This document shows positions 1 to 64,000 of a stretch of DNA of 64,000 bases, piece by piece. The notes under the pieces were generated by a model that saw nothing but the letters and a program-made list of their open reading frames with translations, did no database searches and was not told the DNA's origin. The DNA comes from Pseudoalteromonas sp. R3 (GTDB lineage Bacteria > Pseudomonadota > Gammaproteobacteria > Enterobacterales > Alteromonadaceae): NCBI RefSeq assembly GCF_004014715.1, contig NZ_CP034835.1:1240001-1304000 (forward strand), in the 5' to 3' direction. A program made the position numbers and the translations under genes. Every line of letters begins with the position of its first letter. Within the stretch, counting starts at the first letter, position 1.

Positions 1-1
1 G

Positions 2-3000
2 CTGGGCAGAGATAGCGAAATTCAGCAGCAGCTTAAAGCTGTGATTGATATGCAAAGTGAAATGATTGCGCAGCAGCAGATGCAGGCACAAGCAGAAGCT
101 GAATTTAGCATTACTAAGCTGTTTTCCAACCCTCTGGTTGTTGCCTTACTGGCGACCATTCCTGCCTTACTGATCATTGGTGCGGTTGTGATGCGTATGC
201 GCAAAGGCAAGGCAAAACAAGCGGAGGAAGACGATGAATTTTTACCACAGTCACCAGCACCAGCCGCTGCTGCGGCAGCAACGGCAACAGCGGCAGCAGC
301 CGACCCGCTCGATCTGGATATGCCACATGACAGTGGTGAAGATGCCCTAAACGAAGGCGTGCAGCTCGATGACGATATTTTACCGGATGATGAAATCGTC
401 TTTGATAGCCTGGACGATGACGCATTTGAAGAAGGCAATGACACGCTTGAACAGGATGAACTGGACAGTTTACTGAACGATGACATCGTGTTTGATGATG
501 AATCGGATGTTAATGCCCAGCAGTCAGGTGCGGACGATCTTGATGAGTTCCTGCAACAAAACTTCGACGAAGCAGATGACAGCCTGGGTGATGAAATTAC
601 TCTGGATGTCGACGCTGATGCAGCGTCGGGCGATAACGACATACTGAGCGCCGATGATATTGATGATCTGTTCAACGAAGTCAGCGAAGGAGCAGATGAC
701 GATACTCTGGATGTAAGTGATGACGCACTTGCCGCACTTAGCGAAGAATTGGCCGAAGAAAGTCTCGAAGAAGTTGAACCTGTGGAGACTGAAGCCCCCG
801 CAGATGAAGACTTTGATCTTGACGACATTGATAGCTTAATAGATGAAGTTGGTGAGTCGCCCCCAAAGTCCCCAGCGGCTGATGGAGCAGCGACAGACGA
901 CGGTATTCTAAGTGCTGATGACATTGATGACTTACTCGATGGTGCACTTGATGACGAGCCTGACATCGCAGAAGACGATTTTGACGTTGACGATATCGAC
1001 AGCTTGCTCGATCAGGCCCAAGATACTGGTGACAACACTGCCCTCCCTGAAGAATCGGAACTTGACTCTGATGATATAGACAGCCTGCTGGACGAGGCAT
1101 CCAGCGAAGCCCCCGACGCAGACTTGCTGGCAGAAGAGCCCGATGACATAGACAGCCTGCTGGAAGAGGCATCCAGCGAAGCCGCTGACTCAGACTTACT
1201 GGCAGAAGAGCCCGACGATATAGACAGCCTGCTGGAAGAGGCATCCAGCGAAGCCGCTGACTTACTGGCAGAAGAGCCCGACGACATAGACAGCCTGCTT
1301 GAGGAGGCATCCAGCGAAGCCGCTGATGCAGACTTACTGGCAGAAGAGCCCGATGACATAGACAGTCTGCTGGAAGAGGCATCCAGCGAAACCGCTGACG
1401 CAGACTTACTGGCAGAAGAGCCCGATGACATAGACAGCCTGCTGGAAGAGGCATCCAGTGAAACCGCTGACGCAGACTTACTGGCAGAAGAGCGTGATGA
1501 CATAGACAGCTTGCTGGAAGAGGCATCCAGCGGAGCCACTGATGAGCTCGATGGGTTGTTAGAAGAAGAGCCAGAGGCCGAACCTGCAGAAGACATGCTG
1601 ACGGAAGAGCCAGACGATCTGGATGGGTTATTAGAAGAAGAGCCAGAGGTCGAGCCAGCAGAAGACATGCTGGCGGAAGAGTCGGACGAGTTACTAGAAG
1701 AAGAGCCAGAAGCCGAACTTGCAGAAGACATCCTAACGGAAGCGCCGGACGATCTCGGTGGGTTATTAGAAGAAGAGCCAGAGGCCGAACCTGCAGAAGA
1801 CATGCTGACGGAAGAGCCGGACGAGCTGGACGGGTTATTAGAAGAAGAGGCAGAGACCGAGTCAGCAGAAGATATGCTGGCGGAAGAGTCGGACGAGTTG
1901 GATGGATTATTAGAAGAAGAGCTTGAGGCTGAACCCGCAGAAGACATGCTGGCGGAAGAGTCGGACGATCTCGATGGGTTATTGGAAGAAGAGCCAGAGG
2001 CCGAACTCGCAGAAGACAGCCTAACGGAAGCGCCGGACGATCTCGATGGGTTACTAGAAGAAGAGCCAGAGGCCGAACCCGCAGAAGACATCCTAACGGA
2101 AGCGCCGGACGATCTCGATGGGTTATTAGAAGAAGAGCCAGAGGCTGAACTTGCAGAAGACATGCTGGCGGAAGAGCCAGACGAGCTGGATGGGTTATTG
2201 GAAGAAGAGCCAGAGGCTGAACCCGCAGAAGACATGCTGGCGGAAGAGCCGGACGATCTCGATGGGTTATTAGAAGAAGAGCCAGAGTCCGAACCCGCAG
2301 AAGACATGCTGACGGAAGAGCCGGACGAGCTGGATGGGTTATTAGAAGAAGAAGAGCCAGAGGCCGAGCCCGCAGAAGACATGCTGGCTGAAGAGTCGGA
2401 CGAGTTGGACGGGTTATTAGAAGAAGAGCCAGAGGTCGAGCCAGCAGAAGACATGCTGGCGGAAGAGCCGGACGATCTGGATGGGTTATTGGAAGAAGAG
2501 CCTGAGACCGAACCCGCGGAAGACATGCTGGCGAAAGAGCCGGACGATCTGGATGGGTTATTAGAAGAAGAGCCTGAGGCCGAACCCGCAGAAGACATGC
2601 TGGCAGAAGAGCCGGACGAGCTGGATGGGTTATTAGAAGAAGAGCCAGAGGCTGAACTTGCAGAAGACAGCCTAACGGAAGCGCCGGACGATCTCGATAG
2701 TTTACTCGAAGACGCGCCTGGTATTGAAGAGTTTATGTCAGGTTCGGACGCTGTCTCTAAGACGGAATCTGGTCACCTCGATGGGATGCTTGAAGAAGAA
2801 GCCGACTTGCAGTCTTTGCATGACAAAGCTGAACCATCAGTTGAGCTGGAGCTCGATGCACAAGAGTCTGAGCAGTTAGAATCTGAATTGCCTGAAACCG
2901 AGGATGAGTTACTCGATGAATTTGCAGAGCAATTAACTCACCCGTCAGAAGAAGCTCAAATGCCAGAGACCACTCAACTACAAAACGTTGATGAGTTACT

Positions 3001-5557
3001 GGAGGCGCTGGAAGCTGAAGGAGATGAGTTTGACACGGATCTGGAAGAGGATGTTGAGATAGATCTTGGCGACGATCCCTTAGCGGATGAAGATATAGAT
3101 CTGTCCGAAGAGGAAGAGCTGACGGAAATTGACCTCGTTACCCCCAGTGAAGAATTGAGTAGTTATCCTGAATTACAGATGGATGAATCTGAAGCACAAG
3201 AGATTTCTCTCGATGACGATTCAGAATCGGCTATTAGCGAGACAGAAAGGGCACTGGCAGAGAGCCTGGGCCAAGATGATGCGTCCAGCCTGCTCGATGA
3301 GCTGGATGATGATGGTGAAGAGCAACTTGATTTTGGCGGGGATTTTGACGATCTGGATGGGCCCGACTTTGAGATTGAGCTGGATGACGACGCAAGTCTT
3401 GAGGGTGCAATAGAGGAAGCACCCGCAGCGGAACAAACCCCAGAGGAAGCGGCATTAAGCGATGAAGCGCTGACTGACGAAGACTTCCCGGAGTTTGACG
3501 AAGCAGACGCGCTGAGTGCGATGGAGGCAGAGCCAGAGGTCGCAGAGCCCGCAGCGGAACAAGCACCAGAAGAAGCGACATTAAGCGATGAAGCGCTGGC
3601 TGACGAAGACTTCCCGGAGTTTGACGAAGCAGACGCGCTGAGTGCGATGGAGGCAGAGCCAGAGGTCGCAGAGCCCGCAGCGGAACAAGCCCCAGAGGAT
3701 GCGGCATTAAGCGATGAAGCGCTGGCTGATGAAGACTTCCCGGAGTTTGACGAAGCAGACGCGCTGAGTGCGATGGACGCAGAGCCAGAGGTCGAAGAAC
3801 CCGCAGCGGAACAAGCCCCAGAGGAAGCAGCATTAAGCGATGAAGCGCTGACTGACGAAGACTTCCCGGAGTTTGACGAAGCAGACGCGCTGAGTGCGAT
3901 GGACGCAGAGCCTGAGGCAGAAGAACCCGCAGCGGAACAAGCCCCAGAGGAAGTAGCATTAAGCGATGAAGCGCTGGCTGACGAAGACTTCCCGGAGTTT
4001 GACGAAGCAGACGCGCTGAGTGCGATGGACGCAGAGCCTGAGGCCGAAGAACCCGCAGCGGAACAAGCCCCAGAAGAAGCGGCATTAAGCGATGAAGCGC
4101 TGGCTGACGAAGACTTCCCGGAGTTTGACGAAGCAGACGCGCTGAGTGCGATGGACGCAGAGCCTGAGGCAGAAGAACCCGCAGCGGAACAAGCCCCAGA
4201 GGAAGTAGCATTAAGCGATGAAGCGCTGGCTGACGAAGACTTCCCGGAGTTTGACGAAGCAGACGCGCTGAGTGCGATGGACGCAGAGCCAGAGGTCGCA
4301 GCACCCGCAGCGGAACAAGCCCCAGAAGAAGTAGCATTAAGCGATGAAGCGCTGGCTGACGAAGACTTCCCGGAGTTTGACGAAGCAGACGCGCTGAGTG
4401 CGATGGACGCAGAGCCTGAGGCAGAAGAACCCGCAGCTGAGCAAGCTCAAGAAGAAGCGACGGTAAGCGATGAAACGCTGGCCGACGAAGACTTCCCAGA
4501 GTTTGACGAAGCAGACGCGCTGAGTGCGATGGACGCAGAGCCAGAGGCAGAAGAACCCGTAGCGGAACAAGCCCCAGAAGAAGCGACATTAAGCGATGAA
4601 GCGCTGGAGGACGAAGACTTCCCAGAGTTTGACGAAGCAGACGCGCTGAGTGCGATGGACGCAGAGCCAGAGGCAGAAGAACCCGTAGCGGAACAAGCCC
4701 CAGAAGAAGCGACATTAAGCGATGAAGCGCTGACTGACGAAGACTTCCCTGAGTTTGACGAAGCAGACGCGCTTGCAGCAATGGACTCAGAGCCGGATGG
4801 CGAAATAGAGCTGGAAGATCTGGAAGATGATTTATCAGACCTTATGTTGTCTGATGATGATCTGGCAGGGCTGGCCGATAATGATCCTCCAGTGGAAGAA
4901 GACCTGTCAGGATCCGAGCTGGCTTTAGAACCGGACGCATTTTTGGATGAGTTAACGGACCTGGCCGAAGACGATGATGACGCGCTTGAACCAGAGATCA
5001 ACATAGATGAAGCTGCCATTGAAGACGAGTTTCTGGCAGAGCTGAACGAGACAGACTTCAGTGCTTTACTTGATGATTCTGTTGAGCCGGATACGTCGGA
5101 AGTCGACCTGTCAGAGGACACTGAACTGGACTTTGATGCGCTGTTGAGCGAGGAACTGGCACAGGATCTTGAAATTGAAGATATTGACGAGCCTGCTAGA
5201 GAAAGTCTGTCAGGGGACGAGGCAAATGCCGAAACTGATGCTGCAGAGGGTGAAGGGGATTTCCTTGAGATAGACGACCTCCTCTCACAAAGTGAAGATG
5301 AGCCGACGCAGGAAGAGCCCTACCAGTCACCGGATATGGACGTAGGGTTAGGTGATTTTGAAGAGCTACTGGCCGGTGAAAATGCCACGGATGTCGATCT
5401 GGAAGAAGACGGATATGCCGCCAAGTTGGATCTGGTTCGTGCATATATTGAAATTGGAGACTTTGACTCGGCAGAAAATGCCGTTGAAGAAATCCTGAGT
5501 AATGGTCCTGAGTCGGTACAGTCAGAAGCACAGGCACTCAAACAGCAGATCAAATAG
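2..5557 (+). CDS. fimV: FimV-like pilus assembly / polar hub protein, 5' end outside the window
   Basis: The frame is open from base 2, so the LysM-containing N-terminus lies upstream and only the C-terminal 1,851 codons are visible. What is seen: a coiled, Gln-rich stretch, one membrane segment (PLVVALLATIPALLIIG, about residues 44-64 of the visible part) followed by a basic stop-transfer patch, then an extraordinarily acidic cytoplasmic region, and a C-terminal TPR-like FimV domain ending with AKLDLVRAYIEIGDFDSAE. FimV proteins anchor at the inner membrane, bind peptidoglycan through LysM and organise type IV pilus/secretin assembly or polar proteins. The acidic region is built from three successive tandem arrays: 22-residue units (about 7 copies), roughly 24-residue units (about 16), then 42-residue units (11). 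This is much longer than usual FimV. It is followed by truA, the conserved gammaproteobacterial order. Identity is strong from architecture and neighbours. Confidence 0.9.
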   Translation: MGRDSEIQQQLKAVIDMQSEMIAQQQMQAQAEAEFSITKLFSNPLVVALLATIPALLIIGAVVMRMRKGKAKQAEEDDEFLPQSPAPAAAAAATATAAAADPLDLDMPHDSGEDALNEGVQLDDDILPDDEIVFDSLDDDAFEEGNDTLEQDELDSLLNDDIVFDDESDVNAQQSGADDLDEFLQQNFDEADDSLGDEITLDVDADAASGDNDILSADDIDDLFNEVSEGADDDTLDVSDDALAALSEELAEESLEEVEPVETEAPADEDFDLDDIDSLIDEVGESPPKSPAADGAATDDGILSADDIDDLLDGALDDEPDIAEDDFDVDDIDSLLDQAQDTGDNTALPEESELDSDDIDSLLDEASSEAPDADLLAEEPDDIDSLLEEASSEAADSDLLAEEPDDIDSLLEEASSEAADLLAEEPDDIDSLLEEASSEAADADLLAEEPDDIDSLLEEASSETADADLLAEEPDDIDSLLEEASSETADADLLAEERDDIDSLLEEASSGATDELDGLLEEEPEAEPAEDMLTEEPDDLDGLLEEEPEVEPAEDMLAEESDELLEEEPEAELAEDILTEAPDDLGGLLEEEPEAEPAEDMLTEEPDELDGLLEEEAETESAEDMLAEESDELDGLLEEELEAEPAEDMLAEESDDLDGLLEEEPEAELAEDSLTEAPDDLDGLLEEEPEAEPAEDILTEAPDDLDGLLEEEPEAELAEDMLAEEPDELDGLLEEEPEAEPAEDMLAEEPDDLDGLLEEEPESEPAEDMLTEEPDELDGLLEEEEPEAEPAEDMLAEESDELDGLLEEEPEVEPAEDMLAEEPDDLDGLLEEEPETEPAEDMLAKEPDDLDGLLEEEPEAEPAEDMLAEEPDELDGLLEEEPEAELAEDSLTEAPDDLDSLLEDAPGIEEFMSGSDAVSKTESGHLDGMLEEEADLQSLHDKAEPSVELELDAQESEQLESELPETEDELLDEFAEQLTHPSEEAQMPETTQLQNVDELLEALEAEGDEFDTDLEEDVEIDLGDDPLADEDIDLSEEEELTEIDLVTPSEELSSYPELQMDESEAQEISLDDDSESAISETERALAESLGQDDASSLLDELDDDGEEQLDFGGDFDDLDGPDFEIELDDDASLEGAIEEAPAAEQTPEEAALSDEALTDEDFPEFDEADALSAMEAEPEVAEPAAEQAPEEATLSDEALADEDFPEFDEADALSAMEAEPEVAEPAAEQAPEDAALSDEALADEDFPEFDEADALSAMDAEPEVEEPAAEQAPEEAALSDEALTDEDFPEFDEADALSAMDAEPEAEEPAAEQAPEEVALSDEALADEDFPEFDEADALSAMDAEPEAEEPAAEQAPEEAALSDEALADEDFPEFDEADALSAMDAEPEAEEPAAEQAPEEVALSDEALADEDFPEFDEADALSAMDAEPEVAAPAAEQAPEEVALSDEALADEDFPEFDEADALSAMDAEPEAEEPAAEQAQEEATVSDETLADEDFPEFDEADALSAMDAEPEAEEPVAEQAPEEATLSDEALEDEDFPEFDEADALSAMDAEPEAEEPVAEQAPEEATLSDEALTDEDFPEFDEADALAAMDSEPDGEIELEDLEDDLSDLMLSDDDLAGLADNDPPVEEDLSGSELALEPDAFLDELTDLAEDDDDALEPEINIDEAAIEDEFLAELNETDFSALLDDSVEPDTSEVDLSEDTELDFDALLSEELAQDLEIEDIDEPARESLSGDEANAETDAAEGEGDFLEIDDLLSQSEDEPTQEEPYQSPDMDVGLGDFEELLAGENATDVDLEEDGYAAKLDLVRAYIEIGDFDSAENAVEEILSNGPESVQSEAQALKQQIK
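1080..1540 (+). repeat. fimV array 1, 66-bp coding tandem repeat (about 7 units)
   Basis: Seven near-identical units encode DDIDSLLEEASSE plus a short acidic linker with LLAEEP. One unit is shortened by two codons (near 1255-1265). The near-identity at DNA level, including synonymous positions, points to recent expansion by slippage or unequal recombination. Confidence 0.85.
1541..2705 (+). repeat. fimV array 2, roughly 72-bp coding tandem repeat (about 16 units)
   Basis: Units encode DDLDGLLEEEPEAEPAED followed by MLAEEP or ILTEAP variants. Unit length varies by whole codons (one shortened copy near 1680-1700, one with an extra Glu near 2345), so the reading frame is always kept. Pairs of variants alternate, suggesting block duplications. 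Confidence 0.85.
3429..4795 (+). repeat. fimV array 3, 126-bp coding tandem repeat (11 units)
   Basis: The core encoding EDFPEFDEADALSAM recurs at an exact 126-base spacing (core starting near 3481, 3607, 3733 and so on to 4741), giving eleven 42-residue units. Substitutions between copies are few and mainly in the acidic linker. This is the most regular of the three fimV arrays and a likely length-polymorphic locus and assembly hazard. Confidence 0.92.
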
Positions 5558-5650
5558 ACCATAGACGCCAACGAGACAATGATGTTGGTATTATTGGCGG
5601 TGATCGCATAAAATGCGCGGCTAAGTTCGAAATGAGAGTTTGAGTAGTTT

Positions 5651-6448
5651 ATGCGTGTAGCTTTGGGTATTGAATACAATGGTGGCAATTACAGTGGCTG
5701 GCAACGTCAGTGTAATGTAAATAGTGTTCAGGAGGAGCTGGAAACAGCCCTGTCTAGCATCTGTAACCATAAGGTCGATGTGGTCTGTGCCGGGCGCACT
5801 GATGCGGGTGTGCATGCCACGGGCCAGGTGATCCATTTTGATACCCATTCTGATCGGGACATGAAAGCATTTACACTCGGCGTCAACTCTCAGCTGCCTG
5901 ACGATATTGCTGTGCGCTACGCGACGCCGGTCCATGACGAGTTTAGTGCACGTTTTAGTGCAACGGCCAGACGTTATCGTTATGTGATTTATAATAGTGT
6001 CAATCGCCCGGGCATTTTACGCAGTGGGGTAACCCATTACTATCATCCGCTGGATGCTGAGCTTATGCAGGCAGCGTGCCCGGTGATGATTGGTGAGCAC
6101 GATTTTTCTTCTTTTCGTGCTGTACATTGCCAGTCAAATTCTCCTTGTCGTAACATTCATCACTTGCAGGTTGACCGGTTTGGTGATTACATTGTCATTG
6201 ATGTTAAAGCCAATGCATTTTTACACCATATGGTGCGCAATATCACCGGATGCCTGATGGACATTGGAGTGGGGAAATATCCACCAGAGTGGATGGCTGA
6301 GTTGCTGAGTATTAAAGACCGCACACAAGCCAGCGCCACAGCGAAACCGAATGGTTTATACCTGGTGGATGTCGATTATCCTGAGCGCTGGCAGATCCCC
6401 ACAACACCGGCTGGTCCTCTGTTTCTGCCCGAGGTAACCATTCGTTAA
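5651..6448 (+). CDS. truA: tRNA pseudouridine(38-40) synthase TruA
   Basis: 265 residues, normal length for the family. It converts uridines 38-40 in the anticodon stem-loop of many tRNAs to pseudouridine. The N-terminus [20 protein letters not shown] is the typical first strand, and the catalytic aspartate sits in [11 protein letters not shown] (about residue 52). [11 protein letters not shown] is the conserved C-terminal segment. It lies 93 bases after fimV and before accD, as in many gammaproteobacteria. No anomaly seen. Confidence 0.97.
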
Positions 6449-6614
6449 TCACGCTGAGCGATGACTAAAGCAAACCTGAGCGCGAGCGTCTTAATCGTAA
6501 GAGACAACTAAGACCAGTTTTTTATATCGCTGATGTCTTAATCATGTTTTAATTGAGAAAATCTGTCTGCTTTTTGCAGATCGCGACACAGAATGAGCAC
6601 TAAGAGAGTTGCAA

Positions 6615-7490
6615 ATGAGTTGGTTAGAAAAAATCTTACCTAAAACGGCTAAATCAACGGGTAAAAAAGAGATCCCAGAAGGCGTTTGGGCAAAATGTAC
6701 GGACTGTGATTCAATCCTGTACAAAGCGGAATTGGAAAAGTCACTGCATGTCTGCCCTAAATGTGATCATCACATGCGGATCAGCGCACGTAAGCGTCTG
6801 GAAAACTTTTTAGACGAGGGTGGCCGAGTTGAGTTAGGTACTCAGCACGAACCAAAGGATGTACTCAAGTTCAAAGATTCCAAAAAGTACTCTGATCGTA
6901 TCACTGCTGCGCAAAAAGTCAGTGGCGAGAAAGATGCACTGGTAGCTATGAAAGGTTCCCTGAAAGGGATCCCGGTTGCGGCAGTGGCGTTTGAATTCTC
7001 TTTTATGGGTGGTTCAATGGCCTCTGTGGTGGGTGCACGCTTCGTCGATGCCGTGAATGAGTGTTTAGAACACAATATGCCGCTGGTGTGTTTCTCGGCA
7101 TCAGGTGGTGCACGGATGCAAGAAGCTTTGATGTCACTGATGCAGATGGCTAAAACCAGTGCGGCTCTGGCTAAAATGAGTGAGCGTGGCTTGCCGTTTA
7201 TCTCTGTGATGACTGACCCGACAATGGGTGGTGTATCAGCATCACTGGCTATGCTGGGCGACATTAATGTGGCTGAGCCTAAAGCGCTGATTGGTTTTGC
7301 AGGTCCTCGTGTTATCGAGCAAACAGTACGTGAAACTTTACCAGAAGGCTTCCAGCGTAGTGAATTTTTGCTGGAACACGGTGCAATTGATATGATAATC
7401 GACCGCCGTGAAATGCGTGACTCTTTGGCACGTATCCTTGCTAAGTTCATGAACTTGCCTTCTACCGAACAAGAGCATAGAGTAGCGTAA
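6615..7490 (+). CDS. accD: Acetyl-CoA carboxylase carboxyltransferase subunit beta
   Basis: About 291 residues. AccD pairs with AccA to transfer the carboxyl group from carboxybiotin to acetyl-CoA, the first committed step of fatty acid synthesis. The four-cysteine zinc ribbon is visible near the N-terminus (CTDC...CPKC, about residues 26-48), followed by the crotonase-type core with [21 protein letters not shown] and [15 protein letters not shown] chose the ATG at 6615, preceded by AAGAGAG, over an in-frame TTG at 6609. It is followed closely by folC, the usual order. Confidence 0.97.
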
Positions 7491-7512
7491 AATTTTCTAA
7501 TTTGAGCGCACT

Positions 7513-8775
7513 ATGTCAAAGACTACACCAAGCCAATCATCTTCACTGAATGATTGGCTTTGTTATTTAGAGCAGTTACACCCCGCCAATATCGCGATGG
7601 GCCTGGAGCGCGTTGCTAAGGCTGCGAACAATATCCACCTGCTTGATAGCCCCGGCAAAATCATTCTGATTGGCGGCACCAATGGCAAAGGCACCACGGC
7701 CCGTTGTCTGGAGGCCATGCTGCTGGCACAGGGCTACAGCGTCGGTACTTATGCTTCTCCGCATCTTATCCACTACAACGAACGTGTTAGGATCAATGGT
7801 AAAACCTTGCCCGATCAGTCTCATGTCGACGCTTTTTATGCCTTAGATCAGGGACGCGGCGACGTTGAATTGACGTTTTTTGAGTACGGTACTTTGGGTG
7901 CCTTGTGGTTATTCAAACAGCATGCGGTAGATTATGTGTTGTTAGAAGTCGGCCTGGGTGGCCGTTTTGATGCAACCAATATAGTGACGCCTTATGCAAG
8001 CGTGATCACCACCATAGACCTTGACCACAAAGAGTTCCTGGGTGATACCCGAGAGCTAGTAGGCTACGATAAAGCAGGGATTTTCCGCACAGACACGCCA
8101 GCCATTGTAGGCGATCTGGATATTCCGCATACCGTGACCGATTACGGTGAGGAAATTAACGCGGAGTTGATCTTGTCAAAACGTGATTTCCATTTTACGC
8201 CTTTGGCCGATGGGTTACGCTGGCAATATGGTGAGCACGACCTGACGTTGGCACAGCCTGCCATCCCTGCGCAAAACGTGGCAACAGCGTTAACGCTTCT
8301 GGCCCGACTTAACTTATTACCTGATGCCGAGCAGATAAAGCAAATTCTGGCCGGGTTACAAGTGGAAGGGCGGTTTATGCAGCTCAGTCAACAGCCATTG
8401 ATTTACACCGATGTGGCGCATAACCCTGAATCGGCGCGTTACCTTAGAACGCAATTAATGCGTTTGAAAAATCAGGGCTTTAAAATTCATGCCTTAGTCG
8501 CTATGCTTGCTGATAAGGATAAAGCGAGCGTGATTGATGCCCTGTCAGATGTGGTTGAAAAGTGGAGCTGTGCGTCTTTGGAAGGTCCCCGTGGCGAACG
8601 AGCAGAGCAGCTGCTGACATTGTTGCCAGCACCGCACAGTGAGCACAGTCAGGGATTTGCGAGTGTTGACTCGGCCCTGCAAAGTCTGCTTCCTCAGCAA
8701 CAACAAGACACAGCGCTGATTATATTCGGCTCGTTTGTGACCGTGGCCGCGGCCATGCAGTACTGGCAAAAGTAG
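7513..8775 (+). CDS. folC: Bifunctional dihydrofolate synthase / folylpolyglutamate synthase
   Basis: 420 residues, Mur-ligase fold. It adds glutamate to dihydropteroate and then extends the polyglutamate tail of folates. The ATP-binding loop is GGTNGKGTTARCLEAML (about residues 54-70). The folate-binding region TYASPHLIHYNERVRING and the central DLDHKEFLGDTRE motif are also present. It starts 22 bases after accD and runs into the SPOR gene after 12 bases, so they are probably co-transcribed. Confidence 0.96.
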   Translation: MSKTTPSQSSSLNDWLCYLEQLHPANIAMGLERVAKAANNIHLLDSPGKIILIGGTNGKGTTARCLEAMLLAQGYSVGTYASPHLIHYNERVRINGKTLPDQSHVDAFYALDQGRGDVELTFFEYGTLGALWLFKQHAVDYVLLEVGLGGRFDATNIVTPYASVITTIDLDHKEFLGDTRELVGYDKAGIFRTDTPAIVGDLDIPHTVTDYGEEINAELILSKRDFHFTPLADGLRWQYGEHDLTLAQPAIPAQNVATALTLLARLNLLPDAEQIKQILAGLQVEGRFMQLSQQPLIYTDVAHNPESARYLRTQLMRLKNQGFKIHALVAMLADKDKASVIDALSDVVEKWSCASLEGPRGERAEQLLTLLPAPHSEHSQGFASVDSALQSLLPQQQQDTALIIFGSFVTVAAAMQYWQK

Positions 8776-8787
8776 AGAGCAATAGTT

Positions 8788-9480
8788 GTGAACTCAGGAT
8801 TTATTAACCGACTGGTCGGCACCAGCATCGTAGTGATTGCGGCAGTGGTGTTTATACCTAATATTTTGGATGGCGAAAAAGTCCACTATAAGGAAGGATT
8901 TAAGCCTATCCCGGAGCGTCCTGAGTTCTCGACCATAGAGCTAAAAACGCGTATAGATGAACGCGCATCACTGGCGACAGAGCCCATGGAAGAGGTGGTA
9001 GAAGACATCAGCGCCGATGACGGCCAACTCAGTACTGAACTAATAACTAACGAGCTACAGGACGACACACAAGGCCAGCAACAGACAGATACAGCAGAGG
9101 TTGAGGTTGCGAGCAATAAGGGTGAAGAAAAGCCTGAGCCAACTCAGACGTCAACTGACCTGCCCGCTAAGTCCAGCACCGCACCTGAGGTGAAAAGTGA
9201 GTCGTTGACACGACCTGAGTCTTCTAACTTTACGCAGATGGCCTATGTCATTCAGCTTGGTAGCTTCTCACACAAATCAAATGTTGAAGCACTGACTAAA
9301 AAACTGACCGAGAATGGCTTTAAGACGTTTACCCGCCCGGTAAAAACACCCAATGGTACCTTAACCAAGGTATTTGTCGGACCAGATTTAAATAAAGCTA
9401 AACTGGAAGCTAAGCTCCCAGAATTAAAGAAATTAACTAAGTTAAACGGCCGCCTTACTCAATTTACCGTGGTAAAATGA
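8788..9480 (+). CDS. dedD: SPOR domain protein, DedD-like cell division factor
   Basis: 230 residues from a GTG start. A short cytoplasmic N-terminus is followed by one membrane segment (LVGTSIVVIAAVVFIPNIL, about residues 8-26), a long acidic/Thr-Ser periplasmic linker and a C-terminal SPOR domain (about 150-228, MAYVIQLGSFSHKSNVEALTKKL). SPOR domains bind denuded glycan strands at the septum. The position between folC and cvpA is where dedD lies in Escherichia coli. The linker is poorly conserved, as usual. Confidence 0.92.
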   Translation: MNSGFINRLVGTSIVVIAAVVFIPNILDGEKVHYKEGFKPIPERPEFSTIELKTRIDERASLATEPMEEVVEDISADDGQLSTELITNELQDDTQGQQQTDTAEVEVASNKGEEKPEPTQTSTDLPAKSSTAPEVKSESLTRPESSNFTQMAYVIQLGSFSHKSNVEALTKKLTENGFKTFTRPVKTPNGTLTKVFVGPDLNKAKLEAKLPELKKLTKLNGRLTQFTVVK

Positions 9481-9541
9481 TCTGGTAATTGATGGGCGTG
9501 TCTTATAGAATGCGCCCCAAATTAACGACTTATTGGTTTAT

Positions 9542-10036
9542 ATGATCTGGGTTGATTACGCCATCTTTGCAATTGTCGGTATCTCGACACTGTTTGGCCT
9601 GATGAGAGGTTTTGTGAAAGAAACCATGTCACTCGTGGTTTGGATCGGCGCCTTTTTCATATCCAGTATATTCTACCAATATCTTGCAACCTTCCTGACC
9701 TTCATTTCAGAACCCCTTTTAAGAAATGCCGCCGCAATCGCCATACTTTTTATTGCGACACTTGTGTTAGGTGGGTTTGTCAATTATATCTTAGGTGAAC
9801 TCGTACAGCGTACGGGCTTGTCTGGTACCGATCGCCTGGTTGGCATAGTGTTCGGTGCGATGCGGGGCGTGCTGGTCGTTAGCGCCGCGTTGTTTTTCCT
9901 GGATGCCTTCACCAAAGCCCCTGATACATCGTGGTGGCAGGCATCCCAAGTAATCCCTGAATTTGGCTTTGTAATAGAATGGTTTTTTTCCTATCTAGAA
10001 CATAACTCAAGCTTTTTGAATTCAGCAAACCGTTAA
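9542..10036 (+). CDS. cvpA: CvpA family inner membrane protein
   Basis: 164 residues from the ATG at 9542 ([19 protein letters not shown]); an upstream in-frame TTG would add only three residues. Four hydrophobic segments are visible. The Pfam Colicin_V family is known for effects on colicin V production and envelope stress/bile tolerance; its biochemical role is unsettled. It sits directly upstream of purF (18-base gap), the conserved order. Confidence 0.93.
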
Positions 10037-10054
10037 TCGGCGAGGAAATTTTTA

Positions 10055-11581
10055 ATGTGTGGTATCGTTGGGATAGTCGGAACATCTCCTGTTAATCAGG
10101 CGATTTATGACGGCTTAACTGTTTTGCAACACCGTGGCCAAGATGCAGCCGGCATCATTACCATTGACAACAATACGTTCAGCTTACGCAAGGCCAACGG
10201 CCTGGTCAAAGACGTGTTTCACACCCGTCACATGAAGCGTCTGCAGGGTAACATTGGCATCGGTCATGTGCGTTATCCGACAGCAGGTTCTTCCAGCTCA
10301 GCGGAAGCACAGCCTTTTTATGTGAATTCACCGTTTGGTATCGCCATGGCGCACAACGGTAATTTAACTAATGCGGAAGAGCTGAAAGAGCGCCTGTTCA
10401 CTAAAGCACGCCGTCACGTCAATACGACGTCTGACTCAGAAGTGCTGCTGAATATCCTGGCGTATGAGCTGGGACGTAGCGACAAAATGAAACTAGAACC
10501 TGCTGATATGTTTAACGCCATCAGCGAAGTGAACCAGCAAGTGTCGGGTGGATACGCCACCATCGCTATGATCATTGGCCATGGTATTCTGGCGTTCCGT
10601 GACCCGCACGGTATTCGTCCTTTAGTATTCGGCAAGCGTGAAACTGAACGTGGCGTTGAATATATGTTTGCGTCTGAAAGCGTGGCATTGTCTATCGACG
10701 GTTTTGAGTTCGTTCGAGATGTAGCACCAGGCGAAGCTATCTATGTGACTGAAGACGGTCAGTTCCACTCGCAGATCTGCGCCGACAAAACCATGCATGC
10801 GCCATGTATTTTTGAGTTTGTCTACTTTGCTCGCCCGGATTCGAACATCGATAATATGTCGGTCTATGCAACGCGTGTCAACATGGGTACTAAGCTGGGT
10901 GAGAAGATCAAACGCGAATGGGCCGACAAAGACATTGACGTAGTTATCCCAATTCCGGAGACATCTTGTGATATCGCGCTCGAAATCGCATCGGTGCTTG
11001 AGCTCCCTTATCGCCAGGGTTTTGTTAAGAACCGCTATATCGGCCGTACCTTCATCATGCCTGGCCAGGAACAGCGTAAAAAGTCGGTGCGTCGTAAACT
11101 AAATGCCATCGATCGTGAGTTCGCTGGCAAAAACGTACTACTGGTTGACGATTCAATCGTCCGCGGCACAACATCGGCGCAAATCGTTGAAATGGCACGT
11201 GATGCGGGTGCAAAGAATGTCTACTTCGCTTCGGCTGCACCGGAAGTTCGCTTCCCGAATGTGTACGGTATTGATATGCCGTCGGCTGCAGAGCTTATCG
11301 CCCATGGTCGCGATGTCGATGATATCAATGCCAGCATCGGCTCAGACGGCCTGATCTATCAGTCAATCTCTGATCTGAAAGACGCCGTGGCACTGGAGAA
11401 CCCAGAGATCACACGTTTTGAAACGTCTGTGTTCGACGGCCAGTATATTACCGGCGATGTAAACCAGGATTACCTGAATCGTATTGATGCACTGCGTAAT
11501 GACTCGGCAAAATCGACACGCGAAAAAGCCATGTCGGCAAGCCTGGAGCTGCACAATCAGGAAACGGGTGAAGGCGAGTAA
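10055..11581 (+). CDS. purF: Amidophosphoribosyltransferase
   Basis: 508 residues. It catalyses the first committed step of purine synthesis, converting PRPP and glutamine to phosphoribosylamine. The mature N-terminal nucleophile cysteine is in MCGIVGIVG, so no propeptide is needed. The glutaminase domain spans about 1-230 ([16 protein letters not shown]), and the phosphoribosyltransferase domain carries the PRPP motif [14 protein letters not shown] near residue 370. It ends the fimV-truA-accD-folC-dedD-cvpA run and is followed by a clear intrinsic terminator. Confidence 0.98.
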
Positions 11582-11600
11582 ACTCGCCTAATTTGACTAA

Positions 11601-11628
11601 AAAAAGGGCCGCGATTGCGGCCCTTTTT
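11601..11628 (+). terminator. Rho-independent terminator after purF
   Basis: A 9-base GC-rich stem (GGGCCGC / GCGGCCC plus flanking A-T pairs) with a GATT loop is followed by a T run. The A run on the other side means it could also stop transcription arriving from the minus-strand gene downstream. Confidence 0.9.
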
Positions 11629-11701
11629 GTTAGATTTCTATAGGATAAAAGCAAAGGAAGCGAGCTGACCTATGCACCTTTACGGGGCATAAGCGCGCTC
11701 C

Positions 11702-12301
11702 CTAGGTAAATGTAGGACTGATTATCCCATTCGTCCACAATATCGCTGTTGCAGCCAAAATAATTACCAATAATACCAAACCACATGTGACCACTGAACT
11801 GGCATAAATAAAACCACGCTCCTCAGGTATGTGCATCAGGATAGGAACGCCGGTGTACAGCAGGTAGACCGAATAGGCTAGGGCAGCCAGCCCCACCGAG
11901 ACCACAAACCATAATTCCGGATAGAAGGCGGCAAAGGCCGACATAAAGACCGGTGTGGCAGTATAGGCTGAGAGCTCCAGTGTTTGTGTATAAGTGGGTT
12001 TAGCGCCGAACGTCACCGCCATCCAGTGAGCCAGATAGGACAGGGCAAACACGCCAATGATCAGCGCAAAGTACATGGCAATGCCTATCAGCATAGCACT
12101 GTTATGGGTGAGAAACACATCGTCGCCAGTGCCGATTTTCCAGCCCAGATACACAGAGGAATAGTAGCCCATTAAACTGGGGATCAGGGCAATCAAGGCA
12201 ATGTGAGATAAACTGTACGTAGCGCTTTCGTGGCGATTGTCTATGGTTTGCCACTCTTCGATTGGGTGGGCATATAAGCCCCACAGATGATTTAAAATCA
12301 T
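11702..12301 (-). CDS. Yip1 domain inner membrane protein
   Basis: 199 residues with about five hydrophobic segments (for example IALIALIPSLMGYYSSVYLG, MLIGIAMYFALIIGVFALSY and a C-terminal VVTCGLVLLVIILAATAILW). The N-terminal MILNHLWGLYAHPIEEW and the overall pattern match the bacterial YIP1 family (YohC-like), inner membrane proteins of unknown function. It is transcribed toward purF and shares the purF terminator region. The family call is by pattern recognition. Confidence 0.8.
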   Translation of the reverse strand: MILNHLWGLYAHPIEEWQTIDNRHESATYSLSHIALIALIPSLMGYYSSVYLGWKIGTGDDVFLTHNSAMLIGIAMYFALIIGVFALSYLAHWMAVTFGAKPTYTQTLELSAYTATPVFMSAFAAFYPELWFVVSVGLAALAYSVYLLYTGVPILMHIPEERGFIYASSVVTCGLVLLVIILAATAILWTNGIISPTFT

Positions 12302-12643
12302 AACGAGCCCCTCAAAAAAGATTGTTGTCTGACGCGTTCAGATTACCCGGCGATCACGGGTGCAGTCCTTGTCTTATATAACAGCTCAGTAACATCAGAG
12401 TACGATGCAGCTTAGCTGCGTGATCACCATAAAAACGGGGCCACTGGCGACGCCTGTAAGTATGAAATTTATACAACATCATTTAAGTTATGAAAGATTG
12501 GTTAATTTTTGTCAAGAAACAATTCTGAAATCCCAGCGTCTTTGATCTAGCACAAACTTGTGGTAAACGGCGGGCGTTCATAGTGCCACTTGGCACGCTT
12601 GTGGTAGAATAAGGATAATTTTTTGCGAATGATTATCTGAGAC
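12302..12643. other. Intergenic region between divergent Yip1-family and miaE genes
   Basis: No supported ORF or RNA. It must hold the promoters of both divergent genes. A plausible -10-like TAGAAT lies near 12605-12610, about 35 bases before miaE, with TTGTGG just upstream, but the spacing is too short to be convincing. Confidence 0.4.
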
Positions 12644-13435
12644 ATGTTAGAGAAGTATGCCGATCTGTTGGCACCTATTTATCAGTTTCTGGGTTGTGAA
12701 ACCCCCGACAGCTGGATCGACGAAGCGAAAAAGCCGGAGCATCTGCAAGCCTTGTTGGTCGACCATATGCACTGTGAGCTCAAAGCGGCCCAGAGCGCGG
12801 CATTTTTAATCCGTAAATATGCGGTAGACAATGCCTCAGCGAAAACTCTGCTTGGCTGGATCAAGCCCTATGAAGACTTTGTCTATCGTAAAATTGGCGA
12901 TGGTCAGTTTAGTGCCAGCAAGAATGAACTCATCGGTAGCCTAACCGCTAAGCCCGAATACGCCTATAACCAGGATATACTGGATAAAATGGTGCGATTG
13001 ATCAAAGAAGAGTTACACCACTTTGAGCAGGTGCTGGATATCATTAACGAGAAGGGGTTACGGGTTCAGAGCCTCAATGCCTCGCGTTATGCCTCTGGGA
13101 TGATCAAGCATGTGCGCACGTTTGAGCCAGCCGCGTTGATTGATAAGTTGATCATAGGGGCCTTTATCGAGGCCCGCTCCTGTGAGCGCTTTGCTAAACT
13201 GGCCCCTTATTTGGAGCCAGACATTGGGCGCTTTTATGTCTCGTTGTTGCGCTCAGAAGCGCGTCATTATCAGGACTATCTGGAGCTGGCCCAGCAGGTG
13301 GCCGATGCGACTGATCCTCAGCGATTTGATATCGCAGCACGTGTCGCCGAGTTTAAAGCCATTGAAAATGATCTGATCTTAACGCCAGACAGCGACTTTA
13401 AATTCCATAGCGGTGCGCCGCTACAGGCTGCATGA
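12644..13435 (+). CDS. miaE: tRNA-(ms[2]io[6]A)-hydroxylase MiaE
   Basis: 263 residues. MiaE is a non-haem di-iron monooxygenase that hydroxylates the isopentenyl group of ms2i6A37 in tRNAs reading UNN codons. The ferritin-like four-helix fold is suggested by the iron-ligand motifs HCELKAAQSA (near residue 44), KEELHHFEQ (near 120), EARSCERF (near 176) and SEARHYQDY (near 205). It converges on lpxH with only 10 bases between stop codons and no obvious terminator. Confidence 0.93.
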   Translation: MLEKYADLLAPIYQFLGCETPDSWIDEAKKPEHLQALLVDHMHCELKAAQSAAFLIRKYAVDNASAKTLLGWIKPYEDFVYRKIGDGQFSASKNELIGSLTAKPEYAYNQDILDKMVRLIKEELHHFEQVLDIINEKGLRVQSLNASRYASGMIKHVRTFEPAALIDKLIIGAFIEARSCERFAKLAPYLEPDIGRFYVSLLRSEARHYQDYLELAQQVADATDPQRFDIAARVAEFKAIENDLILTPDSDFKFHSGAPLQAA

Positions 13436-13445
13436 ACGGACAAGT

Positions 13446-14168
13446 TTAGTCTGAAAAAGGATGCTGAGTGAGGGTCTGGCCTTGCTCAGTGGCCACCAGA
13501 TAAGAGCTCTGACTATACCAGTCGCCCAACACGGTGCGTGTTCTGTCGTTGTAGTGGTGGACATTTGGCCTATGTGTATGGCCATGGATCATATTGTTGA
13601 CCTGATAGCGGTCAAACATGGCCAGCACCGCTTCTTCGGTTACATCTAAAATCTCTGGCGCTTTGCCCATCTGGCTTTGTTTGCTCTTTTCTCTGGCATT
13701 GCGTGCCACCCGACGCCGATACCATAAGGGCATAGACAACATCAGCCTTGGCCACCACCAGCCGCGGCTTTTCTTACGAAACTTCTGATAGACCTCGTCC
13801 TGGGTACACATTTCATCGCCGTGTAAAATAACGGTGGGCGTGCCATACAAATCGATCACCGCTTGTTCTGGCAACAAAGTCATACCGCACAGGTCGGTGT
13901 AGCGCTGACCAACCAGGAAATCTCGATTGCCATGAATAAAGAACAGTTTAATACCACGCTCGGAGATCGCACGTAGTTTAGTGGCTATCTCAAGTGCCAG
14001 TGGATTACCTTCGTCGTCCCCAATCCAGACCTCGAAAAAGTCGCCTAAGATATACAAGGCATCCACTTCATCTTGCATATGCTGTTCAAGAAAACGATAA
14101 AAAGCGGCGGTGATATCAGGGCGATGTTCGGTTAAATGCAGATCAGAAATAAAGTAGCTTTTGCGCAT
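13446..14168 (-). CDS. lpxH: UDP-2,3-diacylglucosamine diphosphatase LpxH
   Basis: 240 residues. It hydrolyses UDP-2,3-diacylglucosamine to lipid X in lipid A synthesis at the inner membrane surface. Calcineurin-like metal motifs are all visible: SDLHLTEHRPD at the N-terminus, LGDFFEVWIGDD, HGNRDFLVG, HGDEMCTQD and the C-terminal HGHTHRPNVH. It lies downstream of ppiB on the same strand, an order common in gammaproteobacteria. Confidence 0.97.
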   Translation of the reverse strand: MRKSYFISDLHLTEHRPDITAAFYRFLEQHMQDEVDALYILGDFFEVWIGDDEGNPLALEIATKLRAISERGIKLFFIHGNRDFLVGQRYTDLCGMTLLPEQAVIDLYGTPTVILHGDEMCTQDEVYQKFRKKSRGWWWPRLMLSMPLWYRRRVARNAREKSKQSQMGKAPEILDVTEEAVLAMFDRYQVNNMIHGHTHRPNVHHYNDRTRTVLGDWYSQSSYLVATEQGQTLTQHPFSD

Positions 14169-14260
14169 GGAGACAACTTCAGATTAGAGCGAGGAACAGA
14201 GGTATGTACAGCTCATACAAGCGTTAAGTGTACACACCTCACAATCAATAAAGCGGTCGC

Positions 14261-14755
14261 TTATTCGGCAACAAACGCTTTTTCGATCACAACGTCTTCC
14301 AGCGGAACGTCCTGATGGAAACCAGCAGATCCCGTAGCAACACCTTTGATCTTGTTAACGATGTCCATGCCTTCGGCCACTTCACCGAATACACAGTAAC
14401 CCCAGCCTTGCGCGGTTTCACTGCTGAAGTTCAAAAAGTCGTTATCGTTCACATTGATAAAGAATTGTGCCGTGGCAGAGTGAGGATCTGGCGTGCGTGC
14501 CATCGCCAGCGTGCCTGTTTTATTGGCAACGCCATTGTTGGCTTCGTTTTTAACCGGCGCACCCACTTCTTTTTGGTCCATGCCCGGCTCAAAGCCACCG
14601 CCCTGAACCATAAAGCCGTCGATAACACGGTGGAAGATAGTGCCGTTATAAAAACCAGATTCAACGTACTTTAAAAAGTTTTCAACCGTTGCCGGTGCTT
14701 TGTCAGCAAACAGGTTAATTTTGATGTCGCCAAAGTTTGTTTGTAAAACAACCAT
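14261..14755 (-). CDS. ppiB: Peptidyl-prolyl cis-trans isomerase B (cyclophilin)
   Basis: 164 residues from the ATG at 14755 ([15 protein letters not shown]), chosen because AAGGA lies six bases upstream; an in-frame ATG at 14782 has no comparable ribosome site and would add nine residues not typical of the family. Cyclophilin motifs are [13 protein letters not shown] and [18 protein letters not shown]. No signal peptide, so the cytoplasmic form. It is divergent from cysS, as often seen. Confidence 0.95.
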
Positions 14756-14961
14756 AACAGGTCCTTGATTTACATATTTCATATTAGGAGCCTATTTTAT
14801 AGCACAAATTCATAACTACAAAGTCCCTCAGGGGGTGAGCGGCTAAATTGTCAACTAACTGTTACTTTTTCATTCTATTTGGACGGGATTTTCTATAGAG
14901 CCAAAGCGGTGCAAGTGATATGATTGCTGAGAATTTGGATAAATTTTAGGAATAAAGCTAC

Positions 14962-16341
14962 ATGTTGCAGATCTACAACACACTAACACGTCAAAAGACT
15001 GAGTTTAAACCGCTTGTGGAAGGCAAAGTAGACATGTACGTGTGTGGTATCACTATTTATGACTTCTGCCATGTAGGCCACGCCCGTACTTATGTCTCTT
15101 TCGACGTGATGAACCGTTACCTGCGCCACTTAGGCTATCAGGTTACTTATGTACGTAATATTACGGACGTGGACGACAAAATTATCAAGCGTGCTGCTGA
15201 GAACAACGAAGAGATCGATGCGCTGACAGTACGTATGACCAAGGCCATGCACGAGGACTTCGAGGCACTGAACATTCTGCCTGCTGACATAGAGCCGACT
15301 GTAACCGGTCATATGGACGAAATCATTGCGATGATTGAACGTCTGATCGAAAAAGGCCATGCCTATGTGGCAAAAAATGGCGATGTATTATTTGATGTGT
15401 CGACCTTTGAAGCATATGGTCAACTGTCTCAGCAGGACCTGGATATGCTTCAGGCGGGCGCGCGCGTTGAAGTGGCTGAAGGCAAAGATGATCCGCTCGA
15501 CTTTGTGCTGTGGAAAAAAGCCAAAGCCGGCGAGCCCTGCTGGACATCACCTTGGGGTGAAGGCCGTCCGGGCTGGCACATTGAATGTAGCGCGATGAGC
15601 TCTAAGCATTTGGGCGAGTTCTTTGATATTCACGGTGGCGGATCGGATTTGCAGTTCCCGCACCATGAAAATGAAATTGCCCAGTCATGCTGTGCCAACA
15701 ATGGTCGCTACGTCAACACCTGGATCCACACCGGTATGGTGCAGGTCAATAAAGAGAAGATGTCTAAATCACTGGGCAATTTCTTTACTGTGCGTGAAGT
15801 GCTTAAAGCGTATGACCGTGAAACCGTGCGTTATTTCCTGATCAACGGTCACTACCGTAGTCAGCTAAACTACTCACAGGAGAACCTAGAGCAGGCACGT
15901 TCGTCATTAGAGCGTATTTACACGGCTCTGCGTGGTGTTGAACTGGTTGAGACAGAACTGGCGGACAATCCGTTCGTTACACGTTTTGAAGCGGCTATGA
16001 ACGATGACTTCAATACCCCGGAAGCACTGCCAGTAATTTTTGAACTGGCCAAAGAAGTGAACCTGCTGAAAGACTCAGATGCTAAAGCGGCGGGCGAACA
16101 TGCCTTTATCCTGGTGAAGCTGGCAGAAGTGCTGGGTATTGCTCAGCAAGATCCGGAAGCCTTTTTACACGGTGACCAGGATGAAGACGAAGTGGCAAAA
16201 ATCGAAGCCCTGATCGAGCAGCGTAAAACTGCCCGTGAGAATAAAGACTGGGCCGCAGCCGACGCTGCCCGCGACGCCTTAACAGCCATGGGCGTGGTGC
16301 TGGAAGACAGCGCCGGTAAAACCACCTGGCGTAAAGCTTAA
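14962..16341 (+). CDS. cysS: Cysteinyl-tRNA synthetase
   Basis: 459 residues, class I synthetase. The HIGH-type signature is HVGHARTYV near residue 35 and the KMSKS loop is KMSKSLGN near 266. Zinc ligands include [10 protein letters not shown] and the HHENEIAQS region. The C-terminal helical anticodon-binding part is complete. It is divergent from ppiB and followed by an intrinsic terminator that marks the end of the conserved core block. Confidence 0.98.
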
Positions 16342-16368
16342 CCTCTATTCGCGCTTAACTGCGCAGTC

Positions 16369-16402
16369 AAAAAAGGCATATGCATTTTGCATATGCCTTT
16401 TT
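16369..16402 (+). terminator. Rho-independent terminator after cysS
   Basis: A perfect stem AAAAGGCATATGC / GCATATGCCTTTT with a short ATTTT-containing loop and flanking A and T tracts, so it may act on either strand. It lies 28 bases after the cysS stop. Confidence 0.9.
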
Positions 16403-16508
16403 GTTTTGGTGTTACCCGTTGTTTCGCACTTGCATTTTGGTCATCGATTATGACCGAGGCGTGTTGTGCTGCCGGGGAACTTTATTTCCATATAAATAAG
16501 GAATAAAT

Positions 16509-16973
16509 GTGAAAAATCTAGTTCTGCTCTCCTTATTGCTAATTACAGGTTCTACACTGGCGAGCACCACGTGGATACCTATTAGTAATGGCAATACCTT
16601 TGTTATATTCCCGTACATACCCAAAGATAAGTTTTCAGCTCCAAAGAACATGAAAATTTCAGATTCTAGTAGCGGTAAAACTATTTCATGGGATGACATA
16701 AAACATGCCAGTAAATATAAAGTCCAGGTACTTAATGAACAAGGTATTTGGATAGATGTTGCTATCACGGATAAGACATCTTTTGAATTACATAGTGGCT
16801 ATACAGGAAAGGATGCTGAATATTTTCAGGTGCGTGTTGTGGCCTGTAACTATTATACATGTGATAACACCGGCACTTATTCCTTAGGTTATTCTTTTAG
16901 GAAAAAAGTAGTTTTTATTCACACTGACTTACTAGGTAGTCCCGTTGCCGAATCTTATATGGAGGAGCAATAA
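16509..16973 (+). CDS. Small exported FN3-like protein ending in an RHS-type motif
   Basis: 154 residues from a GTG start. It has a signal peptide (VKNLVLLSLLLITGSTLAS), a beta-rich middle resembling a fibronectin type III domain (about 35-130: SAPKNMKISDSSSGKTISW, YKVQVLNEQG, YFQVRVVACNYYTCDNTGTYS) and a C-terminal end KKVVFIHTDLLGSPVAES. That last motif is normally found inside the core of RHS proteins. The gene ends two bases before the next start codon, so it is co-translated with the RHS gene. I do not recognise a named family; an accessory or loading role for the RHS protein is inference. Confidence 0.75.
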   Translation: MKNLVLLSLLLITGSTLASTTWIPISNGNTFVIFPYIPKDKFSAPKNMKISDSSSGKTISWDDIKHASKYKVQVLNEQGIWIDVAITDKTSFELHSGYTGKDAEYFQVRVVACNYYTCDNTGTYSLGYSFRKKVVFIHTDLLGSPVAESYMEEQ

Positions 16974-16975
16974 AC

Positions 16976-19900
16976 ATGAAAAAAACATTTAACAAGCATT
17001 GTTCTTCGTTACTTCTATCCGTCAGCCTCTCGATCACTTCTGTCTATGCCGATGAGTATATTCTGGAGCAGGATACTAAGTCGCGTGCACTCAGTGTCAA
17101 TGCTGCCAGCTCCGAAGGTGATGCTTATGATCCTATATCAGGCACTATAAGTTTTGCGGTTACAGACATCTCAATACCTGGAAATTCTTCTCTTCCGGTT
17201 GAGCTCAAACGTGTACACAGTCCTTTTTCTTTCATGAATGCGCTTGGAGATGTTAGAAACACGGGAATGGGTACATGGCTATTGGATGTGCCTTATATCC
17301 GTGCTACGTATGTTGACTCAAGTGACCTTACTCACAGCTTTCGTATTCAAGGAAATGGGCGTGGCTGGGAAAATGGATATGAATGTAGCGATAGCTCCAG
17401 GTGGTACACTTATGCTTATGCCAGCGCTAGCCACCAAGAGTTAGGTGGTTACTGGAGTGGTGTGAAGCTACATATTCCGGGGCAAGTAACGGAAGATATC
17501 CGAGAAGGCAGTGGTGACTTTAGCGGAATGAAGATCACCAAGAGTCTTTACAAAGTGACTGACTGTTATCAGCGAGAGGATGGTCAGGGGCAAGGCTTCG
17601 AAGTGACTGCGCCGGATGGAACTAAATATTACTTCGACCATAAAGTGGTCAGACCAAACGGTCTGCCCTTTCCGATTGGTAATATGGGTCGTAGAGCGAT
17701 GATGATGGCTACTAAGGTGGTCGATAAGTTTGGAAACTCTGTATCATATCGCTACAACGGAAATAAACTGGTTAATATAAAAGGCTCCGATGGACGGAGG
17801 ATTGATCTTATTTACTCAAAAAATATGCTCACTAGCGCTAAGGCAAATTTAGAGTATTGGAATTATATTTATTCAGATGACAATAAATTGGAAAAGGTTG
17901 TTTTGCCAAATAAAACTGAGTGGAAATATCCTGCTGAGTTTTATGACGCACAATACCGTGCGACAACTAAATTCAAAAGCCGTATTGGTGAAAGTCCAGG
18001 TAAATGTGAAATTAGCGACCTAGATGATAGGAGAGCAAAGTATTTTACAGTCACCACTCCAAGTGGGTTAAATATAAAATACGGAATAAAAACAATATAT
18101 CACGGGCGTGAGGATGTAAGGGTTTTTATCGAACAGAAATACTCAGCAGGAAGGTTGGAGACCTATTTTAATCCCGCCAATTGCTCTGCTAGAAGAAACT
18201 TGGTTTATAAGCAAATATCAGGTGATAAAATTAACGCAATGACATGGAGGTACAGTTACTCTGAAAATGCTGGTTTATATCATGATGATGGGCGGAATGT
18301 AATAAAAGAGGTGAACCGCCGTATAACCAGACCACTGGAAGTTGCTTTTCCATACGGGATACCTTCATCAGTTACGAAAAGTCGGGATGTTAAAACCACG
18401 ACTATTTCAGGGCAAAATGAAAAAGTCATATATTACATAGATCGTAATTCAAATTCTTATTCCGAAAACAAAATAAAGGCCATATATTCTATTGATGAGT
18501 CTAGTAGTAAGCTCAAGAAGAAAGAGCTTAGTTACTTTGCTAAAGGCCGGAAAATACTAAATACCTGTGACAGGATGTCTGGTTTCAGAGATGGAGACTC
18601 AATTCGTTGCTCTCTAGCCAACAACTTAAATGTTGAAGATTTTAGGGTTAATTTATCTAAAGTTGTGGAAGTGCTGTCAAGTGACGATTCTCAACAAAAT
18701 ACCGAGTATACAACTGAGTACAAAGGGTATGATAAATATGGTCATTTCACAAAGAAAGTTGAGAGCAATAGCTTTAGTGGAAAAAAGGAGTATCGTGAGT
18801 ACAGTTACCAGCATGACCTTGACTTATGGGAGTTAGGCAAGTTCAGAACAGAGAAAGTCTCGAATTCAGACTACGGATATAAGACTGTACGAGAGATTAA
18901 ATACCATGGCAGTGGAACCAAGCAGCCCTATGAAGAGCTAGCCTACGGACGATGGACAAAGCGTTATAGCCAATATCACGATGATGGCAACATCAAACGC
19001 ATTGAGTATAACAGTAATGGGACAGGCCCTCAGTTTGTAGAGTTCAGTTCTTATTTTCGCGGTGTACCCAGGGTGGTTACGAAGCCGAATCGTTATGGTA
19101 CAGGTACAGTAAGCAGGAAACAATACTCTAACAGTAGTGGAAAGATTTACTGGGAAAAGGATTTTAATGGAGTTGAAACATATTATGCTTATGACCCGAT
19201 CGGGAGAATTACAGCAATTTACTTATATAACGATTCTGTTCTCGGTAGCTGGTATGGATATCAAATATCATGGGACGACAATGAGAACAAGCGTACAGTC
19301 ACTCGTTGTGAACTAGAGCCTGGCCGGAAAATTTGGTGTGACGGACCTGCCAAGTCTCGTGAAGTACACTATTTTGACGCTCTGAATCGTTTAAAGCAGG
19401 TGACCTTTACAGATCTTTCAGAGCACGCAGTCTCTGGACATTCGGTTGTACATCAGAAGTTTAACTATAACCATAGAAATCAAATTGTATTTCGATCATA
19501 TAAGTCGGCATCTTCAACAGAAACCAAAGGTGTTCGTTACAAATATGATACACTCGGGCGTTTGAAGTCTGTGTCAAAAAGCAATTTAGGTACTACTAAA
19601 TTTAGCTATTTGGCGAATAGTAAGGTGAAAAAAGCAGACGCCGAAGGCAATGTCACAGTTATAAGTTATGATGCCAAAGGTACACCAAAGCAGGACAAGC
19701 CAACAGAAATAGATTCACCTGAAGGGGTTATTACTGAATTTACTTATAATATATTCGATAAACTCACTCACATCACGCAAAAAGGTGCTGGAAAGTCACT
19801 AACAGAAACTCGTTTATATGATGCATACCAGGGTTTGTGCCTGATTAAACGTACGGATGTAGGTAACACTTTGGTCAGTACAGATGCACAGGGTGCGCTC

Positions 19901-21796
19901 AATTGGCACCTCCAGGGAGCCTCGAACACTTCTTGTGTGTCATCTCGACCCGGTAACGCAACCATATTCACCTATGACAATTTAGGTGATTTGCATAAAG
20001 TTAACTACCCGGAAGGTACGCCAGATTTAGAAATTACCCGTGACAAGCTCGGAAATGTACTCACTCAGACTGCTGGTAATGTAGAGCATAGGTACAGCTA
20101 TAACAGCCGTGGCTTACTGGAAGATGAACAGCTCTACATAGAAGACCATGCGCCATTAATGTTGGATTATGGCTATGACAAGTTTGGCCATATCAGTCGA
20201 GTCGTTTATCCAGATGGCACAAACGTGTCTTACAAGCCAAATGCTTTTGGGCAACCTACTCAGGTAAGGTCTTATAATCAAGATGGTTCCTTGGAGCAGA
20301 CATTTGCCAGGTTGGTCAAGTATCACCCTAACGGGATCCTTAGTAGCTTTTACTACGGCAACGGTGTAAAGCACGACACTATACTTGATGCAGATTCCCT
20401 TTTACCTCACTGGGTGAGAGATGAAGGTAACATGGGTAAAGTGGTATTACTACAGTATGGCTTTGATAACAATGAAAATGTCACCTCAATACGAAATCTT
20501 ACAAGTTCAAGCTATAGCTTGAACGACCTGGTTTATGATGGTTTAAACAGACTGATTGAGGTGAGTGGCGGCGCTTCAATTGGCAGCAGTACCATGCGTT
20601 ATGATGCGCTAGGCAATATTAGGTACTATAAGAATCGTAAGAGAACGCTCAACTATACCTATAATGACACAACTAATCGCTTAACGAGTGTGTCTGGCTA
20701 TAGCGGCAAGTATGGTGCTTTTCAGTATGACAGCAGAGGAAATATTACCCACAATGGTCAATTCTCTCTGACATATAATCGTGCCAACCAGATGACCTCG
20801 GCAAATGGCAATCATTTTGTTTACGATGGCCATAACCGACGCGTTAAACAGGTAGAGCAGAAGGGTACCAGTTACAGCATGTACAGTCAGGCCGGTCAGT
20901 TGATGTATCGTGAAAATCACCATGTAAGTGGCGAAGGTGTAAATTATATCTATTTAGGCAAGAAACTGATTGCTAAGTATGGCAGCGTAACACCGAAGGG
21001 AGTGCTCGCTGATGAGCAAAACTATTTGCCGTACGGTGAGACGCTAGAGAGCAATAACGATGACGTAGGCTATACCGGGCATAAGTTCGATAAAGAGCTT
21101 GGTCTGAGTTATATGCAAGCTCGATACTATGATCCAGCGATAGGTCGTTTTTATTCTAATGATCCTGTTGATGTGATGGGGCATATCGGGCGAGGCAATC
21201 CTGTTCATGGGTTTAACCGTTATACCTATGCCAATAATAACCCATATAAGTATGTCGATCCGGATGGTGAGTTTGCTACATTACCTTTGGCCGTCTTTGG
21301 AGGGATAGTAGGTGCTATAGGTGGTGCTGTTCAGTCAGCGCTTTCTTCCCCTGGCGATTTTAATGCAATGGCAAAGTCTGCTGCTATAGGCGGAGGAATA
21401 GGATTTTTGGGTGGTTTAACAGCAGGAACAAGCCTTGCCGGAGCAAGTAGTGCCGCCGTAATGAGAATAACTGTTCACATGTCCGCTAAAGAAAGTATTA
21501 AAACAATGGCTCAATCAGGCGTTACCACAGGAATAGCTTCTGGCGGTGGTAATTTGGGAGCACAGTTAGCTTCAAATGGTGGAGATTTATCCAAAGTAGA
21601 TGTTCCTCAAGTTGTAACTTCAACAGCTGTAGGTGCTTTGGTCGGAACTGCTGGAGGGGGGGTTGTTGCAGCAGGAGGTGAAACAGTTGCTGTTCAAGCA
21701 ACGGCAATGATTGCAACAGAGGCATTAAATGCACCAATTCAAGCTGCGATCTCTAAATCATCGTCTGTTTGTACGGATGGTAAAGATAAATGTTAA
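16976..21796 (+). CDS. Exported RHS / YD-repeat protein, probable polymorphic toxin
   Basis: 1606 residues. A signal peptide (KKTFNKHCSSLLLSVSLSITSVYA) is followed by a SpvB/insecticidal-type N-terminal region (YDPISGTISFAVTDISIPGN) and many YD repeats from about residue 230 (FGNSVSYRYNGNKL, YDPIGRITAIY, YDTLGRLKSVS, YDALGNIRYY). The RHS-associated core is recognisable at GYTGHKFDKELGLSYMQARY and YDPAIGRFYSNDP, ending with NPYKYVDPDGE near residue 1427. The last 180 residues form a Gly/Ala/Val-rich, hydrophobic tip ending SSSVCTDGKDKC, with no nuclease motif I recognise. RHS shells encapsulate a C-terminal toxin; here the tip could be membrane-active. Composition is more AT-rich than the neighbouring core genes, suggesting transfer. 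Confidence 0.85.
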   Translation: MKKTFNKHCSSLLLSVSLSITSVYADEYILEQDTKSRALSVNAASSEGDAYDPISGTISFAVTDISIPGNSSLPVELKRVHSPFSFMNALGDVRNTGMGTWLLDVPYIRATYVDSSDLTHSFRIQGNGRGWENGYECSDSSRWYTYAYASASHQELGGYWSGVKLHIPGQVTEDIREGSGDFSGMKITKSLYKVTDCYQREDGQGQGFEVTAPDGTKYYFDHKVVRPNGLPFPIGNMGRRAMMMATKVVDKFGNSVSYRYNGNKLVNIKGSDGRRIDLIYSKNMLTSAKANLEYWNYIYSDDNKLEKVVLPNKTEWKYPAEFYDAQYRATTKFKSRIGESPGKCEISDLDDRRAKYFTVTTPSGLNIKYGIKTIYHGREDVRVFIEQKYSAGRLETYFNPANCSARRNLVYKQISGDKINAMTWRYSYSENAGLYHDDGRNVIKEVNRRITRPLEVAFPYGIPSSVTKSRDVKTTTISGQNEKVIYYIDRNSNSYSENKIKAIYSIDESSSKLKKKELSYFAKGRKILNTCDRMSGFRDGDSIRCSLANNLNVEDFRVNLSKVVEVLSSDDSQQNTEYTTEYKGYDKYGHFTKKVESNSFSGKKEYREYSYQHDLDLWELGKFRTEKVSNSDYGYKTVREIKYHGSGTKQPYEELAYGRWTKRYSQYHDDGNIKRIEYNSNGTGPQFVEFSSYFRGVPRVVTKPNRYGTGTVSRKQYSNSSGKIYWEKDFNGVETYYAYDPIGRITAIYLYNDSVLGSWYGYQISWDDNENKRTVTRCELEPGRKIWCDGPAKSREVHYFDALNRLKQVTFTDLSEHAVSGHSVVHQKFNYNHRNQIVFRSYKSASSTETKGVRYKYDTLGRLKSVSKSNLGTTKFSYLANSKVKKADAEGNVTVISYDAKGTPKQDKPTEIDSPEGVITEFTYNIFDKLTHITQKGAGKSLTETRLYDAYQGLCLIKRTDVGNTLVSTDAQGALNWHLQGASNTSCVSSRPGNATIFTYDNLGDLHKVNYPEGTPDLEITRDKLGNVLTQTAGNVEHRYSYNSRGLLEDEQLYIEDHAPLMLDYGYDKFGHISRVVYPDGTNVSYKPNAFGQPTQVRSYNQDGSLEQTFARLVKYHPNGILSSFYYGNGVKHDTILDADSLLPHWVRDEGNMGKVVLLQYGFDNNENVTSIRNLTSSSYSLNDLVYDGLNRLIEVSGGASIGSSTMRYDALGNIRYYKNRKRTLNYTYNDTTNRLTSVSGYSGKYGAFQYDSRGNITHNGQFSLTYNRANQMTSANGNHFVYDGHNRRVKQVEQKGTSYSMYSQAGQLMYRENHHVSGEGVNYIYLGKKLIAKYGSVTPKGVLADEQNYLPYGETLESNNDDVGYTGHKFDKELGLSYMQARYYDPAIGRFYSNDPVDVMGHIGRGNPVHGFNRYTYANNNPYKYVDPDGEFATLPLAVFGGIVGAIGGAVQSALSSPGDFNAMAKSAAIGGGIGFLGGLTAGTSLAGASSAAVMRITVHMSAKESIKTMAQSGVTTGIASGGGNLGAQLASNGGDLSKVDVPQVVTSTAVGALVGTAGGGVVAAGGETVAVQATAMIATEALNAPIQAAISKSSSVCTDGKDKC

Positions 21797-21805
21797 AAGT
21801 CAATT

Positions 21806-22333
21806 ATGATGGAAATTAAAAATACAAAATTGCTGGATTTTTTGTCGGATTGGGGAGGTGTCATAGTATTCGTATACTTTCTGATTACAGCTTTGTTCGG
21901 TTTGACTTATAGGCATTTACACAATCAGCAATATATTTTTACAGCTACTTATATTGGCCCTTTTATTGCAATTTTAGTGGGTTACATAAGTTTATATCGT
22001 TTGCAATTTCAAAAAAAGCCTCTTCAAAAGTTAGCTATTTTCTTGGGAGCTATATTTAGCTGGTTAGCTCTATGTTTTGGCACAGCTGGTATAGTGGTTT
22101 TATTGAATTCGAAAATCGGCTATCAGGAAGACCACTGCTTAAGTGGGGTGATTATTGAAAAGTGGGAAAATAAAAGCTTTTCAGGTGGCTTCTATAATTT
22201 TAGGTTGATAGATCGAGAGAAAAATAAAAGCTTTTCAGTTGATATGGGGAAAGAGATTTATAATCACTATAAAGTTGGGGATTTATATCGTGAATGCTGG
22301 CTTAAAGGGTCTCTAGGATTAGTTTATAAATAA
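21806..22333 (+). CDS. Small membrane protein, candidate immunity partner of the RHS protein
   Basis: 175 residues, starting nine bases after the RHS stop. Three hydrophobic segments (GGVIVFVYFLITALFGLTY, TATYIGPFIAILVGYISLY, LAIFLGAIFSWLALCFGTAG, about residues 16-100) are followed by a roughly 70-residue soluble, beta-looking C-terminal part (SGGFYNFRLIDREKNKSF). I recognise no family. Position directly after the toxin tip is where cognate immunity genes sit, and a membrane protein would suit a membrane-active tip; both points are inference. A terminator follows. Confidence 0.65.
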   Translation: MMEIKNTKLLDFLSDWGGVIVFVYFLITALFGLTYRHLHNQQYIFTATYIGPFIAILVGYISLYRLQFQKKPLQKLAIFLGAIFSWLALCFGTAGIVVLLNSKIGYQEDHCLSGVIIEKWENKSFSGGFYNFRLIDREKNKSFSVDMGKEIYNHYKVGDLYRECWLKGSLGLVYK

Positions 22334-22391
22334 ATTAGTTTGAATATAAAGAGATTGTACTCTGTTTGTAAAATTTAAACATAGAAAACCC

Positions 22392-22420
22392 AAAGCCCTA
22401 CTATCCGGTGGGGCTTTTAT
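22392..22420 (+). terminator. Probable terminator of the RHS operon
   Basis: AAAGCCC and GGGCTTT pair around a loop containing CTATCC, followed by TTTAT. It lies 58 bases after the stop of the membrane protein gene. Confidence 0.75.
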
Positions 22421-22536
22421 CAAATTAAGGGCACGGTGGGATCGCACTTTGTAAAAAGGCTTTAACACCCTGTTGTCATTCAATAAAACCGGACACTATT
22501 TTAGGTGGTATTATTACCATTCAATGAGAGGTGTCT

Positions 22537-22632
22537 ATGACCAGAAAACGTAGTACTTTTACACAAGAACTTAAATTGGAAGCCGCTGCATTGGTGCTGG
22601 ATGAATTCAGGGCCGAGCTTATCTTTGGTTAA
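22537..22632 (+). pseudogene. Truncated IS3-family transposase OrfA
   Basis: A 31-codon ORF begins MTRKRSTFTQELKLEAAALV, which matches the helix-turn-helix start of IS3-group OrfA proteins, then loses similarity after LVLD and stops. The rest of orfA and all of orfB are missing. It is a relic, marking past insertion next to the RHS island. Confidence 0.75.
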
Positions 22633-22768
22633 TGGTTAATGGTTGTTAACAAAGTATGCTCTCACCCTGGTGTATATACCTTACAGCACTCACTAATTTA
22701 GATGTTGCAGCATCTCTAAAAATTAACCCTCTCCCTGAGGGCAATGCCACGCAGCGTTTGGTGATATT

Positions 22769-23113
22769 ATGTCATTTCTCGACGAGCGGGATAAGCAAGA
22801 GCTGGGCAATGCTTATATGAGTATGGATCTCACTACCCAGTCATTAAAAGAGCTAAATTCATTGGCATTTGACCTTGCGCACCGGAGACAAGTGCAAGCC
22901 AAACAACGTAACGGTACAATATACGCTGTATACGATCCAATAAAAGCGCAGCAAAACGAAGCCTCCGAAGCTGGCGCTTCACAACAGATATTAAATGAGT
23001 CAGATAAGCCGATCACCGGTCAGGTGGTTAGTGAAAGAGATCAGAGGCTGGCGCAGTTACATGACTCACTAGGCAGGCTTGATAATCAGTTTATTAATAA
23101 CCTGCTGGCATAG
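22769..23113 (+). CDS. Hypothetical 114-residue protein
   Basis: A hydrophilic protein with predicted helices at both ends (MSFLDERDKQELGNAYMSM and RDQRLAQLHDSLGRLDNQF) and a Gln/Ala-rich middle. There is no signal peptide, membrane segment or motif I recognise. The ribosome site before the ATG at 22769 is weak. It stands alone between the IS remnant and an empty region, so it may be part of the RHS island or a gene fragment. No function is proposed. Confidence 0.45.
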   Translation: MSFLDERDKQELGNAYMSMDLTTQSLKELNSLAFDLAHRRQVQAKQRNGTIYAVYDPIKAQQNEASEAGASQQILNESDKPITGQVVSERDQRLAQLHDSLGRLDNQFINNLLA

Positions 23114-23169
23114 CTGCTGGACGATTCCCATTTATACGACAAAGCATGAGATTTACCTAAAACCATAAG

Positions 23170-23340
23170 TTAACGTCTAGCGAGACAGTGCTTTTGCGGC
23201 TGTTTTGATATGAAAAAAGGGATTGCTCGTTCAAAGCCAAAAAACCAGGAACGAGCCGTATCGATTAGCACTATCTTGGGGTATAAGTTGATAAAGCTTT
23301 TAAAGTCATGGCGATGGAAGAGATAGTCGCTGCCTGCCAT
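23170..23340 (-). CDS. Possible 56-residue ORF or gene remnant
   Basis: On the minus strand an ATG at 23340 opens 56 codons (MAGSDYLFHRHDFKSFINLY, then a hydrophobic IVLIDTARSWFFGFERAIPFF). The frame is also open about 20 codons upstream without a start. The composition looks protein-like, but no ribosome site is visible and I recognise no family. It may be the tail of a decayed gene. Confidence 0.25.
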   Translation of the reverse strand: MAGSDYLFHRHDFKSFINLYPKIVLIDTARSWFFGFERAIPFFISKQPQKHCLARR

Positions 23341-23507
23341 GATTAGTGTATCGTCCGGTTGTGCGACTTCTTTAGTAAAAAATTTGAAAAAATGTCAGAC
23401 TGATGACAAACCAATCAATAAGGTGTTGTTTTGGGTGGTTTGTTTTGGTTTGTGTGGCTGTATTAGGTAGTTAAAGCGCTAAAAACGAGGCTTTGCTGGT
23501 TTGAAAA

Positions 23508-23529
23508 GCTGCCAGTTGATACTGGCAGC
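23508..23529 (-). terminator. Rho-independent terminator of the glycosidase-like gene
   Basis: On the minus strand GCTGCCAGT, loop ATCA, ACTGGCAGC forms a perfect 9-bp stem followed by TTTTC. It starts 10 bases after the stop codon. Confidence 0.85.
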
Positions 23530-23538
23530 CTGCGTATA

Positions 23539-25947
23539 TTACTGAATAATCAGAGTGCCGACAGGCGAAGCATCTGACTGATTGCCTGCCAGGTCGACAG
23601 CGATAACCTGGTAGCTGACTTCCCCTTTGGGTGGCCAGGGGTCGTCAAAACGCGCCTCATTACTCAGGGTATAGGGCTGGCCGTTGCGCATAATCTTGTA
23701 AAAGCGAATGCCCTGATTATCTGCGCTAGGCTGCCATTGCAATGTTGCGCCATAAGCGCCATTCGACTGCACACTGAACTGAGCGGGGGCAGAGGGGGCT
23801 TCGCTGTCACCGGCTTTACTACTCAGATTTGCCTCTGCCATCACTGTGCCCGTGTCGCGGTGTACAGCCCGAACCTGATACTGATAGGCCTGATTAAGCG
23901 GGAGCCAGTGATCATCGTAACTGTTGGCGGTGGTATGCCAGATCAGTTGCGCATCGCGATAAACCAGAAACTTCACCTGTATCTCGGCAACATGATTGAA
24001 TTGCCAGTTCAGGCGAACGCCATTGCTGTCAAACAAGGCTGACGAGCTCAGCTTCAACATCGCGGCCTGAGGTGAGTCTTCACCTGCTGGCAAGCTATCG
24101 GTATTATCACTACTTTGTACGTTTTGCTCGCACTCAGTCCACCAGCAGGGCGTCTGTTCAATAAAGTTCAGCACGGCATCGTATTTATGTGCCTGCGCAC
24201 GGGTCTGGGTCTGATACTCTTTGAGCGGAAATGCGCCCCAGCTGTCCCACCGGCCGATGCTTTCAAACACCACGTATAGTCCGGCACCAGACGCCTGCCA
24301 GTCGTTCAGGTGGTTGGTAAACGCTGACGCCATGCGTGGATCGCGATTGGCGCTCAGGAACAAGGCTTCACTGATGGTATCGCGGCCATCACGAATATCT
24401 CCGGCATAGGTAAGGTGCTGCCCGCCCTCATAGGCTGCCAGCATCAGGCCATCCTGCTGGGCCAGTGCCAGGTTGCCCTGAATATTGTCTCTGGCTTGTG
24501 CCAGCGCGCCATGCTCAGGTGCCTGCCACCAGGGTGGTTCATCGGGGTTATAGGTCAGGCCATACAGTACGCCCGAGTCCATTTCCTCAAACAGCTTGTT
24601 GAGACCTTCGGCCCCTTCACTAGCCCAGCCCTGTAAAATGGGCAGATATTTTTGGTCGGCAAAGTAACCGGCAAAATAGCTGCCCACCGCCAGTACATCC
24701 ATATTGTCGGCACAGCGCTGGCCCACGCCCGCTGCGTGGATCGGGCAGTTCAGTGCCTGCTCGCTTATCCAGGGCACCCCAGTCTGACCGCCCATCACAC
24801 ATTGTATCCGGCCCGCTTCCTCGGCAAACTCTGTTTTGATGATGTCGCACATCTGCGAGCTGCGCAGCCCATAGTAGTTCATACGATATTCAATATCGTG
24901 GTAACTGGTGTTGGGCCACAGGGCTTTGCCTTGCTCTTCGAGATACAAGCCATCGAAAATATACGGCCAGGCGTTATTCCACAGCTCGTTACCAAACTCC
25001 ACATAAATCGCAGAATTCCCTTCGCTTTGCGTTTTCAGCAATCGGGCAAACTGGCGGATATAGTCATCATCTACCCGAACCGGGAGTGTGTACCAGGGCT
25101 CTGCGCCCAGCTTGTTACTCATGGCAATGGCCACTTCATAGGGGCTGCCGCCATTGAGGGCCCAGCTGGCGTAATCGTATTGGTTCCTCTGCGTCCAGTG
25201 CTGAACGGGGTTGTCTATGGTGCTCAGCAGCTGCATAAAACGCAAAGTACGGAACTGGCGCATATCATCCAAAAAGAGTGGATGGAATATCCGTTCCTGA
25301 TAGCTGTGCTCGAACGAGACAAACTGCTCAGGGCTGGCACAGTCTGCCGCGCTGGCGGCATAATCAGTAGCGGCGTCACTGCAACTGCCGCCCGGGGCTA
25401 TGATACGGATATTGCGCAGATGGTTGCCGGTATTGTTTGGGTCGGTGGCATGGATCTGCAAATGGAAGAAACTGTTTGCAGCCATGCGTACCACGTCGCG
25501 TCCGGGCGCGGAGCTGATAAGTTCCGGACCGGAGTAATAGAGCTCACCTTCACCCTCGTACAAGATCACAAACTCGCCGACCGGATGGTGCGGGTTATCG
25601 TGATAAATAATGGTGGTGACATAGTGAAAAGGTGAGTCGGGTGAATCCGCAGGCAAAGACCGCGGCCAGCCATGCTCGTCCAAGTCCAGTAGTGCCTGAT
25701 CGCCGGTGTTAAATTCCCAGGTATGAGCATTGCTGGTTGCCCACAGCTGGCCACTGCCGTTAGAAGCATGCTTCATCACATCCAGTGTGGTCCACTGACT
25801 TGACCAGTAATTAATACCGGTGAGATTAATCCCCACGCCTGAGTTGGCGTTGTCGCTGCTTGCAGCCAGCAGAGGAACTGATAAACCGAGCGCCATCGCA
25901 CCGGCACAGAGGGTTGCATAATGAGGTGTTTTCATAAGCTTGACCAT
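23539..25947 (-). CDS. Exported glycoside-hydrolase-like protein with FN3-type C-terminus
   Basis: 802 residues from the ATG at 25947; ATGs at 25935 and 25971 are also possible, and none has a clear ribosome site. A signal peptide (MKTPHYATLCAGAMALGLSVPLLA) is followed by a beta-rich N-terminal domain, then a probable TIM barrel. The barrel holds AIYVEFGNELWNNAWPY, where the Asn-Glu pair (Glu near residue 321) resembles the acid/base of clan GH-A enzymes, and YGLTYNPDEPPWW and MLAAYEGGQHLTY, a possible nucleophile strand (AYEGG). Two fibronectin-III-like modules fill about 635-800. Acting outside the cytoplasm on a polysaccharide is inferred from this architecture; I cannot name the family or substrate. 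Confidence 0.75.
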   Translation of the reverse strand: MVKLMKTPHYATLCAGAMALGLSVPLLAASSDNANSGVGINLTGINYWSSQWTTLDVMKHASNGSGQLWATSNAHTWEFNTGDQALLDLDEHGWPRSLPADSPDSPFHYVTTIIYHDNPHHPVGEFVILYEGEGELYYSGPELISSAPGRDVVRMAANSFFHLQIHATDPNNTGNHLRNIRIIAPGGSCSDAATDYAASAADCASPEQFVSFEHSYQERIFHPLFLDDMRQFRTLRFMQLLSTIDNPVQHWTQRNQYDYASWALNGGSPYEVAIAMSNKLGAEPWYTLPVRVDDDYIRQFARLLKTQSEGNSAIYVEFGNELWNNAWPYIFDGLYLEEQGKALWPNTSYHDIEYRMNYYGLRSSQMCDIIKTEFAEEAGRIQCVMGGQTGVPWISEQALNCPIHAAGVGQRCADNMDVLAVGSYFAGYFADQKYLPILQGWASEGAEGLNKLFEEMDSGVLYGLTYNPDEPPWWQAPEHGALAQARDNIQGNLALAQQDGLMLAAYEGGQHLTYAGDIRDGRDTISEALFLSANRDPRMASAFTNHLNDWQASGAGLYVVFESIGRWDSWGAFPLKEYQTQTRAQAHKYDAVLNFIEQTPCWWTECEQNVQSSDNTDSLPAGEDSPQAAMLKLSSSALFDSNGVRLNWQFNHVAEIQVKFLVYRDAQLIWHTTANSYDDHWLPLNQAYQYQVRAVHRDTGTVMAEANLSSKAGDSEAPSAPAQFSVQSNGAYGATLQWQPSADNQGIRFYKIMRNGQPYTLSNEARFDDPWPPKGEVSYQVIAVDLAGNQSDASPVGTLIIQ

Positions 25948-26279
25948 TCCAATTGACCAAAGAGACGTCATCCATTTTTTCGCAGTGATGTGTGTTTGTT
26001 TATTTATTCAGTTTGTTGCTGGGTACGACACATCATTCTGCTTCCTTGCTAAGGGCTATTCCCTGAAAGAACTCGCCAAAAGCACCGAAATAAGTTAGCA
26101 GTGATAGGAAAAAAAGAGGATACGAAAAAGGCATGGTTTGGGTGGTTTTTGTGCTTAAAGCAACAAAGCAATGTGTTTGTTTTTTCGTTTTTTGCTCGAT
26201 GTCACAAAGCATATCTGTATGTGAAGATAAACTAAATCCACTAATGGCAAAATATAAAAGCGCCCGAAGGCGCTTTAAA
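25948..26279. other. Promoter region of the glycosidase-like gene and speB terminator
   Basis: 332 bases between the start of the minus-strand glycosidase-like gene and the end of speB. It contains the speB terminator at 26257-26276 and AT-rich sequence, with no supported ORF. Confidence 0.5.
26257..26276 (-). terminator. Rho-independent terminator of speA-speB
   Basis: On the minus strand AAAGCGCC, the stable tetraloop TTCG, GGCGCTTT, then TATATTTT. It begins four bases after the speB stop and closes the operon. Confidence 0.9.
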
Positions 26280-27199
26280 TTATTTGTGGCGAATGGCCCA
26301 TAAATGGAGCAATTCGTAGGCGATGGTGGCCGCGGCGATAGACGTCAGCTCGCTCTGATCGTATGAGGGCGAGACTTCCACCACATCCATACCAACGATA
26401 TTAACCCCTTGTAGTGCACGCAGGATCTTCAGCACTTTGTCGCTGCTCAGGCCACCACATACCGGCGTGCCGGTGCCAGGTGCAAAGGCCGGGTCCAGGC
26501 AGTCGATATCAAAGGTCAGATAGACCGGAAGCTCACCGACTCTGGCCTTGATCTGCTCAGCAATGGTCTGGGCATCCATATCATTGGCCTGCATCGCATC
26601 GACCACGGCAAAGCCATGATTACTTTGCTCGAACTCAGTACGGATCCCCAGTTGAATGGAGTGCTCCGGACAGATCAGTCCTTCTCTGGGGGCATGAAAA
26701 AACATAGTGCCATGGTCATAACGTGAGCCCTGACTGTAGGTATCGGTATGGGCATCGAAATGCACCAAGGCCATTTTGCCATGTATCTTCTGATGCGCCC
26801 GTAACAAGGGCAGGGTGACGAAGTGGTCGCCGCCCAGTCCGAGTAAGGCTTTACCCTGATGGAGGATCTGCTCTGCCGCCAATTCCAGCTGCGCGGTAAA
26901 GTATTCCGGATCCCCACCGGATAAGTAAAGTCGCCAGCATCGTGCAGGCTAATTTTGTCCCACAAAGCAAACTGCCATGGATAGCGTTTACCTTCCCAGG
27001 CTAAGTGAACCGAGGCACGGCGGATCGCATCCGGCCCCAGACGGGCACCGGGACGACCTGAGGTGGCCAAGTCAAATGGCAACCCCAATACCACCACGTC
27101 GGACTCAATATGGGCGATATCTCGCACCATGGGCTGACGCAAAAACGTCATGCCGTTTGAGTATAACGAGTGGTCACAATGGTCGAACAACTGCTTCAC
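26280..27199 (-). pseudogene. speB: Agmatinase with one frameshift, probably intact in reality
   Basis: Agmatinase hydrolyses agmatine to putrescine and urea. The N-terminal part (from the GTG at 27199) reads to [10 protein letters not shown]; the rest continues in another frame with the manganese-binding motifs [23 protein letters not shown] and [18 protein letters not shown]. The break is at 26912-26915, where the gene strand has GGGG; one added G restores GVGDPEYF-type sequence and gives exactly 306 residues, the usual SpeB length. The start abuts the speA stop with no gap (TAA then GTG), so translation is coupled. Either a recent mutation or, more likely, a base missing from the sequence. 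Confidence 0.9.
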
Positions 27200-29113
27200 T
27201 TAGCACTCCTCCAGATAGGTGTAGCCTTCCAGGCCCGACGCAAGTTCGGTCAGGCACATGGCCCGATCGGCCTCTTCCAGTCGGGTATTCACCTGGGCAA
27301 TAAAGTTCTCTTTAAATGCTGCTACGTCCAGATGTACGTAACGCATCATATCTGCCACGCTGTCGCCTGCGTCGACGTCGTCCATTTGCAGCTGACCCTG
27401 CGCATCCACCCGGGCCACCACACTGTGAGTGTCGCCAAACAGGTTGTGCATGTCGCCCAGGATTTCCTGATATGCACCGACCAGGAAGAAGCCCAGCAAG
27501 TAGGGCGAATCCGCCGTGTACTCAGGCACAGGCAGGGTACTTTCAATGCCCTGACCATCGACATAATGATCCACCGCACCATCAGAGTCGCAGGTGATGT
27601 CGAGCAGCACCGCACGCTTTTTCGGCGCCTGTGTCAGGCCGCTCAGCGGTAGCACAGGAAACACCTGATCTATGCCCCAGGCATCGGGCAGTGACTGGAA
27701 CAAGGAGAAGTTCACAAAGAACTTGTCGGCCAGTTTGGTGCCCAGCTCATCGATGATCGGACGATGAAAACGGTTTTTGTTGTCCATTCTTTGCTGCAAT
27801 TCGTAGCAAATACGCAAATTTACCTGCTCAGCCCAGGCCCGTTGCTCCAGCGACAGCAAGCCCATGGCAAATTGCCCGTGCACTTCCGCCAGATCGCCTT
27901 GTGTGTCGTGATAGAGCTCAATCAGGGCTCTGTCGTCGCTTTGCTCACTCAGTGCCTGCCACGAACGCCACATATTGCGCAGTAGCTGTGGGGCATCGCT
28001 GGCAACCGCGCTCAGCTGCTCCGGCTGGTAGCTTTCAGTGCCTACTACATCGGTAATCAACACCGCATGGTGTGCCGTCAGCGCCCGGCCCGATTCCGAA
28101 ATTATGGTCGGCATCGGCTGGTTATATTGCTGACAGGTATCACCTATGGTGTACACTACATTGTTGGCGTACTCAGCCAGGCTGTAATTCATCGAGTTAT
28201 GCGACTGGCTGCGTGTACCGTCATAGTCCACCGCCAGGCCACCGCCCACGTCCAGGTTGATCAGGTTAGCGCCCAGTCTGCGCAGTTCGCAGTAAAAGCG
28301 CGCCGCTTCGCTTACGCCTAAACGTACATCACGAATATTGGCCATTTGCGAACCCAGGTGAAAATGCACCAGTTGCAATGCGCTCAGCATGTCTGCTTGT
28401 TTTAGCTGCTCAATCACAGTTAACACCTGAGAAGCGGACAAGCCAAACTTAGACTTTTCACCGCCGCTAGCCTGCCATTTGCCTTTGCCCTGCGACGCCA
28501 GACGAACACGCAAGCCCAGTCTTGGCGTGACATTAAGCGCTTTGGCTTCGGCCAGCACCAGGTCCAGCTCGGAGCGCTTTTCGAGCACGATATACACCCG
28601 ATGGCCGAGCTTTTCGCCGATCAGCGCCAGACGAATATATTCGCGGTCTTTGTAGCCGTTACAGACGATTACAGCACTGGTTTTTTCACTCAATGCCAGC
28701 ACGGTCAATAGCTCGGCTTTACTGCCTGCTTCAAGGCCCAGTTGCTTTCTCTCTTTGCCATCTTGGCTGGCTATCAGCCCTTCAACCACTTCTCTTTGTT
28801 GGTTCACTTTGATGGGGTAAACCAACAGGTAGTCTTTGGGATACTGGTAGTCTGCAATTGCGGTATTAAACGCCTGACAGATGTCATTGACGCGCTGCTC
28901 AAGGATCTGTGGGAACCTCACTAAAGCCGGTAAGCCATAGCCCTGCGCTTTAATCTGCGCGGCAATGTGTGTCAAAGTAACGGCGTGCCCCGGGTTATCT
29001 ACTGTCGGCATGGCGGTTACCTCTCCCTGATCATTGATACCAAAGAAGCCCTGGCTCCAGTGGCGCACGTTGTAGCATTCACGTGCCTGCTCAGAAGAGA
29101 TCAAATCTGTCAT
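27200..29113 (-). CDS. speA: Biosynthetic arginine decarboxylase
   Basis: 637 residues, group IV (alanine-racemase-fold) PLP decarboxylase. It converts arginine to agmatine, the substrate of the next gene. PLP lysine is in [18 protein letters not shown] (about residue 100), [13 protein letters not shown] binds the cofactor phosphate region, and the C-terminal [16 protein letters not shown] contains the CDS motif that contributes the active-site cysteine at the dimer interface. Ribosome site AAGGAA lies seven bases before the ATG at 29113. It heads the speA-speB operon. Confidence 0.97.
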
Positions 29114-29195
29114 TAACGTTCCTTAACGGGTAAAAGTAATTTAAACAAGTATCGTGTATAGGGCGCATTAAACGGGCAATCGGCATGTGTGTCTA

Positions 29196-29210
29196 ACAAG
29201 AAATTTTGCT
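29196..29210. promoter_or_regulatory. Motif shared with the region upstream of the other polyamine decarboxylase
   Basis: ACAAGAAATTTTGCT lies 83 bases before the speA start. Fourteen of its 15 bases recur at 47704-47718, upstream of the ornithine/lysine decarboxylase gene and in the same orientation relative to it. GAGTGA follows both copies within 10 bases. A shared regulatory site is only inferred. Confidence 0.35.
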
Positions 29211-29271
29211 CTTAACGAGTGAGCTTTTAACTGAATGAAGCAGGGCCTGAGCCAGACCCTGAAACGGGCCA

Positions 29272-30594
29272 TCAGGACAACACGGTCCAGTTTACAGCCA
29301 TGGCCATAGCGGCGGCATCGCTGTTACGCAGGTTATCGGTATAAATGATGTTAGGGTAGGCCTGTGGCGTGATTGCCGGATAGAGCAGGAAGGCCAGGTT
29401 TTGATTGGCTTCATCGGCCAGCGCTCTAATGCTGGAAGTTACTCCCAGCGCACAGGTTGTGGCCTGAGTGGCATCTTGTGTCAGCGTCCAGGACAGTAAA
29501 AAATAGTCCTCAGGCGCATGTTGCTGCATTTTTTCTAGCTGATTGTCAGCCATGGCTGCAACGGTGTTTTTGTCTGCATAACTGTTGTACACAGGTAAAC
29601 TGCTGGCCGGGAAGAAGCCTTTGCCTGCACGTTTTCCGAGTTCTACATTACTGTCTTCTACAATCAGTAACACGGCGGCACTGCCTGAAATAAACTGCTT
29701 GAGTGTCAGTTGAGTCAGGTCGCTGCTGGCATCTGCCATATAGAGATGAGTCAGACCCGACAAGGCGTCAAACAGGCCATCCCACTCAGTTTGAGTGAAT
29801 GGGCGATAATGTGTGTTCCCCACATCTGTATTTAATGCATGGGAGAGATTCAGGATCACCAGCTCGTTGTTGTGGGCAACAAACGCGTTGATGTCCGAGA
29901 CAACCGAAGCAATAGACTGACCATTGGCGCCTTGCCAGGAACCAATCTGGCTAATCTCACTATAGTGCCCTGTGTAGTAGTCACCATCACTTATCACCGG
30001 ACGTATATCAAAATAACGTGCACCCAGAATCAGCTGGCCCTGAAGGTTGGCACTTTGTGTCAGTGTATTGCAGCTATGGGCAAATGCAGTGCCTGAGGTA
30101 TACACGCTCATACCCGAGTCATGAGAGCCGCTAATGCACAGGTCGCGCAGCTTTTTATCGCCAAGCAAGGCCAGGTTTTGACTCATCCAGCTTGCGCTTT
30201 GCAGGTTAGAACCCGTGTAGTCGCCGTAACGCCCGGCAAGAATAAAGCTCACCATGCCGTTGTGCTGCCAACCCAGCCTGAGCGTTGACCCGGCGGGATT
30301 GCCACTGGAGACCAGATTATCGAACACCACCTGAAGCTCAAAGCCCTTTTTCGCCCGGGCCTGAATCTGAAAACACGAGTGATGGCCATCGTTGATGGTG
30401 TAATAGACTTCTGCTGCGTCATCTTGCTGGTCATGAAAAATACCCTGATCCCATTCGACATAGACCCTGGTACTGGTTTTGGCCGCAATGGTGTCGGGAA
30501 ACTCCCAGGCATTCATCTGGTATGCGTGCTGGCCCGTACGAGTCCAGTCCGAATCGGTACTATTGACGAGCGTAATAAATCCACCTTGCCCCAT
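29272..30594 (-). CDS. PI-PLC X-domain phosphodiesterase of fungal-like architecture
   Basis: 440 residues from the ATG at 30594, with AAGGA eight bases upstream; an ORF extension to 30771 lacks support. The N-terminal 130 residues are a beta-rich domain (GGFITLVNSTDSDWTRTGQH, FPDTIAAKTSTRVYVEW). The PI-PLC X-type barrel follows: CISGSHDSGMSVYTSG with the first catalytic His near residue 158, LGARYFDIRPVISDG, and a second His in YTGHYSEI. Such enzymes cleave phosphoinositides or related phosphodiesters. No signal peptide is evident. The N-terminal module plus X domain resembles fungal PLC-like phosphodiesterases as I know them; substrate unknown. Confidence 0.8.
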   Translation of the reverse strand: MGQGGFITLVNSTDSDWTRTGQHAYQMNAWEFPDTIAAKTSTRVYVEWDQGIFHDQQDDAAEVYYTINDGHHSCFQIQARAKKGFELQVVFDNLVSSGNPAGSTLRLGWQHNGMVSFILAGRYGDYTGSNLQSASWMSQNLALLGDKKLRDLCISGSHDSGMSVYTSGTAFAHSCNTLTQSANLQGQLILGARYFDIRPVISDGDYYTGHYSEISQIGSWQGANGQSIASVVSDINAFVAHNNELVILNLSHALNTDVGNTHYRPFTQTEWDGLFDALSGLTHLYMADASSDLTQLTLKQFISGSAAVLLIVEDSNVELGKRAGKGFFPASSLPVYNSYADKNTVAAMADNQLEKMQQHAPEDYFLLSWTLTQDATQATTCALGVTSSIRALADEANQNLAFLLYPAITPQAYPNIIYTDNLRNSDAAAMAMAVNWTVLS

Positions 30595-30721
30595 AATTAG
30601 TTCCTTACGCTGTTGGTTATGTTGCGAGAAAGTGTAGTGCTTCGCGCTCTGTTGACTATTACAGTGCATTACAACTGGGTCTGATATGTTATGGTGGACT
30701 GAGAGAAGCTCAGGAGGGGTC

Positions 30722-31588
30722 ATGCGGATATTAATAGGTGCTTTACTATTGTGCTCACCCGGGTGGGCCACAGAACTGGTCTATCAGCAGCTTGAGCAAC
30801 TGAGTGAAAAACGACAAGCCGTTGTCACTAGTTGGCTAACGCAGGGCCTTGAAGCTACCGAAAAGACCTTAGGACCTGTTGCGCAATCCCAGCTGCCCGT
30901 CAGGCTTCAAAACGTCTATTTAAGTAGTGAGCCGGTGCCCTGGGGAGCGGTTAACCGCGGGAATGTGGATGGCATCGAATTACATGTCAGTGCATTTGCG
31001 ACAGAGCAGCAGTTGATCCGTGACTGGACCTTGTATCACGAGCTGGCGCATTTATATCATCCATTATTTGATTATCCCGATTTCTGGCTGGCGGAAGGGC
31101 TGGCCACTTATTTGCAAAACGTCATTATGCTGCATTCTGGAGTCATAGATGCCGATGAATATGTGCAGCGGATTATGGCTGGGCTGGAGCGTGGCCGCCT
31201 GGGTACCTGGGATACACCGGGCCCTCTGGCCAGAGTCAGTGAAGATATGTGGCGGCGCAGGGCACATGCTCGGGTATATTGGAGCGGGGCAGCATTTTTT
31301 ATCGAAGCAGAGCTGGCTCTGCGGCAAAAAGATCCCAGCCTGACCCTGGTCGCTTTGCTCAAGCGCTATCAGGCCTGTTGCAGAGCGAGTGCCCCGGATG
31401 GTCAGCCCGACAGTGCAAAAGTGTTTCTTGCCCAACTAGACAGCTTGTCTCGCAGCAGTATTTTTAGCAACCTCTATCACAGTTATAAACTGAGGAAAGA
31501 CTTTCCAAGGTTAAGTAAACAGGCCGTCAGGTTGAGTGGTTTACATATGGTGTCGGCCAATCACAGAGAGTTCACCCGGCAAAAGTGA
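30722..31588 (+). CDS. Exported HExxH metallopeptidase-like protein
   Basis: 288 residues from the ATG at 30722, preceded by a strong AGGAGGGG site; an upstream ATG at 30686 lacks one. A signal peptide (MRILIGALLLCSPGWA) leads to a domain with the zinc motif YHELAHLYH (His106, Glu107, His110) and a third candidate ligand in LAEGLATYLQ (Glu125), 14 residues further on. This is a gluzincin pattern like the peptidase MA / M1-related clan. C-terminal helices contain two Cys (YQACCRAS). Periplasmic or secreted protease activity is inferred; the substrate is unknown. Confidence 0.7.
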   Translation: MRILIGALLLCSPGWATELVYQQLEQLSEKRQAVVTSWLTQGLEATEKTLGPVAQSQLPVRLQNVYLSSEPVPWGAVNRGNVDGIELHVSAFATEQQLIRDWTLYHELAHLYHPLFDYPDFWLAEGLATYLQNVIMLHSGVIDADEYVQRIMAGLERGRLGTWDTPGPLARVSEDMWRRRAHARVYWSGAAFFIEAELALRQKDPSLTLVALLKRYQACCRASAPDGQPDSAKVFLAQLDSLSRSSIFSNLYHSYKLRKDFPRLSKQAVRLSGLHMVSANHREFTRQK

Positions 31589-31593
31589 TTGAT

Positions 31594-31623
31594 ATAAGCC
31601 ATCCGCTACTCCGAATGGCTTAT
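31594..31623. terminator. Bidirectional terminator between convergent genes
   Basis: Perfect 9-bp inverted repeat ATAAGCCAT / ATGGCTTAT around a 12-base loop, between the stops of the metallopeptidase-like gene and phaC. There is no long T run, so termination is inferred from position and symmetry. Confidence 0.5.
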
Positions 31624-31660
31624 AACATGAGAGATTGCGCGAGTGCAGCCTGGATTGGTA

Positions 31661-33430
31661 CTAGATCTTAACTTTGACGTACTCACCGGGTGCCGCATAG
31701 ATACCTGGGTTATCTTTTTTGCTGGTGGCCCGCTTAGGGATTTTTTCATCCACATATTGGCTTAACCACTTGCCCCAGTGTGGCCACCAGGAGCCGCTCT
31801 CGTGCTTGGCCTTGTCGAGCCAGGCATTGGCGTCACCAGTTGCGTCCGGACCATACCAGAAACCATATTTTTCAGCGGCTGGAGGATTGATAACCCCGGC
31901 AATATGACCCGATTCACCTAGTACAAAAGTGGTTTTTGCGCTGGTGTGTTGAATCCCCTGAAAGGTCGCCTGCCACAGCGCAATATGGTCATCCCGGGTC
32001 GATAACATGTATATCGGTTGTTTCACTTTGCTCAGGTCTATTTTTGTGCCTCTGACTTCTACCTCGCGTGGTTGTACAAGGCGGTTCTCCAGATACAGAT
32101 CGCGCAACATAAAGTTATGACATTTTGCAGTGAGGTTGGTGCTGTCACCATTCCAGTAAAGCAGATCCAGATCCATGGGCGCTTCACCTTTGAGGTAATT
32201 ATTAACGTAGTAATTCCAGTACAAACTGTTTTCGCGCAGCATGCTGAAAGACACACCCAGCAGGTGACCGTGCATGATGCCATTTTGCAGGTTGTATTTC
32301 TCCAGCGCAGAAATGGTCGGTTCATTGACGAAAACCCCAATCTCGCCGGGCTGTGAGAAATCCAGCAGCGTTGTCAATAACGTGGCACTCTTGATGCGAT
32401 GCTTCATGCGTTTCGAAACAAAGTAAGCCATGGCGGTTGTGACCAACGTTCCTGCAATACAGTAACCTACTGCATTGACATAGGCTTCACCTGTTTGCTT
32501 TTCAATGGCATCCAGCGCGGCTATCACGCCATCTACAACGTAATCTTCAAAGCCGATTTCAGCCATGCTGGCATCCGGATTTTTCCACGAGATCATAAAC
32601 ACGGTATGGCCCTGGTCGACAGACCATTTTACCAGTGAGTTTTGTTGTTTCAGATCGAGAATATAGTACTTGTTGACATACGGGGGTACTATCAGCAGCG
32701 GCGTTTTAAACACCTCTTTAGTGGTTGCCTCGTACTGGATCAATTCGAACAGGTGGTTCTGAAATACCACGCGCCCCGGGGTGGTGGCAATGTCTTTACC
32801 TAACTCAAAGGCGTGTTCGTCAGTCATGCTGATACGCAACATGTCACCACTTTTGGCCAGATCTTTTTTAAACATTTCCAACCCTTTAATAAGGTTTTCG
32901 CCTTTGGAGTCCAAAGTCAGCTTAAGTAGCTCAGGGTTGGTGGAGATAAAGTTGCTGGGGGAGATTGAGTTGACGACCTGACGGGCAAAAAACTCCAGGC
33001 GCTCTTTGAGTTTGTCGTCCAGTCCCGGTGTTTCACGGATAGACGACAGTAAAGACTGACCAAACAACAAATAGCTTTGCTTGATGTAATTAAACCAGGG
33101 GTTGTCACGCCATTCATCGGCTTTGAAGCGGCGATCCCCGCGCTCTGTTTCGATGATATCAGGTTGTTCGGTATCGAATCCCTGACCCCAGGTTTGTTGC
33201 ATGATTTTGATTTGTTCCTGCCACCAGTCAAACTGATGTTGAACAAAGGTTTCTGGCTGCTTCGCTATTTCGTTCAACCAGACACCAAAATCCCGGGCAC
33301 TTTGCTCGTTCAGGGCTTGTTGAACGGGGTTTTCTTTGAGCAGGTTATTACTGAATATGGTGTAGAGATCTTGATTGTACTGCCACCAGGCAGTCAGCGT
33401 TTTATTAAGATCTGTGTTATCGGTATCCAT
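31661..33430 (-). CDS. phaC: Class I poly(3-hydroxyalkanoate) synthase
   Basis: 589 residues from the ATG at 33430, the normal class I length; an ORF extension to 33532 has no ribosome site. It polymerises 3-hydroxyacyl-CoA into PHA on granule surfaces. The alpha/beta-hydrolase core has the lipase-box-like GYCIAGTL, where Cys replaces Ser as nucleophile, TRDDHIALWQA holding the Asp, and GESGHIAGVINPP holding the His. LIVPPYVNKYYILDL and the N-terminal PhaC_N region are typical. phasin and phaB lie just upstream on the same strand. Confidence 0.96.
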   Translation of the reverse strand: MDTDNTDLNKTLTAWWQYNQDLYTIFSNNLLKENPVQQALNEQSARDFGVWLNEIAKQPETFVQHQFDWWQEQIKIMQQTWGQGFDTEQPDIIETERGDRRFKADEWRDNPWFNYIKQSYLLFGQSLLSSIRETPGLDDKLKERLEFFARQVVNSISPSNFISTNPELLKLTLDSKGENLIKGLEMFKKDLAKSGDMLRISMTDEHAFELGKDIATTPGRVVFQNHLFELIQYEATTKEVFKTPLLIVPPYVNKYYILDLKQQNSLVKWSVDQGHTVFMISWKNPDASMAEIGFEDYVVDGVIAALDAIEKQTGEAYVNAVGYCIAGTLVTTAMAYFVSKRMKHRIKSATLLTTLLDFSQPGEIGVFVNEPTISALEKYNLQNGIMHGHLLGVSFSMLRENSLYWNYYVNNYLKGEAPMDLDLLYWNGDSTNLTAKCHNFMLRDLYLENRLVQPREVEVRGTKIDLSKVKQPIYMLSTRDDHIALWQATFQGIQHTSAKTTFVLGESGHIAGVINPPAAEKYGFWYGPDATGDANAWLDKAKHESGSWWPHWGKWLSQYVDEKIPKRATSKKDNPGIYAAPGEYVKVKI

Positions 33431-33514
33431 TACTCGTGTCCTAATAGGCAAATTGATTGCACGTGTCTTGTGTCGTGTTTGGTATAGCGGATCAGCCACT
33501 ACAAAAAACAGGCT

Positions 33515-33543
33515 AAAAAAATGCCCCCGCAACAGGCAGGGGC
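33515..33543 (-). terminator. Terminator after the phasin gene
   Basis: On the minus strand GCCCC, an interior TGCCTGTTGC, GGGGGC, then ATTTTTTT. It lies between the phasin stop and the phaC start, so it could reduce read-through and make phasin more abundant than synthase. Confidence 0.8.
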
Positions 33544-33555
33544 AGACGACAGCGA

Positions 33556-33903
33556 TTAAGCTTTAGCAGTGGCTTTAACACTGTCTTTAGAGATAGCGTC
33601 AAGGTGCTCTTTGAACTCATTGCCAAGTTGAGTCAGCTTTTGACCGTCGTCGATCATTTGCTGGCTTAGCTTGTTCATCGCAGTAAGCTGGCTGGCATTG
33701 AAGTCGATGAAAGACTTAACATCTTTTACTTCAGCGGCAGTTTTCAGTTGTTCAACAGAGGTTTTAGTGAAGCTTTCTGTTGCATCAAGCTGGATTTGCG
33801 CCAGTTGCTCAATGTTTTTAGCAACCAGTTGGTTGAACTTGATTGCCGGAGAGAAAAACTGCTCGCTTTGCTCAGTAAAAGTTTTCATTAGATCGTTGTA
33901 CAT
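33556..33903 (-). CDS. phaP: Phasin family granule-associated protein
   Basis: 115 residues from the ATG at 33903 (AGGAAG upstream). It is almost entirely amphipathic helix (EQSEQFFSPAIKFNQLVAKN, FIDFNASQLTAMNKLSQQMI) and ends KATAKA, as PhaP/phasin-2 proteins do. Phasins coat PHA granules and control their number and size. Its position between phaB and phaC supports the call. Confidence 0.88.
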   Translation of the reverse strand: MYNDLMKTFTEQSEQFFSPAIKFNQLVAKNIEQLAQIQLDATESFTKTSVEQLKTAAEVKDVKSFIDFNASQLTAMNKLSQQMIDDGQKLTQLGNEFKEHLDAISKDSVKATAKA

Positions 33904-33993
33904 GGTGTGCTTCCTGTTTATCAAAAAAGTCCGTATAGGTAGCGTTACAGCCCAGGTACTTCAGAGCGTATGCTCAATCCTGATATACGCCGC

Positions 33994-34743
33994 TTAGTTC
34001 ATATAAAGTCCGCCGTTAATCGCCAGCGTTTCACCTGTGATATAGCCTGCCTGATCAGACGCCAGATAAGCGACCGACTGAGCCACTTCACGTGGCGTGG
34101 CTAAGCGCTGCATCGGCACTTGTGCCTTGATGCTTTCAAGCACATCTTCACGCATTTTTTCGACCATAGGTGTTGCCGTATAACCAGGGGCAACCACGTT
34201 TACGGTCACGCCTGCGCGGGCGCCTTCGTAAGCCAGTGCTTTACTGAAGCCGATCATGCCGGCCTTAGCAGCTGAATAGTTCGCTTGACCAAACTGACCC
34301 TTTTGGCCGTTTACGCTCGAAATGTTGATGATACGACCTGACTTGTTTGCACACATGTGTGCAAAAACCGGGTGGGTCATGTTGAACATGGAATTGAAGT
34401 TAGTGTCGATAACTTCCTGCCACTGTGCCAGGGTCATCTTTTTGAATGAGGTATCCCGTGTGATGCCTGCATTGTTGACCAGAATATCGATGCGACCAAA
34501 TTGATCAATAACATCATCGAGCTGCTGTTGGCAGGCCTGATGATCTGTGACATCCAAAAAGATGCCATGCACGGCTGCCGGGTTGATCGACTGCTCATTG
34601 AGCCAGGCGTCAATATCCGCTGAGGTACGACGCGGACTGGCAACAGCCACAACAAAACAGTTTGCATTTACCAGCTCTTTGACGATAGCTGAACCGATGC
34701 CACCCAGTGCACCAGTGACGACTGCGATTTTTTTGCTTTCCAT
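33994..34743 (-). CDS. phaB: Acetoacetyl-CoA reductase (NADPH, SDR)
   Basis: 249 residues, short-chain dehydrogenase. It reduces acetoacetyl-CoA to (R)-3-hydroxybutyryl-CoA for PhaC. The cofactor loop is VTGALGGIGSAIV, the NNAG motif is VNNAGITRD, and the catalytic Ser-Tyr-Lys set is in ISSVNGQKGQFGQANYSAAKAG. GGLYMN ends it, typical of PhaB. No phaA thiolase is adjacent, so acetoacetyl-CoA must come from an enzyme encoded elsewhere. Confidence 0.93.
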   Translation of the reverse strand: MESKKIAVVTGALGGIGSAIVKELVNANCFVVAVASPRRTSADIDAWLNEQSINPAAVHGIFLDVTDHQACQQQLDDVIDQFGRIDILVNNAGITRDTSFKKMTLAQWQEVIDTNFNSMFNMTHPVFAHMCANKSGRIINISSVNGQKGQFGQANYSAAKAGMIGFSKALAYEGARAGVTVNVVAPGYTATPMVEKMREDVLESIKAQVPMQRLATPREVAQSVAYLASDQAGYITGETLAINGGLYMN

Positions 34744-35353
34744 ATTGCTCTTCCGAACTTAAGGCGGCTCAACTATCGCACTTCTAAGCCACGTTTCCGG
34801 TTGTGTTTACACCAACCGAAAGGTTTACGAACTGATGTTATTGTCATTCGTCATTGTGACGAATTCATAACCGATATATTTAATTCTCAAGACAAATTTG
34901 CATCTGTTTATTCGTTGTTATTAGCGCGTTCCTTGTAAGGGGGCAATGCTCGTCAACGCAAAGCCTGATAAAAAATATAGCAAAATAGAGTAAAAGCTCA
35001 AGTTTTGAGTTGGTGTTCCTTTTTTACTTATAGTCGGAGCGAACACTCTCATCCAATAACCAGTAATAGATGCAAACTATGCTGGTGGGTATTAGACTAT
35101 AGCCGCAGTTGTCTGACCAATGAGCCAGATCAAATAAATAAGTAATTGTAAAATAAATGGTAAGTTTTCAAAGTGAAAAATTGCCAAGTTGAATGGTGTT
35201 TCTGATGTGGGGAATTAACCTCCTTGCGGGAGGGGTATTCCTTGGTTTTGATTGTTTTGATTGTTTTGATGGTAAATTATTCCTTTGGGTAAACATACCG
35301 TGGCTTTGCTATGCTTGCGATTAGCAGAAATTCTAAAAGACATAAGGTGTTAT
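34744..35353. other. 610-base intergenic region between divergent phaB and rhodanese genes
   Basis: AT-rich, with no supported ORF. It includes a small hairpin CCTCC/GGAGG at about 35219-35232 and a 9-base microrepeat (three TTTTGATTG-like units, 35244-35270) just before the rhodanese gene. Promoters for phaB and the rhodanese gene must lie here but I cannot place them with confidence. Confidence 0.4.
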
Positions 35354-35749
35354 ATGATTAAACAAGGTTTATTTTTGTTGTTTGCTCTGGTGAGTTTATT
35401 TGCTCAGGCTGCCACAGAGAGCATCACCCAGCAGGCGTTATTGCGAAATCAGATGTCGGCTCAGCCCCATGTCATTGTAGATGTAAGAAGTGAAAAAGAG
35501 TTTGAGGCCGGGCACCTGAAAGGCGCGATTAACATCCCTTTTGATCAAATCACTCAGCACCAGTCTTTGCTGGCAACACTAAAACCCCAGACGCTGGTGG
35601 TTTATTGTCGCTCGGGACGCCGGGCAGCCATTTTTGAGCAAGCACTGATGGAGCAGGGGTTCAGCCTGTTGCACCTTAGCGGCGATTATCTTAGCTGGCA
35701 GGCCGAGCAACTTCCGGTGATAACACCGACAGAGCCTGCCGGGCAGTAG
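35354..35749 (+). CDS. Periplasmic rhodanese-like sulfurtransferase
   Basis: 131 residues from the ATG at 35354 (AAGGTG upstream). A signal peptide (MIKQGLFLLFALVSLFAQAA) precedes one rhodanese domain: VIVDVRSEKEFEAGHLKGAINIPF and the active loop VYCRSGRRA with the catalytic Cys near residue 89. Single-domain exported rhodaneses of this PspE-like kind move sulfane sulfur; the acceptor is unknown. It stands alone. Confidence 0.88.
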   Translation: MIKQGLFLLFALVSLFAQAATESITQQALLRNQMSAQPHVIVDVRSEKEFEAGHLKGAINIPFDQITQHQSLLATLKPQTLVVYCRSGRRAAIFEQALMEQGFSLLHLSGDYLSWQAEQLPVITPTEPAGQ

Positions 35750-35804
35750 TGCGCACCAGAGCAAGTGTGCGGGCGCCTTTCACCCGCATCGAATTTATAT
35801 GGTA

Positions 35805-36848
35805 TTACACCAGGCTTGTCAGCATGTCTTCGGAATAAGGGGTCAGCGCGTCACCTTGTCTGACTTTTTCCACATAGTCTGGGTTGGCAATGAAAGGTCT
35901 GCCAATTGCCAGTAAATCAAAGCGTTCGTCACGTAGCGCCTGCTCGCCAGTTTGTGGTGTAAAGCCACCCACACCGACCAGGGTTTTACTGTAATTTGCT
36001 CTGACATAGTCCGAGACTCTGCCACCCAGAAAATCGAACTCCATGGCGTCGTCAAAAATACCAATGTGCACATAAGCCAGTGTGCGCTGTTCCAGTTGTG
36101 CCAGCAAATAGTCAAAGACCGGTTTGTCGCGTGGATCTGCCTGCATATTAAAATAGGCACCCGGTGTCAGTCTGACAGCTGTTCGCTCAGCGCCAATGCG
36201 GTTACTGATGGCGTCGATAACCTCCAGCGCAAAGCGGCTCATGTTTTGCGGCGTTTCACCATACTCATCAGTACGCTTATTGCTGTCATGATGCAAAAAC
36301 TGGTCAATCAGGTAACCATTGGCGGCATGAAGTTCAATACCATCAAATCCCGCGTCGATGGCGTTGCTGGCTGCCTGTGCATAATCTGCGACGAGCACTG
36401 AGATCTCTTCAACCGTGGCTGGCGTGGGGGTGATGTAACTCAAATCGCGCATGCGTGGCACTGTACCTTCTACTTTTTCTGCGCTGGGAGCCAACACTTT
36501 GTCACCGTCAAAGAAATGCGGGTGCGCAACCCGGCCGGTATGCCACAACTGAGCAAATATTTTGCCGCCGTTGGCGTGAACAGCATCTGTCACTTTGCGC
36601 CACCCAATTATTTGTTCAGGTGTAAACAGGCCCGGTGTATTTGGGTAGCCTTGCCCGTCGGGTCGAATAATTGTGGCTTCAGAAATGATTAAACCAGCCT
36701 CTGAGCGACGCGCATAATATTGTGCCATGGCGTCGGTCGGCACCAACTGATCATCAGCCATACAGCGAGTGAGTGGTGCCATTAAAATACGGTTTTTCAG
36801 TGAGATTTTGTCATTTAATGCATAAGTTTCAAACAGTTTGCTCATCAT
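35805..36848 (-). CDS. Old-yellow-enzyme family NADH:flavin oxidoreductase (NemA-like)
   Basis: 347 residues, FMN TIM barrel. These enzymes reduce electrophilic alkenes, quinones and nitro compounds such as N-ethylmaleimide. Seen: RILMAPLTRCMADDQLVPTD, AQLWHTGRVAHP, the substrate-binding HAANGYLIDQFLHHDSNKRTDEYG and the phosphate-binding LLAIGRPFIANPDYV. It is divergent from a TetR regulator across a 100-base gap carrying three similar palindromes, the arrangement of nemR/nemA-type detoxification loci. The nemA name is tempting but orthology is not proven. Confidence 0.9.
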   Translation of the reverse strand: MMSKLFETYALNDKISLKNRILMAPLTRCMADDQLVPTDAMAQYYARRSEAGLIISEATIIRPDGQGYPNTPGLFTPEQIIGWRKVTDAVHANGGKIFAQLWHTGRVAHPHFFDGDKVLAPSAEKVEGTVPRMRDLSYITPTPATVEEISVLVADYAQAASNAIDAGFDGIELHAANGYLIDQFLHHDSNKRTDEYGETPQNMSRFALEVIDAISNRIGAERTAVRLTPGAYFNMQADPRDKPVFDYLLAQLEQRTLAYVHIGIFDDAMEFDFLGGRVSDYVRANYSKTLVGVGGFTPQTGEQALRDERFDLLAIGRPFIANPDYVEKVRQGDALTPYSEDMLTSLV

Positions 36849-36867
36849 AATAGGACCCGGTTAGTTT

Positions 36868-36933
36868 TTGAATGCTTATTCAAGATATGATCATTTGAAC
36901 GAGCGTTCAAGTATATTTTGAACATTTATTCAA
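36868..36933. promoter_or_regulatory. Three palindromic operator-like sites between OYE and TetR genes
   Basis: Three 16-base palindromes with the common form TTGAA-N6-TTCAA lie at 36868-36883 (TTGAATGCTTATTCAA), 36895-36910 (TTGAACGAGCGTTCAA) and 36918-36933 (TTGAACATTTATTCAA). The middle copy is a perfect palindrome apart from its two central bases. Their position between divergent starts suggests binding by the adjacent TetR protein, repressing both genes. Confidence 0.75.
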
Positions 36934-36975
36934 AAATGAGTAAAATGCACTATGCCTGAACAGGAGAAGAAAGAA

Positions 36976-37557
36976 ATGCGCAGTGCAGAATTTGACAGAG
37001 AGCAGGTGCTCAGGGCCGCGATGACGGCATTTATGGAAAAGGGGTATGCAAAAACCAGTATGCAGGATCTCAAAGCTGCAACGGGTTTACACCCGGGGTC
37101 TATCTACTGCGCGTTTCAGAATAAGCGCGGTCTGTTGCTGGCGGCTCTGGAGCAGTACAACCGGGATCGTGGTGATGAGTTACAGGCGTTGTTTTCACAG
37201 CACTCATCTGCCAGAGCAGGGCTTTCAGCCTACCTGACTCATGTCGTGGATGAATGTGTGAGTTGCGAACCACAAAAGTTGTGTCTGACGCAAAAAGCGC
37301 TGAACGAGCTGGCCGAGCAGGATGCGGAGGCCCAGGCTATTCTCAGTGAGCAATGTGCCATGTGGCGTAATGCTTTGTGTGCAGTGTTTGAGCGTATTGC
37401 CGAGCAAGGTGAGTTGACAGGTACGCGCTCTCCTTTGGACAGAGCGCGCGGCCTCATTGTCAGTATTTACGGGTTGCGTACCTTTGCTCATACGCACCCA
37501 GAGCCTCAGGTTATGCGTGATTTGGGTGCGCAAATACTCAAAGACGTTTGTCAGTAA
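36976..37557 (+). CDS. TetR family transcriptional regulator
   Basis: 193 residues from the ATG at 36976, favoured because AGGAG lies nine bases upstream; an ATG at 36952 would add eight residues. The N-terminal helix-turn-helix reads REQVLRAAMTAFMEKGYAKT...DLKAATGLHPGSIYCAFQNK, followed by a helical ligand domain containing several Cys (CVSCEPQKLC, QCAMW), which could sense electrophiles as NemR does. It is divergent from the OYE gene and probably controls both through the palindromes between them. Confidence 0.88.
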   Translation: MRSAEFDREQVLRAAMTAFMEKGYAKTSMQDLKAATGLHPGSIYCAFQNKRGLLLAALEQYNRDRGDELQALFSQHSSARAGLSAYLTHVVDECVSCEPQKLCLTQKALNELAEQDAEAQAILSEQCAMWRNALCAVFERIAEQGELTGTRSPLDRARGLIVSIYGLRTFAHTHPEPQVMRDLGAQILKDVCQ

Positions 37558-37698
37558 ACTAAAGTGTACGTGTCAGTTTGGCGGGCTCTGTGGCGAATTG
37601 GATAAATTATCAGCAAGTATGCTAGTCTCAAATCTCATTACTTTTTCTTATTTTTAATTAATTGGCTAAGGGGAAGTGAGATCCCCAGGGAGATGACC

Positions 37699-38388
37699 AT
37701 GAGACAGCTGGACGACAATATTTGGATCTTCGATGGTGAAGCGGTATCTTTTTTCACCATGCCTTTCACTACCCGAATGACGATAGTACGTTTACCTTGC
37801 GGCGGATTGTGGGTACACAGTCCAATTCGCCTGACACCTGAGCTGCGTGAGCAGGTCGATTCGCTTGGGCCCGTGACCTATCTGATTGCACCCAATCACC
37901 TCCACCACCTGTTTATGGCACCCTGGCAGGAGGCCTATCCACAAGCGCAAACCTTTGGTACACAGGAAGTCAAAGACAAGTGTGAGACACTCAGTTTTGA
38001 TGATATCCTTGATAACGACCATCATTACCCCTGGGATAATACACTGAAAACGCTGCTTTTTACGGGCTCACCGGCAATGGAAGAAGCGGTGTTCTATCAC
38101 CCTGAAAGTGGCACGTTACTGGTCACCGATTTGATTGAAAATTTTGATCCCCAGAGCCTGAACACCTTCCAGCGCTTTGTGGCAAAAGGCGCGGGTGTGG
38201 TCGCACCTGAAGGCCAGACTCCACTAGACTGGCGACTGAGTTTTATTTTCCATCACGATACGGCGAGGGTGCATTTACACAAGATGTTAAGCTGGGCGCC
38301 AAAGCGGTTGGTGATGGCACATGGCCTCATCATAGAGGAAGACGCGGTTGCCTTTTTACAACGGGCATTTGACTGGTTGGATAAATAA
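37699..38388 (+). CDS. DUF4336-like metallo-beta-lactamase-fold protein
   Basis: 229 residues from the ATG at 37699, six bases after GGGAG; the ATG at 37693 is too close. TYLIAPNHLHHLFMAPWQEAYPQA resembles a degenerate MBL-fold metal region, and the whole looks like the DUF4336 family, whose function is unknown. ALLVTDLIENFD and LVMAHGLIIEEDA are the later conserved parts. It probably forms its own transcript. Confidence 0.75.
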   Translation: MRQLDDNIWIFDGEAVSFFTMPFTTRMTIVRLPCGGLWVHSPIRLTPELREQVDSLGPVTYLIAPNHLHHLFMAPWQEAYPQAQTFGTQEVKDKCETLSFDDILDNDHHYPWDNTLKTLLFTGSPAMEEAVFYHPESGTLLVTDLIENFDPQSLNTFQRFVAKGAGVVAPEGQTPLDWRLSFIFHHDTARVHLHKMLSWAPKRLVMAHGLIIEEDAVAFLQRAFDWLDK

Positions 38389-38546
38389 GTTTAATTGTTT
38401 GATTTTATTATTTATAAATCGAAAATTCGAAACAAAGTATTGCACCAGTAAGACCAAAGTTGATAAGTATTCAAGTGTTTGTATCTGGTATGTGAATAAA
38501 AAATCCGCTACGCTGGTGCGATAATAACAAGAATATTGTCAGGGTT

Positions 38547-39455
38547 ATGGAGTTTCAATTCGCCAACGCGCGTTTGAATGTTGCTACGCAGTGCGTCATC
38601 ATCAATCAGCGGTCAACGCAGCTGGATGACCGCGCCTTTTTGCTTCTCAATTATCTAATACAGCGCCGGCCACAGGTTTGCTCGCATGCCGAATTGGTCA
38701 AGTTATTGTGGCCAAATACTGTGGTTTCAGATTGGTCATTGCCTAAACTGGTTTCAGATCTGCGCAGCCAGTTAAACCGCGCAGGGATACAACAAAATTG
38801 CATCGTTACCGTACGTGGTCAGGGTTATCGTTTCGCACCTGCCATCGAGGTCACCGAGCATCAGGCGACAGGCTCTTTAATGGGGACGGTGGGCAGTACT
38901 GATACCGCAACGATGACGGCTCAGCCGATGCAAATGATGTCTTTGCGAGAGCACAATGCCTTGCCTGCCCGATATTGGTTACCTGTATTGGTGATCGCCT
39001 GTCTGTGCTTCGTTGGCCTGATGACGCATAGCACTGAACAGACGCCAATATTGCGTCATGGTGAACCGGTGGATGCTATCGGGCGGATACTTTGGGTGGA
39101 CGACAACCCACAGAATAATCTGCAGGAAAAGCGCTACTTTGAGCGCCACCATATTGGTGTCTATCCCGTGAAAACCACTGAAGAAGCCTTATTGTTGTTA
39201 CAAATGTATGAGTACAACTTGATTATTTCTGATATGGGCAGGGCCCAGGAGCCTTTGGCGGGGTTGAAATTGTTGCAGCAGCTCAGAGCATCCGGTAATC
39301 ACACACCGTATTATTTCTACACGCTGATCGACAGTCAGGAGATGCTGCAGGTGATCGAAAACAGTGGCGGACAAGGGGTTGCGACTCAGCGGCCACAGCT
39401 CTATGGTAAAATATTATCTCACTTTGCTACAAAAAATATAGACTTAAGTGATTGA
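38547..39455 (+). CDS. Membrane-anchored winged-helix regulator with receiver-like C-terminal domain
   Basis: 302 residues. Domain 1 (about 3-105) is an OmpR/CadC-type winged helix (LLNYLIQRRPQVCSHAELVK, TVRGQGYRFAP). After a short linker comes one hydrophobic segment (YWLPVLVIACLCFVGLM, about 142-160). Domain 3 (about 178-300) reads like a response-regulator receiver: RILWVDDNPQNN with the acidic pair, and YNLIISDMGR with the usual phospho-acceptor Asp near 228. CadC-type topology would place domain 3 in the periplasm, which is odd for a receiver. Partner and targets unknown. Confidence 0.8.
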   Translation: MEFQFANARLNVATQCVIINQRSTQLDDRAFLLLNYLIQRRPQVCSHAELVKLLWPNTVVSDWSLPKLVSDLRSQLNRAGIQQNCIVTVRGQGYRFAPAIEVTEHQATGSLMGTVGSTDTATMTAQPMQMMSLREHNALPARYWLPVLVIACLCFVGLMTHSTEQTPILRHGEPVDAIGRILWVDDNPQNNLQEKRYFERHHIGVYPVKTTEEALLLLQMYEYNLIISDMGRAQEPLAGLKLLQQLRASGNHTPYYFYTLIDSQEMLQVIENSGGQGVATQRPQLYGKILSHFATKNIDLSD

Positions 39456-39616
39456 AAATAATGCTTTTCAAAATGATTCAAAGGACAGGTGATGACTTTT
39501 TCGCTGCGCTGTGCCACGGTTAAATTGTTGCTCTCCCGACCTTTGGCATTGACATACATTCGCTGAGCAATGTGGGTGTATGGCGACAGGATTAAAGACC
39601 TGAACACATGTCTCGG

Positions 39617-39653
39617 CCCTGGCACTGGATTATAGGTGCCAGGGTCTTTTTTT
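39617..39653. terminator. Terminator between the winged-helix gene and cmoM
   Basis: CCCTGGCAC and GTGCCAGGG pair around TGGATTATAG, followed on the plus strand by TCTTTTTTTAT. It lies between convergent genes and could serve the plus-strand transcript. Confidence 0.85.
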
Positions 39654-39669
39654 ATGGCTATTGTTACCT

Positions 39670-40482
39670 TCAAGTTGTGTGATGGCATTGCATCATTAAA
39701 TGTGTATACCTGCCAAGTGAGGCGTAGGGCTCTTGCTGATTATATTTGAGTTCCAGTGCCAATAGTGCGTCAAACTGACTGTTCGCTTTATCTGATTCCC
39801 GCAAATAATCATGAAAGCAACGTACACCTGACTGACTCAATTTTTGCAGGGGTAAAGCGCCGAGCCAATTGTTTACATCATCCGGCTCCAGTGGTCGGTT
39901 GGGGCTTAGCCCGACTTTCTGCTTGACCTGTAAACCATTAAGCACATAGTCAAAATTGCCATACACCATGTTGGCCATGCGCTGAGCTGCACGATTGTAA
40001 TACATTAAAGACAGATAGCCCTCAGTGGTTAACCTGTCTGACAGCAGTTTTAACGCCTTTTGTTGTTCAGTCAGCCATTCCAGTACAGCATGGCAAAGTA
40101 CCAAATCAAACTGACCCAGGTTCAGATCCGGCAGTGCCTGTAATGGGGCATGGATCAGGGTAAGACGGTCGCTGACGCCCAGGGTTTCGGCCTGTGTTTG
40201 AGCCTGAGCCAGCATCTCCTTTGAGATATCTATCAGAGTGACGTGATGGCCCTGCTGTGCCAAAAACATCGCCAGCTGGCCCTGGCCGCCACCAACATCA
40301 AGCACCGTTTTTTCGCAGTCGACACCCAGCCAGGGCACATGTTGGATTAGGTCTCGCTGGAGCACTGCTTCTCTCAGTTTGCCCTTTGATGTGCCATAAA
40401 TGTTATTTTTAAATTTACCGGTTAACTCGCTGAAATTGCGATCCTCATTTCTGTTGAGGGTGCGCTGTTTATGTCTTGCCAT
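39670..40482 (-). CDS. cmoM: tRNA 5-carboxymethoxyuridine methyltransferase CmoM
   Basis: 270 residues from the ATG at 40482. CmoM methylates cmo5U34 to mcmo5U34 in certain tRNAs using SAM. DRNFSELTGKFKNNIYGTSKG, VLDVGGGQGQLAMFLAQQGH (SAM site), CHAVLEWL and GVRCFHDYLRESD closely follow the E. coli protein formerly called SmtA. It has an extra 20-residue basic N-terminus (MARHKQRTLNRNE). The start lies eight bases past the stop of the NIF3 gene, so both probably share a transcript. Confidence 0.93.
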   Translation of the reverse strand: MARHKQRTLNRNEDRNFSELTGKFKNNIYGTSKGKLREAVLQRDLIQHVPWLGVDCEKTVLDVGGGQGQLAMFLAQQGHHVTLIDISKEMLAQAQTQAETLGVSDRLTLIHAPLQALPDLNLGQFDLVLCHAVLEWLTEQQKALKLLSDRLTTEGYLSLMYYNRAAQRMANMVYGNFDYVLNGLQVKQKVGLSPNRPLEPDDVNNWLGALPLQKLSQSGVRCFHDYLRESDKANSQFDALLALELKYNQQEPYASLGRYTHLMMQCHHTT

Positions 40483-40489
40483 GGTGCGA

Positions 40490-41266
40490 TTATACCGGGT
40501 TGTCGATATCAACAAATTCGACATCCAGACCGAACTGCGCAGCCAGGTATTCTCCTAAAGCTTTGGCACCGTAGCGCTCGGTAGCATGGTGTCCCGCTGC
40601 AAAGAAGTGGATCTGTTGCTCATTTGAAGAATGAATGGTCTGTTCCGACGCTTCTCCTGTCAGATAAGCATCGATCCCCTGACTGGCCGCCAGATCAATA
40701 AAGCTCTGTCCACCCCCTGTGCACCAGGCAATGGTCTTGATCAGGTGATCGCCCGCCTGGTTGAGTAGTGGTTTACGGCCCAGCTTCTGTTCAATCAAAG
40801 CGGCAAAGTCGGTCGCAGCCATGGGCTCGCTCAGTTTGCCTTTTACTGCCACGCTGTTGCTGTTCCAGGGTTCCAATGGACGCTCAAGTGTCAGGCCCAG
40901 CAGCTTACCCAGTTGTGCGTTGTTGCCCACCTCAGGGTGCACATCCAGAGGCAGGTGATAGGCCAACAGGTTTATGTCATGCGCGAGCAAGCTTTGCAGG
41001 CGGCGCTTTTTCATACCGGTTACTGTTTGGTCTTCGCCTTTCCAGAAATAGCCATGGTGCACCAGTATGGCATCGGCTTGTCTGTCGATTGCTGCGTCAA
41101 TCAGTGCCTGACTGGCAGTGACACCGGTGATCACCTTGCGGATCTCGGTTTTGCCTTCAACTTGTAAGCCGTTTGGGCAATAATCTTTGATTTGAAAAGG
41201 CTTTAGATATTCATTGAGGTGATTTACCAGCTTTTTACGTTGCATCATGCTCTCACTGTCGGACAT
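40490..41266 (-). CDS. NIF3/YbgI family dinuclear metal-centre protein
   Basis: 258 residues from the ATG at 41266. NIF3 proteins form toroidal hexamers with a two-metal site; the E. coli member (YbgI) has been linked to GTP cyclohydrolase I-like metal binding, but its role is unsettled. Motifs: DYCPNGLQVEGK, ADAILVHHGYFWKGED, LPLDVHPEVGNNAQL, WCTGGGQSFIDLA and AAGHHATERYGAKAL. It probably leads an operon with cmoM. Confidence 0.92.
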   Translation of the reverse strand: MSDSESMMQRKKLVNHLNEYLKPFQIKDYCPNGLQVEGKTEIRKVITGVTASQALIDAAIDRQADAILVHHGYFWKGEDQTVTGMKKRRLQSLLAHDINLLAYHLPLDVHPEVGNNAQLGKLLGLTLERPLEPWNSNSVAVKGKLSEPMAATDFAALIEQKLGRKPLLNQAGDHLIKTIAWCTGGGQSFIDLAASQGIDAYLTGEASEQTIHSSNEQQIHFFAAGHHATERYGAKALGEYLAAQFGLDVEFVDIDNPV

Positions 41267-41477
41267 CAAAAAGACCTAGTTTAGCGTTTTTTACAGTGGC
41301 GAAAAAGCGTTAACCCAAATTCACAATCATCGTCTTGACGTCCGACACTCGACATTTGACTGAACTGGACTAGCTTTAAGAGATGCAAATGCCTGACGGC
41401 AGTACCACTTTAAAGAAGGGCATGTACCTATGCCGTTTTGTAGGGTGGCGCTGCCTGCAATCTGTGAGGAAATCACC

Positions 41478-41944
41478 ATGACAGTTTCAGCGATACCCGA
41501 TGGCTACCATGCCCTGACGCCTTATTTAATCACCGAAAATGCTGCACAAGCTATAGAATTTTATCGTAAGGCTTTTTCTGCCGAGCTGGTTATGCAGCTG
41601 CCCATGCCTGATGGTGGTGTAGCGCATGCAGAGCTGAAAATTGGCGACTCTCATCTGATGTTATCTGATATGTGCCCTGATATGCACTTTAAAAGCCCGC
41701 AACAGTTAGGCGGGACACCAGTTAGTCTGATGCTGTATGTACCTGATGTCGACAGTACGTTTGCTCAGGCTGTTACTGCGGGGCGACCGAGCTTCGTCCT
41801 GTCGTTGACCAGTTTTACGGTGACAGAGCCGGGACGCTGCAAGACCCGTTTGGTCATGTCTGGACAATTGGAACGCACCTTGAAGACTTAAGCGAAGATG
41901 AAATTATGGCGAGAATGTCGGAATGGATGACGGACGATTCTTAA
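41478..41944 (+). pseudogene. VOC (glyoxalase-like) protein with one frameshift
   Basis: The start ATG at 41478 follows GAGGA. The first 101 residues (DGYHALTPYLITENAAQAIEFY, MQLPMPDGGVAHAELKIGD) are a typical PhnB/YdcK-like VOC fold. At 41780-41783 the run GGGG seems to lack one G; adding it restores FYGDRAGTLQDPFGHVWTIG, the classic VOC ending, and a 155-residue protein closing with SEWMTDDS. As written, the frame runs into unrelated residues and stops at 41891. Function within the VOC superfamily cannot be specified. Confidence 0.85.
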
Positions 41945-42043
41945 TTAAAGTAAAATAATTGTTGATTTATTGTTTTTGAAATGGCACGTTATTCTTGTTG
42001 ATTTATTCAGCGATCATAAAATATTCAACTCAAGGAAAAGAAA

Positions 42044-42205
42044 ATGAAATTACAAATTAAAAAGTCAGCACTAAAGCGCCTTACCGACACACAACAGCTG
42101 GCACAGCAGCAGACTCCTAATGTAGCAGGCGGTGCACCATATACTTATCGTTGTCGCCCTGCTGAATCTGAAACTGGTAACCGTTTCTGGGCATGTATGT
42201 GCTAA
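42044..42205 (+). CDS. 53-residue double-glycine peptide, candidate RiPP precursor
   Basis: A strong ribosome site (AAGGAAAAG) lies eight bases before the ATG. The leader MKLQIKKSALKRLTDTQQL continues to PNVAGG, a basic-then-helical leader ending in a Gly-Gly cleavage-type motif. The 22-residue core that follows has aromatic residues (PYTYRC, NRFWACMC) and three Cys, two of them at the very end. Short MKL-K-K leaders of this kind are annotated in Pseudoalteromonas as class I lanthipeptide-like precursors, as I recall. No modifying enzyme or peptidase-transporter lies nearby. It is followed by its own terminator. Confidence 0.65.
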   Translation: MKLQIKKSALKRLTDTQQLAQQQTPNVAGGAPYTYRCRPAESETGNRFWACMC

Positions 42206-42237
42206 TAGCATGATGTAAACTGCATACTGTTTTATCT

Positions 42238-42264
42238 GAGCCCGCTTGATTAGGGCTCTTCTTT
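42238..42264 (+). terminator. Terminator after the small peptide gene
   Basis: GAGCCC, loop GCTTGATTA, GGGCTC, then TTCTTT, 33 bases after the peptide stop. It makes the peptide gene a single-gene transcript and supports it being a real gene. Confidence 0.75.
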
Positions 42265-42503
42265 GGTTCCAGCATCCCCAGAAAAGTAGAACTGGCGTAT
42301 ATCGAAGCACTCCAGCAATATTCTCTGTACAATTACACCTCACCATTTGTATTAAGCAGCTAAACTTAAATGAGCTCCCTGTGTTACATCTGCACATTGT
42401 GTCCACACTGTGTCGCTAGAGTGACAGTAGGTGATCTGGTCAGTACAGCACCTCAGCTTTCACTCAGCCAGATTAAACAACGCTTTCAAAAGGGTGTAGG
42501 GAT

Positions 42504-43163
42504 ATGGTTAAGCGGGTCTTAGTGGTGTTTTTATTAGGTCTTTTGGGTTTGGTCGGTGCGCGCGGTGCGATTGCATCCGATGGCGTGTGTGTCGGGTTAG
42601 GTGGAGGCGCTGTAGTCGAATTAAAGCGCATGTCTTTGCGTGCAGTGAAATCTGTCAGACACATCGTGGTGCTTAATATTGTTGGCACGACGGAGGCAGA
42701 AACGTACCGGCTAACCTTGGACGGTAGGCGCATTAAAGTGATGAGAGCGACCTCGGACAGCGCGAGCTGCGTGTTTATCTATGCCAATCAGGTTGAGCAA
42801 ATTCACGTTTATCTGAGCGAAGGCGACGACAGCTACGACGGTCGCGCTATGGCCATCGAGCAACATGTCTGGGCCGGTAGCGGCGATGATGAGGTGATGG
42901 GGGGGCGCGGTGCGGATCGGTTATTTGGTGGTGTCGGTAATGATGAACTGAGAGGCTTTGCTGGTCGTGATAAGCTCGTTGGTGGTACTGGAAATGATGT
43001 GTTGATCGGCGGTGGTGATAAAGATGTGCTCGAAGGCAGAGATGGGGATGATATTCTTGCTGGTGGTACAGGCTATGACATACTTAATGGCGGCAGCGGA
43101 CGCAATCAGCTCTTTCAGGGAGACATAGTAACCAGCGCAAAAGAGCAGGGGGCACAGTACTGA
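42504..43163 (+). CDS. Exported protein with RTX calcium-binding repeats
   Basis: 219 residues. A signal peptide (MVKRVLVVFLLGLLGLVGARGAIA) precedes a 90-residue unassigned N-terminal part with two Cys, then about six nonapeptide RTX repeats (GSGDDEVMGGRGADRLFGG, GGTGNDVLIGGGDKDVLEG, GRDGDDILAGGTGYDIL), which fold as a Ca-binding beta-roll. A signal peptide with RTX repeats is unusual, because RTX proteins are mostly exported by type I secretion without one. No function can be named. Confidence 0.8.
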   Translation: MVKRVLVVFLLGLLGLVGARGAIASDGVCVGLGGGAVVELKRMSLRAVKSVRHIVVLNIVGTTEAETYRLTLDGRRIKVMRATSDSASCVFIYANQVEQIHVYLSEGDDSYDGRAMAIEQHVWAGSGDDEVMGGRGADRLFGGVGNDELRGFAGRDKLVGGTGNDVLIGGGDKDVLEGRDGDDILAGGTGYDILNGGSGRNQLFQGDIVTSAKEQGAQY

Positions 43164-43229
43164 GCGCCGGCATCTCAACAAGCCTGGTAACACCACCGGT
43201 TAATATATGGATAGCTAAAAAATCTGCTT

Positions 43230-43934
43230 TTAAGCCAAATCTTTACCTATCCACACCACTTTGCCGATGATTTCTAACTGTTCCAGCTCGTCAGCGCGCA
43301 CCACCTGTTCGACGTATTCTTTATTGTCACTGATCAATCTGACAGAGCCATCCAGATACTGTTGTAGCCGTTTTGCATATAACTCTTCACCGAGCCTGAC
43401 TACATAGATCAGGCCTTCACTGAGTTTTTTGTCACTCAAGTCAACCAAAATAGTATTGTTGTTGTGGATGGTGGGTTCCATCGAGTCGCCTTTTGCAAAT
43501 ACCACAGCCAGCTCACTCTTATCGAGATTTTTATAGTCTATCCACTTCTTTCTGAAAGCGAGGTGGCGGGCAACCTGAGCGTTGTCATTAAACGCGCCAT
43601 GGCCGGTACTGACAGACACATGGTAGCCAGGTACTAACACAAAGGCTTCGTTAAATTCATCCAGTTTAACCAGAGGCTGAGTGATGATGGGCGATTGTGG
43701 ACAATCTGTGGTTGTTTCGCCCTGGATAAGCCACATCAGATCTACATTCGCAACCTGAGCAATGCGTGCAACAATACTGAGCTTAGGATCCTCTCCTTTT
43801 AATATGCGTCGTAAAGTTCCTTCCGAAATATCAATTTTTGACGCGAAGGCGCGAATGCTATGCGGCTTAATTGCATATTCAACGCGCTCTGCAAATGCTG
43901 AGATGTCAGCTTCGGTATTAAGTTGTTTTTCCAT
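43230..43934 (-). CDS. Phage-repressor-like protein (HTH plus S24/LexA-type domain)
   Basis: 234 residues from the ATG at 43934; the upstream frame to 44009 looks like leader. N-terminal helix-turn-helix (about 25-70: SIRAFASKIDISEGTLRRILKG, LSIVARIAQVANVDLMWLI). C-terminal S24 peptidase/dimerisation domain with VVFAKGDSMEPTIHNNNTILVD (nucleophile Ser in the SMEP motif) and LYAKRLQQ (Lys base). This is the CI/LexA architecture, suggesting release under DNA damage. It is divergent from a second HTH gene across a region with five TTACGCA-type sites. Confidence 0.88.
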   Translation of the reverse strand: MEKQLNTEADISAFAERVEYAIKPHSIRAFASKIDISEGTLRRILKGEDPKLSIVARIAQVANVDLMWLIQGETTTDCPQSPIITQPLVKLDEFNEAFVLVPGYHVSVSTGHGAFNDNAQVARHLAFRKKWIDYKNLDKSELAVVFAKGDSMEPTIHNNNTILVDLSDKKLSEGLIYVVRLGEELYAKRLQQYLDGSVRLISDNKEYVEQVVRADELEQLEIIGKVVWIGKDLA

Positions 43935-44017
43935 TGTTTTATACCACGCCCTAGGATGTCCCATTTTTAAGCAATATGGCATTATAGGAACTTGGCTGAG
44001 AAAAGGCAATTCAAATT

Positions 44018-44195
44018 TTTACGCAAAATTTTGAATTTTACGCATTGATCTGCGTAAATAATTACACTATTATCTTTCATAAATTACGCATTGGCGGTGT
44101 TTTAAGGATTCAGTCCGCGTTAACGGCCTTTGCTGATAGTAGATAATGACCCAGTTGCATTGATTTGCACGGGGCACATGACAAGATTGCGTAAA
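44018..44195. promoter_or_regulatory. Cluster of five TTACGCA-type operator sites
   Basis: TTTACGCA at 44018-44025 and 44037-44044, ATTACGCA at 44093-44100, and the inverse TGCGTAAA at 44051-44058 and 44188-44195. The copies at 44037-44058 face each other as an inverted repeat with a six-base spacer. They lie between the S24-type repressor gene and the divergent HTH gene, where phage-style operators are expected. Confidence 0.65.
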
Positions 44196-44212
44196 AAAGT
44201 AAGGAAGTGGAT

Positions 44213-44563
44213 ATGACCAGCACAGTAACCTGCAACATCCCAACAGAAACAGTGATCAACCCGTTCGCAATGGGAGGGTCCATGCCGTCGCAGCACGCAG
44301 ACAATACCGAGCAGTTTGATCTTTTAAGAGCGCCTCGTGGTGCCCAGTTATTGAAATATGCACGCAAATTAAGGGGGTATACTCAGGCTGAATCAGCCGC
44401 GAGTTATGGTATCGAGGAGCGCACCTTAAGACGCTGGGAGAACAATGAATTTAATCCAAGGTGGAATGATGTCATTTCTTTGCTGGAGGATGTTTACTTT
44501 ATGGATATTATGCAGGCGATTGCAGGTGTCAGGTCAATGCAAGCACAGGGAAGAGTGGTTTAA
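44213..44563 (+). CDS. Small XRE-type helix-turn-helix protein
   Basis: 116 residues from the ATG at 44213, with AAGGA seven bases upstream. After a 40-residue flexible start, a helix-turn-helix is seen (LLKYARKLRGYTQAESAASY, IEERTLRRWENNEFNPRW). Divergent placement from a CI-like repressor suggests a Cro/CII-like partner or an autoregulated target. No other phage genes are present, so this may be a prophage remnant or a domesticated switch. Confidence 0.75.
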   Translation: MTSTVTCNIPTETVINPFAMGGSMPSQHADNTEQFDLLRAPRGAQLLKYARKLRGYTQAESAASYGIEERTLRRWENNEFNPRWNDVISLLEDVYFMDIMQAIAGVRSMQAQGRVV

Positions 44564-44637
44564 CACGGTTAATGATTGCTGCTGCCCACAGGGTGTTGGC
44601 AGCAGTTCAGTGCACAGACCGAACCACTGCCAGTCAC

Positions 44638-45780
44638 TTATAAGTGTACTATGCTGTCGGCATTGCCATCCGGATCACCGGATGCGCGGCCATCTGTTCT
44701 GGGGTTGCCATTGCTCATCATGATCACGGCACAAGCAGCGGGTGATGCCATCGAGGTACCTGACATTGTGGTTGTGCCTCCACCACTGCGTGTAGATAAA
44801 ATACTGACACCAGGTGCGGCGTAATCTACCGGAGGGTTACCATAGTTTGAAAAACTCGCGAAGCGATCATTAGCATCTGTGGCCGAGATAGTATAAACAC
44901 GCGGGTGTGAAGCACTGGCTGGTGAGACATTGCTGGCATGCTGGCTTTCATTGCCCGCCGCAATCACAAAGAAGGCGCCTGATTGTTGTGCTGCGCTTTC
45001 AACAGCATCGTTTAGCTCCTGGTTGAAGCCGCCACCAAGGCTCATATTGACACAGTCACCGGGTGATGCGTTGGCTGCAACATGGTCAATACCGGCTAAG
45101 ACACCTGACCAACTACCAGAGCCCCGGGAATCGAGCACTTTGACTGGAACGACGGTGGCGCCTGCAGCGACACCGACAACATCGATGCCATTATCTAGCG
45201 CTGCAATGGTACCTGCGACATGGGTACCGTGACCATTCCCATCGTCCACACCGGCATTCTTTCCTTTACTAAATGCGCTGAAGCCTCGGCTGCTGTCCAC
45301 ATTGAGGTCGTTATGGTCAACATCAATACCTGTGTCTATGACCCAGGCTGTATAGCCACTGCCATCAATTGGACCACCTACTCGGCTGACACTCCATGGA
45401 ATGGTCTGGCCTTGCGAACCACCACCGCCTGGCTTTCCGAGTTTTTTTGCCGGGCTGGCATACACGGCGCCGTCTGGGGTAAAGCGCATTGAAGCAGACT
45501 CAGCGGCAAACGTTGCACGTGCCTGCTCGCAGCTCATATTGACTGCCATGCCTTTCATTGCATGTTTATAAATGTGTTTTGCCTGAGCGTTTGCACGAGC
45601 CAGCAATCCTCTGGCCTTACCCTCAACATCCAGCTTTTCTGTTTTATCGTCAAATCTGACGATGCAGGTATTGTTGATAGCCAGCTGAGCGGCTGCTCCC
45701 TGATAATCGGGTTCAGACGCTGATACTGTGGCACTGGATAGAGCACTTACAATCGATAAGCAAATTAAAGAATGTTTCAT
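44638..45780 (-). CDS. Secreted subtilisin-like (S8) serine protease
   Basis: 380 residues. A signal peptide (MKHSLICLSIVSALSSATVSA) and a propeptide (to about 115) precede the catalytic domain. The triad is visible: Asp in AWVIDTGIDVDHND, His in GNGHGTHVAGTIAALDNG, Ser in GTSMASPAA, with the oxyanion Asn in IAAGNESQH. There is no C-terminal PPC or P-domain, so it is a minimal subtilisin. It converges on the HTH gene. Such proteases are typical of marine Alteromonadales and act outside the cell. Confidence 0.95.
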   Translation of the reverse strand: MKHSLICLSIVSALSSATVSASEPDYQGAAAQLAINNTCIVRFDDKTEKLDVEGKARGLLARANAQAKHIYKHAMKGMAVNMSCEQARATFAAESASMRFTPDGAVYASPAKKLGKPGGGGSQGQTIPWSVSRVGGPIDGSGYTAWVIDTGIDVDHNDLNVDSSRGFSAFSKGKNAGVDDGNGHGTHVAGTIAALDNGIDVVGVAAGATVVPVKVLDSRGSGSWSGVLAGIDHVAANASPGDCVNMSLGGGFNQELNDAVESAAQQSGAFFVIAAGNESQHASNVSPASASHPRVYTISATDANDRFASFSNYGNPPVDYAAPGVSILSTRSGGGTTTMSGTSMASPAACAVIMMSNGNPRTDGRASGDPDGNADSIVHL

Positions 45781-46208
45781 TCGTTTTTCCTGTTGTCATA
45801 AAGGTAATTGTTTTTATTTGGTTAACTCTATGTGTCGAGTTGTTTTAAAAGTTAGATTTAAATGAATAAAAGTCAAACAGGTTGAATAAAAAATCTCATC
45901 TGGTCGGATATGTGGTATATATCATTCTAAGCATTAGTGTTTATAGAAGTGATTATACTTTCTTTTACAGTCCCTAATTTCGCTTAGATTTTTAAATATT
46001 GACACAGGGTGGAGGTAGCTGCCGCAGATGATACGTCGGTTTATAACCCAATTTTGAATAAGTCTGCGTAAATTATTGCGCGTTTAGTGCAAGTATCTAT
46101 CGGACTGGCTACCTGAGACGTTTTTCCGACTTCAGTGTGCGTTTTTGTGCGTAAATTAGTGAAGTAATGAGGAGCGGAAGCCCGAGTGGGCCTCCGTATG
46201 GTGGGCGA
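45781..46208. other. Intergenic region between the subtilisin and decarboxylase genes
   Basis: No supported ORF. It contains two further TGCGTAAATTA elements at 46064-46074 and 46148-46158, matching the repressor-operator motif 2 kb away, and a hairpin at 46175-46196. The part next to the protease is AT-rich and probably holds its promoter. Confidence 0.45.
46175..46196 (-). terminator. Weak hairpin after the decarboxylase gene
   Basis: CGGAGGCCC, loop ACTC, GGGCTTCCG on the minus strand, a 9-bp stem with one G-T pair, 13 bases after the stop. No T run follows, so terminator function is uncertain. Confidence 0.4.
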
Positions 46209-47384
46209 TTAGCTGCCGAATTCGGCCTGGTGAAGTTGGAACACTTCATTGAGTACCACAGTCGTAGCACGTTTGAAGAAATTGAAGTCGGTGGCTGTTG
46301 CACTGGTGTACGCACCCATCATGCGAGTGATGACCAGGTCACCATCTTCCAGTTGCGGCAGTTCAACGGCGTCACAGATCACATCTATGCTATCGCAGGT
46401 TGGCCCAGCCAGTACGCTTGGGTAAAGCACATCAGCGGTTTTCAGCGTACGTAGCGGGTAACATGCCATGTCGAACATCAGCCCACTGAAAGAGCCATAA
46501 ATTCCGTCGTCCAGATAATACCAGGTACGGCCTTCACGCTGTGCCTGTCCCATCACCGACGCAACGCAGGTCATCGCACCGGCAACAATAAACCGACCTG
46601 GTTCGGCAATACGCTGTACCGTCTCTGGTAGCTCGGCCAGTGCTGCGTTGATTGGCGCACAAAAAGCACGAATATCTACCTGGTTGCTGGCATAAGATAC
46701 CGGGAAACCTCCGCCGATATCCAGGCAGCTTAGCGCAGGCAGTCCTTCAGCTACTACGTCGTCCATCAGCTGCTTGCACGCCTGAATAGCCGCGACATAT
46801 TTGTCGGCATTGGCGGTTTGCGAGCCAACATGAAACGACAGGCCCTTCACCCGAATACCCCATTGCTGTGCCTGACGGATCAGGTTCATTGCATCGGCCG
46901 GGCTGCAACCGAACTTTTTCGACAGATCAGCATAGGCCTCGCTGTTACGAAAGCTTAGTCGGATCAGCACTTCGGCCTGCTCGGCAAATTCGCGAAACTT
47001 AGCCAATTCATTTTGGTTGTCGACCACAAACACCTGGCAGCCGTACTCCAGTGCATCAGCAATGTCACTGCGACGTTTAATTGGGTGCGTATGAATCGTG
47101 CACTCAGCCGGAACCCCTTGCTCACGGACCAGGTCGACTTCACCGCTGGTTGCCAGGTCAAAACAGGCACCCAGTTGCAGCAAAGTGCGTACTACTGCCG
47201 GATGAGGTAAAGGTTTTAACGCATAGTGTAAACGTACGCCAGGCAACGCTTCGGCAAGTGCCAGGTATTGATCACGTACTTGCTCGCAGTCGAGCATCAA
47301 CAGGGGTGATCCGTACTGCGCAACCAAATCGGTTACAAGGGTAGCGTCGATATCAAAATTTTGTACTTGAGGCTGAATAGGCAT
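46209..47384 (-). CDS. Group III PLP decarboxylase (ornithine/lysine decarboxylase)
   Basis: 391 residues from the ATG at 47384, preceded by GGAG at six bases; the longer frame to 47465 is not supported. Alanine-racemase-fold decarboxylase. The PLP lysine is in VRLHYALKPLPHPAVV, phosphate-binding residues in SFHVGSQT and GGGFPVSY, and the active-site Cys in AGPTCDSIDVICDAVELP. Eukaryote-type ornithine decarboxylases and bacterial lysine/ornithine decarboxylases share this form; which substrate is used cannot be told by eye. It gives putrescine or cadaverine, parallel to speA-speB. Confidence 0.9.
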   Translation of the reverse strand: MPIQPQVQNFDIDATLVTDLVAQYGSPLLMLDCEQVRDQYLALAEALPGVRLHYALKPLPHPAVVRTLLQLGACFDLATSGEVDLVREQGVPAECTIHTHPIKRRSDIADALEYGCQVFVVDNQNELAKFREFAEQAEVLIRLSFRNSEAYADLSKKFGCSPADAMNLIRQAQQWGIRVKGLSFHVGSQTANADKYVAAIQACKQLMDDVVAEGLPALSCLDIGGGFPVSYASNQVDIRAFCAPINAALAELPETVQRIAEPGRFIVAGAMTCVASVMGQAQREGRTWYYLDDGIYGSFSGLMFDMACYPLRTLKTADVLYPSVLAGPTCDSIDVICDAVELPQLEDGDLVITRMMGAYTSATATDFNFFKRATTVVLNEVFQLHQAEFGS

Positions 47385-48099
47385 AGCGACTCCAAATAGT
47401 ATCAGCGAATAACGACCTGCAGGCTCTATGTGTGATCCGTGCTTGTTTGTGGTGCATGGGATCACCCTTTCAGGTCTTGAGCAAAGCGACTCAGGTATTG
47501 ACGACGCATCAGCGTATTACCTTTACCCGAACCAGTTACAGATCCTGGATAGTTGCTCTATCGCCTTGCCACGGGGTGACCACATCATGACCGGCTCATT
47601 GACCGTCATGCTAAACACACCACCGCGATGTACTCGGATTGGCTATCTTCAGAAAACACGCAAATAGTAGGGGGCATGTTGCTGTTGTGCAAGTCTCATT
47701 TCGACGAGAAATTTTGCTTCTGAGTGACAAATTTATTTGTTGTGGATCAAGCTTTGCCCGCTTATGAAAGAGAGAAAAAATCACCTTCGATGAAGTTTCA
47801 TTATTTTTTGAACAGAATAAAACAGGGTCTCTTAGGGGCGAGTTTTGAAACACTAAGCAAAACTGTGCAATGCTTAGGGTGCTAGTTATAAGTCTCTTTA
47901 TGATATTGAATTAATTGGATATTTTTATGAGTTAAACAAGTAAGCCTACTTGTTTTTGAAATTTGTCGGACGTGAATTTCTCTTGCTATGGTGACCTCAG
48001 TTAGCAAGCAAGTGTTCGGCATTCACGTGAATATCGGCTCTGCACTGCGAAGTTTAAACATCACTATTTTTACTCGTTACTTTCTAAAAGGACATAAAC
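47385..48099. other. 715-base intergenic region upstream of the decarboxylase and an exported-protein gene
   Basis: Divergent promoters must lie here. The motif ACGAGAAATTTTGCT shared with the speA upstream region is at 47704-47718. An ORF of 79 codons at 47428-47667 has no ribosome site or protein-like character, so I do not call it. The part from 47880 to 48090 is AT-rich. Confidence 0.4.
47704..47718. promoter_or_regulatory. Motif shared with the speA upstream region
   Basis: ACGAGAAATTTTGCT, differing at one base from the copy 83 bases upstream of speA. Here it is 320 bases before the decarboxylase start. A polyamine-related site is inferred only from the shared context. Confidence 0.3.
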
Positions 48100-48882
48100 A
48101 TGAAAACCTTATCTTTATCACTAGCAGCCGCTGCATTATTCAGTGCTTTTGGTAGCCAGGCTACCGCGTATCAGAATGTATTTGATACAGACGGCTACGA
48201 GCGCCTGACTAACTACACATCAGGTCCGGTTAGCTCGGCTTTGCTGACAGGTGAGTTTGCGCACAACTTTGAAGCGCAACTTGTACTACGTGGTGAAGGT
48301 GCTTACTGTGACTCTGCAAACCTGTACTCAGCAAAAGACGGTAGCCATGTTGCCAACCTGGGTGTGAAGACGATTGCGGACCGTAACACGGTGGAAATGG
48401 GGGTTGCCATTCCAGAAGCGGCGCTGACAGACAAAAAAGTATTGCACGTCAGCTGTTATAACGCTGCGGGTGACTGGTACAACGTATTGGTTAATGTACC
48501 GGGCGCGCCTGTTGTCGACTGGCAGATTGAGCTGACACCTGCCGGTGATTTTGTTCATCAGCCATACTCGTATGGCTATCACACCGCGTATCACATCAGC
48601 AGTCGCCTGACTGTGGACAACCAGAATAATGATGCACGCTGCAGCGTCCTGGCAGATCGCGGTGTATCTCTGGGCTTGTTCCATGGTGAAGACCGCAAGG
48701 GTCCATTCCATTCAGACGTGTTTACTCTGGATACTGTGGTTGAGAACAAGGCGAAGCATCCTGTGCTGTATCAAATCCTGGAATGTGAAAACGCAGTGGG
48801 TAAAACTATGGCGGTGAAGGTCTTTAATCTGACGGATCCAAACAGCATTTATACTTATGAAGATCAGCTTATCGTCAAGTAA
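48100..48882 (+). CDS. Exported protein of unknown function
   Basis: 260 residues. A signal peptide (MKTLSLSLAAAALFSAFGSQATA) precedes a beta-rich sequence with four Cys (GEGAYCDSANLY, HVSCYNAAGDWY, DARCSVLADR, ILECENAVGK) that could form two disulfides. Two halves look similar (a Cys followed by sheet-like segments in each), suggesting two beta-sandwich domains. I recognise no family. It has a good ribosome region, its own terminator and a long upstream region. Confidence 0.75.
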   Translation: MKTLSLSLAAAALFSAFGSQATAYQNVFDTDGYERLTNYTSGPVSSALLTGEFAHNFEAQLVLRGEGAYCDSANLYSAKDGSHVANLGVKTIADRNTVEMGVAIPEAALTDKKVLHVSCYNAAGDWYNVLVNVPGAPVVDWQIELTPAGDFVHQPYSYGYHTAYHISSRLTVDNQNNDARCSVLADRGVSLGLFHGEDRKGPFHSDVFTLDTVVENKAKHPVLYQILECENAVGKTMAVKVFNLTDPNSIYTYEDQLIVK

Positions 48883-48939
48883 GGCCAGATTGTTCACCGC
48901 AGGTGAGCAACCATAAAACGAACTTGAATTGCGAACCTC

Positions 48940-48968
48940 ACGCCGGGCTCAACTGAGCTCGGCGTTTT
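48940..48968 (+). terminator. Terminator after the exported-protein gene, overlapping the lodB-like 3' end
   Basis: CGCCGGGCTC, loop AACT, GAGCTCGGCG with one mismatch, then TTTTT. The stem overlaps the last codons of the convergent flavoprotein gene. Confidence 0.8.
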
Positions 48969-50106
48969 TGTGTGTCTGGCGCCGTTGCCAATAGGGTGAA
49001 TCGGGCCAGCGTTGTTCTTGTGCGTAGTAGTGGGTGCGATGAGTCAGATAGTGTTGCCAGATTGATTTAATCTGTGTCTGATGAAGGCGTGCAACCTCTA
49101 TTGCAGCGCTGGCGTCGGTCAGGCCGTGCTCGGTTAGACTGTTGGCCAGTTGCATCGCGGTTGCCATGGCATTGAACATACCTTGAGACGATAAAGGGTC
49201 AAAGCTGCAGGCGGCATCACCCAGCGCAGCCCAGCGGTGTCCGGCAACTTGAGTCAGACAGGTACTGTTGGCAGAGACCACCTTATGCAGCTGTATGGTG
49301 CCCGATTGCTCAATACCCGGTGGGAGTAATGCCAGCAGCCCAGGTTGTATACGGGCCTGGCGGCAAAACTGAGCCAGGTCATGTTGCAGACCTTTTTCGA
49401 GCAGATCGCTGTCGGTTTGTAGCGCCAGGACGCGTCGCTGTGCTGGTAATTTAGCGCTATACCACCAACCATTTGGACTGGTTTCTATGTGTGCGAGTTG
49501 ATTTGATTCATTACATGTCATGCTTGCCCATAGCGCTATTTGTTTATCCAGCACTTTGCGTTTCAGGCCAAGCTTAGTAGCAAATGCGCTGTGGCGTCCG
49601 GTTGCGTCAATAACGAAGTGACAGGGGACCGCGATGCTTTGCTGGTTGTCCTGTGCATGCCCTGAACCATGTGTTGCCAGATACAGCAGCCAGCCGTCGC
49701 TGCCTGGCTGCGCATCCAGTAATTTGGCGGGCCAGAGTGTCTCAATACCTTGTGCGACGACCTGCTCGCGCAACCAGTTTTCAAATCCGGCCCGATTGAG
49801 TTGCCAGCCCATGCCATCGGGATTACTGAGATTGTCGTTGACAACGCTTTGCTCAGCTCCCCAGCGGCTTTTTATGCCATAGTTTGGAATATGTAAATCC
49901 TGTTGCAGTTCAAAGCCCTTGAGCAGATTTAAGTTGCGCAAGATCCGCGCTGCAGCCGGCGGCAGGCATTCACCTATTTTTTCGGGACAGGCCGATTGCT
50001 TGTCAATCAACAATACCTGAAAGTGACGACTCAGCGCCAGGGCGGCAATACAGCCTGCCACCCCGGCGCCAACAATCGCAATCTGACAGTGTTTTACCTG
50101 TGTCAT
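48949..50106 (-). CDS. lodB: LodB-like FAD-dependent maturation enzyme
   Basis: 385 residues. FAD-binding Rossmann motif CQIAIVGAGVAGCIAALALS at the N-terminus, then GECLPPAAARIL, as in the tryptophan-halogenase/LodB branch of flavoprotein monooxygenases, and GHRWAALGDAACSFDPLSSQG (second FAD motif). LodB is needed to generate the cysteine tryptophylquinone cofactor of its LodA partner. The gene begins 11 bases after the lodA-like stop, so the two are one operon. The symbol follows from that pairing. Confidence 0.85.
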   Translation of the reverse strand: MTQVKHCQIAIVGAGVAGCIAALALSRHFQVLLIDKQSACPEKIGECLPPAAARILRNLNLLKGFELQQDLHIPNYGIKSRWGAEQSVVNDNLSNPDGMGWQLNRAGFENWLREQVVAQGIETLWPAKLLDAQPGSDGWLLYLATHGSGHAQDNQQSIAVPCHFVIDATGRHSAFATKLGLKRKVLDKQIALWASMTCNESNQLAHIETSPNGWWYSAKLPAQRRVLALQTDSDLLEKGLQHDLAQFCRQARIQPGLLALLPPGIEQSGTIQLHKVVSANSTCLTQVAGHRWAALGDAACSFDPLSSQGMFNAMATAMQLANSLTEHGLTDASAAIEVARLHQTQIKSIWQHYLTHRTHYYAQEQRWPDSPYWQRRQTHKNAELS

Positions 50107-50117
50107 TGCGTATGGCC

Positions 50118-53100
50118 TTATTTCAAGTCCTTAGGGAAATTTACGGCAAAGCGGCTGACCTTTTCAATGACCCCGAGGTCGACCCGCGAGCGTGACGTTG
50201 CCATCACAGGTCGTGCCGCATCTCGGCCATCCGGGCTGGGTACCAGGTTGGCTGCCAGCTCAGCAATGGTTTGCAGCTTGCCCTGCGCTGTGGTTTCGGT
50301 TTCACTGGCCAGGCCTTTACGGTGGTCTTCAGCGGTGATCCCAACTTGCATGGTATCCGGCAGATCTGCATCGTCTGCTGCACCCGGTCGGCCTTGTACC
50401 ACAGCCAGCTTATCGAAGTTGGTGATCATGCTGTTGATCTGTGCGGTATAGGTGGCGGGTTGACCATACAAGGGCAGGGCATCGAGCCAGTCGCTGCGGT
50501 AATTGAAAGCCTCAACTCGGGTTTGCGGATCCAGAGCCGGGTTGATGGCTTCTTCATAGCGCGCCACATTCAGGATGTTGTTCGGCACTCGTGCCGGCCA
50601 GAAGGTCGGTAGGTACGGGTCGTAATCAGGCGTGTAGCCATCGCGACAGCTGGCTGTGTCGGTTTGCCAGGGGATTGCCATCCAGCGTGTAATGCCGCCG
50701 GCAACCTGACCACCGAGGATCGGGCCCTGCGCCAGCGTAATGGTATCGCCGTTGATCTGGGCGCCATAATAGGTGGTGTCTTTACAGATCCCTTTATCGG
50801 CATGTTTAATTCGAAACGGTGCCATATACATGCCGGCAGTACGCATTGGCCAGGTCATTTCACAGCCTGGGTGGAAAGCGTCGGCCAGACAGAAATCTAA
50901 TGCCCCTCGGGTCAGCATATCCGGTTGCTCCGCCACTGGCACTTTATCTATGTCGTCGGGTTCAGCGGCATGCGGGCAAATAGCTGGGTCTATATAGTCG
51001 GCGGTAAAGTCTCCTTCAACCCACTGGTCCAGGAAAGACAGTTGCAGTGCTGACAGTGTGGAGTGCTGACGCTCCGAACCTGTTGGTGGAATAGACAGCG
51101 CATCGCCATATAGCCAGGGCCAAAGCTGTGCGGCCTGCGCACCTGGCTGGCCATAACGGCGGAAATTGTTCGACAGGGTACGGCGCAGCTCTTTATAGGC
51201 GGGAGAGGGGTTACCCAGTTTTGCTTTCCACTCTTCACTGGTGTAGTTAAAAGGTGCTTTAAATCCAAATCCGGCGGCAAAGCCAGCGTTGACCCATTGC
51301 AAGTCGGTCATTCGCTCGAAAATGGGTAAAATATCGTGCTTAAAAGACGGACGGGCCGGTCGGGTTAGCATACCAGCGTTAACGGCAACAGAGCGCATAA
51401 GGTCCCACATAGTGCGCACGGATTTTTGCATTGGTGCATAATCAGGTGGTGCGCAGACCACCCAGGCCGGGTCAACCTGCAATTTAACGCCTTCATACTC
51501 AACCTCGGCGGTAACCGGACCATCAGAAATGTCGTCGTGCCAGCCCTGGTTATTAGCAAAGGTAATGGCAATGTCACCATTAATATTACGCGATACGCCA
51601 TTGCCGCCAAGTACAATCAGGCGGCCCTGTTTATCTGACTTAAGCTCACCTAGGTAGACTTCCTCGCCCATAAACTCGCCCTGGAATTGCGGGCCCTCTT
51701 TCACTTTGGCTTTATTCAGCTTGTGCGTACCACCATCAATTAGCAGACGGTTGCGATCTGCTACATTATTGTTACGCAGCAGACTGGGCGGCGCGTCGGC
51801 GGCTTCCGGCACATCCAGCGCCAACTGAAATTCATACCAGGATGACTTCTGATTGGCCAGGTGTACCTGCCATTGAATCTTGGCGTTATCCATAGTCAGC
51901 TCTTTTACGGGCTTGCCCGCCGCGTTAAAGCCGTATATACGAAACTCAGCTGCCTGACGCTTAAGCTGGCCCTGGTCATCGCGATAGGCATCTTCTTCAA
52001 GTCGCGGCTTGGGGTTAGGTACCTGTGGGCCAATAAAGTACTCTTTACTGCTGCCTACTCGCATTACGCCAATGGGCGGGTAAATACCGGCACGGACAAT
52101 ACAATTGCTGTCTTCATCGCTGTTCGGGGTGAACTTTGGGTCGATGGCATTGGGTTCGTTCATCTGCTGGCCGTTGGCCTGGTGGCGGGTATTGGCACTG
52201 GCCTGATAAACGACTTTTCGGGCCTGAGCAATAGATCCCAGTGGCTCGTTTTCGGCCAGGGTTCGCCAGATATTGAAAGCCAGGTTGCGACCAAACTCGG
52301 CCTGGCCGATGGCACAGATATCTTGCTGCGGCAGTGTCAGGGTTGCAACTGGTTCGAACGGTGCATCCTGTTCTGGCCACACCACCATGGCGTTGTCGAT
52401 TGGGAAGTCTTCCTCGGAAGCATTGGGTGGGCGACGTTGGATTTCAAACACAAACTTGGCTTCTCCCTGACGCAAGCGAATTTGCAAGTCCTCCGCCAGA
52501 TAGTCATTCCCTTGTGCAGGTGAGCCCCGATAGGTATCAACCGGACGAATACGGTATTTAACGACATTCTGCTTGCCAAGTTTAAACGGCAGTATTGCCC
52601 AGTAGTGAGTACTCAGGCAACTGGCCTCGGGTTTGGTCATCTCGTCCAGTATGTCGGCTGTTTCTTTATTTTCGCTAAGGTAAGCCGGGTAGTCGCGGTC
52701 GATGACGCCGGCAGTGGTAAAGGCACACATTTGTGAGGCGTCGCGAACAAAGAAGCGGTCGATGTTCTGCATAATAAAGTCGACATTGTCGCTGTCACCC
52801 AGCAACTTTTTGCCTTTCACACCGAACAATTTGATCCCGACCCCTAAAGTGGTATGCAGATCTGGACTATTCGGCGTGGTATCGCTGGAAAAGCGCACCA
52901 CACAGTCGTAACTGGCGGGGTTGGCAAATACGCCGGCCTGTAGCGCTTTATCGAGTTTGCTGTGGATCTCGAATTTACCATAGGCTATGCCGTGCTGCTT
53001 ACGAAATACAGCGCGCTCTGCGGGCTGCTGCCCGCGTTCAATACGGGTTTTCTGGCCCATTTCCACAAACATTTCTTTCAGGCGCTGGGTTGCCAGTTCA

Positions 53101-53237
53101 ATGGGTTGGAAGTCATCATCACCTGTCCAACATTTTACATTATTGGCCGTCGGTGCATTCTTCATATTCTTTTTCAAATACTTAGGGTTTACCAGTTCAC
53201 CTTGTTGTTGCTTATTACGTTTTTTCTTATCGCTCAT
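50118..53237 (-). CDS. Catalase-like domain fused to a LodA-type quinoprotein oxidase
   Basis: 1039 residues. The first roughly 340 residues resemble a haem catalase-like fold: FRKQHGIAYGKFEI (candidate distal His), CVVRFSSDTTPNSPDLHTTL, VDFIMQNIDRFFVRDASQM and EPLGSIAQARKVVYQASANTRH; I did not find the proximal Tyr motif of true catalases. From about 385 the sequence is LodA/GoxA-like: the quinone-forming Cys in CLADAFHPGCEMTWPMRT and Trp in WMAIPWQTDTASCRDGYTPD, plus YLPTFWPARVPNNIL. LodA-type enzymes oxidise amino acids such as lysine, releasing ammonia and peroxide, often with antibacterial effect. The LodA part alone is about 650 residues, a little under the usual length. Substrate unknown. 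Confidence 0.85.
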   Translation of the reverse strand: MSDKKKRNKQQQGELVNPKYLKKNMKNAPTANNVKCWTGDDDFQPIELATQRLKEMFVEMGQKTRIERGQQPAERAVFRKQHGIAYGKFEIHSKLDKALQAGVFANPASYDCVVRFSSDTTPNSPDLHTTLGVGIKLFGVKGKKLLGDSDNVDFIMQNIDRFFVRDASQMCAFTTAGVIDRDYPAYLSENKETADILDEMTKPEASCLSTHYWAILPFKLGKQNVVKYRIRPVDTYRGSPAQGNDYLAEDLQIRLRQGEAKFVFEIQRRPPNASEEDFPIDNAMVVWPEQDAPFEPVATLTLPQQDICAIGQAEFGRNLAFNIWRTLAENEPLGSIAQARKVVYQASANTRHQANGQQMNEPNAIDPKFTPNSDEDSNCIVRAGIYPPIGVMRVGSSKEYFIGPQVPNPKPRLEEDAYRDDQGQLKRQAAEFRIYGFNAAGKPVKELTMDNAKIQWQVHLANQKSSWYEFQLALDVPEAADAPPSLLRNNNVADRNRLLIDGGTHKLNKAKVKEGPQFQGEFMGEEVYLGELKSDKQGRLIVLGGNGVSRNINGDIAITFANNQGWHDDISDGPVTAEVEYEGVKLQVDPAWVVCAPPDYAPMQKSVRTMWDLMRSVAVNAGMLTRPARPSFKHDILPIFERMTDLQWVNAGFAAGFGFKAPFNYTSEEWKAKLGNPSPAYKELRRTLSNNFRRYGQPGAQAAQLWPWLYGDALSIPPTGSERQHSTLSALQLSFLDQWVEGDFTADYIDPAICPHAAEPDDIDKVPVAEQPDMLTRGALDFCLADAFHPGCEMTWPMRTAGMYMAPFRIKHADKGICKDTTYYGAQINGDTITLAQGPILGGQVAGGITRWMAIPWQTDTASCRDGYTPDYDPYLPTFWPARVPNNILNVARYEEAINPALDPQTRVEAFNYRSDWLDALPLYGQPATYTAQINSMITNFDKLAVVQGRPGAADDADLPDTMQVGITAEDHRKGLASETETTAQGKLQTIAELAANLVPSPDGRDAARPVMATSRSRVDLGVIEKVSRFAVNFPKDLK

Positions 53238-53553
53238 AACGGTTTCCGCTTAAAGTGTTTCCTTGTCAGGTAACTGCAATGACGAATGTATTAACCATCC
53301 GTCGTTTACCTGTCCCGACCGGGCAGGGGGATTTTGTGCCTGCCCTGTCTGAGTATAGCTGCGCCGATCAAGGCCCGCATAAACTCTAGATGCAAAGCTG
53401 CACGGTGACTATTACAGGGTGTTACGCGCAAAGGAAAGAGTTGATGAGTGCTGAATAAAGGGAGAGCAGGTATCGTGTGACAGCAGCGGTAAGCAGGAAG
53501 TGTCATTACCTGGCTGTTTGGCTGGCAATGACACGAGATGTAAGGGTGTCGAA

Positions 53554-54066
53554 TTACCCCAGAATTGCACCTGTTTTGGCGTTGATGGTTAAAATGGCTT
53601 CTGTTTTTGGATCTTTGATTTTGGCAATTTCTTTGTTCACCAGTGCACTTCTGGGTACCTGAATTTTACTGCCTGTATCTGGGTTATGCACAATCAGGAA
53701 TCGAGAGGCCTGCTGGGCAATTTCTTTGGCGCCCTGATTCTTCACAAAGTGAATATCCAGCGTCATACCTGCGGTGACCCCTGCGGTGGCCGATACGCGG
53801 AAGTTATTGATTTCGTACTGTGAGTTACTTACCAATAACTCAGCGTCAATGTCTTCAACGGTTTTGACCGAAGCTTTAGTAAATTCCTTCACTTTGGCCA
53901 TCACAGAGATTTCTTTCAGGCTGCCTCTGGCATCGTTGGCTTTTTGTTTAATGGTCGCACTGAGCACATCGCCTTTTTCTTTTAAACTCACTTTTGGCGC
54001 TTCGTTGCTCTCTTCGCCTGTATTGGCAAAGTTTTTGGTTGCTGTGTCTTTTATTTTATTAAACAT
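53554..54066 (-). CDS. Hypothetical 170-residue protein
   Basis: A charged, helical N-terminal half (MFNKIKDTATKNFANTGEES, SLKEKGDVLSATIKQKAND) and a beta-rich C-terminal half (NNFRVSATAGVTAGMTLDIHFV, SRFLIVHNPDTGSKIQVP) ending KTGAILG. No signal peptide, membrane segment or known motif. AGGAG sits just upstream of the ATG. It is followed by a 300-base gap and then the LodA gene on the same strand; any functional link is speculation. Confidence 0.65.
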   Translation of the reverse strand: MFNKIKDTATKNFANTGEESNEAPKVSLKEKGDVLSATIKQKANDARGSLKEISVMAKVKEFTKASVKTVEDIDAELLVSNSQYEINNFRVSATAGVTAGMTLDIHFVKNQGAKEIAQQASRFLIVHNPDTGSKIQVPRSALVNKEIAKIKDPKTEAILTINAKTGAILG

Positions 54067-54092
54067 ATTTTAATTCTCCTGTCCTTGTCTCT

Positions 54093-54569
54093 TTAAAAAT
54101 CATCAACTTCCGTGACCATTACGTCGGCTACACCGTCAAAATCGGTATCGGCTATCACTGTATCAGCTTCGCCATCGCCATCGGTGTCCATGACCATCGT
54201 ATCGATCACACCATCGCCATCTGTGTCCATAGCAATAGTATCAATCACACCGTCGCCATCAGCATCCACCGCTACCGCATCAACCAGGCCATCGCCGTCA
54301 GCATCAATCGCAACGGTATCAACTAACCCATCTCCATCGGTATCAACGGCTACCGCATCAATATAGCCATCGCCGTCGGTGTCCGCCGCAACCGTGTCTA
54401 TGTATCCATCCCCATCTGTATCGATAGCAACGGCGTCAATATAACCGTCGTTATCACTGTCAATGACGACGCTGTCGACAATGCCGTCGCCATCTAAGTC
54501 AGCGGCAACACCATCACTGTAACCATCGCCATCTAAATCGACCTGATCACCCTCATAAATTTCGTCCAT
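54093..54569 (-). CDS. Tandem calcium-binding repeat protein (11 x 13 residues)
   Basis: 158 residues, almost all repeats of the form VAxDTDGDGYIDT, with Asp at positions 1, 3, 5 and 9 of each loop as in thrombospondin-3 or dockerin-type Ca sites (D-x-D-x-D-G-x-x-D). No signal peptide is visible. The protein is extremely acidic and may be unfolded without Ca. The repeat is preserved in DNA as a 39-base unit. It precedes the 170-residue gene by 26 bases on the same strand, suggesting an operon of two. Function unknown. Confidence 0.8.
   Translation of the reverse strand: MDEIYEGDQVDLDGDGYSDGVAADLDGDGIVDSVVIDSDNDGYIDAVAIDTDGDGYIDTVAADTDGDGYIDAVAVDTDGDGLVDTVAIDADGDGLVDAVAVDADGDGVIDTIAMDTDGDGVIDTMVMDTDGDGEADTVIADTDFDGVADVMVTEVDDF
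54120..54545 (-). repeat. 39-base coding tandem repeat, about 11 units
   Basis: The unit encodes VAxDTDGDGxxDT and recurs about every 39 bases with silent and conservative differences between copies, so it is older or less homogenised than the fimV arrays. Confidence 0.85.
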
Positions 54570-54887
54570 TTTGCGTTCCTTTTACTGCTTATTATTTCCA
54601 GTTATTCCATATTTAAAGCGCAATTATATGAATTGCGACACTTAATAAAGCATACAAATTATACAGATGCAACGCCTAGTATGTTGTTTTTTAAATAAAT
54701 AATAATGCAGCTTATTGCAATAAAAGTTGTGTGGATATAGTGATGCCCCACACCTTTAGAGCTTAAACTCTAAAGCGACAAATTTGTCATCCCCTGTTTT
54801 GTGTGTAAACCGCTACCTTGTTGTTATGGCCGAATTTTGTGGGTTTCTCCCTGAAGTCGGCGGGTTTTCCATTCACAAGGAGCCGAG
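54570..54887. other. Divergent promoter region between the Ca-repeat gene and the CRISPR operon
   Basis: 318 AT-rich bases with no supported ORF. It contains an 8-bp inverted repeat CTTTAGAG / CTCTAAAG around CTTAAA at 54754-54775, about 110 bases before the cas10 start, which could be an operator or a weak terminator. No CRISPR repeats are seen here. Confidence 0.5.
54754..54775. promoter_or_regulatory. Inverted repeat upstream of the CRISPR operon
   Basis: Arms CTTTAGAG and CTCTAAAG separated by six bases. No T run follows, so an operator is more likely than a terminator. Regulator unknown. Confidence 0.4.
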
Positions 54888-56610
54888 ATGACTTATTGCT
54901 ACTTATTTGAAGCCAGGTCGATCCAGCATTATCTGTTTCGCACCGGCAAACTGCGCGACGTGGTCGCCGCCAGTGAGCGGCTTGACCGCTTAATTGATTC
55001 CTCTGAACACAGCGTGCTCTATCAGGTGTTACAAGCTACGCAACTGCGCCACGATTTGCTGACTGAACACCCAGACCCCGACCCTCAGGTACGCTTTTTT
55101 CGCTGTAAAGGCGGTGCGTTTTATGCTTGCAGCGACGACAAGGAAACGCTGCAAACTTTGCGCGACAGTTGGACCTTAACTTTTGCTCAGCTTTATCCGG
55201 GGCTGGAATATTGTGATGCGCTGGCGCAGGGGCAAAGCGTTGCACATGCTAAACAGGCCGCGCTTTATTTATTGGCACAGGCGCGTAATTTTCAGCCTGC
55301 AAGCTTGCCGGTTGCAACAACCCTGTGTGCCCGGGCGCAGCGCACCGGATCGTTGGCAGTAAAGCTGCGCCACGAAGAGCTGGTGGACTTGCCCAGTTGG
55401 TACAACGAGCAGGCATATAATCACTGGGACCTGCGCGATAAAGACGGTGCGTTGCAGGCGCGCTTTAAACCGACCGGGGAGTTACTGGATCCCAAACTGG
55501 TTGACAAAATCGCCTTTCCTCTTGATCTGGAGTCTGAGTTCCCCTTAACCCCTCGCGCGACAGCAGATGACTCAGAGTCTGAGCTGCACATGGACATTGC
55601 ACTGCTGCACATAGATGGCAATGGCATGGGCCAGGTGTTACAGGATCTGGATAAGGCTTTGAGTGGTGCAGGTGATGACGTGTATTGCAGCGCATTCAGG
55701 GATTTTTCTGAGGCTATGGCCACTGCCACACAACAAGCGGCTCAGCAGGCAACGTTGTGGCTCACCAAACGGGTATTGTCAGAGCAAGCAGAAAACAGCG
55801 AACTGACTGAGCTACTGCTGCCAATGCGCCCGCTGGTGCTAGGGGCGACGACGTTACCTTACTGTGCCGTGCTGACCTGGCTCTGGAATACACTGAGCAG
55901 TTTTGTGCGGCTTTTGAGCAAACGTCGCGGATTGCACTTAAACCAACCTATGAGGTTATCAAAGCGGCCAACGCTGAAAGCACATTTGGCGGCAAGCTCA
56001 CAGCCAGTGCCGGGGTCTTAATCCAAAAGGCCAAACATCCTTTCACGCACAGCCATGAAATGACCGAGCAGTTGTGTAAACAGGCCAAGGTACTGACCAA
56101 GCAGGCCAATGGCACAGCGGCACTGGCCTTTGTTCAGGTCTCCAATACGGTCAGTGATGGACTAGATACTTTCAGGGCCCGTCATTTGAGCTGCACAGTG
56201 GTGAGGACGTTCTGCATACCAGCCTGGGTGCTTACCTGTTAAGTGAGTATGGGTCGTATCCGACCTTAAAAGCACTGAACGCTTTGTTTGATTTACTGGC
56301 ACAGGCGTGCACACCTATGACGCTGAGTAAGTGGCGAGAGGTATTAACGTATCTTGGCATGGGCGACCTGGCTGAGGTGCAGCGCGTGATCTATCGCGAC
56401 TTTGCGCTCAATGGCAACAAAGCACAGCAGCAAAAACTGGCGCAGGCTTTTGCGCAGCTCAGCGCGCGGGACAAAGAGCCACAGGAAAGCTGGCACTGGC
56501 AGGGCGAAAACGGCTGGGTTACGCCACTTAGCGACTTGATGGTGCTCGAAAAGCTCAATCGCCTGAGCGTGAAAAGTATTCAGGCAAAGCAACAACCGGA
56601 GGTGTCGTGA
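54888..56610 (+). pseudogene. cas10: Cas10, type III CRISPR large subunit without HD domain, two frameshifts
   Basis: Starts MTYCYLFEARSIQHYLFRTG, a Cas10 palm beginning with no N-terminal HD nuclease. The first frame reads to LLPMRPLVL at 55841; one G added to GGGG (55842-55845) then gives GGDDVTLLCRADLALEY, the cyclase motif, and TASAGVLIQKAKHPFTHSHE, the characteristic Cas10 strand. A second lost base near 56170-56177 (an added G or T) restores the D4-like helical tail to the stop at 56610. The corrected protein is 574 residues. Cas10 makes cyclic oligoadenylates on target RNA binding; absence of HD implies no target DNA cleavage by this subunit. Both lesions look like missing bases. Confidence 0.9.
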
Positions 56611-57218
56611 TGACTTATGAACTGACCTTTACCTTACACAGTGACTGGCATATTGGCAGCGGTGAAGAGGGCGGCAGCTATGCCGATGCGCTGGTGGCCA
56701 AATCAGCACAAGGGTTGCCCTATATTCCGGGTAAAAGCATTAAAGGGTTGCTGCGTCATGCTTTTGAGACGGCTGCGCAGCATAACTGGTTTGGTGAACA
56801 TGGCGAAGACGTTGCGACTTACCTGTTCGGGCATGAAGGCAAACAGGCCGAGTGCAGTCAGGGCGTGATCCAGCTCAGCAGTGCCGAACTTAGTAGGGCG
56901 GAGCAACAATTTTTGACTTTTCACAAGTCTCATCAGAAATACCTTTATCGGGTGCTTCAAAGTACTGCAGTCAACGAGCGTGGTGTTGCCAGAAACACCA
57001 GCTTAAGAGCCACGCAAGTTGTGGTCCCCGTTACTTTGGTGTGTGAGCTCACTTTTAATCATGAGCACCCCAACTGGGCGCGATTACAGACACTGCTCAC
57101 TGAAGCTGAGCTGGTGCAGTGTATTGACGATGCGTTATTGCTGATCACTGAGCTTGGAGGTAAGCGTCAGCGTGGGTTTGGTCAGGTAACAGTGACCCTG
57201 AATAAGGAGGCGGCATGA
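56610..57218 (+). CDS. Cas7-type RAMP backbone protein (Csm3-like)
   Basis: 202 residues from the ATG at 56610, overlapping the cas10 stop (TGATG), with GGAGG seven bases upstream. Typical RAMP: HIGSGEEGGSYADALVAK, where the Asp (residue 26) aligns with the catalytic Asp of Csm3/Cmr4, then GLPYIPGKSIKGLLRHAFE, the C-terminal loop GGKRQRGFGQV being the glycine-rich RNA-binding motif. It should form part of the repeated backbone over the crRNA and cut target RNA at 6-base steps. Subtype assignment is from the neighbours. Confidence 0.88.
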   Translation: MTYELTFTLHSDWHIGSGEEGGSYADALVAKSAQGLPYIPGKSIKGLLRHAFETAAQHNWFGEHGEDVATYLFGHEGKQAECSQGVIQLSSAELSRAEQQFLTFHKSHQKYLYRVLQSTAVNERGVARNTSLRATQVVVPVTLVCELTFNHEHPNWARLQTLLTEAELVQCIDDALLLITELGGKRQRGFGQVTVTLNKEAA

Positions 57219-58840
57219 CCATTCAATATTTTGTGCTCACCACACTCGACCCCATTGTGGTCAGTGAAAGCAATGCAACCGTGAATAACCAGATGAGCCT
57301 GGACTTTATTCCCGGTAGTGCACTGCTGGGTGCGCTGGCGGGACGGCTGTATCGCGAACTGAGTGGCGAACAAAGCTGGGCGTTATTTCACAGTGGTACC
57401 TGGCGTTTTGGTCCGTGTTATCCGCTCCAGGATAACCGACTGGCGTTGCCTGTGCCATTGTCCTGGCATCATCAAAAGCATGCGCCGGTTGTGGAACCAC
57501 AAACATCGCAGTTTGCAGAGCACATCACCAACCATGCTCACACAGGTTTTGTGCGCGAGGCGAATACCCAGTATGTGCAAATGAGTGCCGACTACGTAAC
57601 TGCAGATGCGCAGCGGATCAGGGTAAGTCGCGGACAAAACACCAAGACGGCGCTTGAGTCTGAAACGGGTAAAGTAGCCCCAGGTCAGCTGTTTACTTAC
57701 GGGCACATCGACCCCGGACAGCAGTTTGTGGGGTTTGTTGCCATGGATCCGCAAGACACTGAATTACAACAGCGCGTGACGAATGCCCTCAACGGTGAAT
57801 ACCGAATTGGCCGGGCACGCTCAAATGAATATGGCCGGGTGCGCATACAGACTATTGAGTATGCGTTGCCAGAAGCAAGCGATGCGCCAGACAGGCTGAC
57901 GCTCTGGTGTTTAAGTGATTGCGCTTTTGTAGACGCGCAGGGGATGCACCATGTGATGCCCTGTGGAGAAGATATTCATCCTCAGCTTAAAGGTGCCAGC
58001 CTGGATACGCGCCATAGTTTTATTCGTGCCCATACCCTGAGCCGCTTCAATCAAAAGCGCGGCGGCTTTGACAGTGAGCAGCGGGTGATCACCCGTGGCA
58101 GTGTGCTGAGTTTTCGTTTATCCAGCGCAGTGCCCCGGCAGGTATTGCATGAGATCAGCCAAAACGGAATAGGGACAGACAAGCAATTTGGCCAGGGCTG
58201 GGTGATGGTCAATCCAGCGTGGGCAACACAGAGTAATCCGTGTCGCGAAGCGGTGTTCTGCTGTGATGACATCCCGACCTCCGGCGCGCAGTCACTTAGC
58301 GATGAAGCCATCAGCAACTTGTCAACGCCATTAATCGACTGGCTGCGCGCGCAAGGTACCCGAGAGCAACAATTGCGTGAGCGAGCCATGTGGGTTCGTG
58401 ATCAGGTCACGACCTTGCTGACTTACTATCGTCAGGCACGCAGCTACAATCATGTGTTACCCAGCTACCAGGCTGGCCCGTCGCAGAATCAGTGGCGGCG
58501 TATTGCGGATTTGCTTAATCATGCCTCCGATGACTGGTTTGAGCGGGCGTTTGGTCGTGACGGCGTTGCCGACAAAGACAGCGGCCACATCTGCAAAGCC
58601 AGCAACGATGAATACGGCTGGGGCATTCGCTGGCAGGGCGTGGATGGTTTTACTCATTTTGCTGAAGCCAGCAAGTCGTTGTTTTGTAACGCTGATGGTT
58701 CAGCCATAGAGCTGGTACTGGCTCGCCAGCTGCTGGAGCAGATCTGCCGCTACGAATTGGCTACGCCCGGCGGGTTAAAGGACATGCAGGCACTGCTGGA
58801 CAAGCAAAAGGCACAGAGTAACGAGGAGGTCACACAATGA
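57215..58840 (+). CDS. csx10: Csx10-like RAMP, Cas5-type subunit of type III-D
   Basis: 541 residues overlapping the previous stop by four bases. N-terminal RAMP fold with PGSALLGALAGRLYRELSG, then WRFGPCYPLQDNRLALPVPLSWH, and IGRARSNEYGRVRI as the Gly-rich loop, which together recall Csx10, the type III-D counterpart of Cas5 that caps the 5' handle of the crRNA. A second Gly-rich segment GTDKQFGQGWV follows around 330. The C-terminal 170 residues are helical. Identification rests on motif pattern, not alignment. Confidence 0.75.
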   Translation: MTIQYFVLTTLDPIVVSESNATVNNQMSLDFIPGSALLGALAGRLYRELSGEQSWALFHSGTWRFGPCYPLQDNRLALPVPLSWHHQKHAPVVEPQTSQFAEHITNHAHTGFVREANTQYVQMSADYVTADAQRIRVSRGQNTKTALESETGKVAPGQLFTYGHIDPGQQFVGFVAMDPQDTELQQRVTNALNGEYRIGRARSNEYGRVRIQTIEYALPEASDAPDRLTLWCLSDCAFVDAQGMHHVMPCGEDIHPQLKGASLDTRHSFIRAHTLSRFNQKRGGFDSEQRVITRGSVLSFRLSSAVPRQVLHEISQNGIGTDKQFGQGWVMVNPAWATQSNPCREAVFCCDDIPTSGAQSLSDEAISNLSTPLIDWLRAQGTREQQLRERAMWVRDQVTTLLTYYRQARSYNHVLPSYQAGPSQNQWRRIADLLNHASDDWFERAFGRDGVADKDSGHICKASNDEYGWGIRWQGVDGFTHFAEASKSLFCNADGSAIELVLARQLLEQICRYELATPGGLKDMQALLDKQKAQSNEEVTQ

Positions 58841-60294
58841 AGCACTATTTATTAGCCAGATTACTGGTCAGTAATGTCGCGCCGATGGCCATAAGCTCAG
58901 GCGGACGTGAGCATAATTTTGATACGCAGCTGGCACGCGATGCCAATGGCTTACCTTATTTGCCCGCAACCAGTGTTACAGGGGTATGGCGCTCGTTAGT
59001 TTTGCGCGAACTGGGTAAAGCACAGTGCGATGCCATTTTTGGCAGTTCAGAACTGCGCTCGTCACTGACTGTCAGTCATGGTGTGGTGGTGGATAAACAG
59101 CATCAGCCAGTGCGGGCCTGTCAGAGCCAGCAGCAGCTGGAGCAGGATGATTACCTGGCCAGCTTGTTGCTGGCCAGGCCTCACCATCGCGAGCGAGTTG
59201 CCATCAACGACCGGGGAGTAGCCAAACATAACGCTAAGTTCGATCAGCTATTGTTGCCCGCCGGAGTCCGCTTTGTTCTGACGGTTAAGTATGAGTTTGA
59301 CTCGGCGCACCTCGCGCAGAACGAAGCAAAGCGTTATTTTGCTCAGGTGCTATCTGTCTGGCAACAAAGGCAATTTGCACTGGGTGGCTCGACTCGCAAC
59401 GGTTTGGGGCAAATGGCGTTGCTGGGGCTGGACGTTAAGCACGTACCGCTGCAAAAAACCCCCGAACATGACCCGCGCACGGCACTGCGTGCGTTTTATC
59501 AGCCAGACTGCAACCTCGCTGCACAAACAAAGCCGTTTTCAGAAGTACAAGATTGGCTGCCAGACGGCAAGTTACCCGCAGCCACCAGGGCGCTGTGCGA
59601 AATGACGGTAAAAGGGCTGGATTACTGGCGCTTTGGAGCCGGGGTGAGTCGACTTAAATCACCGGCTGAGGGGAGCGCAGCTCGTAGCCCGGATATTTTG
59701 TGTTACAGCGAGCCAAGGGTGACATGGGACGAATCGGGGCCACAACTTAAAGGTCAGCACGTGGTGCTGTGCGGCAGTGCCATTAAAGGCATACTGGCGC
59801 ACCGGGTGGCATTTCATTATTGCCGCCTGAACAAGCTATACGCCGAAGCCCGAGCACAGGACAGCCATGAAGACTGGCAAAAACGCGTTGCCGGCGTGGA
59901 TGAGTTGTTTGGCCACCTGGATGAGCAAGAACACGACAACTCATTTGCCGGCTGTCTGATGGTGGATGACTGCGAAGTGGTGTACCAGGCGAAAGATATT
60001 CAGGTGCGCAGCCACACCAGCCTGGACCGTTTTACCGGCGGGGTTCGCAAGGGCGCACTGTATACCGAAGAGCTGCTGTATCAGCCGACTTTGACCATAC
60101 GAGTCTGGCTGGCTAATGAGGCCAGATTTAAGCAACTGGACACAACCACCAAACAAGCCCTCAAAGCCACCCTCAATGATCTTGAGCAGGGCTTACTGCC
60201 GCTCGGGGCTGGCAGCGGAAGAGGCACCAGCCTGCTGCAACCTGGCGCACAAAGCCGGGAAGATTCACAGATGTTAAAGGAGATAGCGCTATGA
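58837..60294 (+). CDS. Double-RAMP protein (fused Cas7-like domains)
   Basis: 485 residues overlapping the previous gene (ATGA). Domain 1 (about 1-215): SSGGREHNFDTQLARDANGLPYLPATSVTGVWRS has a possible catalytic Asp, and ALGGSTRNGLGQM is its Gly-rich loop. Domain 2 (about 250-485): VLCGSAIKGILAHRVAFHY, HTSLDRFTGGVRKGALYTEE and LPLGAGSGRGTS. Two full RAMP modules in one chain provide two backbone positions at once, as in type III-D and III-E relatives. Confidence 0.85.
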   Translation: MKHYLLARLLVSNVAPMAISSGGREHNFDTQLARDANGLPYLPATSVTGVWRSLVLRELGKAQCDAIFGSSELRSSLTVSHGVVVDKQHQPVRACQSQQQLEQDDYLASLLLARPHHRERVAINDRGVAKHNAKFDQLLLPAGVRFVLTVKYEFDSAHLAQNEAKRYFAQVLSVWQQRQFALGGSTRNGLGQMALLGLDVKHVPLQKTPEHDPRTALRAFYQPDCNLAAQTKPFSEVQDWLPDGKLPAATRALCEMTVKGLDYWRFGAGVSRLKSPAEGSAARSPDILCYSEPRVTWDESGPQLKGQHVVLCGSAIKGILAHRVAFHYCRLNKLYAEARAQDSHEDWQKRVAGVDELFGHLDEQEHDNSFAGCLMVDDCEVVYQAKDIQVRSHTSLDRFTGGVRKGALYTEELLYQPTLTIRVWLANEARFKQLDTTTKQALKATLNDLEQGLLPLGAGSGRGTSLLQPGAQSREDSQMLKEIAL

Positions 60295-60827
60295 GCATAG
60301 CCGTGTATAACACCTTACGAGCGCAGCAGGGCAGCGCAAAGCGCCTTGGCAGTCAGCTCCCTGAGCTTACAGCAGCACGCCTGATAGTTGAGTCTCAGCT
60401 GGTTGATGCACAGCAGCTACAGGAGTCTGTGCAGTCGATAGAAGCAAACGCAGGCTGGGCAATGTGGCGCGATGCTCTGGTGCTGTGCACCACCCTGGAC
60501 AGCGCGCGTCAGGATGTGATCGAAGGTCAGTGGTGTAACGAGCAAGTGTCGCTAAGCGCCCGGCTGGTGGCACCACAGCAGTATCGGCTGGTGCGCATGC
60601 ACAGCGAGACAGACACAGGCGCAGATCAGGTATATCGCGATCAGCGTGTATTGTTGCGCGACGGCCTTGACGAACAGCATGCCATTTACCGGCTGTGGTA
60701 CCAAAAACAAAACACCCCCTTGCTGAGTGAAACCGCAGAGCCCACAGAGCAGTGGGCCTGGCGCCCGGTGGCACAGCAATTTATGGGCTGGCACACAAGC
60801 CAGGCCTTACAGAAGGAGAACAGCTAA
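60291..60827 (+). CDS. Csx19-like (TIGR03984-type) CRISPR protein
   Basis: 178 residues overlapping its neighbours (ATGA at the start, TAATG at the end) with AAAGGAG upstream. No RAMP loop is visible. It has a helical start and a beta-rich second half (SARLVAPQQYRLVRMHSETD, YRDQRVLLRDGLDEQHAIYRLWYQ). Position and character fit the Csx19 proteins of type III-D loci, whose role is unclear. The assignment is tentative; a small-subunit role is an alternative. Confidence 0.5.
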   Translation: MSIAVYNTLRAQQGSAKRLGSQLPELTAARLIVESQLVDAQQLQESVQSIEANAGWAMWRDALVLCTTLDSARQDVIEGQWCNEQVSLSARLVAPQQYRLVRMHSETDTGADQVYRDQRVLLRDGLDEQHAIYRLWYQKQNTPLLSETAEPTEQWAWRPVAQQFMGWHTSQALQKENS

Positions 60828-63057
60828 TGGCCCAGGTACATGCCCCTTATCACTTTGTGCCCCTGTCTAAGTGGGTGTATATGCCCGACTGGGCACATCT
60901 GGTGAGCCACGACGTGCCGTTTGAGAACGGCCTGAGCGGCACCATTGATTATACGCTGGTGAACCAAACGCCCCTGTGCGTTGGTCAGGAACACGTAAAA
61001 CAAGACAACGCCCCGACCGGGGTAAAATGGGCCAGAGATCCTCAGAACAACCCGATCATCCCCGGCAGCAGTATTAAAGGGATGCTGCGCAGCGTGCTGG
61101 AAATCGCCAGCTTTGGAAAGTTTGGACAGGTGGATAATAGCCACCTGTCCTATCGCGATGTGTCTAGCCACAGCGAATATTTGGACACGGTCAGCAAAAA
61201 AAGCAAAGTCGAAGCAGCCTGGTTGCGGTTTGATACCGACAGGCAAAAGTGGCAATTACACCTGTGCCAGTTTGCTAAGGTCAGACACGGACTTATTCAA
61301 TCCCAGTTGGGGGTGGCGCTGAAGAACGAAGAACCAGCAACCGTTAAATATGGCAAGTTTCCACTGACAAAGGAGGTTTTTGTTACGCCCTATAAGAAAA
61401 CCATTAAGGGCAAAGACTTTTACTGGGCGGACGATCTGAAAGAAGGTAAATACAAGGCGCATATGGTGTTTTGTAATCATCGGGTTTTTGATGCAACCAG
61501 AGCGGACCCGATAGATTATGATTTTAGTTATTGTTTTTACGGAGAGCATAGGCCGGTATCCGTAGCTGATAGCATTTTGGAAGAGCTGGTTCAGAAGTGT
61601 TTTAAAAGCCACGATGAAAAGCAGGTGAACTATTTGCAAAAGCATGCCCATGCAGAGTTTGGGATGCCGGTGTTTGCTTTGCTCGATAAACAAGGGAAAA
61701 CACTGAAATCACTGGGGTTGGCCAGAATGCCCCGGTTAATGTATCAGCACGATTTTCATAGTTTGGCCCAAAACTGGCAGAAAGATGCCTTGAGCGAGCA
61801 TGTATTTGACCTGGCAGAATGCATGTTTGGCACACTCAGAGACAAAGGACTCAGTCTGAAAAGCCGGATCAGCTTTTCGGATGCAAGGCTAGCTAATAAA
61901 ACCAAGAGCGAAATGTCACCTGTGGTGACCCTGGGTGGCCCAAAGCCGAGCTTTTTAGCAACTTATGTTGAACAAAAGAAGGCAGTAATGAGTACATAGA
62001 TTACAACGCTAAGTACGCGCGCTTATCTGGCTGGAAGCGCTATGTGGCCCAGCCTGGGTTCAGCTCTAACTACACCGGGCCAAAGTCAGCAGATGAAGAG
62101 GAAAACACTGAGGTACAAAGTCAGCTCGAATTTGTAGCGGTAGGCACACAATTTCGGGGCCGGATTGTGTTTCATAACCTGCTCCCTGAGGAGTTGGGGG
62201 CGCTGTTGTGGACCATTAAGTTTGGCAAGCAAGCGGATGTATACCATCAGTTAGGACATGGTCGGAGCTTGGGAGCGGGCCTTGTTAAAATACAAGATCT
62301 GACCCTGAATAATGCTTATGCGGAGCAAAGCGCATCGCCCGAGGCACTAATAGATGGGTTTGAACAGCATATGAATGCACGACATCCACAGCAAGACACG
62401 CAAAGCTGGACGCACAGCCCGCAGATACAGCACCTGCTGGCGATGGCAAACCCGACACTGCATACTCAGCGGAACCTGCGTTATATCCCTTATGAACAAA
62501 AAGCGAAAGACAGTCAGTACAGACAGATCCAGAACAGTAAGGCGTCACTACCTGGGTTGACAGTGAATGACGAACTGTTAGGGCGGATGGAGTCGACTCA
62601 GGTCAGTGACACCGGCTCGGCGAGTTTTGCCAAAGGCCGACTCTGTGAGCTGGTCGATAAAAAGACCCAAGCCAGTACTTGGTTTAAAGATAAGCTCTTA
62701 AAGTCAAAGCGTTATGAAAGGGAGCGTGATGAAGCACTTGAAAGTCAGCGAGAGGCCGACAGAATCACCCAGTTGCAGTCTTCAAGCGGAGATCAGCGAG
62801 GGTTAGATGATGTACTGGCGCTGAGAGAAACACTCAAAACGGTGGAGAGACATGTACGACCTAGCTTAAATAGCAAGATTTTTGAGCTGCTGGGCCAAGT
62901 TGTTGAGGGCGAGATGTCATTGATTGCCGCGCAGGAACTGATAGCGATCGCCAGTGACGAAGATGTCTCTGATTACCTGAATGTAGGGAAAAAAAAGCAA
63001 CGGGACTATCAAAGAAGACTCAAAGCGGCGCAGCAATTTGTGGAGCAAAGTACATGA
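60827..63057 (+). pseudogene. Large TIGR03986-like RAMP protein with one frameshift
   Basis: Starts at the ATG at 60827 (AAGGAG at eight bases). RAMP motifs: NPIIPGSSIKGMLRSVLEI, then LSYRDVSS, and GHGRSLGAGLVKI as the Gly-rich loop. As written the frame stops at 61999; one G added in the run at 61979-61982 joins it to GSNEYIDYNAKYARLSGWKR and the rest, giving 743 residues. The final 150 residues are a charged helical extension (KDKLLKSKRYERERDEALES, LNVGKKKQRDYQRRL) not typical of RAMPs. As I recall, TIGR03986 members occur in type III-D loci. Probably intact in the real genome. Confidence 0.8.
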
Positions 63058-63920
63058 ATGCCTCTCTGAACGCGGTAGCCGGGCACTTTACCATTTTACC
63101 TCTGCGCCTGACGTTTAGGCTGGGGGCTGATTGCGAATTGCCGGTATTTAAAGGCAGTATGTGGCACGGCTGGCTGGGCCAGGCATTAAAAAGCCATGAT
63201 GAGCATGCCTTTTTTGTGCTCTTTGGTGAACATGCCGAAGGCCAGCCCAAACCTTACTCGGTGGTGGTTGAAGATGATCAGCGCAGTCACTGGCGTAAAG
63301 GCGAGCTTATCCACTTTACCCTGTATTTGTTCGCAGAGGTATGCCAGCTGGCAGAGCGAATAGTTGATGCCTTACAGGCGGGCTGCCGCCTCGGGCTGGG
63401 CAAGGCCCGTACTCAGGTACAACTACTGAGTGTGGCCAGCCAAACACCCAGCGGGCTTAAACCGGGCATTCAGCCATCCGTCCTCGGCAGCTGGCTCACG
63501 CCAATAGATAGCGGGTTTTCTCAGGAAGTGGCACTGGAATTTGTGACCCCGTTAAGGCTCAAAGTGGCACAACAACAGCTGCGCAAGTCGCCACCGCTGG
63601 CCATTTTGTGCCAGCAAATAAAACGGCGGCTGACCTTGCTGACCCGCTTCTGGTTATGTGACGACAACACTTTGCTGCAAGGGTTACACCAGTCACTCCC
63701 GGTGCTGGGTCAGCATGAACACAGCGATTTTATGTATTTTGAAAACTGGCAGCGTTTTTCAAACAAACAACAGGCGCAGATCCCATTCGGCGGCATGAAA
63801 GGCCAATCCAGCTACTGCGGCGAAATAGCCGACGCCATCCCCTGGCTGCAACTGGGCGAGCTCATCGGCATCGGCGGCAAAACCACCTTCGGCCTCGGCC
63901 GCTATCGGTTAATCGCCTGA
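63054..63920 (+). CDS. cas6: Cas6-type crRNA-processing endoribonuclease
   Basis: 288 residues overlapping the previous stop. Two RAMP-like halves: an N-terminal part with FKGSMWHGWLGQALKS and a C-terminal part that matches the Cas6 C-terminal domain: MYFENWQRFSNKQQAQIPFG, GGMKGQSSYCGEIADAIPWL and the Gly-rich loop GIGGKTTFGLGRYRL. Cas6 cuts the repeat in pre-crRNA. A catalytic His is not obvious, but candidates lie in the N-terminal half. Last gene of the operon, directly before a probable leader. Confidence 0.85.
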   Translation: MNASLNAVAGHFTILPLRLTFRLGADCELPVFKGSMWHGWLGQALKSHDEHAFFVLFGEHAEGQPKPYSVVVEDDQRSHWRKGELIHFTLYLFAEVCQLAERIVDALQAGCRLGLGKARTQVQLLSVASQTPSGLKPGIQPSVLGSWLTPIDSGFSQEVALEFVTPLRLKVAQQQLRKSPPLAILCQQIKRRLTLLTRFWLCDDNTLLQGLHQSLPVLGQHEHSDFMYFENWQRFSNKQQAQIPFGGMKGQSSYCGEIADAIPWLQLGELIGIGGKTTFGLGRYRLIA

Positions 63921-64000
63921 TAAGCATTTGAATAAGCGCCAAGGCGCAACGCTCTTTAACAATTTGGAAATTGGATTGTCACCCGGCCCAAAGCTGTGAA
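63921..64000 (+). other. Probable start of a CRISPR leader
   Basis: The 80 bases after cas6 have no ORF and contain GCTCTTTAACAATTTGGAAA, a kind of sequence seen in leaders of gammaproteobacterial CRISPR arrays. No repeat is visible before the window ends, so the array is inferred, not seen. Confidence 0.5.

Follow-up and report, generated by a model that had tools for sequence, protein, structure and literature searches.

The locus

The window analysed here is a stretch of 64,000 nucleotides from Pseudoalteromonas sp. R3 (contig NZ_CP034835.1), whose positions 50118..53237 hold a single open reading frame of 1039 amino acids, running on the minus strand from 53237 to 50118; plus-strand frame 1 across the same positions contains stops. 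The preliminary description of this gene had proposed a catalase-like N-terminal fold fused to a LodA-type oxidase that carries a cysteine tryptophylquinone (CTQ), and the Pfam domains, the predicted fold and the single frame all bear this out, with the Catalase match (PF00199, residues 73-175) being a weak one at 32 bits against a cut-off of 25. The features are listed below, cAOS being coral allene oxide synthase (AOS).

50118..53237 (-), lodA-type gene encoding a catalase-like domain at its N-terminus; 1039 aa, start codon ATG at 53237
52143..53039 (-), catalase-like haem domain; residues about 67-365
53004..53006 (-), Phe78, where alignments and the fragment model put the distal His of catalases (human His75)
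52992..52994 (-), His82, second conserved His; 82/83 linked domains, 23/30 free relatives
52893..52895 (-), Arg115, predicted haem-anchoring Arg (cAOS R102) by alignment
52881..52883 (-), Asp119, at Arg115+4; counting puts it at catalase Val116, with some doubt over where gaps fall
52764..52769 (-), Gln157-Asn158; Asn158 is the distal Asn (cAOS N137), Gln157 is largely confined to the linked clade
52206..52208 (-), Tyr344, predicted proximal haem ligand (cAOS Y353); motif R340-xxx-Y344-x6-R351
51453..52082 (-), LodA_N domain (PF17990); residues 386-595, Pfam 264 bits
50598..51068 (-), LodA_C domain (PF18417); residues 724-880, Pfam 131 bits
50658..50660 (-), Asp860, equivalent by alignment to PlGoxA Asp678; Asp in 94/94 rows
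50646..50648 (-), Cys864, predicted CTQ cysteine, aligned to PlGoxA; Cys in 94/94 rows
50598..50600 (-), Trp880, predicted CTQ tryptophan, aligned to PlGoxA; Trp in 93/94 rows, one gap
48949..50106 (-), lodB/goxB-like gene for a flavoprotein predicted to mature CTQ; 385 aa, 11 bp beyond lodA

The preliminary description had named a break between two artificially joined genes as one way in which its proposal could fail. We found no evidence favouring such a joining, and that the fusion is an artefact is almost inconceivable, given that 9 of 60 genomes in the genus, and 70 of the 80 loci considered below, have a fused frame. Between the window gene and that of Pseudoalteromonas rubra S2599 (L045), identity is 99% over the haem domain and 98% over the LodA half. 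We note that two fused genes elsewhere are damaged in their LodA halves, that of P. rubra S2676 by an in-frame stop (L047, 10392-10394) and that of locus L122 by a frame change at about 2936-3122; each is either a pseudogene or an assembly error.

The predicted oxidase half and its flavoprotein partner

The C-terminal part of the protein has the features by which the LodA/GoxA family can be recognised, namely LodA_N and LodA_C domains, the Cys and Trp predicted to form CTQ, and an adjoining gene for a LodB/GoxB-type flavoprotein. The Cys and Trp that had been expected in this part can now be assigned as Cys864 and Trp880, which align to what we take to be the CTQ residues of the solved Pseudoalteromonas luteoviolacea GoxA (PlGoxA). 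In the same alignment H789 is the counterpart of PlGoxA H583, and GoxA D678 and H583 are both named in PDB titles. The CTQ residues of LodA are C516 and W581 (PMC4417212). The window protein falls short of the NCBIfam equivalog cut-offs for GoxA (416.5 of 750 bits) and LodA (153.1 of 600 bits), and the flavoprotein scores 227 bits for LodB and 210.5 bits for GoxB, both below the cut-off of 400. GoxA and LodA share with the window protein the CTQ residues, the active-site Asp and the LodB-like partner, but the solved proteins show no match to its first 375 or so residues. From these alignments we infer that the C-terminal half is a CTQ oxidase, one that would form its cofactor and release H2O2. 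The same genome holds a second LodA-family gene (G000:C1:235934-236572, L002; 819-aa frame), which groups with a copy from the genus (L172).

The predicted haem pocket

The predicted fold of the N-terminal half is that of a catalase. In the fragment model the start, R75, lies on residue 72 of human catalase, as predicted, and on residues 51, 53 and 79 of the Proteus mirabilis, H. pylori and CATPO enzymes, which places F78 on human 75, P. mirabilis 54, H. pylori 56 and CATPO 82; the end, R351, lies on human 367-368, with 365 predicted. Coral AOS is the top match for the full-length model and is absent among the 50 fragment matches listed. The LodA half is modelled poorly (pLDDT under 50 at 787-874; Foldseek superpositions on GoxA with rmsd 10-15), so that no distance from haem site to CTQ can be derived from the model.

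The proximal Tyr motif, which the preliminary description had failed to find, is present as R340-K-V-V-Y344; the residue that the domain lacks is the distal His. In alignments with canonical catalases, SrpA-type and y4iL-type proteins, the segment R-A-V-F-R-K-Q-H-G of the window protein matches, for example, R-D-V-H-A-K-A-H-G of a stand-alone y4iL-type protein without gaps, from which it follows that the distal His is replaced by Phe78 and that a second His, His82, is retained. The canonical catalases in the alignment have the distal His, the proximal Arg-xxx-Tyr and the channel Val in 7 of 7 cases each; the window protein has the catalase fold and the proximal motif and lacks the distal His, and a poor catalase is expected for that reason. 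The residue concerned is His75 in human catalase (PMC8773446) and His82 in CATPO, where it is among the residues lining the channel and haem cavity (PMC10836395).

Five residues of cAOS, R64, R102, R360, N137 and Y353 (PMC5617202), correspond to R75, R115, R351, N158 and Y344 here, and on this basis haem would be bound through Tyr344. Counting from the shared R-F-S motif, Asp119 stands in place of the channel Val (human Val116), but gaps may fall elsewhere: in one alignment MAFFT opens one immediately ahead of Asp119, and some free relatives may carry one more residue there. Val116 (Val123 in CATPO) belongs to the ring at which the main channel is narrowest (PMC10836395) and is described as unvarying in the catalases studied before, a single Ala apart (PMC8773446).

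These residues bear on the idea, put forward in the preliminary description, that peroxide production and peroxide handling are coupled within one protein for self-protection or use of the peroxide. Coupling as such remains plausible and is helped by the close linkage to lodA described below. A domain that is still a catalase, if a weak one, and clears the H2O2 made next door would be in keeping with the fold, the complete proximal side and the proximity of a presumed peroxide producer, and coral AOS and HPL domains, which share one fold, are known to differ in catalase turnover by a factor of about 100 (PMC5617202). However, all 83 linked domains carry Phe in place of the distal His, the same swap as in PDB 3hb6, an entry that is itself among the structure matches and bears the title 'Inactive mutant H54F of Proteus mirabilis catalase'; the near-invariant Val116 (PMC8773446) is, by count, an Asp; and the host genome also encodes two proteins of the catalase-peroxidase type (PF00141 matched four times, in two frames). 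Because the distal His has become Phe and a catalase with that swap is titled inactive, we disfavour plain catalase self-protection and consider it unlikely.

The predicted ligation also bears on the thought that electrons from CTQ pass to the haem rather than to O2. LodA-family enzymes use O2, the potential expected of a Tyr-ligated haem is low, and the haem of quinohaemoprotein amine dehydrogenase is of the c type, each of which counts against electron transfer of this kind. We regard it as very improbable, even though that dehydrogenase, which has a haem and an electron path, shows a parallel in that it contains CTQ (PMC7876137).

Constancy of the altered pocket

Among 83 distinct LodA-linked domains, whose mean pairwise identity is 52%, R75, F78, R115, D119, Q157, F163, R340, Y344 and R351 are each found in 83/83, H82 in 82/83, S117 in 81/83 and N158 in 80/83 (an alignment of 85 linked rows has Ala at the position of Asn158 in two and Phe in one). 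In 30 free relatives, by comparison, F78 and D119 occur in 0/30 and Q157 in 1/30. Four of 34 rows labelled free were dropped to give this set: L006, which is the G186 gene and is linked; L139, a SrpA that was misaligned; and L141 and L144, which duplicate L027 and L024. Two further copies of the window gene were dropped as well. The search behind the 80 loci used two peptide patterns spanning R115-D119 and Q157-F163, and conservation within these segments is therefore partly built in; F78, R75, H82, R340, Y344 and R351 fall outside them. The p value of 2e-7 for nine positions in the 83/30 set does not come from a clean test, since four of the nine lie inside the patterns and the positions were chosen for their catalase role after most had been seen to be conserved.

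A pattern-free set of 50 loci, obtained from domain searches of genomes and leaving aside weak matches that were given no locus, comprises 15 linked domains (6 of them near-identical ones from Pseudoalteromonas) and 35 free ones. Phe occupies position 78 in 15/15 linked and 0/35 free domains, the latter having His (32/35), Asn (2) or Gln (1). Asp lies four residues after Arg115 in 15/15 linked and 0/35 free domains; five of the 35 free domains have an Asp one place later, at Arg115+5, which, together with placement by counting from RFS, makes the position of Asp119 over the haem less sure. Gln157 and Asn158, like Asp119, are found in 15/15 of the linked domains, and Ser117 in 14/15. This set took 10 of the 30 loci from the search of another class (see below); the remaining 20 partial matches, read separately, have His at position 78 in 19 rows and Phe in none, with L209 unreadable there. 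Some free proteins of the y4iL type have Asn or Gln in place of the distal His (L019, L040 and L020 in this set, L142 in the alignment with 85 linked rows), so the distal His has also been lost outside the LodA-linked clade.

Of 7996 candidates scored in a search of a protein database, 2676 proteins had E <= 0.001. The 120 of these that were listed are all 979-1120 aa long and have both LodA domains, and F78, R340 and Y344 are present in 120/120; the Pfam catalase mark is present in 4/120, indicating that Pfam under-recognises the domain.

The constancy of the pocket can be read in more than one way. The domain might bind haem and have no catalytic role, acting as an assembly scaffold or as a haem or peroxide sensor that tunes the CTQ oxidase. 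The preliminary description had cautioned that the domain could be a peroxidase or a scaffold, a caution that our results support. Loss of this His throughout the linked set, the inactivity claimed for H54F in the title of 3hb6 and the dispensability of the domain in many relatives all favour a scaffold or sensor. On the other hand, Asn158 (80/83), Ser117 (81/83) and Asp119 with Gln157 (83/83) are kept beyond what a mere scaffold would need, a pattern that is partly built in by the search but with which the pattern-free set agrees, or nearly so for Ser117. We consider a scaffold or sensor possible, though rather unlikely.

Linkage to lodA and phylogeny

Searching by the haem domain alone gave 130 loci. 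In the best 80 of these 130, the domain is fused to lodA in 70 and encoded by a separate gene directly upstream of lodA in 9; the remaining locus ends at a contig edge, and lodA is thus fused or adjacent in 79/80. Judged by the titles of their records, the linked domains come from Pseudomonadota, Bacteroidota, Myxococcota, Acidobacteriota, Actinomycetota, Cyanobacteriota and Bacillota. In genome G334 the gene for the altered haem domain lies after lodB. That gene (L017, 1432-3339) is separate and encodes about 290 additional C-terminal residues of unknown kind.

The preliminary description had called for a survey of LodA homologues for the fusion and for a phylogeny of both halves. Sixty Pseudoalteromonas genomes contain 39 LodA genes, of which 9 are fused (frames of 1010-1077 aa, in 9 genomes) and 30 are without the domain; 398 genomes of the phylum contain 13, with 2 fused, one accompanied by a separate domain gene and 10 without; and 385 genomes of another class contain 15, with 4 fused and 11 without. 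The oxidase therefore does not need the haem domain, as the 30 of 39 genes in the genus make plain. Five genomes of that other class (G200, G514, G627, G717 and G827) have an unfused LodA and a distant relative of the domain elsewhere; four of these relatives have the His, and the one in G627 (L209) cannot be read at position 78. In the Pseudoalteromonas sp. R3 genome, the window gene is the only match to the haem domain, and there is no other match to PF00199.

These surveys bear on whether the haem domain uses peroxide or O2 toward building CTQ. The haem domain, lodA and lodB form one module, and haem-dependent quinone maturation is known elsewhere, in MauG. Nevertheless, LodA genes lacking the domain make up 10/13, 30/39 and 11/15 of those in the three surveys, and in the CTQ formation of a related enzyme the target of dihydroxylation is the Trp. 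A flavoprotein has been reported for this dihydroxylation (PMC7876137), and a LodB-like gene is present here. A role in maturation therefore strikes us as distinctly improbable.

In the tree of haem domains, the 53 linked rows group together as a single clade (SH-aLRT 100), apart from the 30 free and 6 SrpA rows; the tree was made by a quick method with columns 76-84 masked and carries a long-branch warning among the free rows. The LodA tree requires 11 changes of the label 'linked' (at least 8 by starred branches; 15 rows are labelled 'unknown'), which implies that loss or gain of linkage recurs. The mirror correlation between the halves is 0.62 over 53 pairs, against a maximum of 0.17 in 2000 permutations, in a calculation that ignores host kinship. 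A fair reading is that the altered haem domain arose once together with LodA and that repeated loss or transfer followed.

Among the 25 largest clusters of neighbouring genes within 8 kb we found no conserved third partner: the clusters present in at least 5 genera are, by coordinates, the module itself or its other-strand or other-frame readings, and the next real one is present in 4 genera.

Published relatives

Campillo-Brocal et al. (2015) listed 21 LodA-like proteins with pfam00199, all in group III (their Table 3), remarked on a match to cd08152 (y4iL-like) and called for experiments (PMC4417212). Their list includes a 1039-aa protein of Pseudoalteromonas rubra ATCC 29570 that is most likely the ortholog of the window gene, but the excerpt of that paper has nothing on the distal His, a single clade or linkage. 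In the literature searched we found no description of the altered distal site, and the excerpt of PMC4699246 does not contain the word catalase. The fusion architecture is already known; what is new is the replacement of the distal His by Phe, the presence of the proximal Tyr, the single clade and the linkage to lodA.

We take the cd08152 label from PMC4417212 and judge kinship by motif and tree. By alignment and tree the window domain belongs to the same subfamily as y4iL-like proteins, with which it shares R-x-x-[H/F]-x-K-x-H-G without gaps, but in the unlinked members sampled the distal place is taken by His, Asn or Gln, and Arg+4 is never Asp. The best PDB profile match (E 3.4e-14) is a 33-kDa catalase-related protein of Mycobacterium avium subsp. 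paratuberculosis (3e4w/3e4y), which has a minimal catalase fold but differs in having H-A-K where the window protein has F-R-K, in its length of 320 aa and in lacking a fused oxidase. The coral AOS-lipoxygenase and hydroperoxide lyase-lipoxygenase fusions (1u5u, 3dy5) likewise consist of an N-terminal minimal catalase fold with Tyr-ligated haem and a C-terminal peroxide-making enzyme. They differ in that the substrate is a lipid hydroperoxide, the partner is a lipoxygenase, and AOS retains its distal His67; their mark, a distal His preceded by Thr (T66-H67), is Val77-Phe78 here, and coral AOS is thus no precedent for a pocket without the His. Chanoclavine synthase (9jdb/9jdc), a fungal protein, is a biosynthetic enzyme with a catalase fold according to its structure titles.

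A possible role for the haem domain

Our best reading, a tentative one whose chances we put somewhat short of even, is that the Tyr-ligated haem domain spends the peroxide made by the CTQ oxidase in a peroxidase- or peroxygenase-like step. The LodB-like flavoprotein encoded next door would mature the CTQ of a LodA/GoxA-family enzyme, and the C-terminal part would oxidise an amine or amino acid and release H2O2. The N-terminal domain, no longer a normal catalase but retaining the haem anchors, Asn158 and the proximal Arg-Tyr, would then use this H2O2 on the product of the oxidase or on a co-substrate, with Asp119 (or His82) perhaps taking over as the acid-base. Asp or Glu serves as the acid-base in DyP peroxidases, chloroperoxidase and unspecific peroxygenases, and by analogy the retained Asn and Ser, together with the Asp, suggest that peroxide may still be bound and activated; in this sequence-based picture Asp119 is a candidate catalytic residue. 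The coral fusions, again by analogy, indicate that such a domain order can work as a two-step enzyme. Peroxide would flow from the oxidase domain to the haem domain, and the reaction there is presumed to be of the peroxidase or peroxygenase type; we found no second substrate. A stronger version holds that the linked domains are a new class of Tyr-ligated peroxidase or peroxygenase with a catalase fold, one that has given up the distal His, uses the channel Asp as acid-base in its stead and receives H2O2 from the CTQ oxidase of the same chain. This is unlikely as it stands, but far from negligible.

Some public records call such proteins 'catalase', yet all the linked domains examined have another residue in place of the one that defines catalase chemistry. 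An active domain would mean that a single chain makes and spends peroxide, which could be of use in biocatalysis and would be a test of how the chemistry of the catalase fold can change. If it is inactive, both the annotation and the idea of self-protection would be corrected.

Neighbouring genes

Near the module, on the minus strand, lie genes for a Subtilase-family protease (44638-45780) and an enzyme of the ornithine/DAP/arginine-decarboxylase family (46209-47465). Two genes upstream of the oxidase gene, at 54093-54569 (-), is a gene for a 158-aa protein that consists mostly of D-x-D-G-D-G repeats (EF-hand models). Beyond it, at 54888-60294 (+), are RAMP-superfamily genes, with PF03787 in three (one below the cut-off), that probably form a cluster of the type III CRISPR type; the first open reading frame of this cluster (54888-56021) has no Pfam match, and on visual inspection its frame seems interrupted before 56284.
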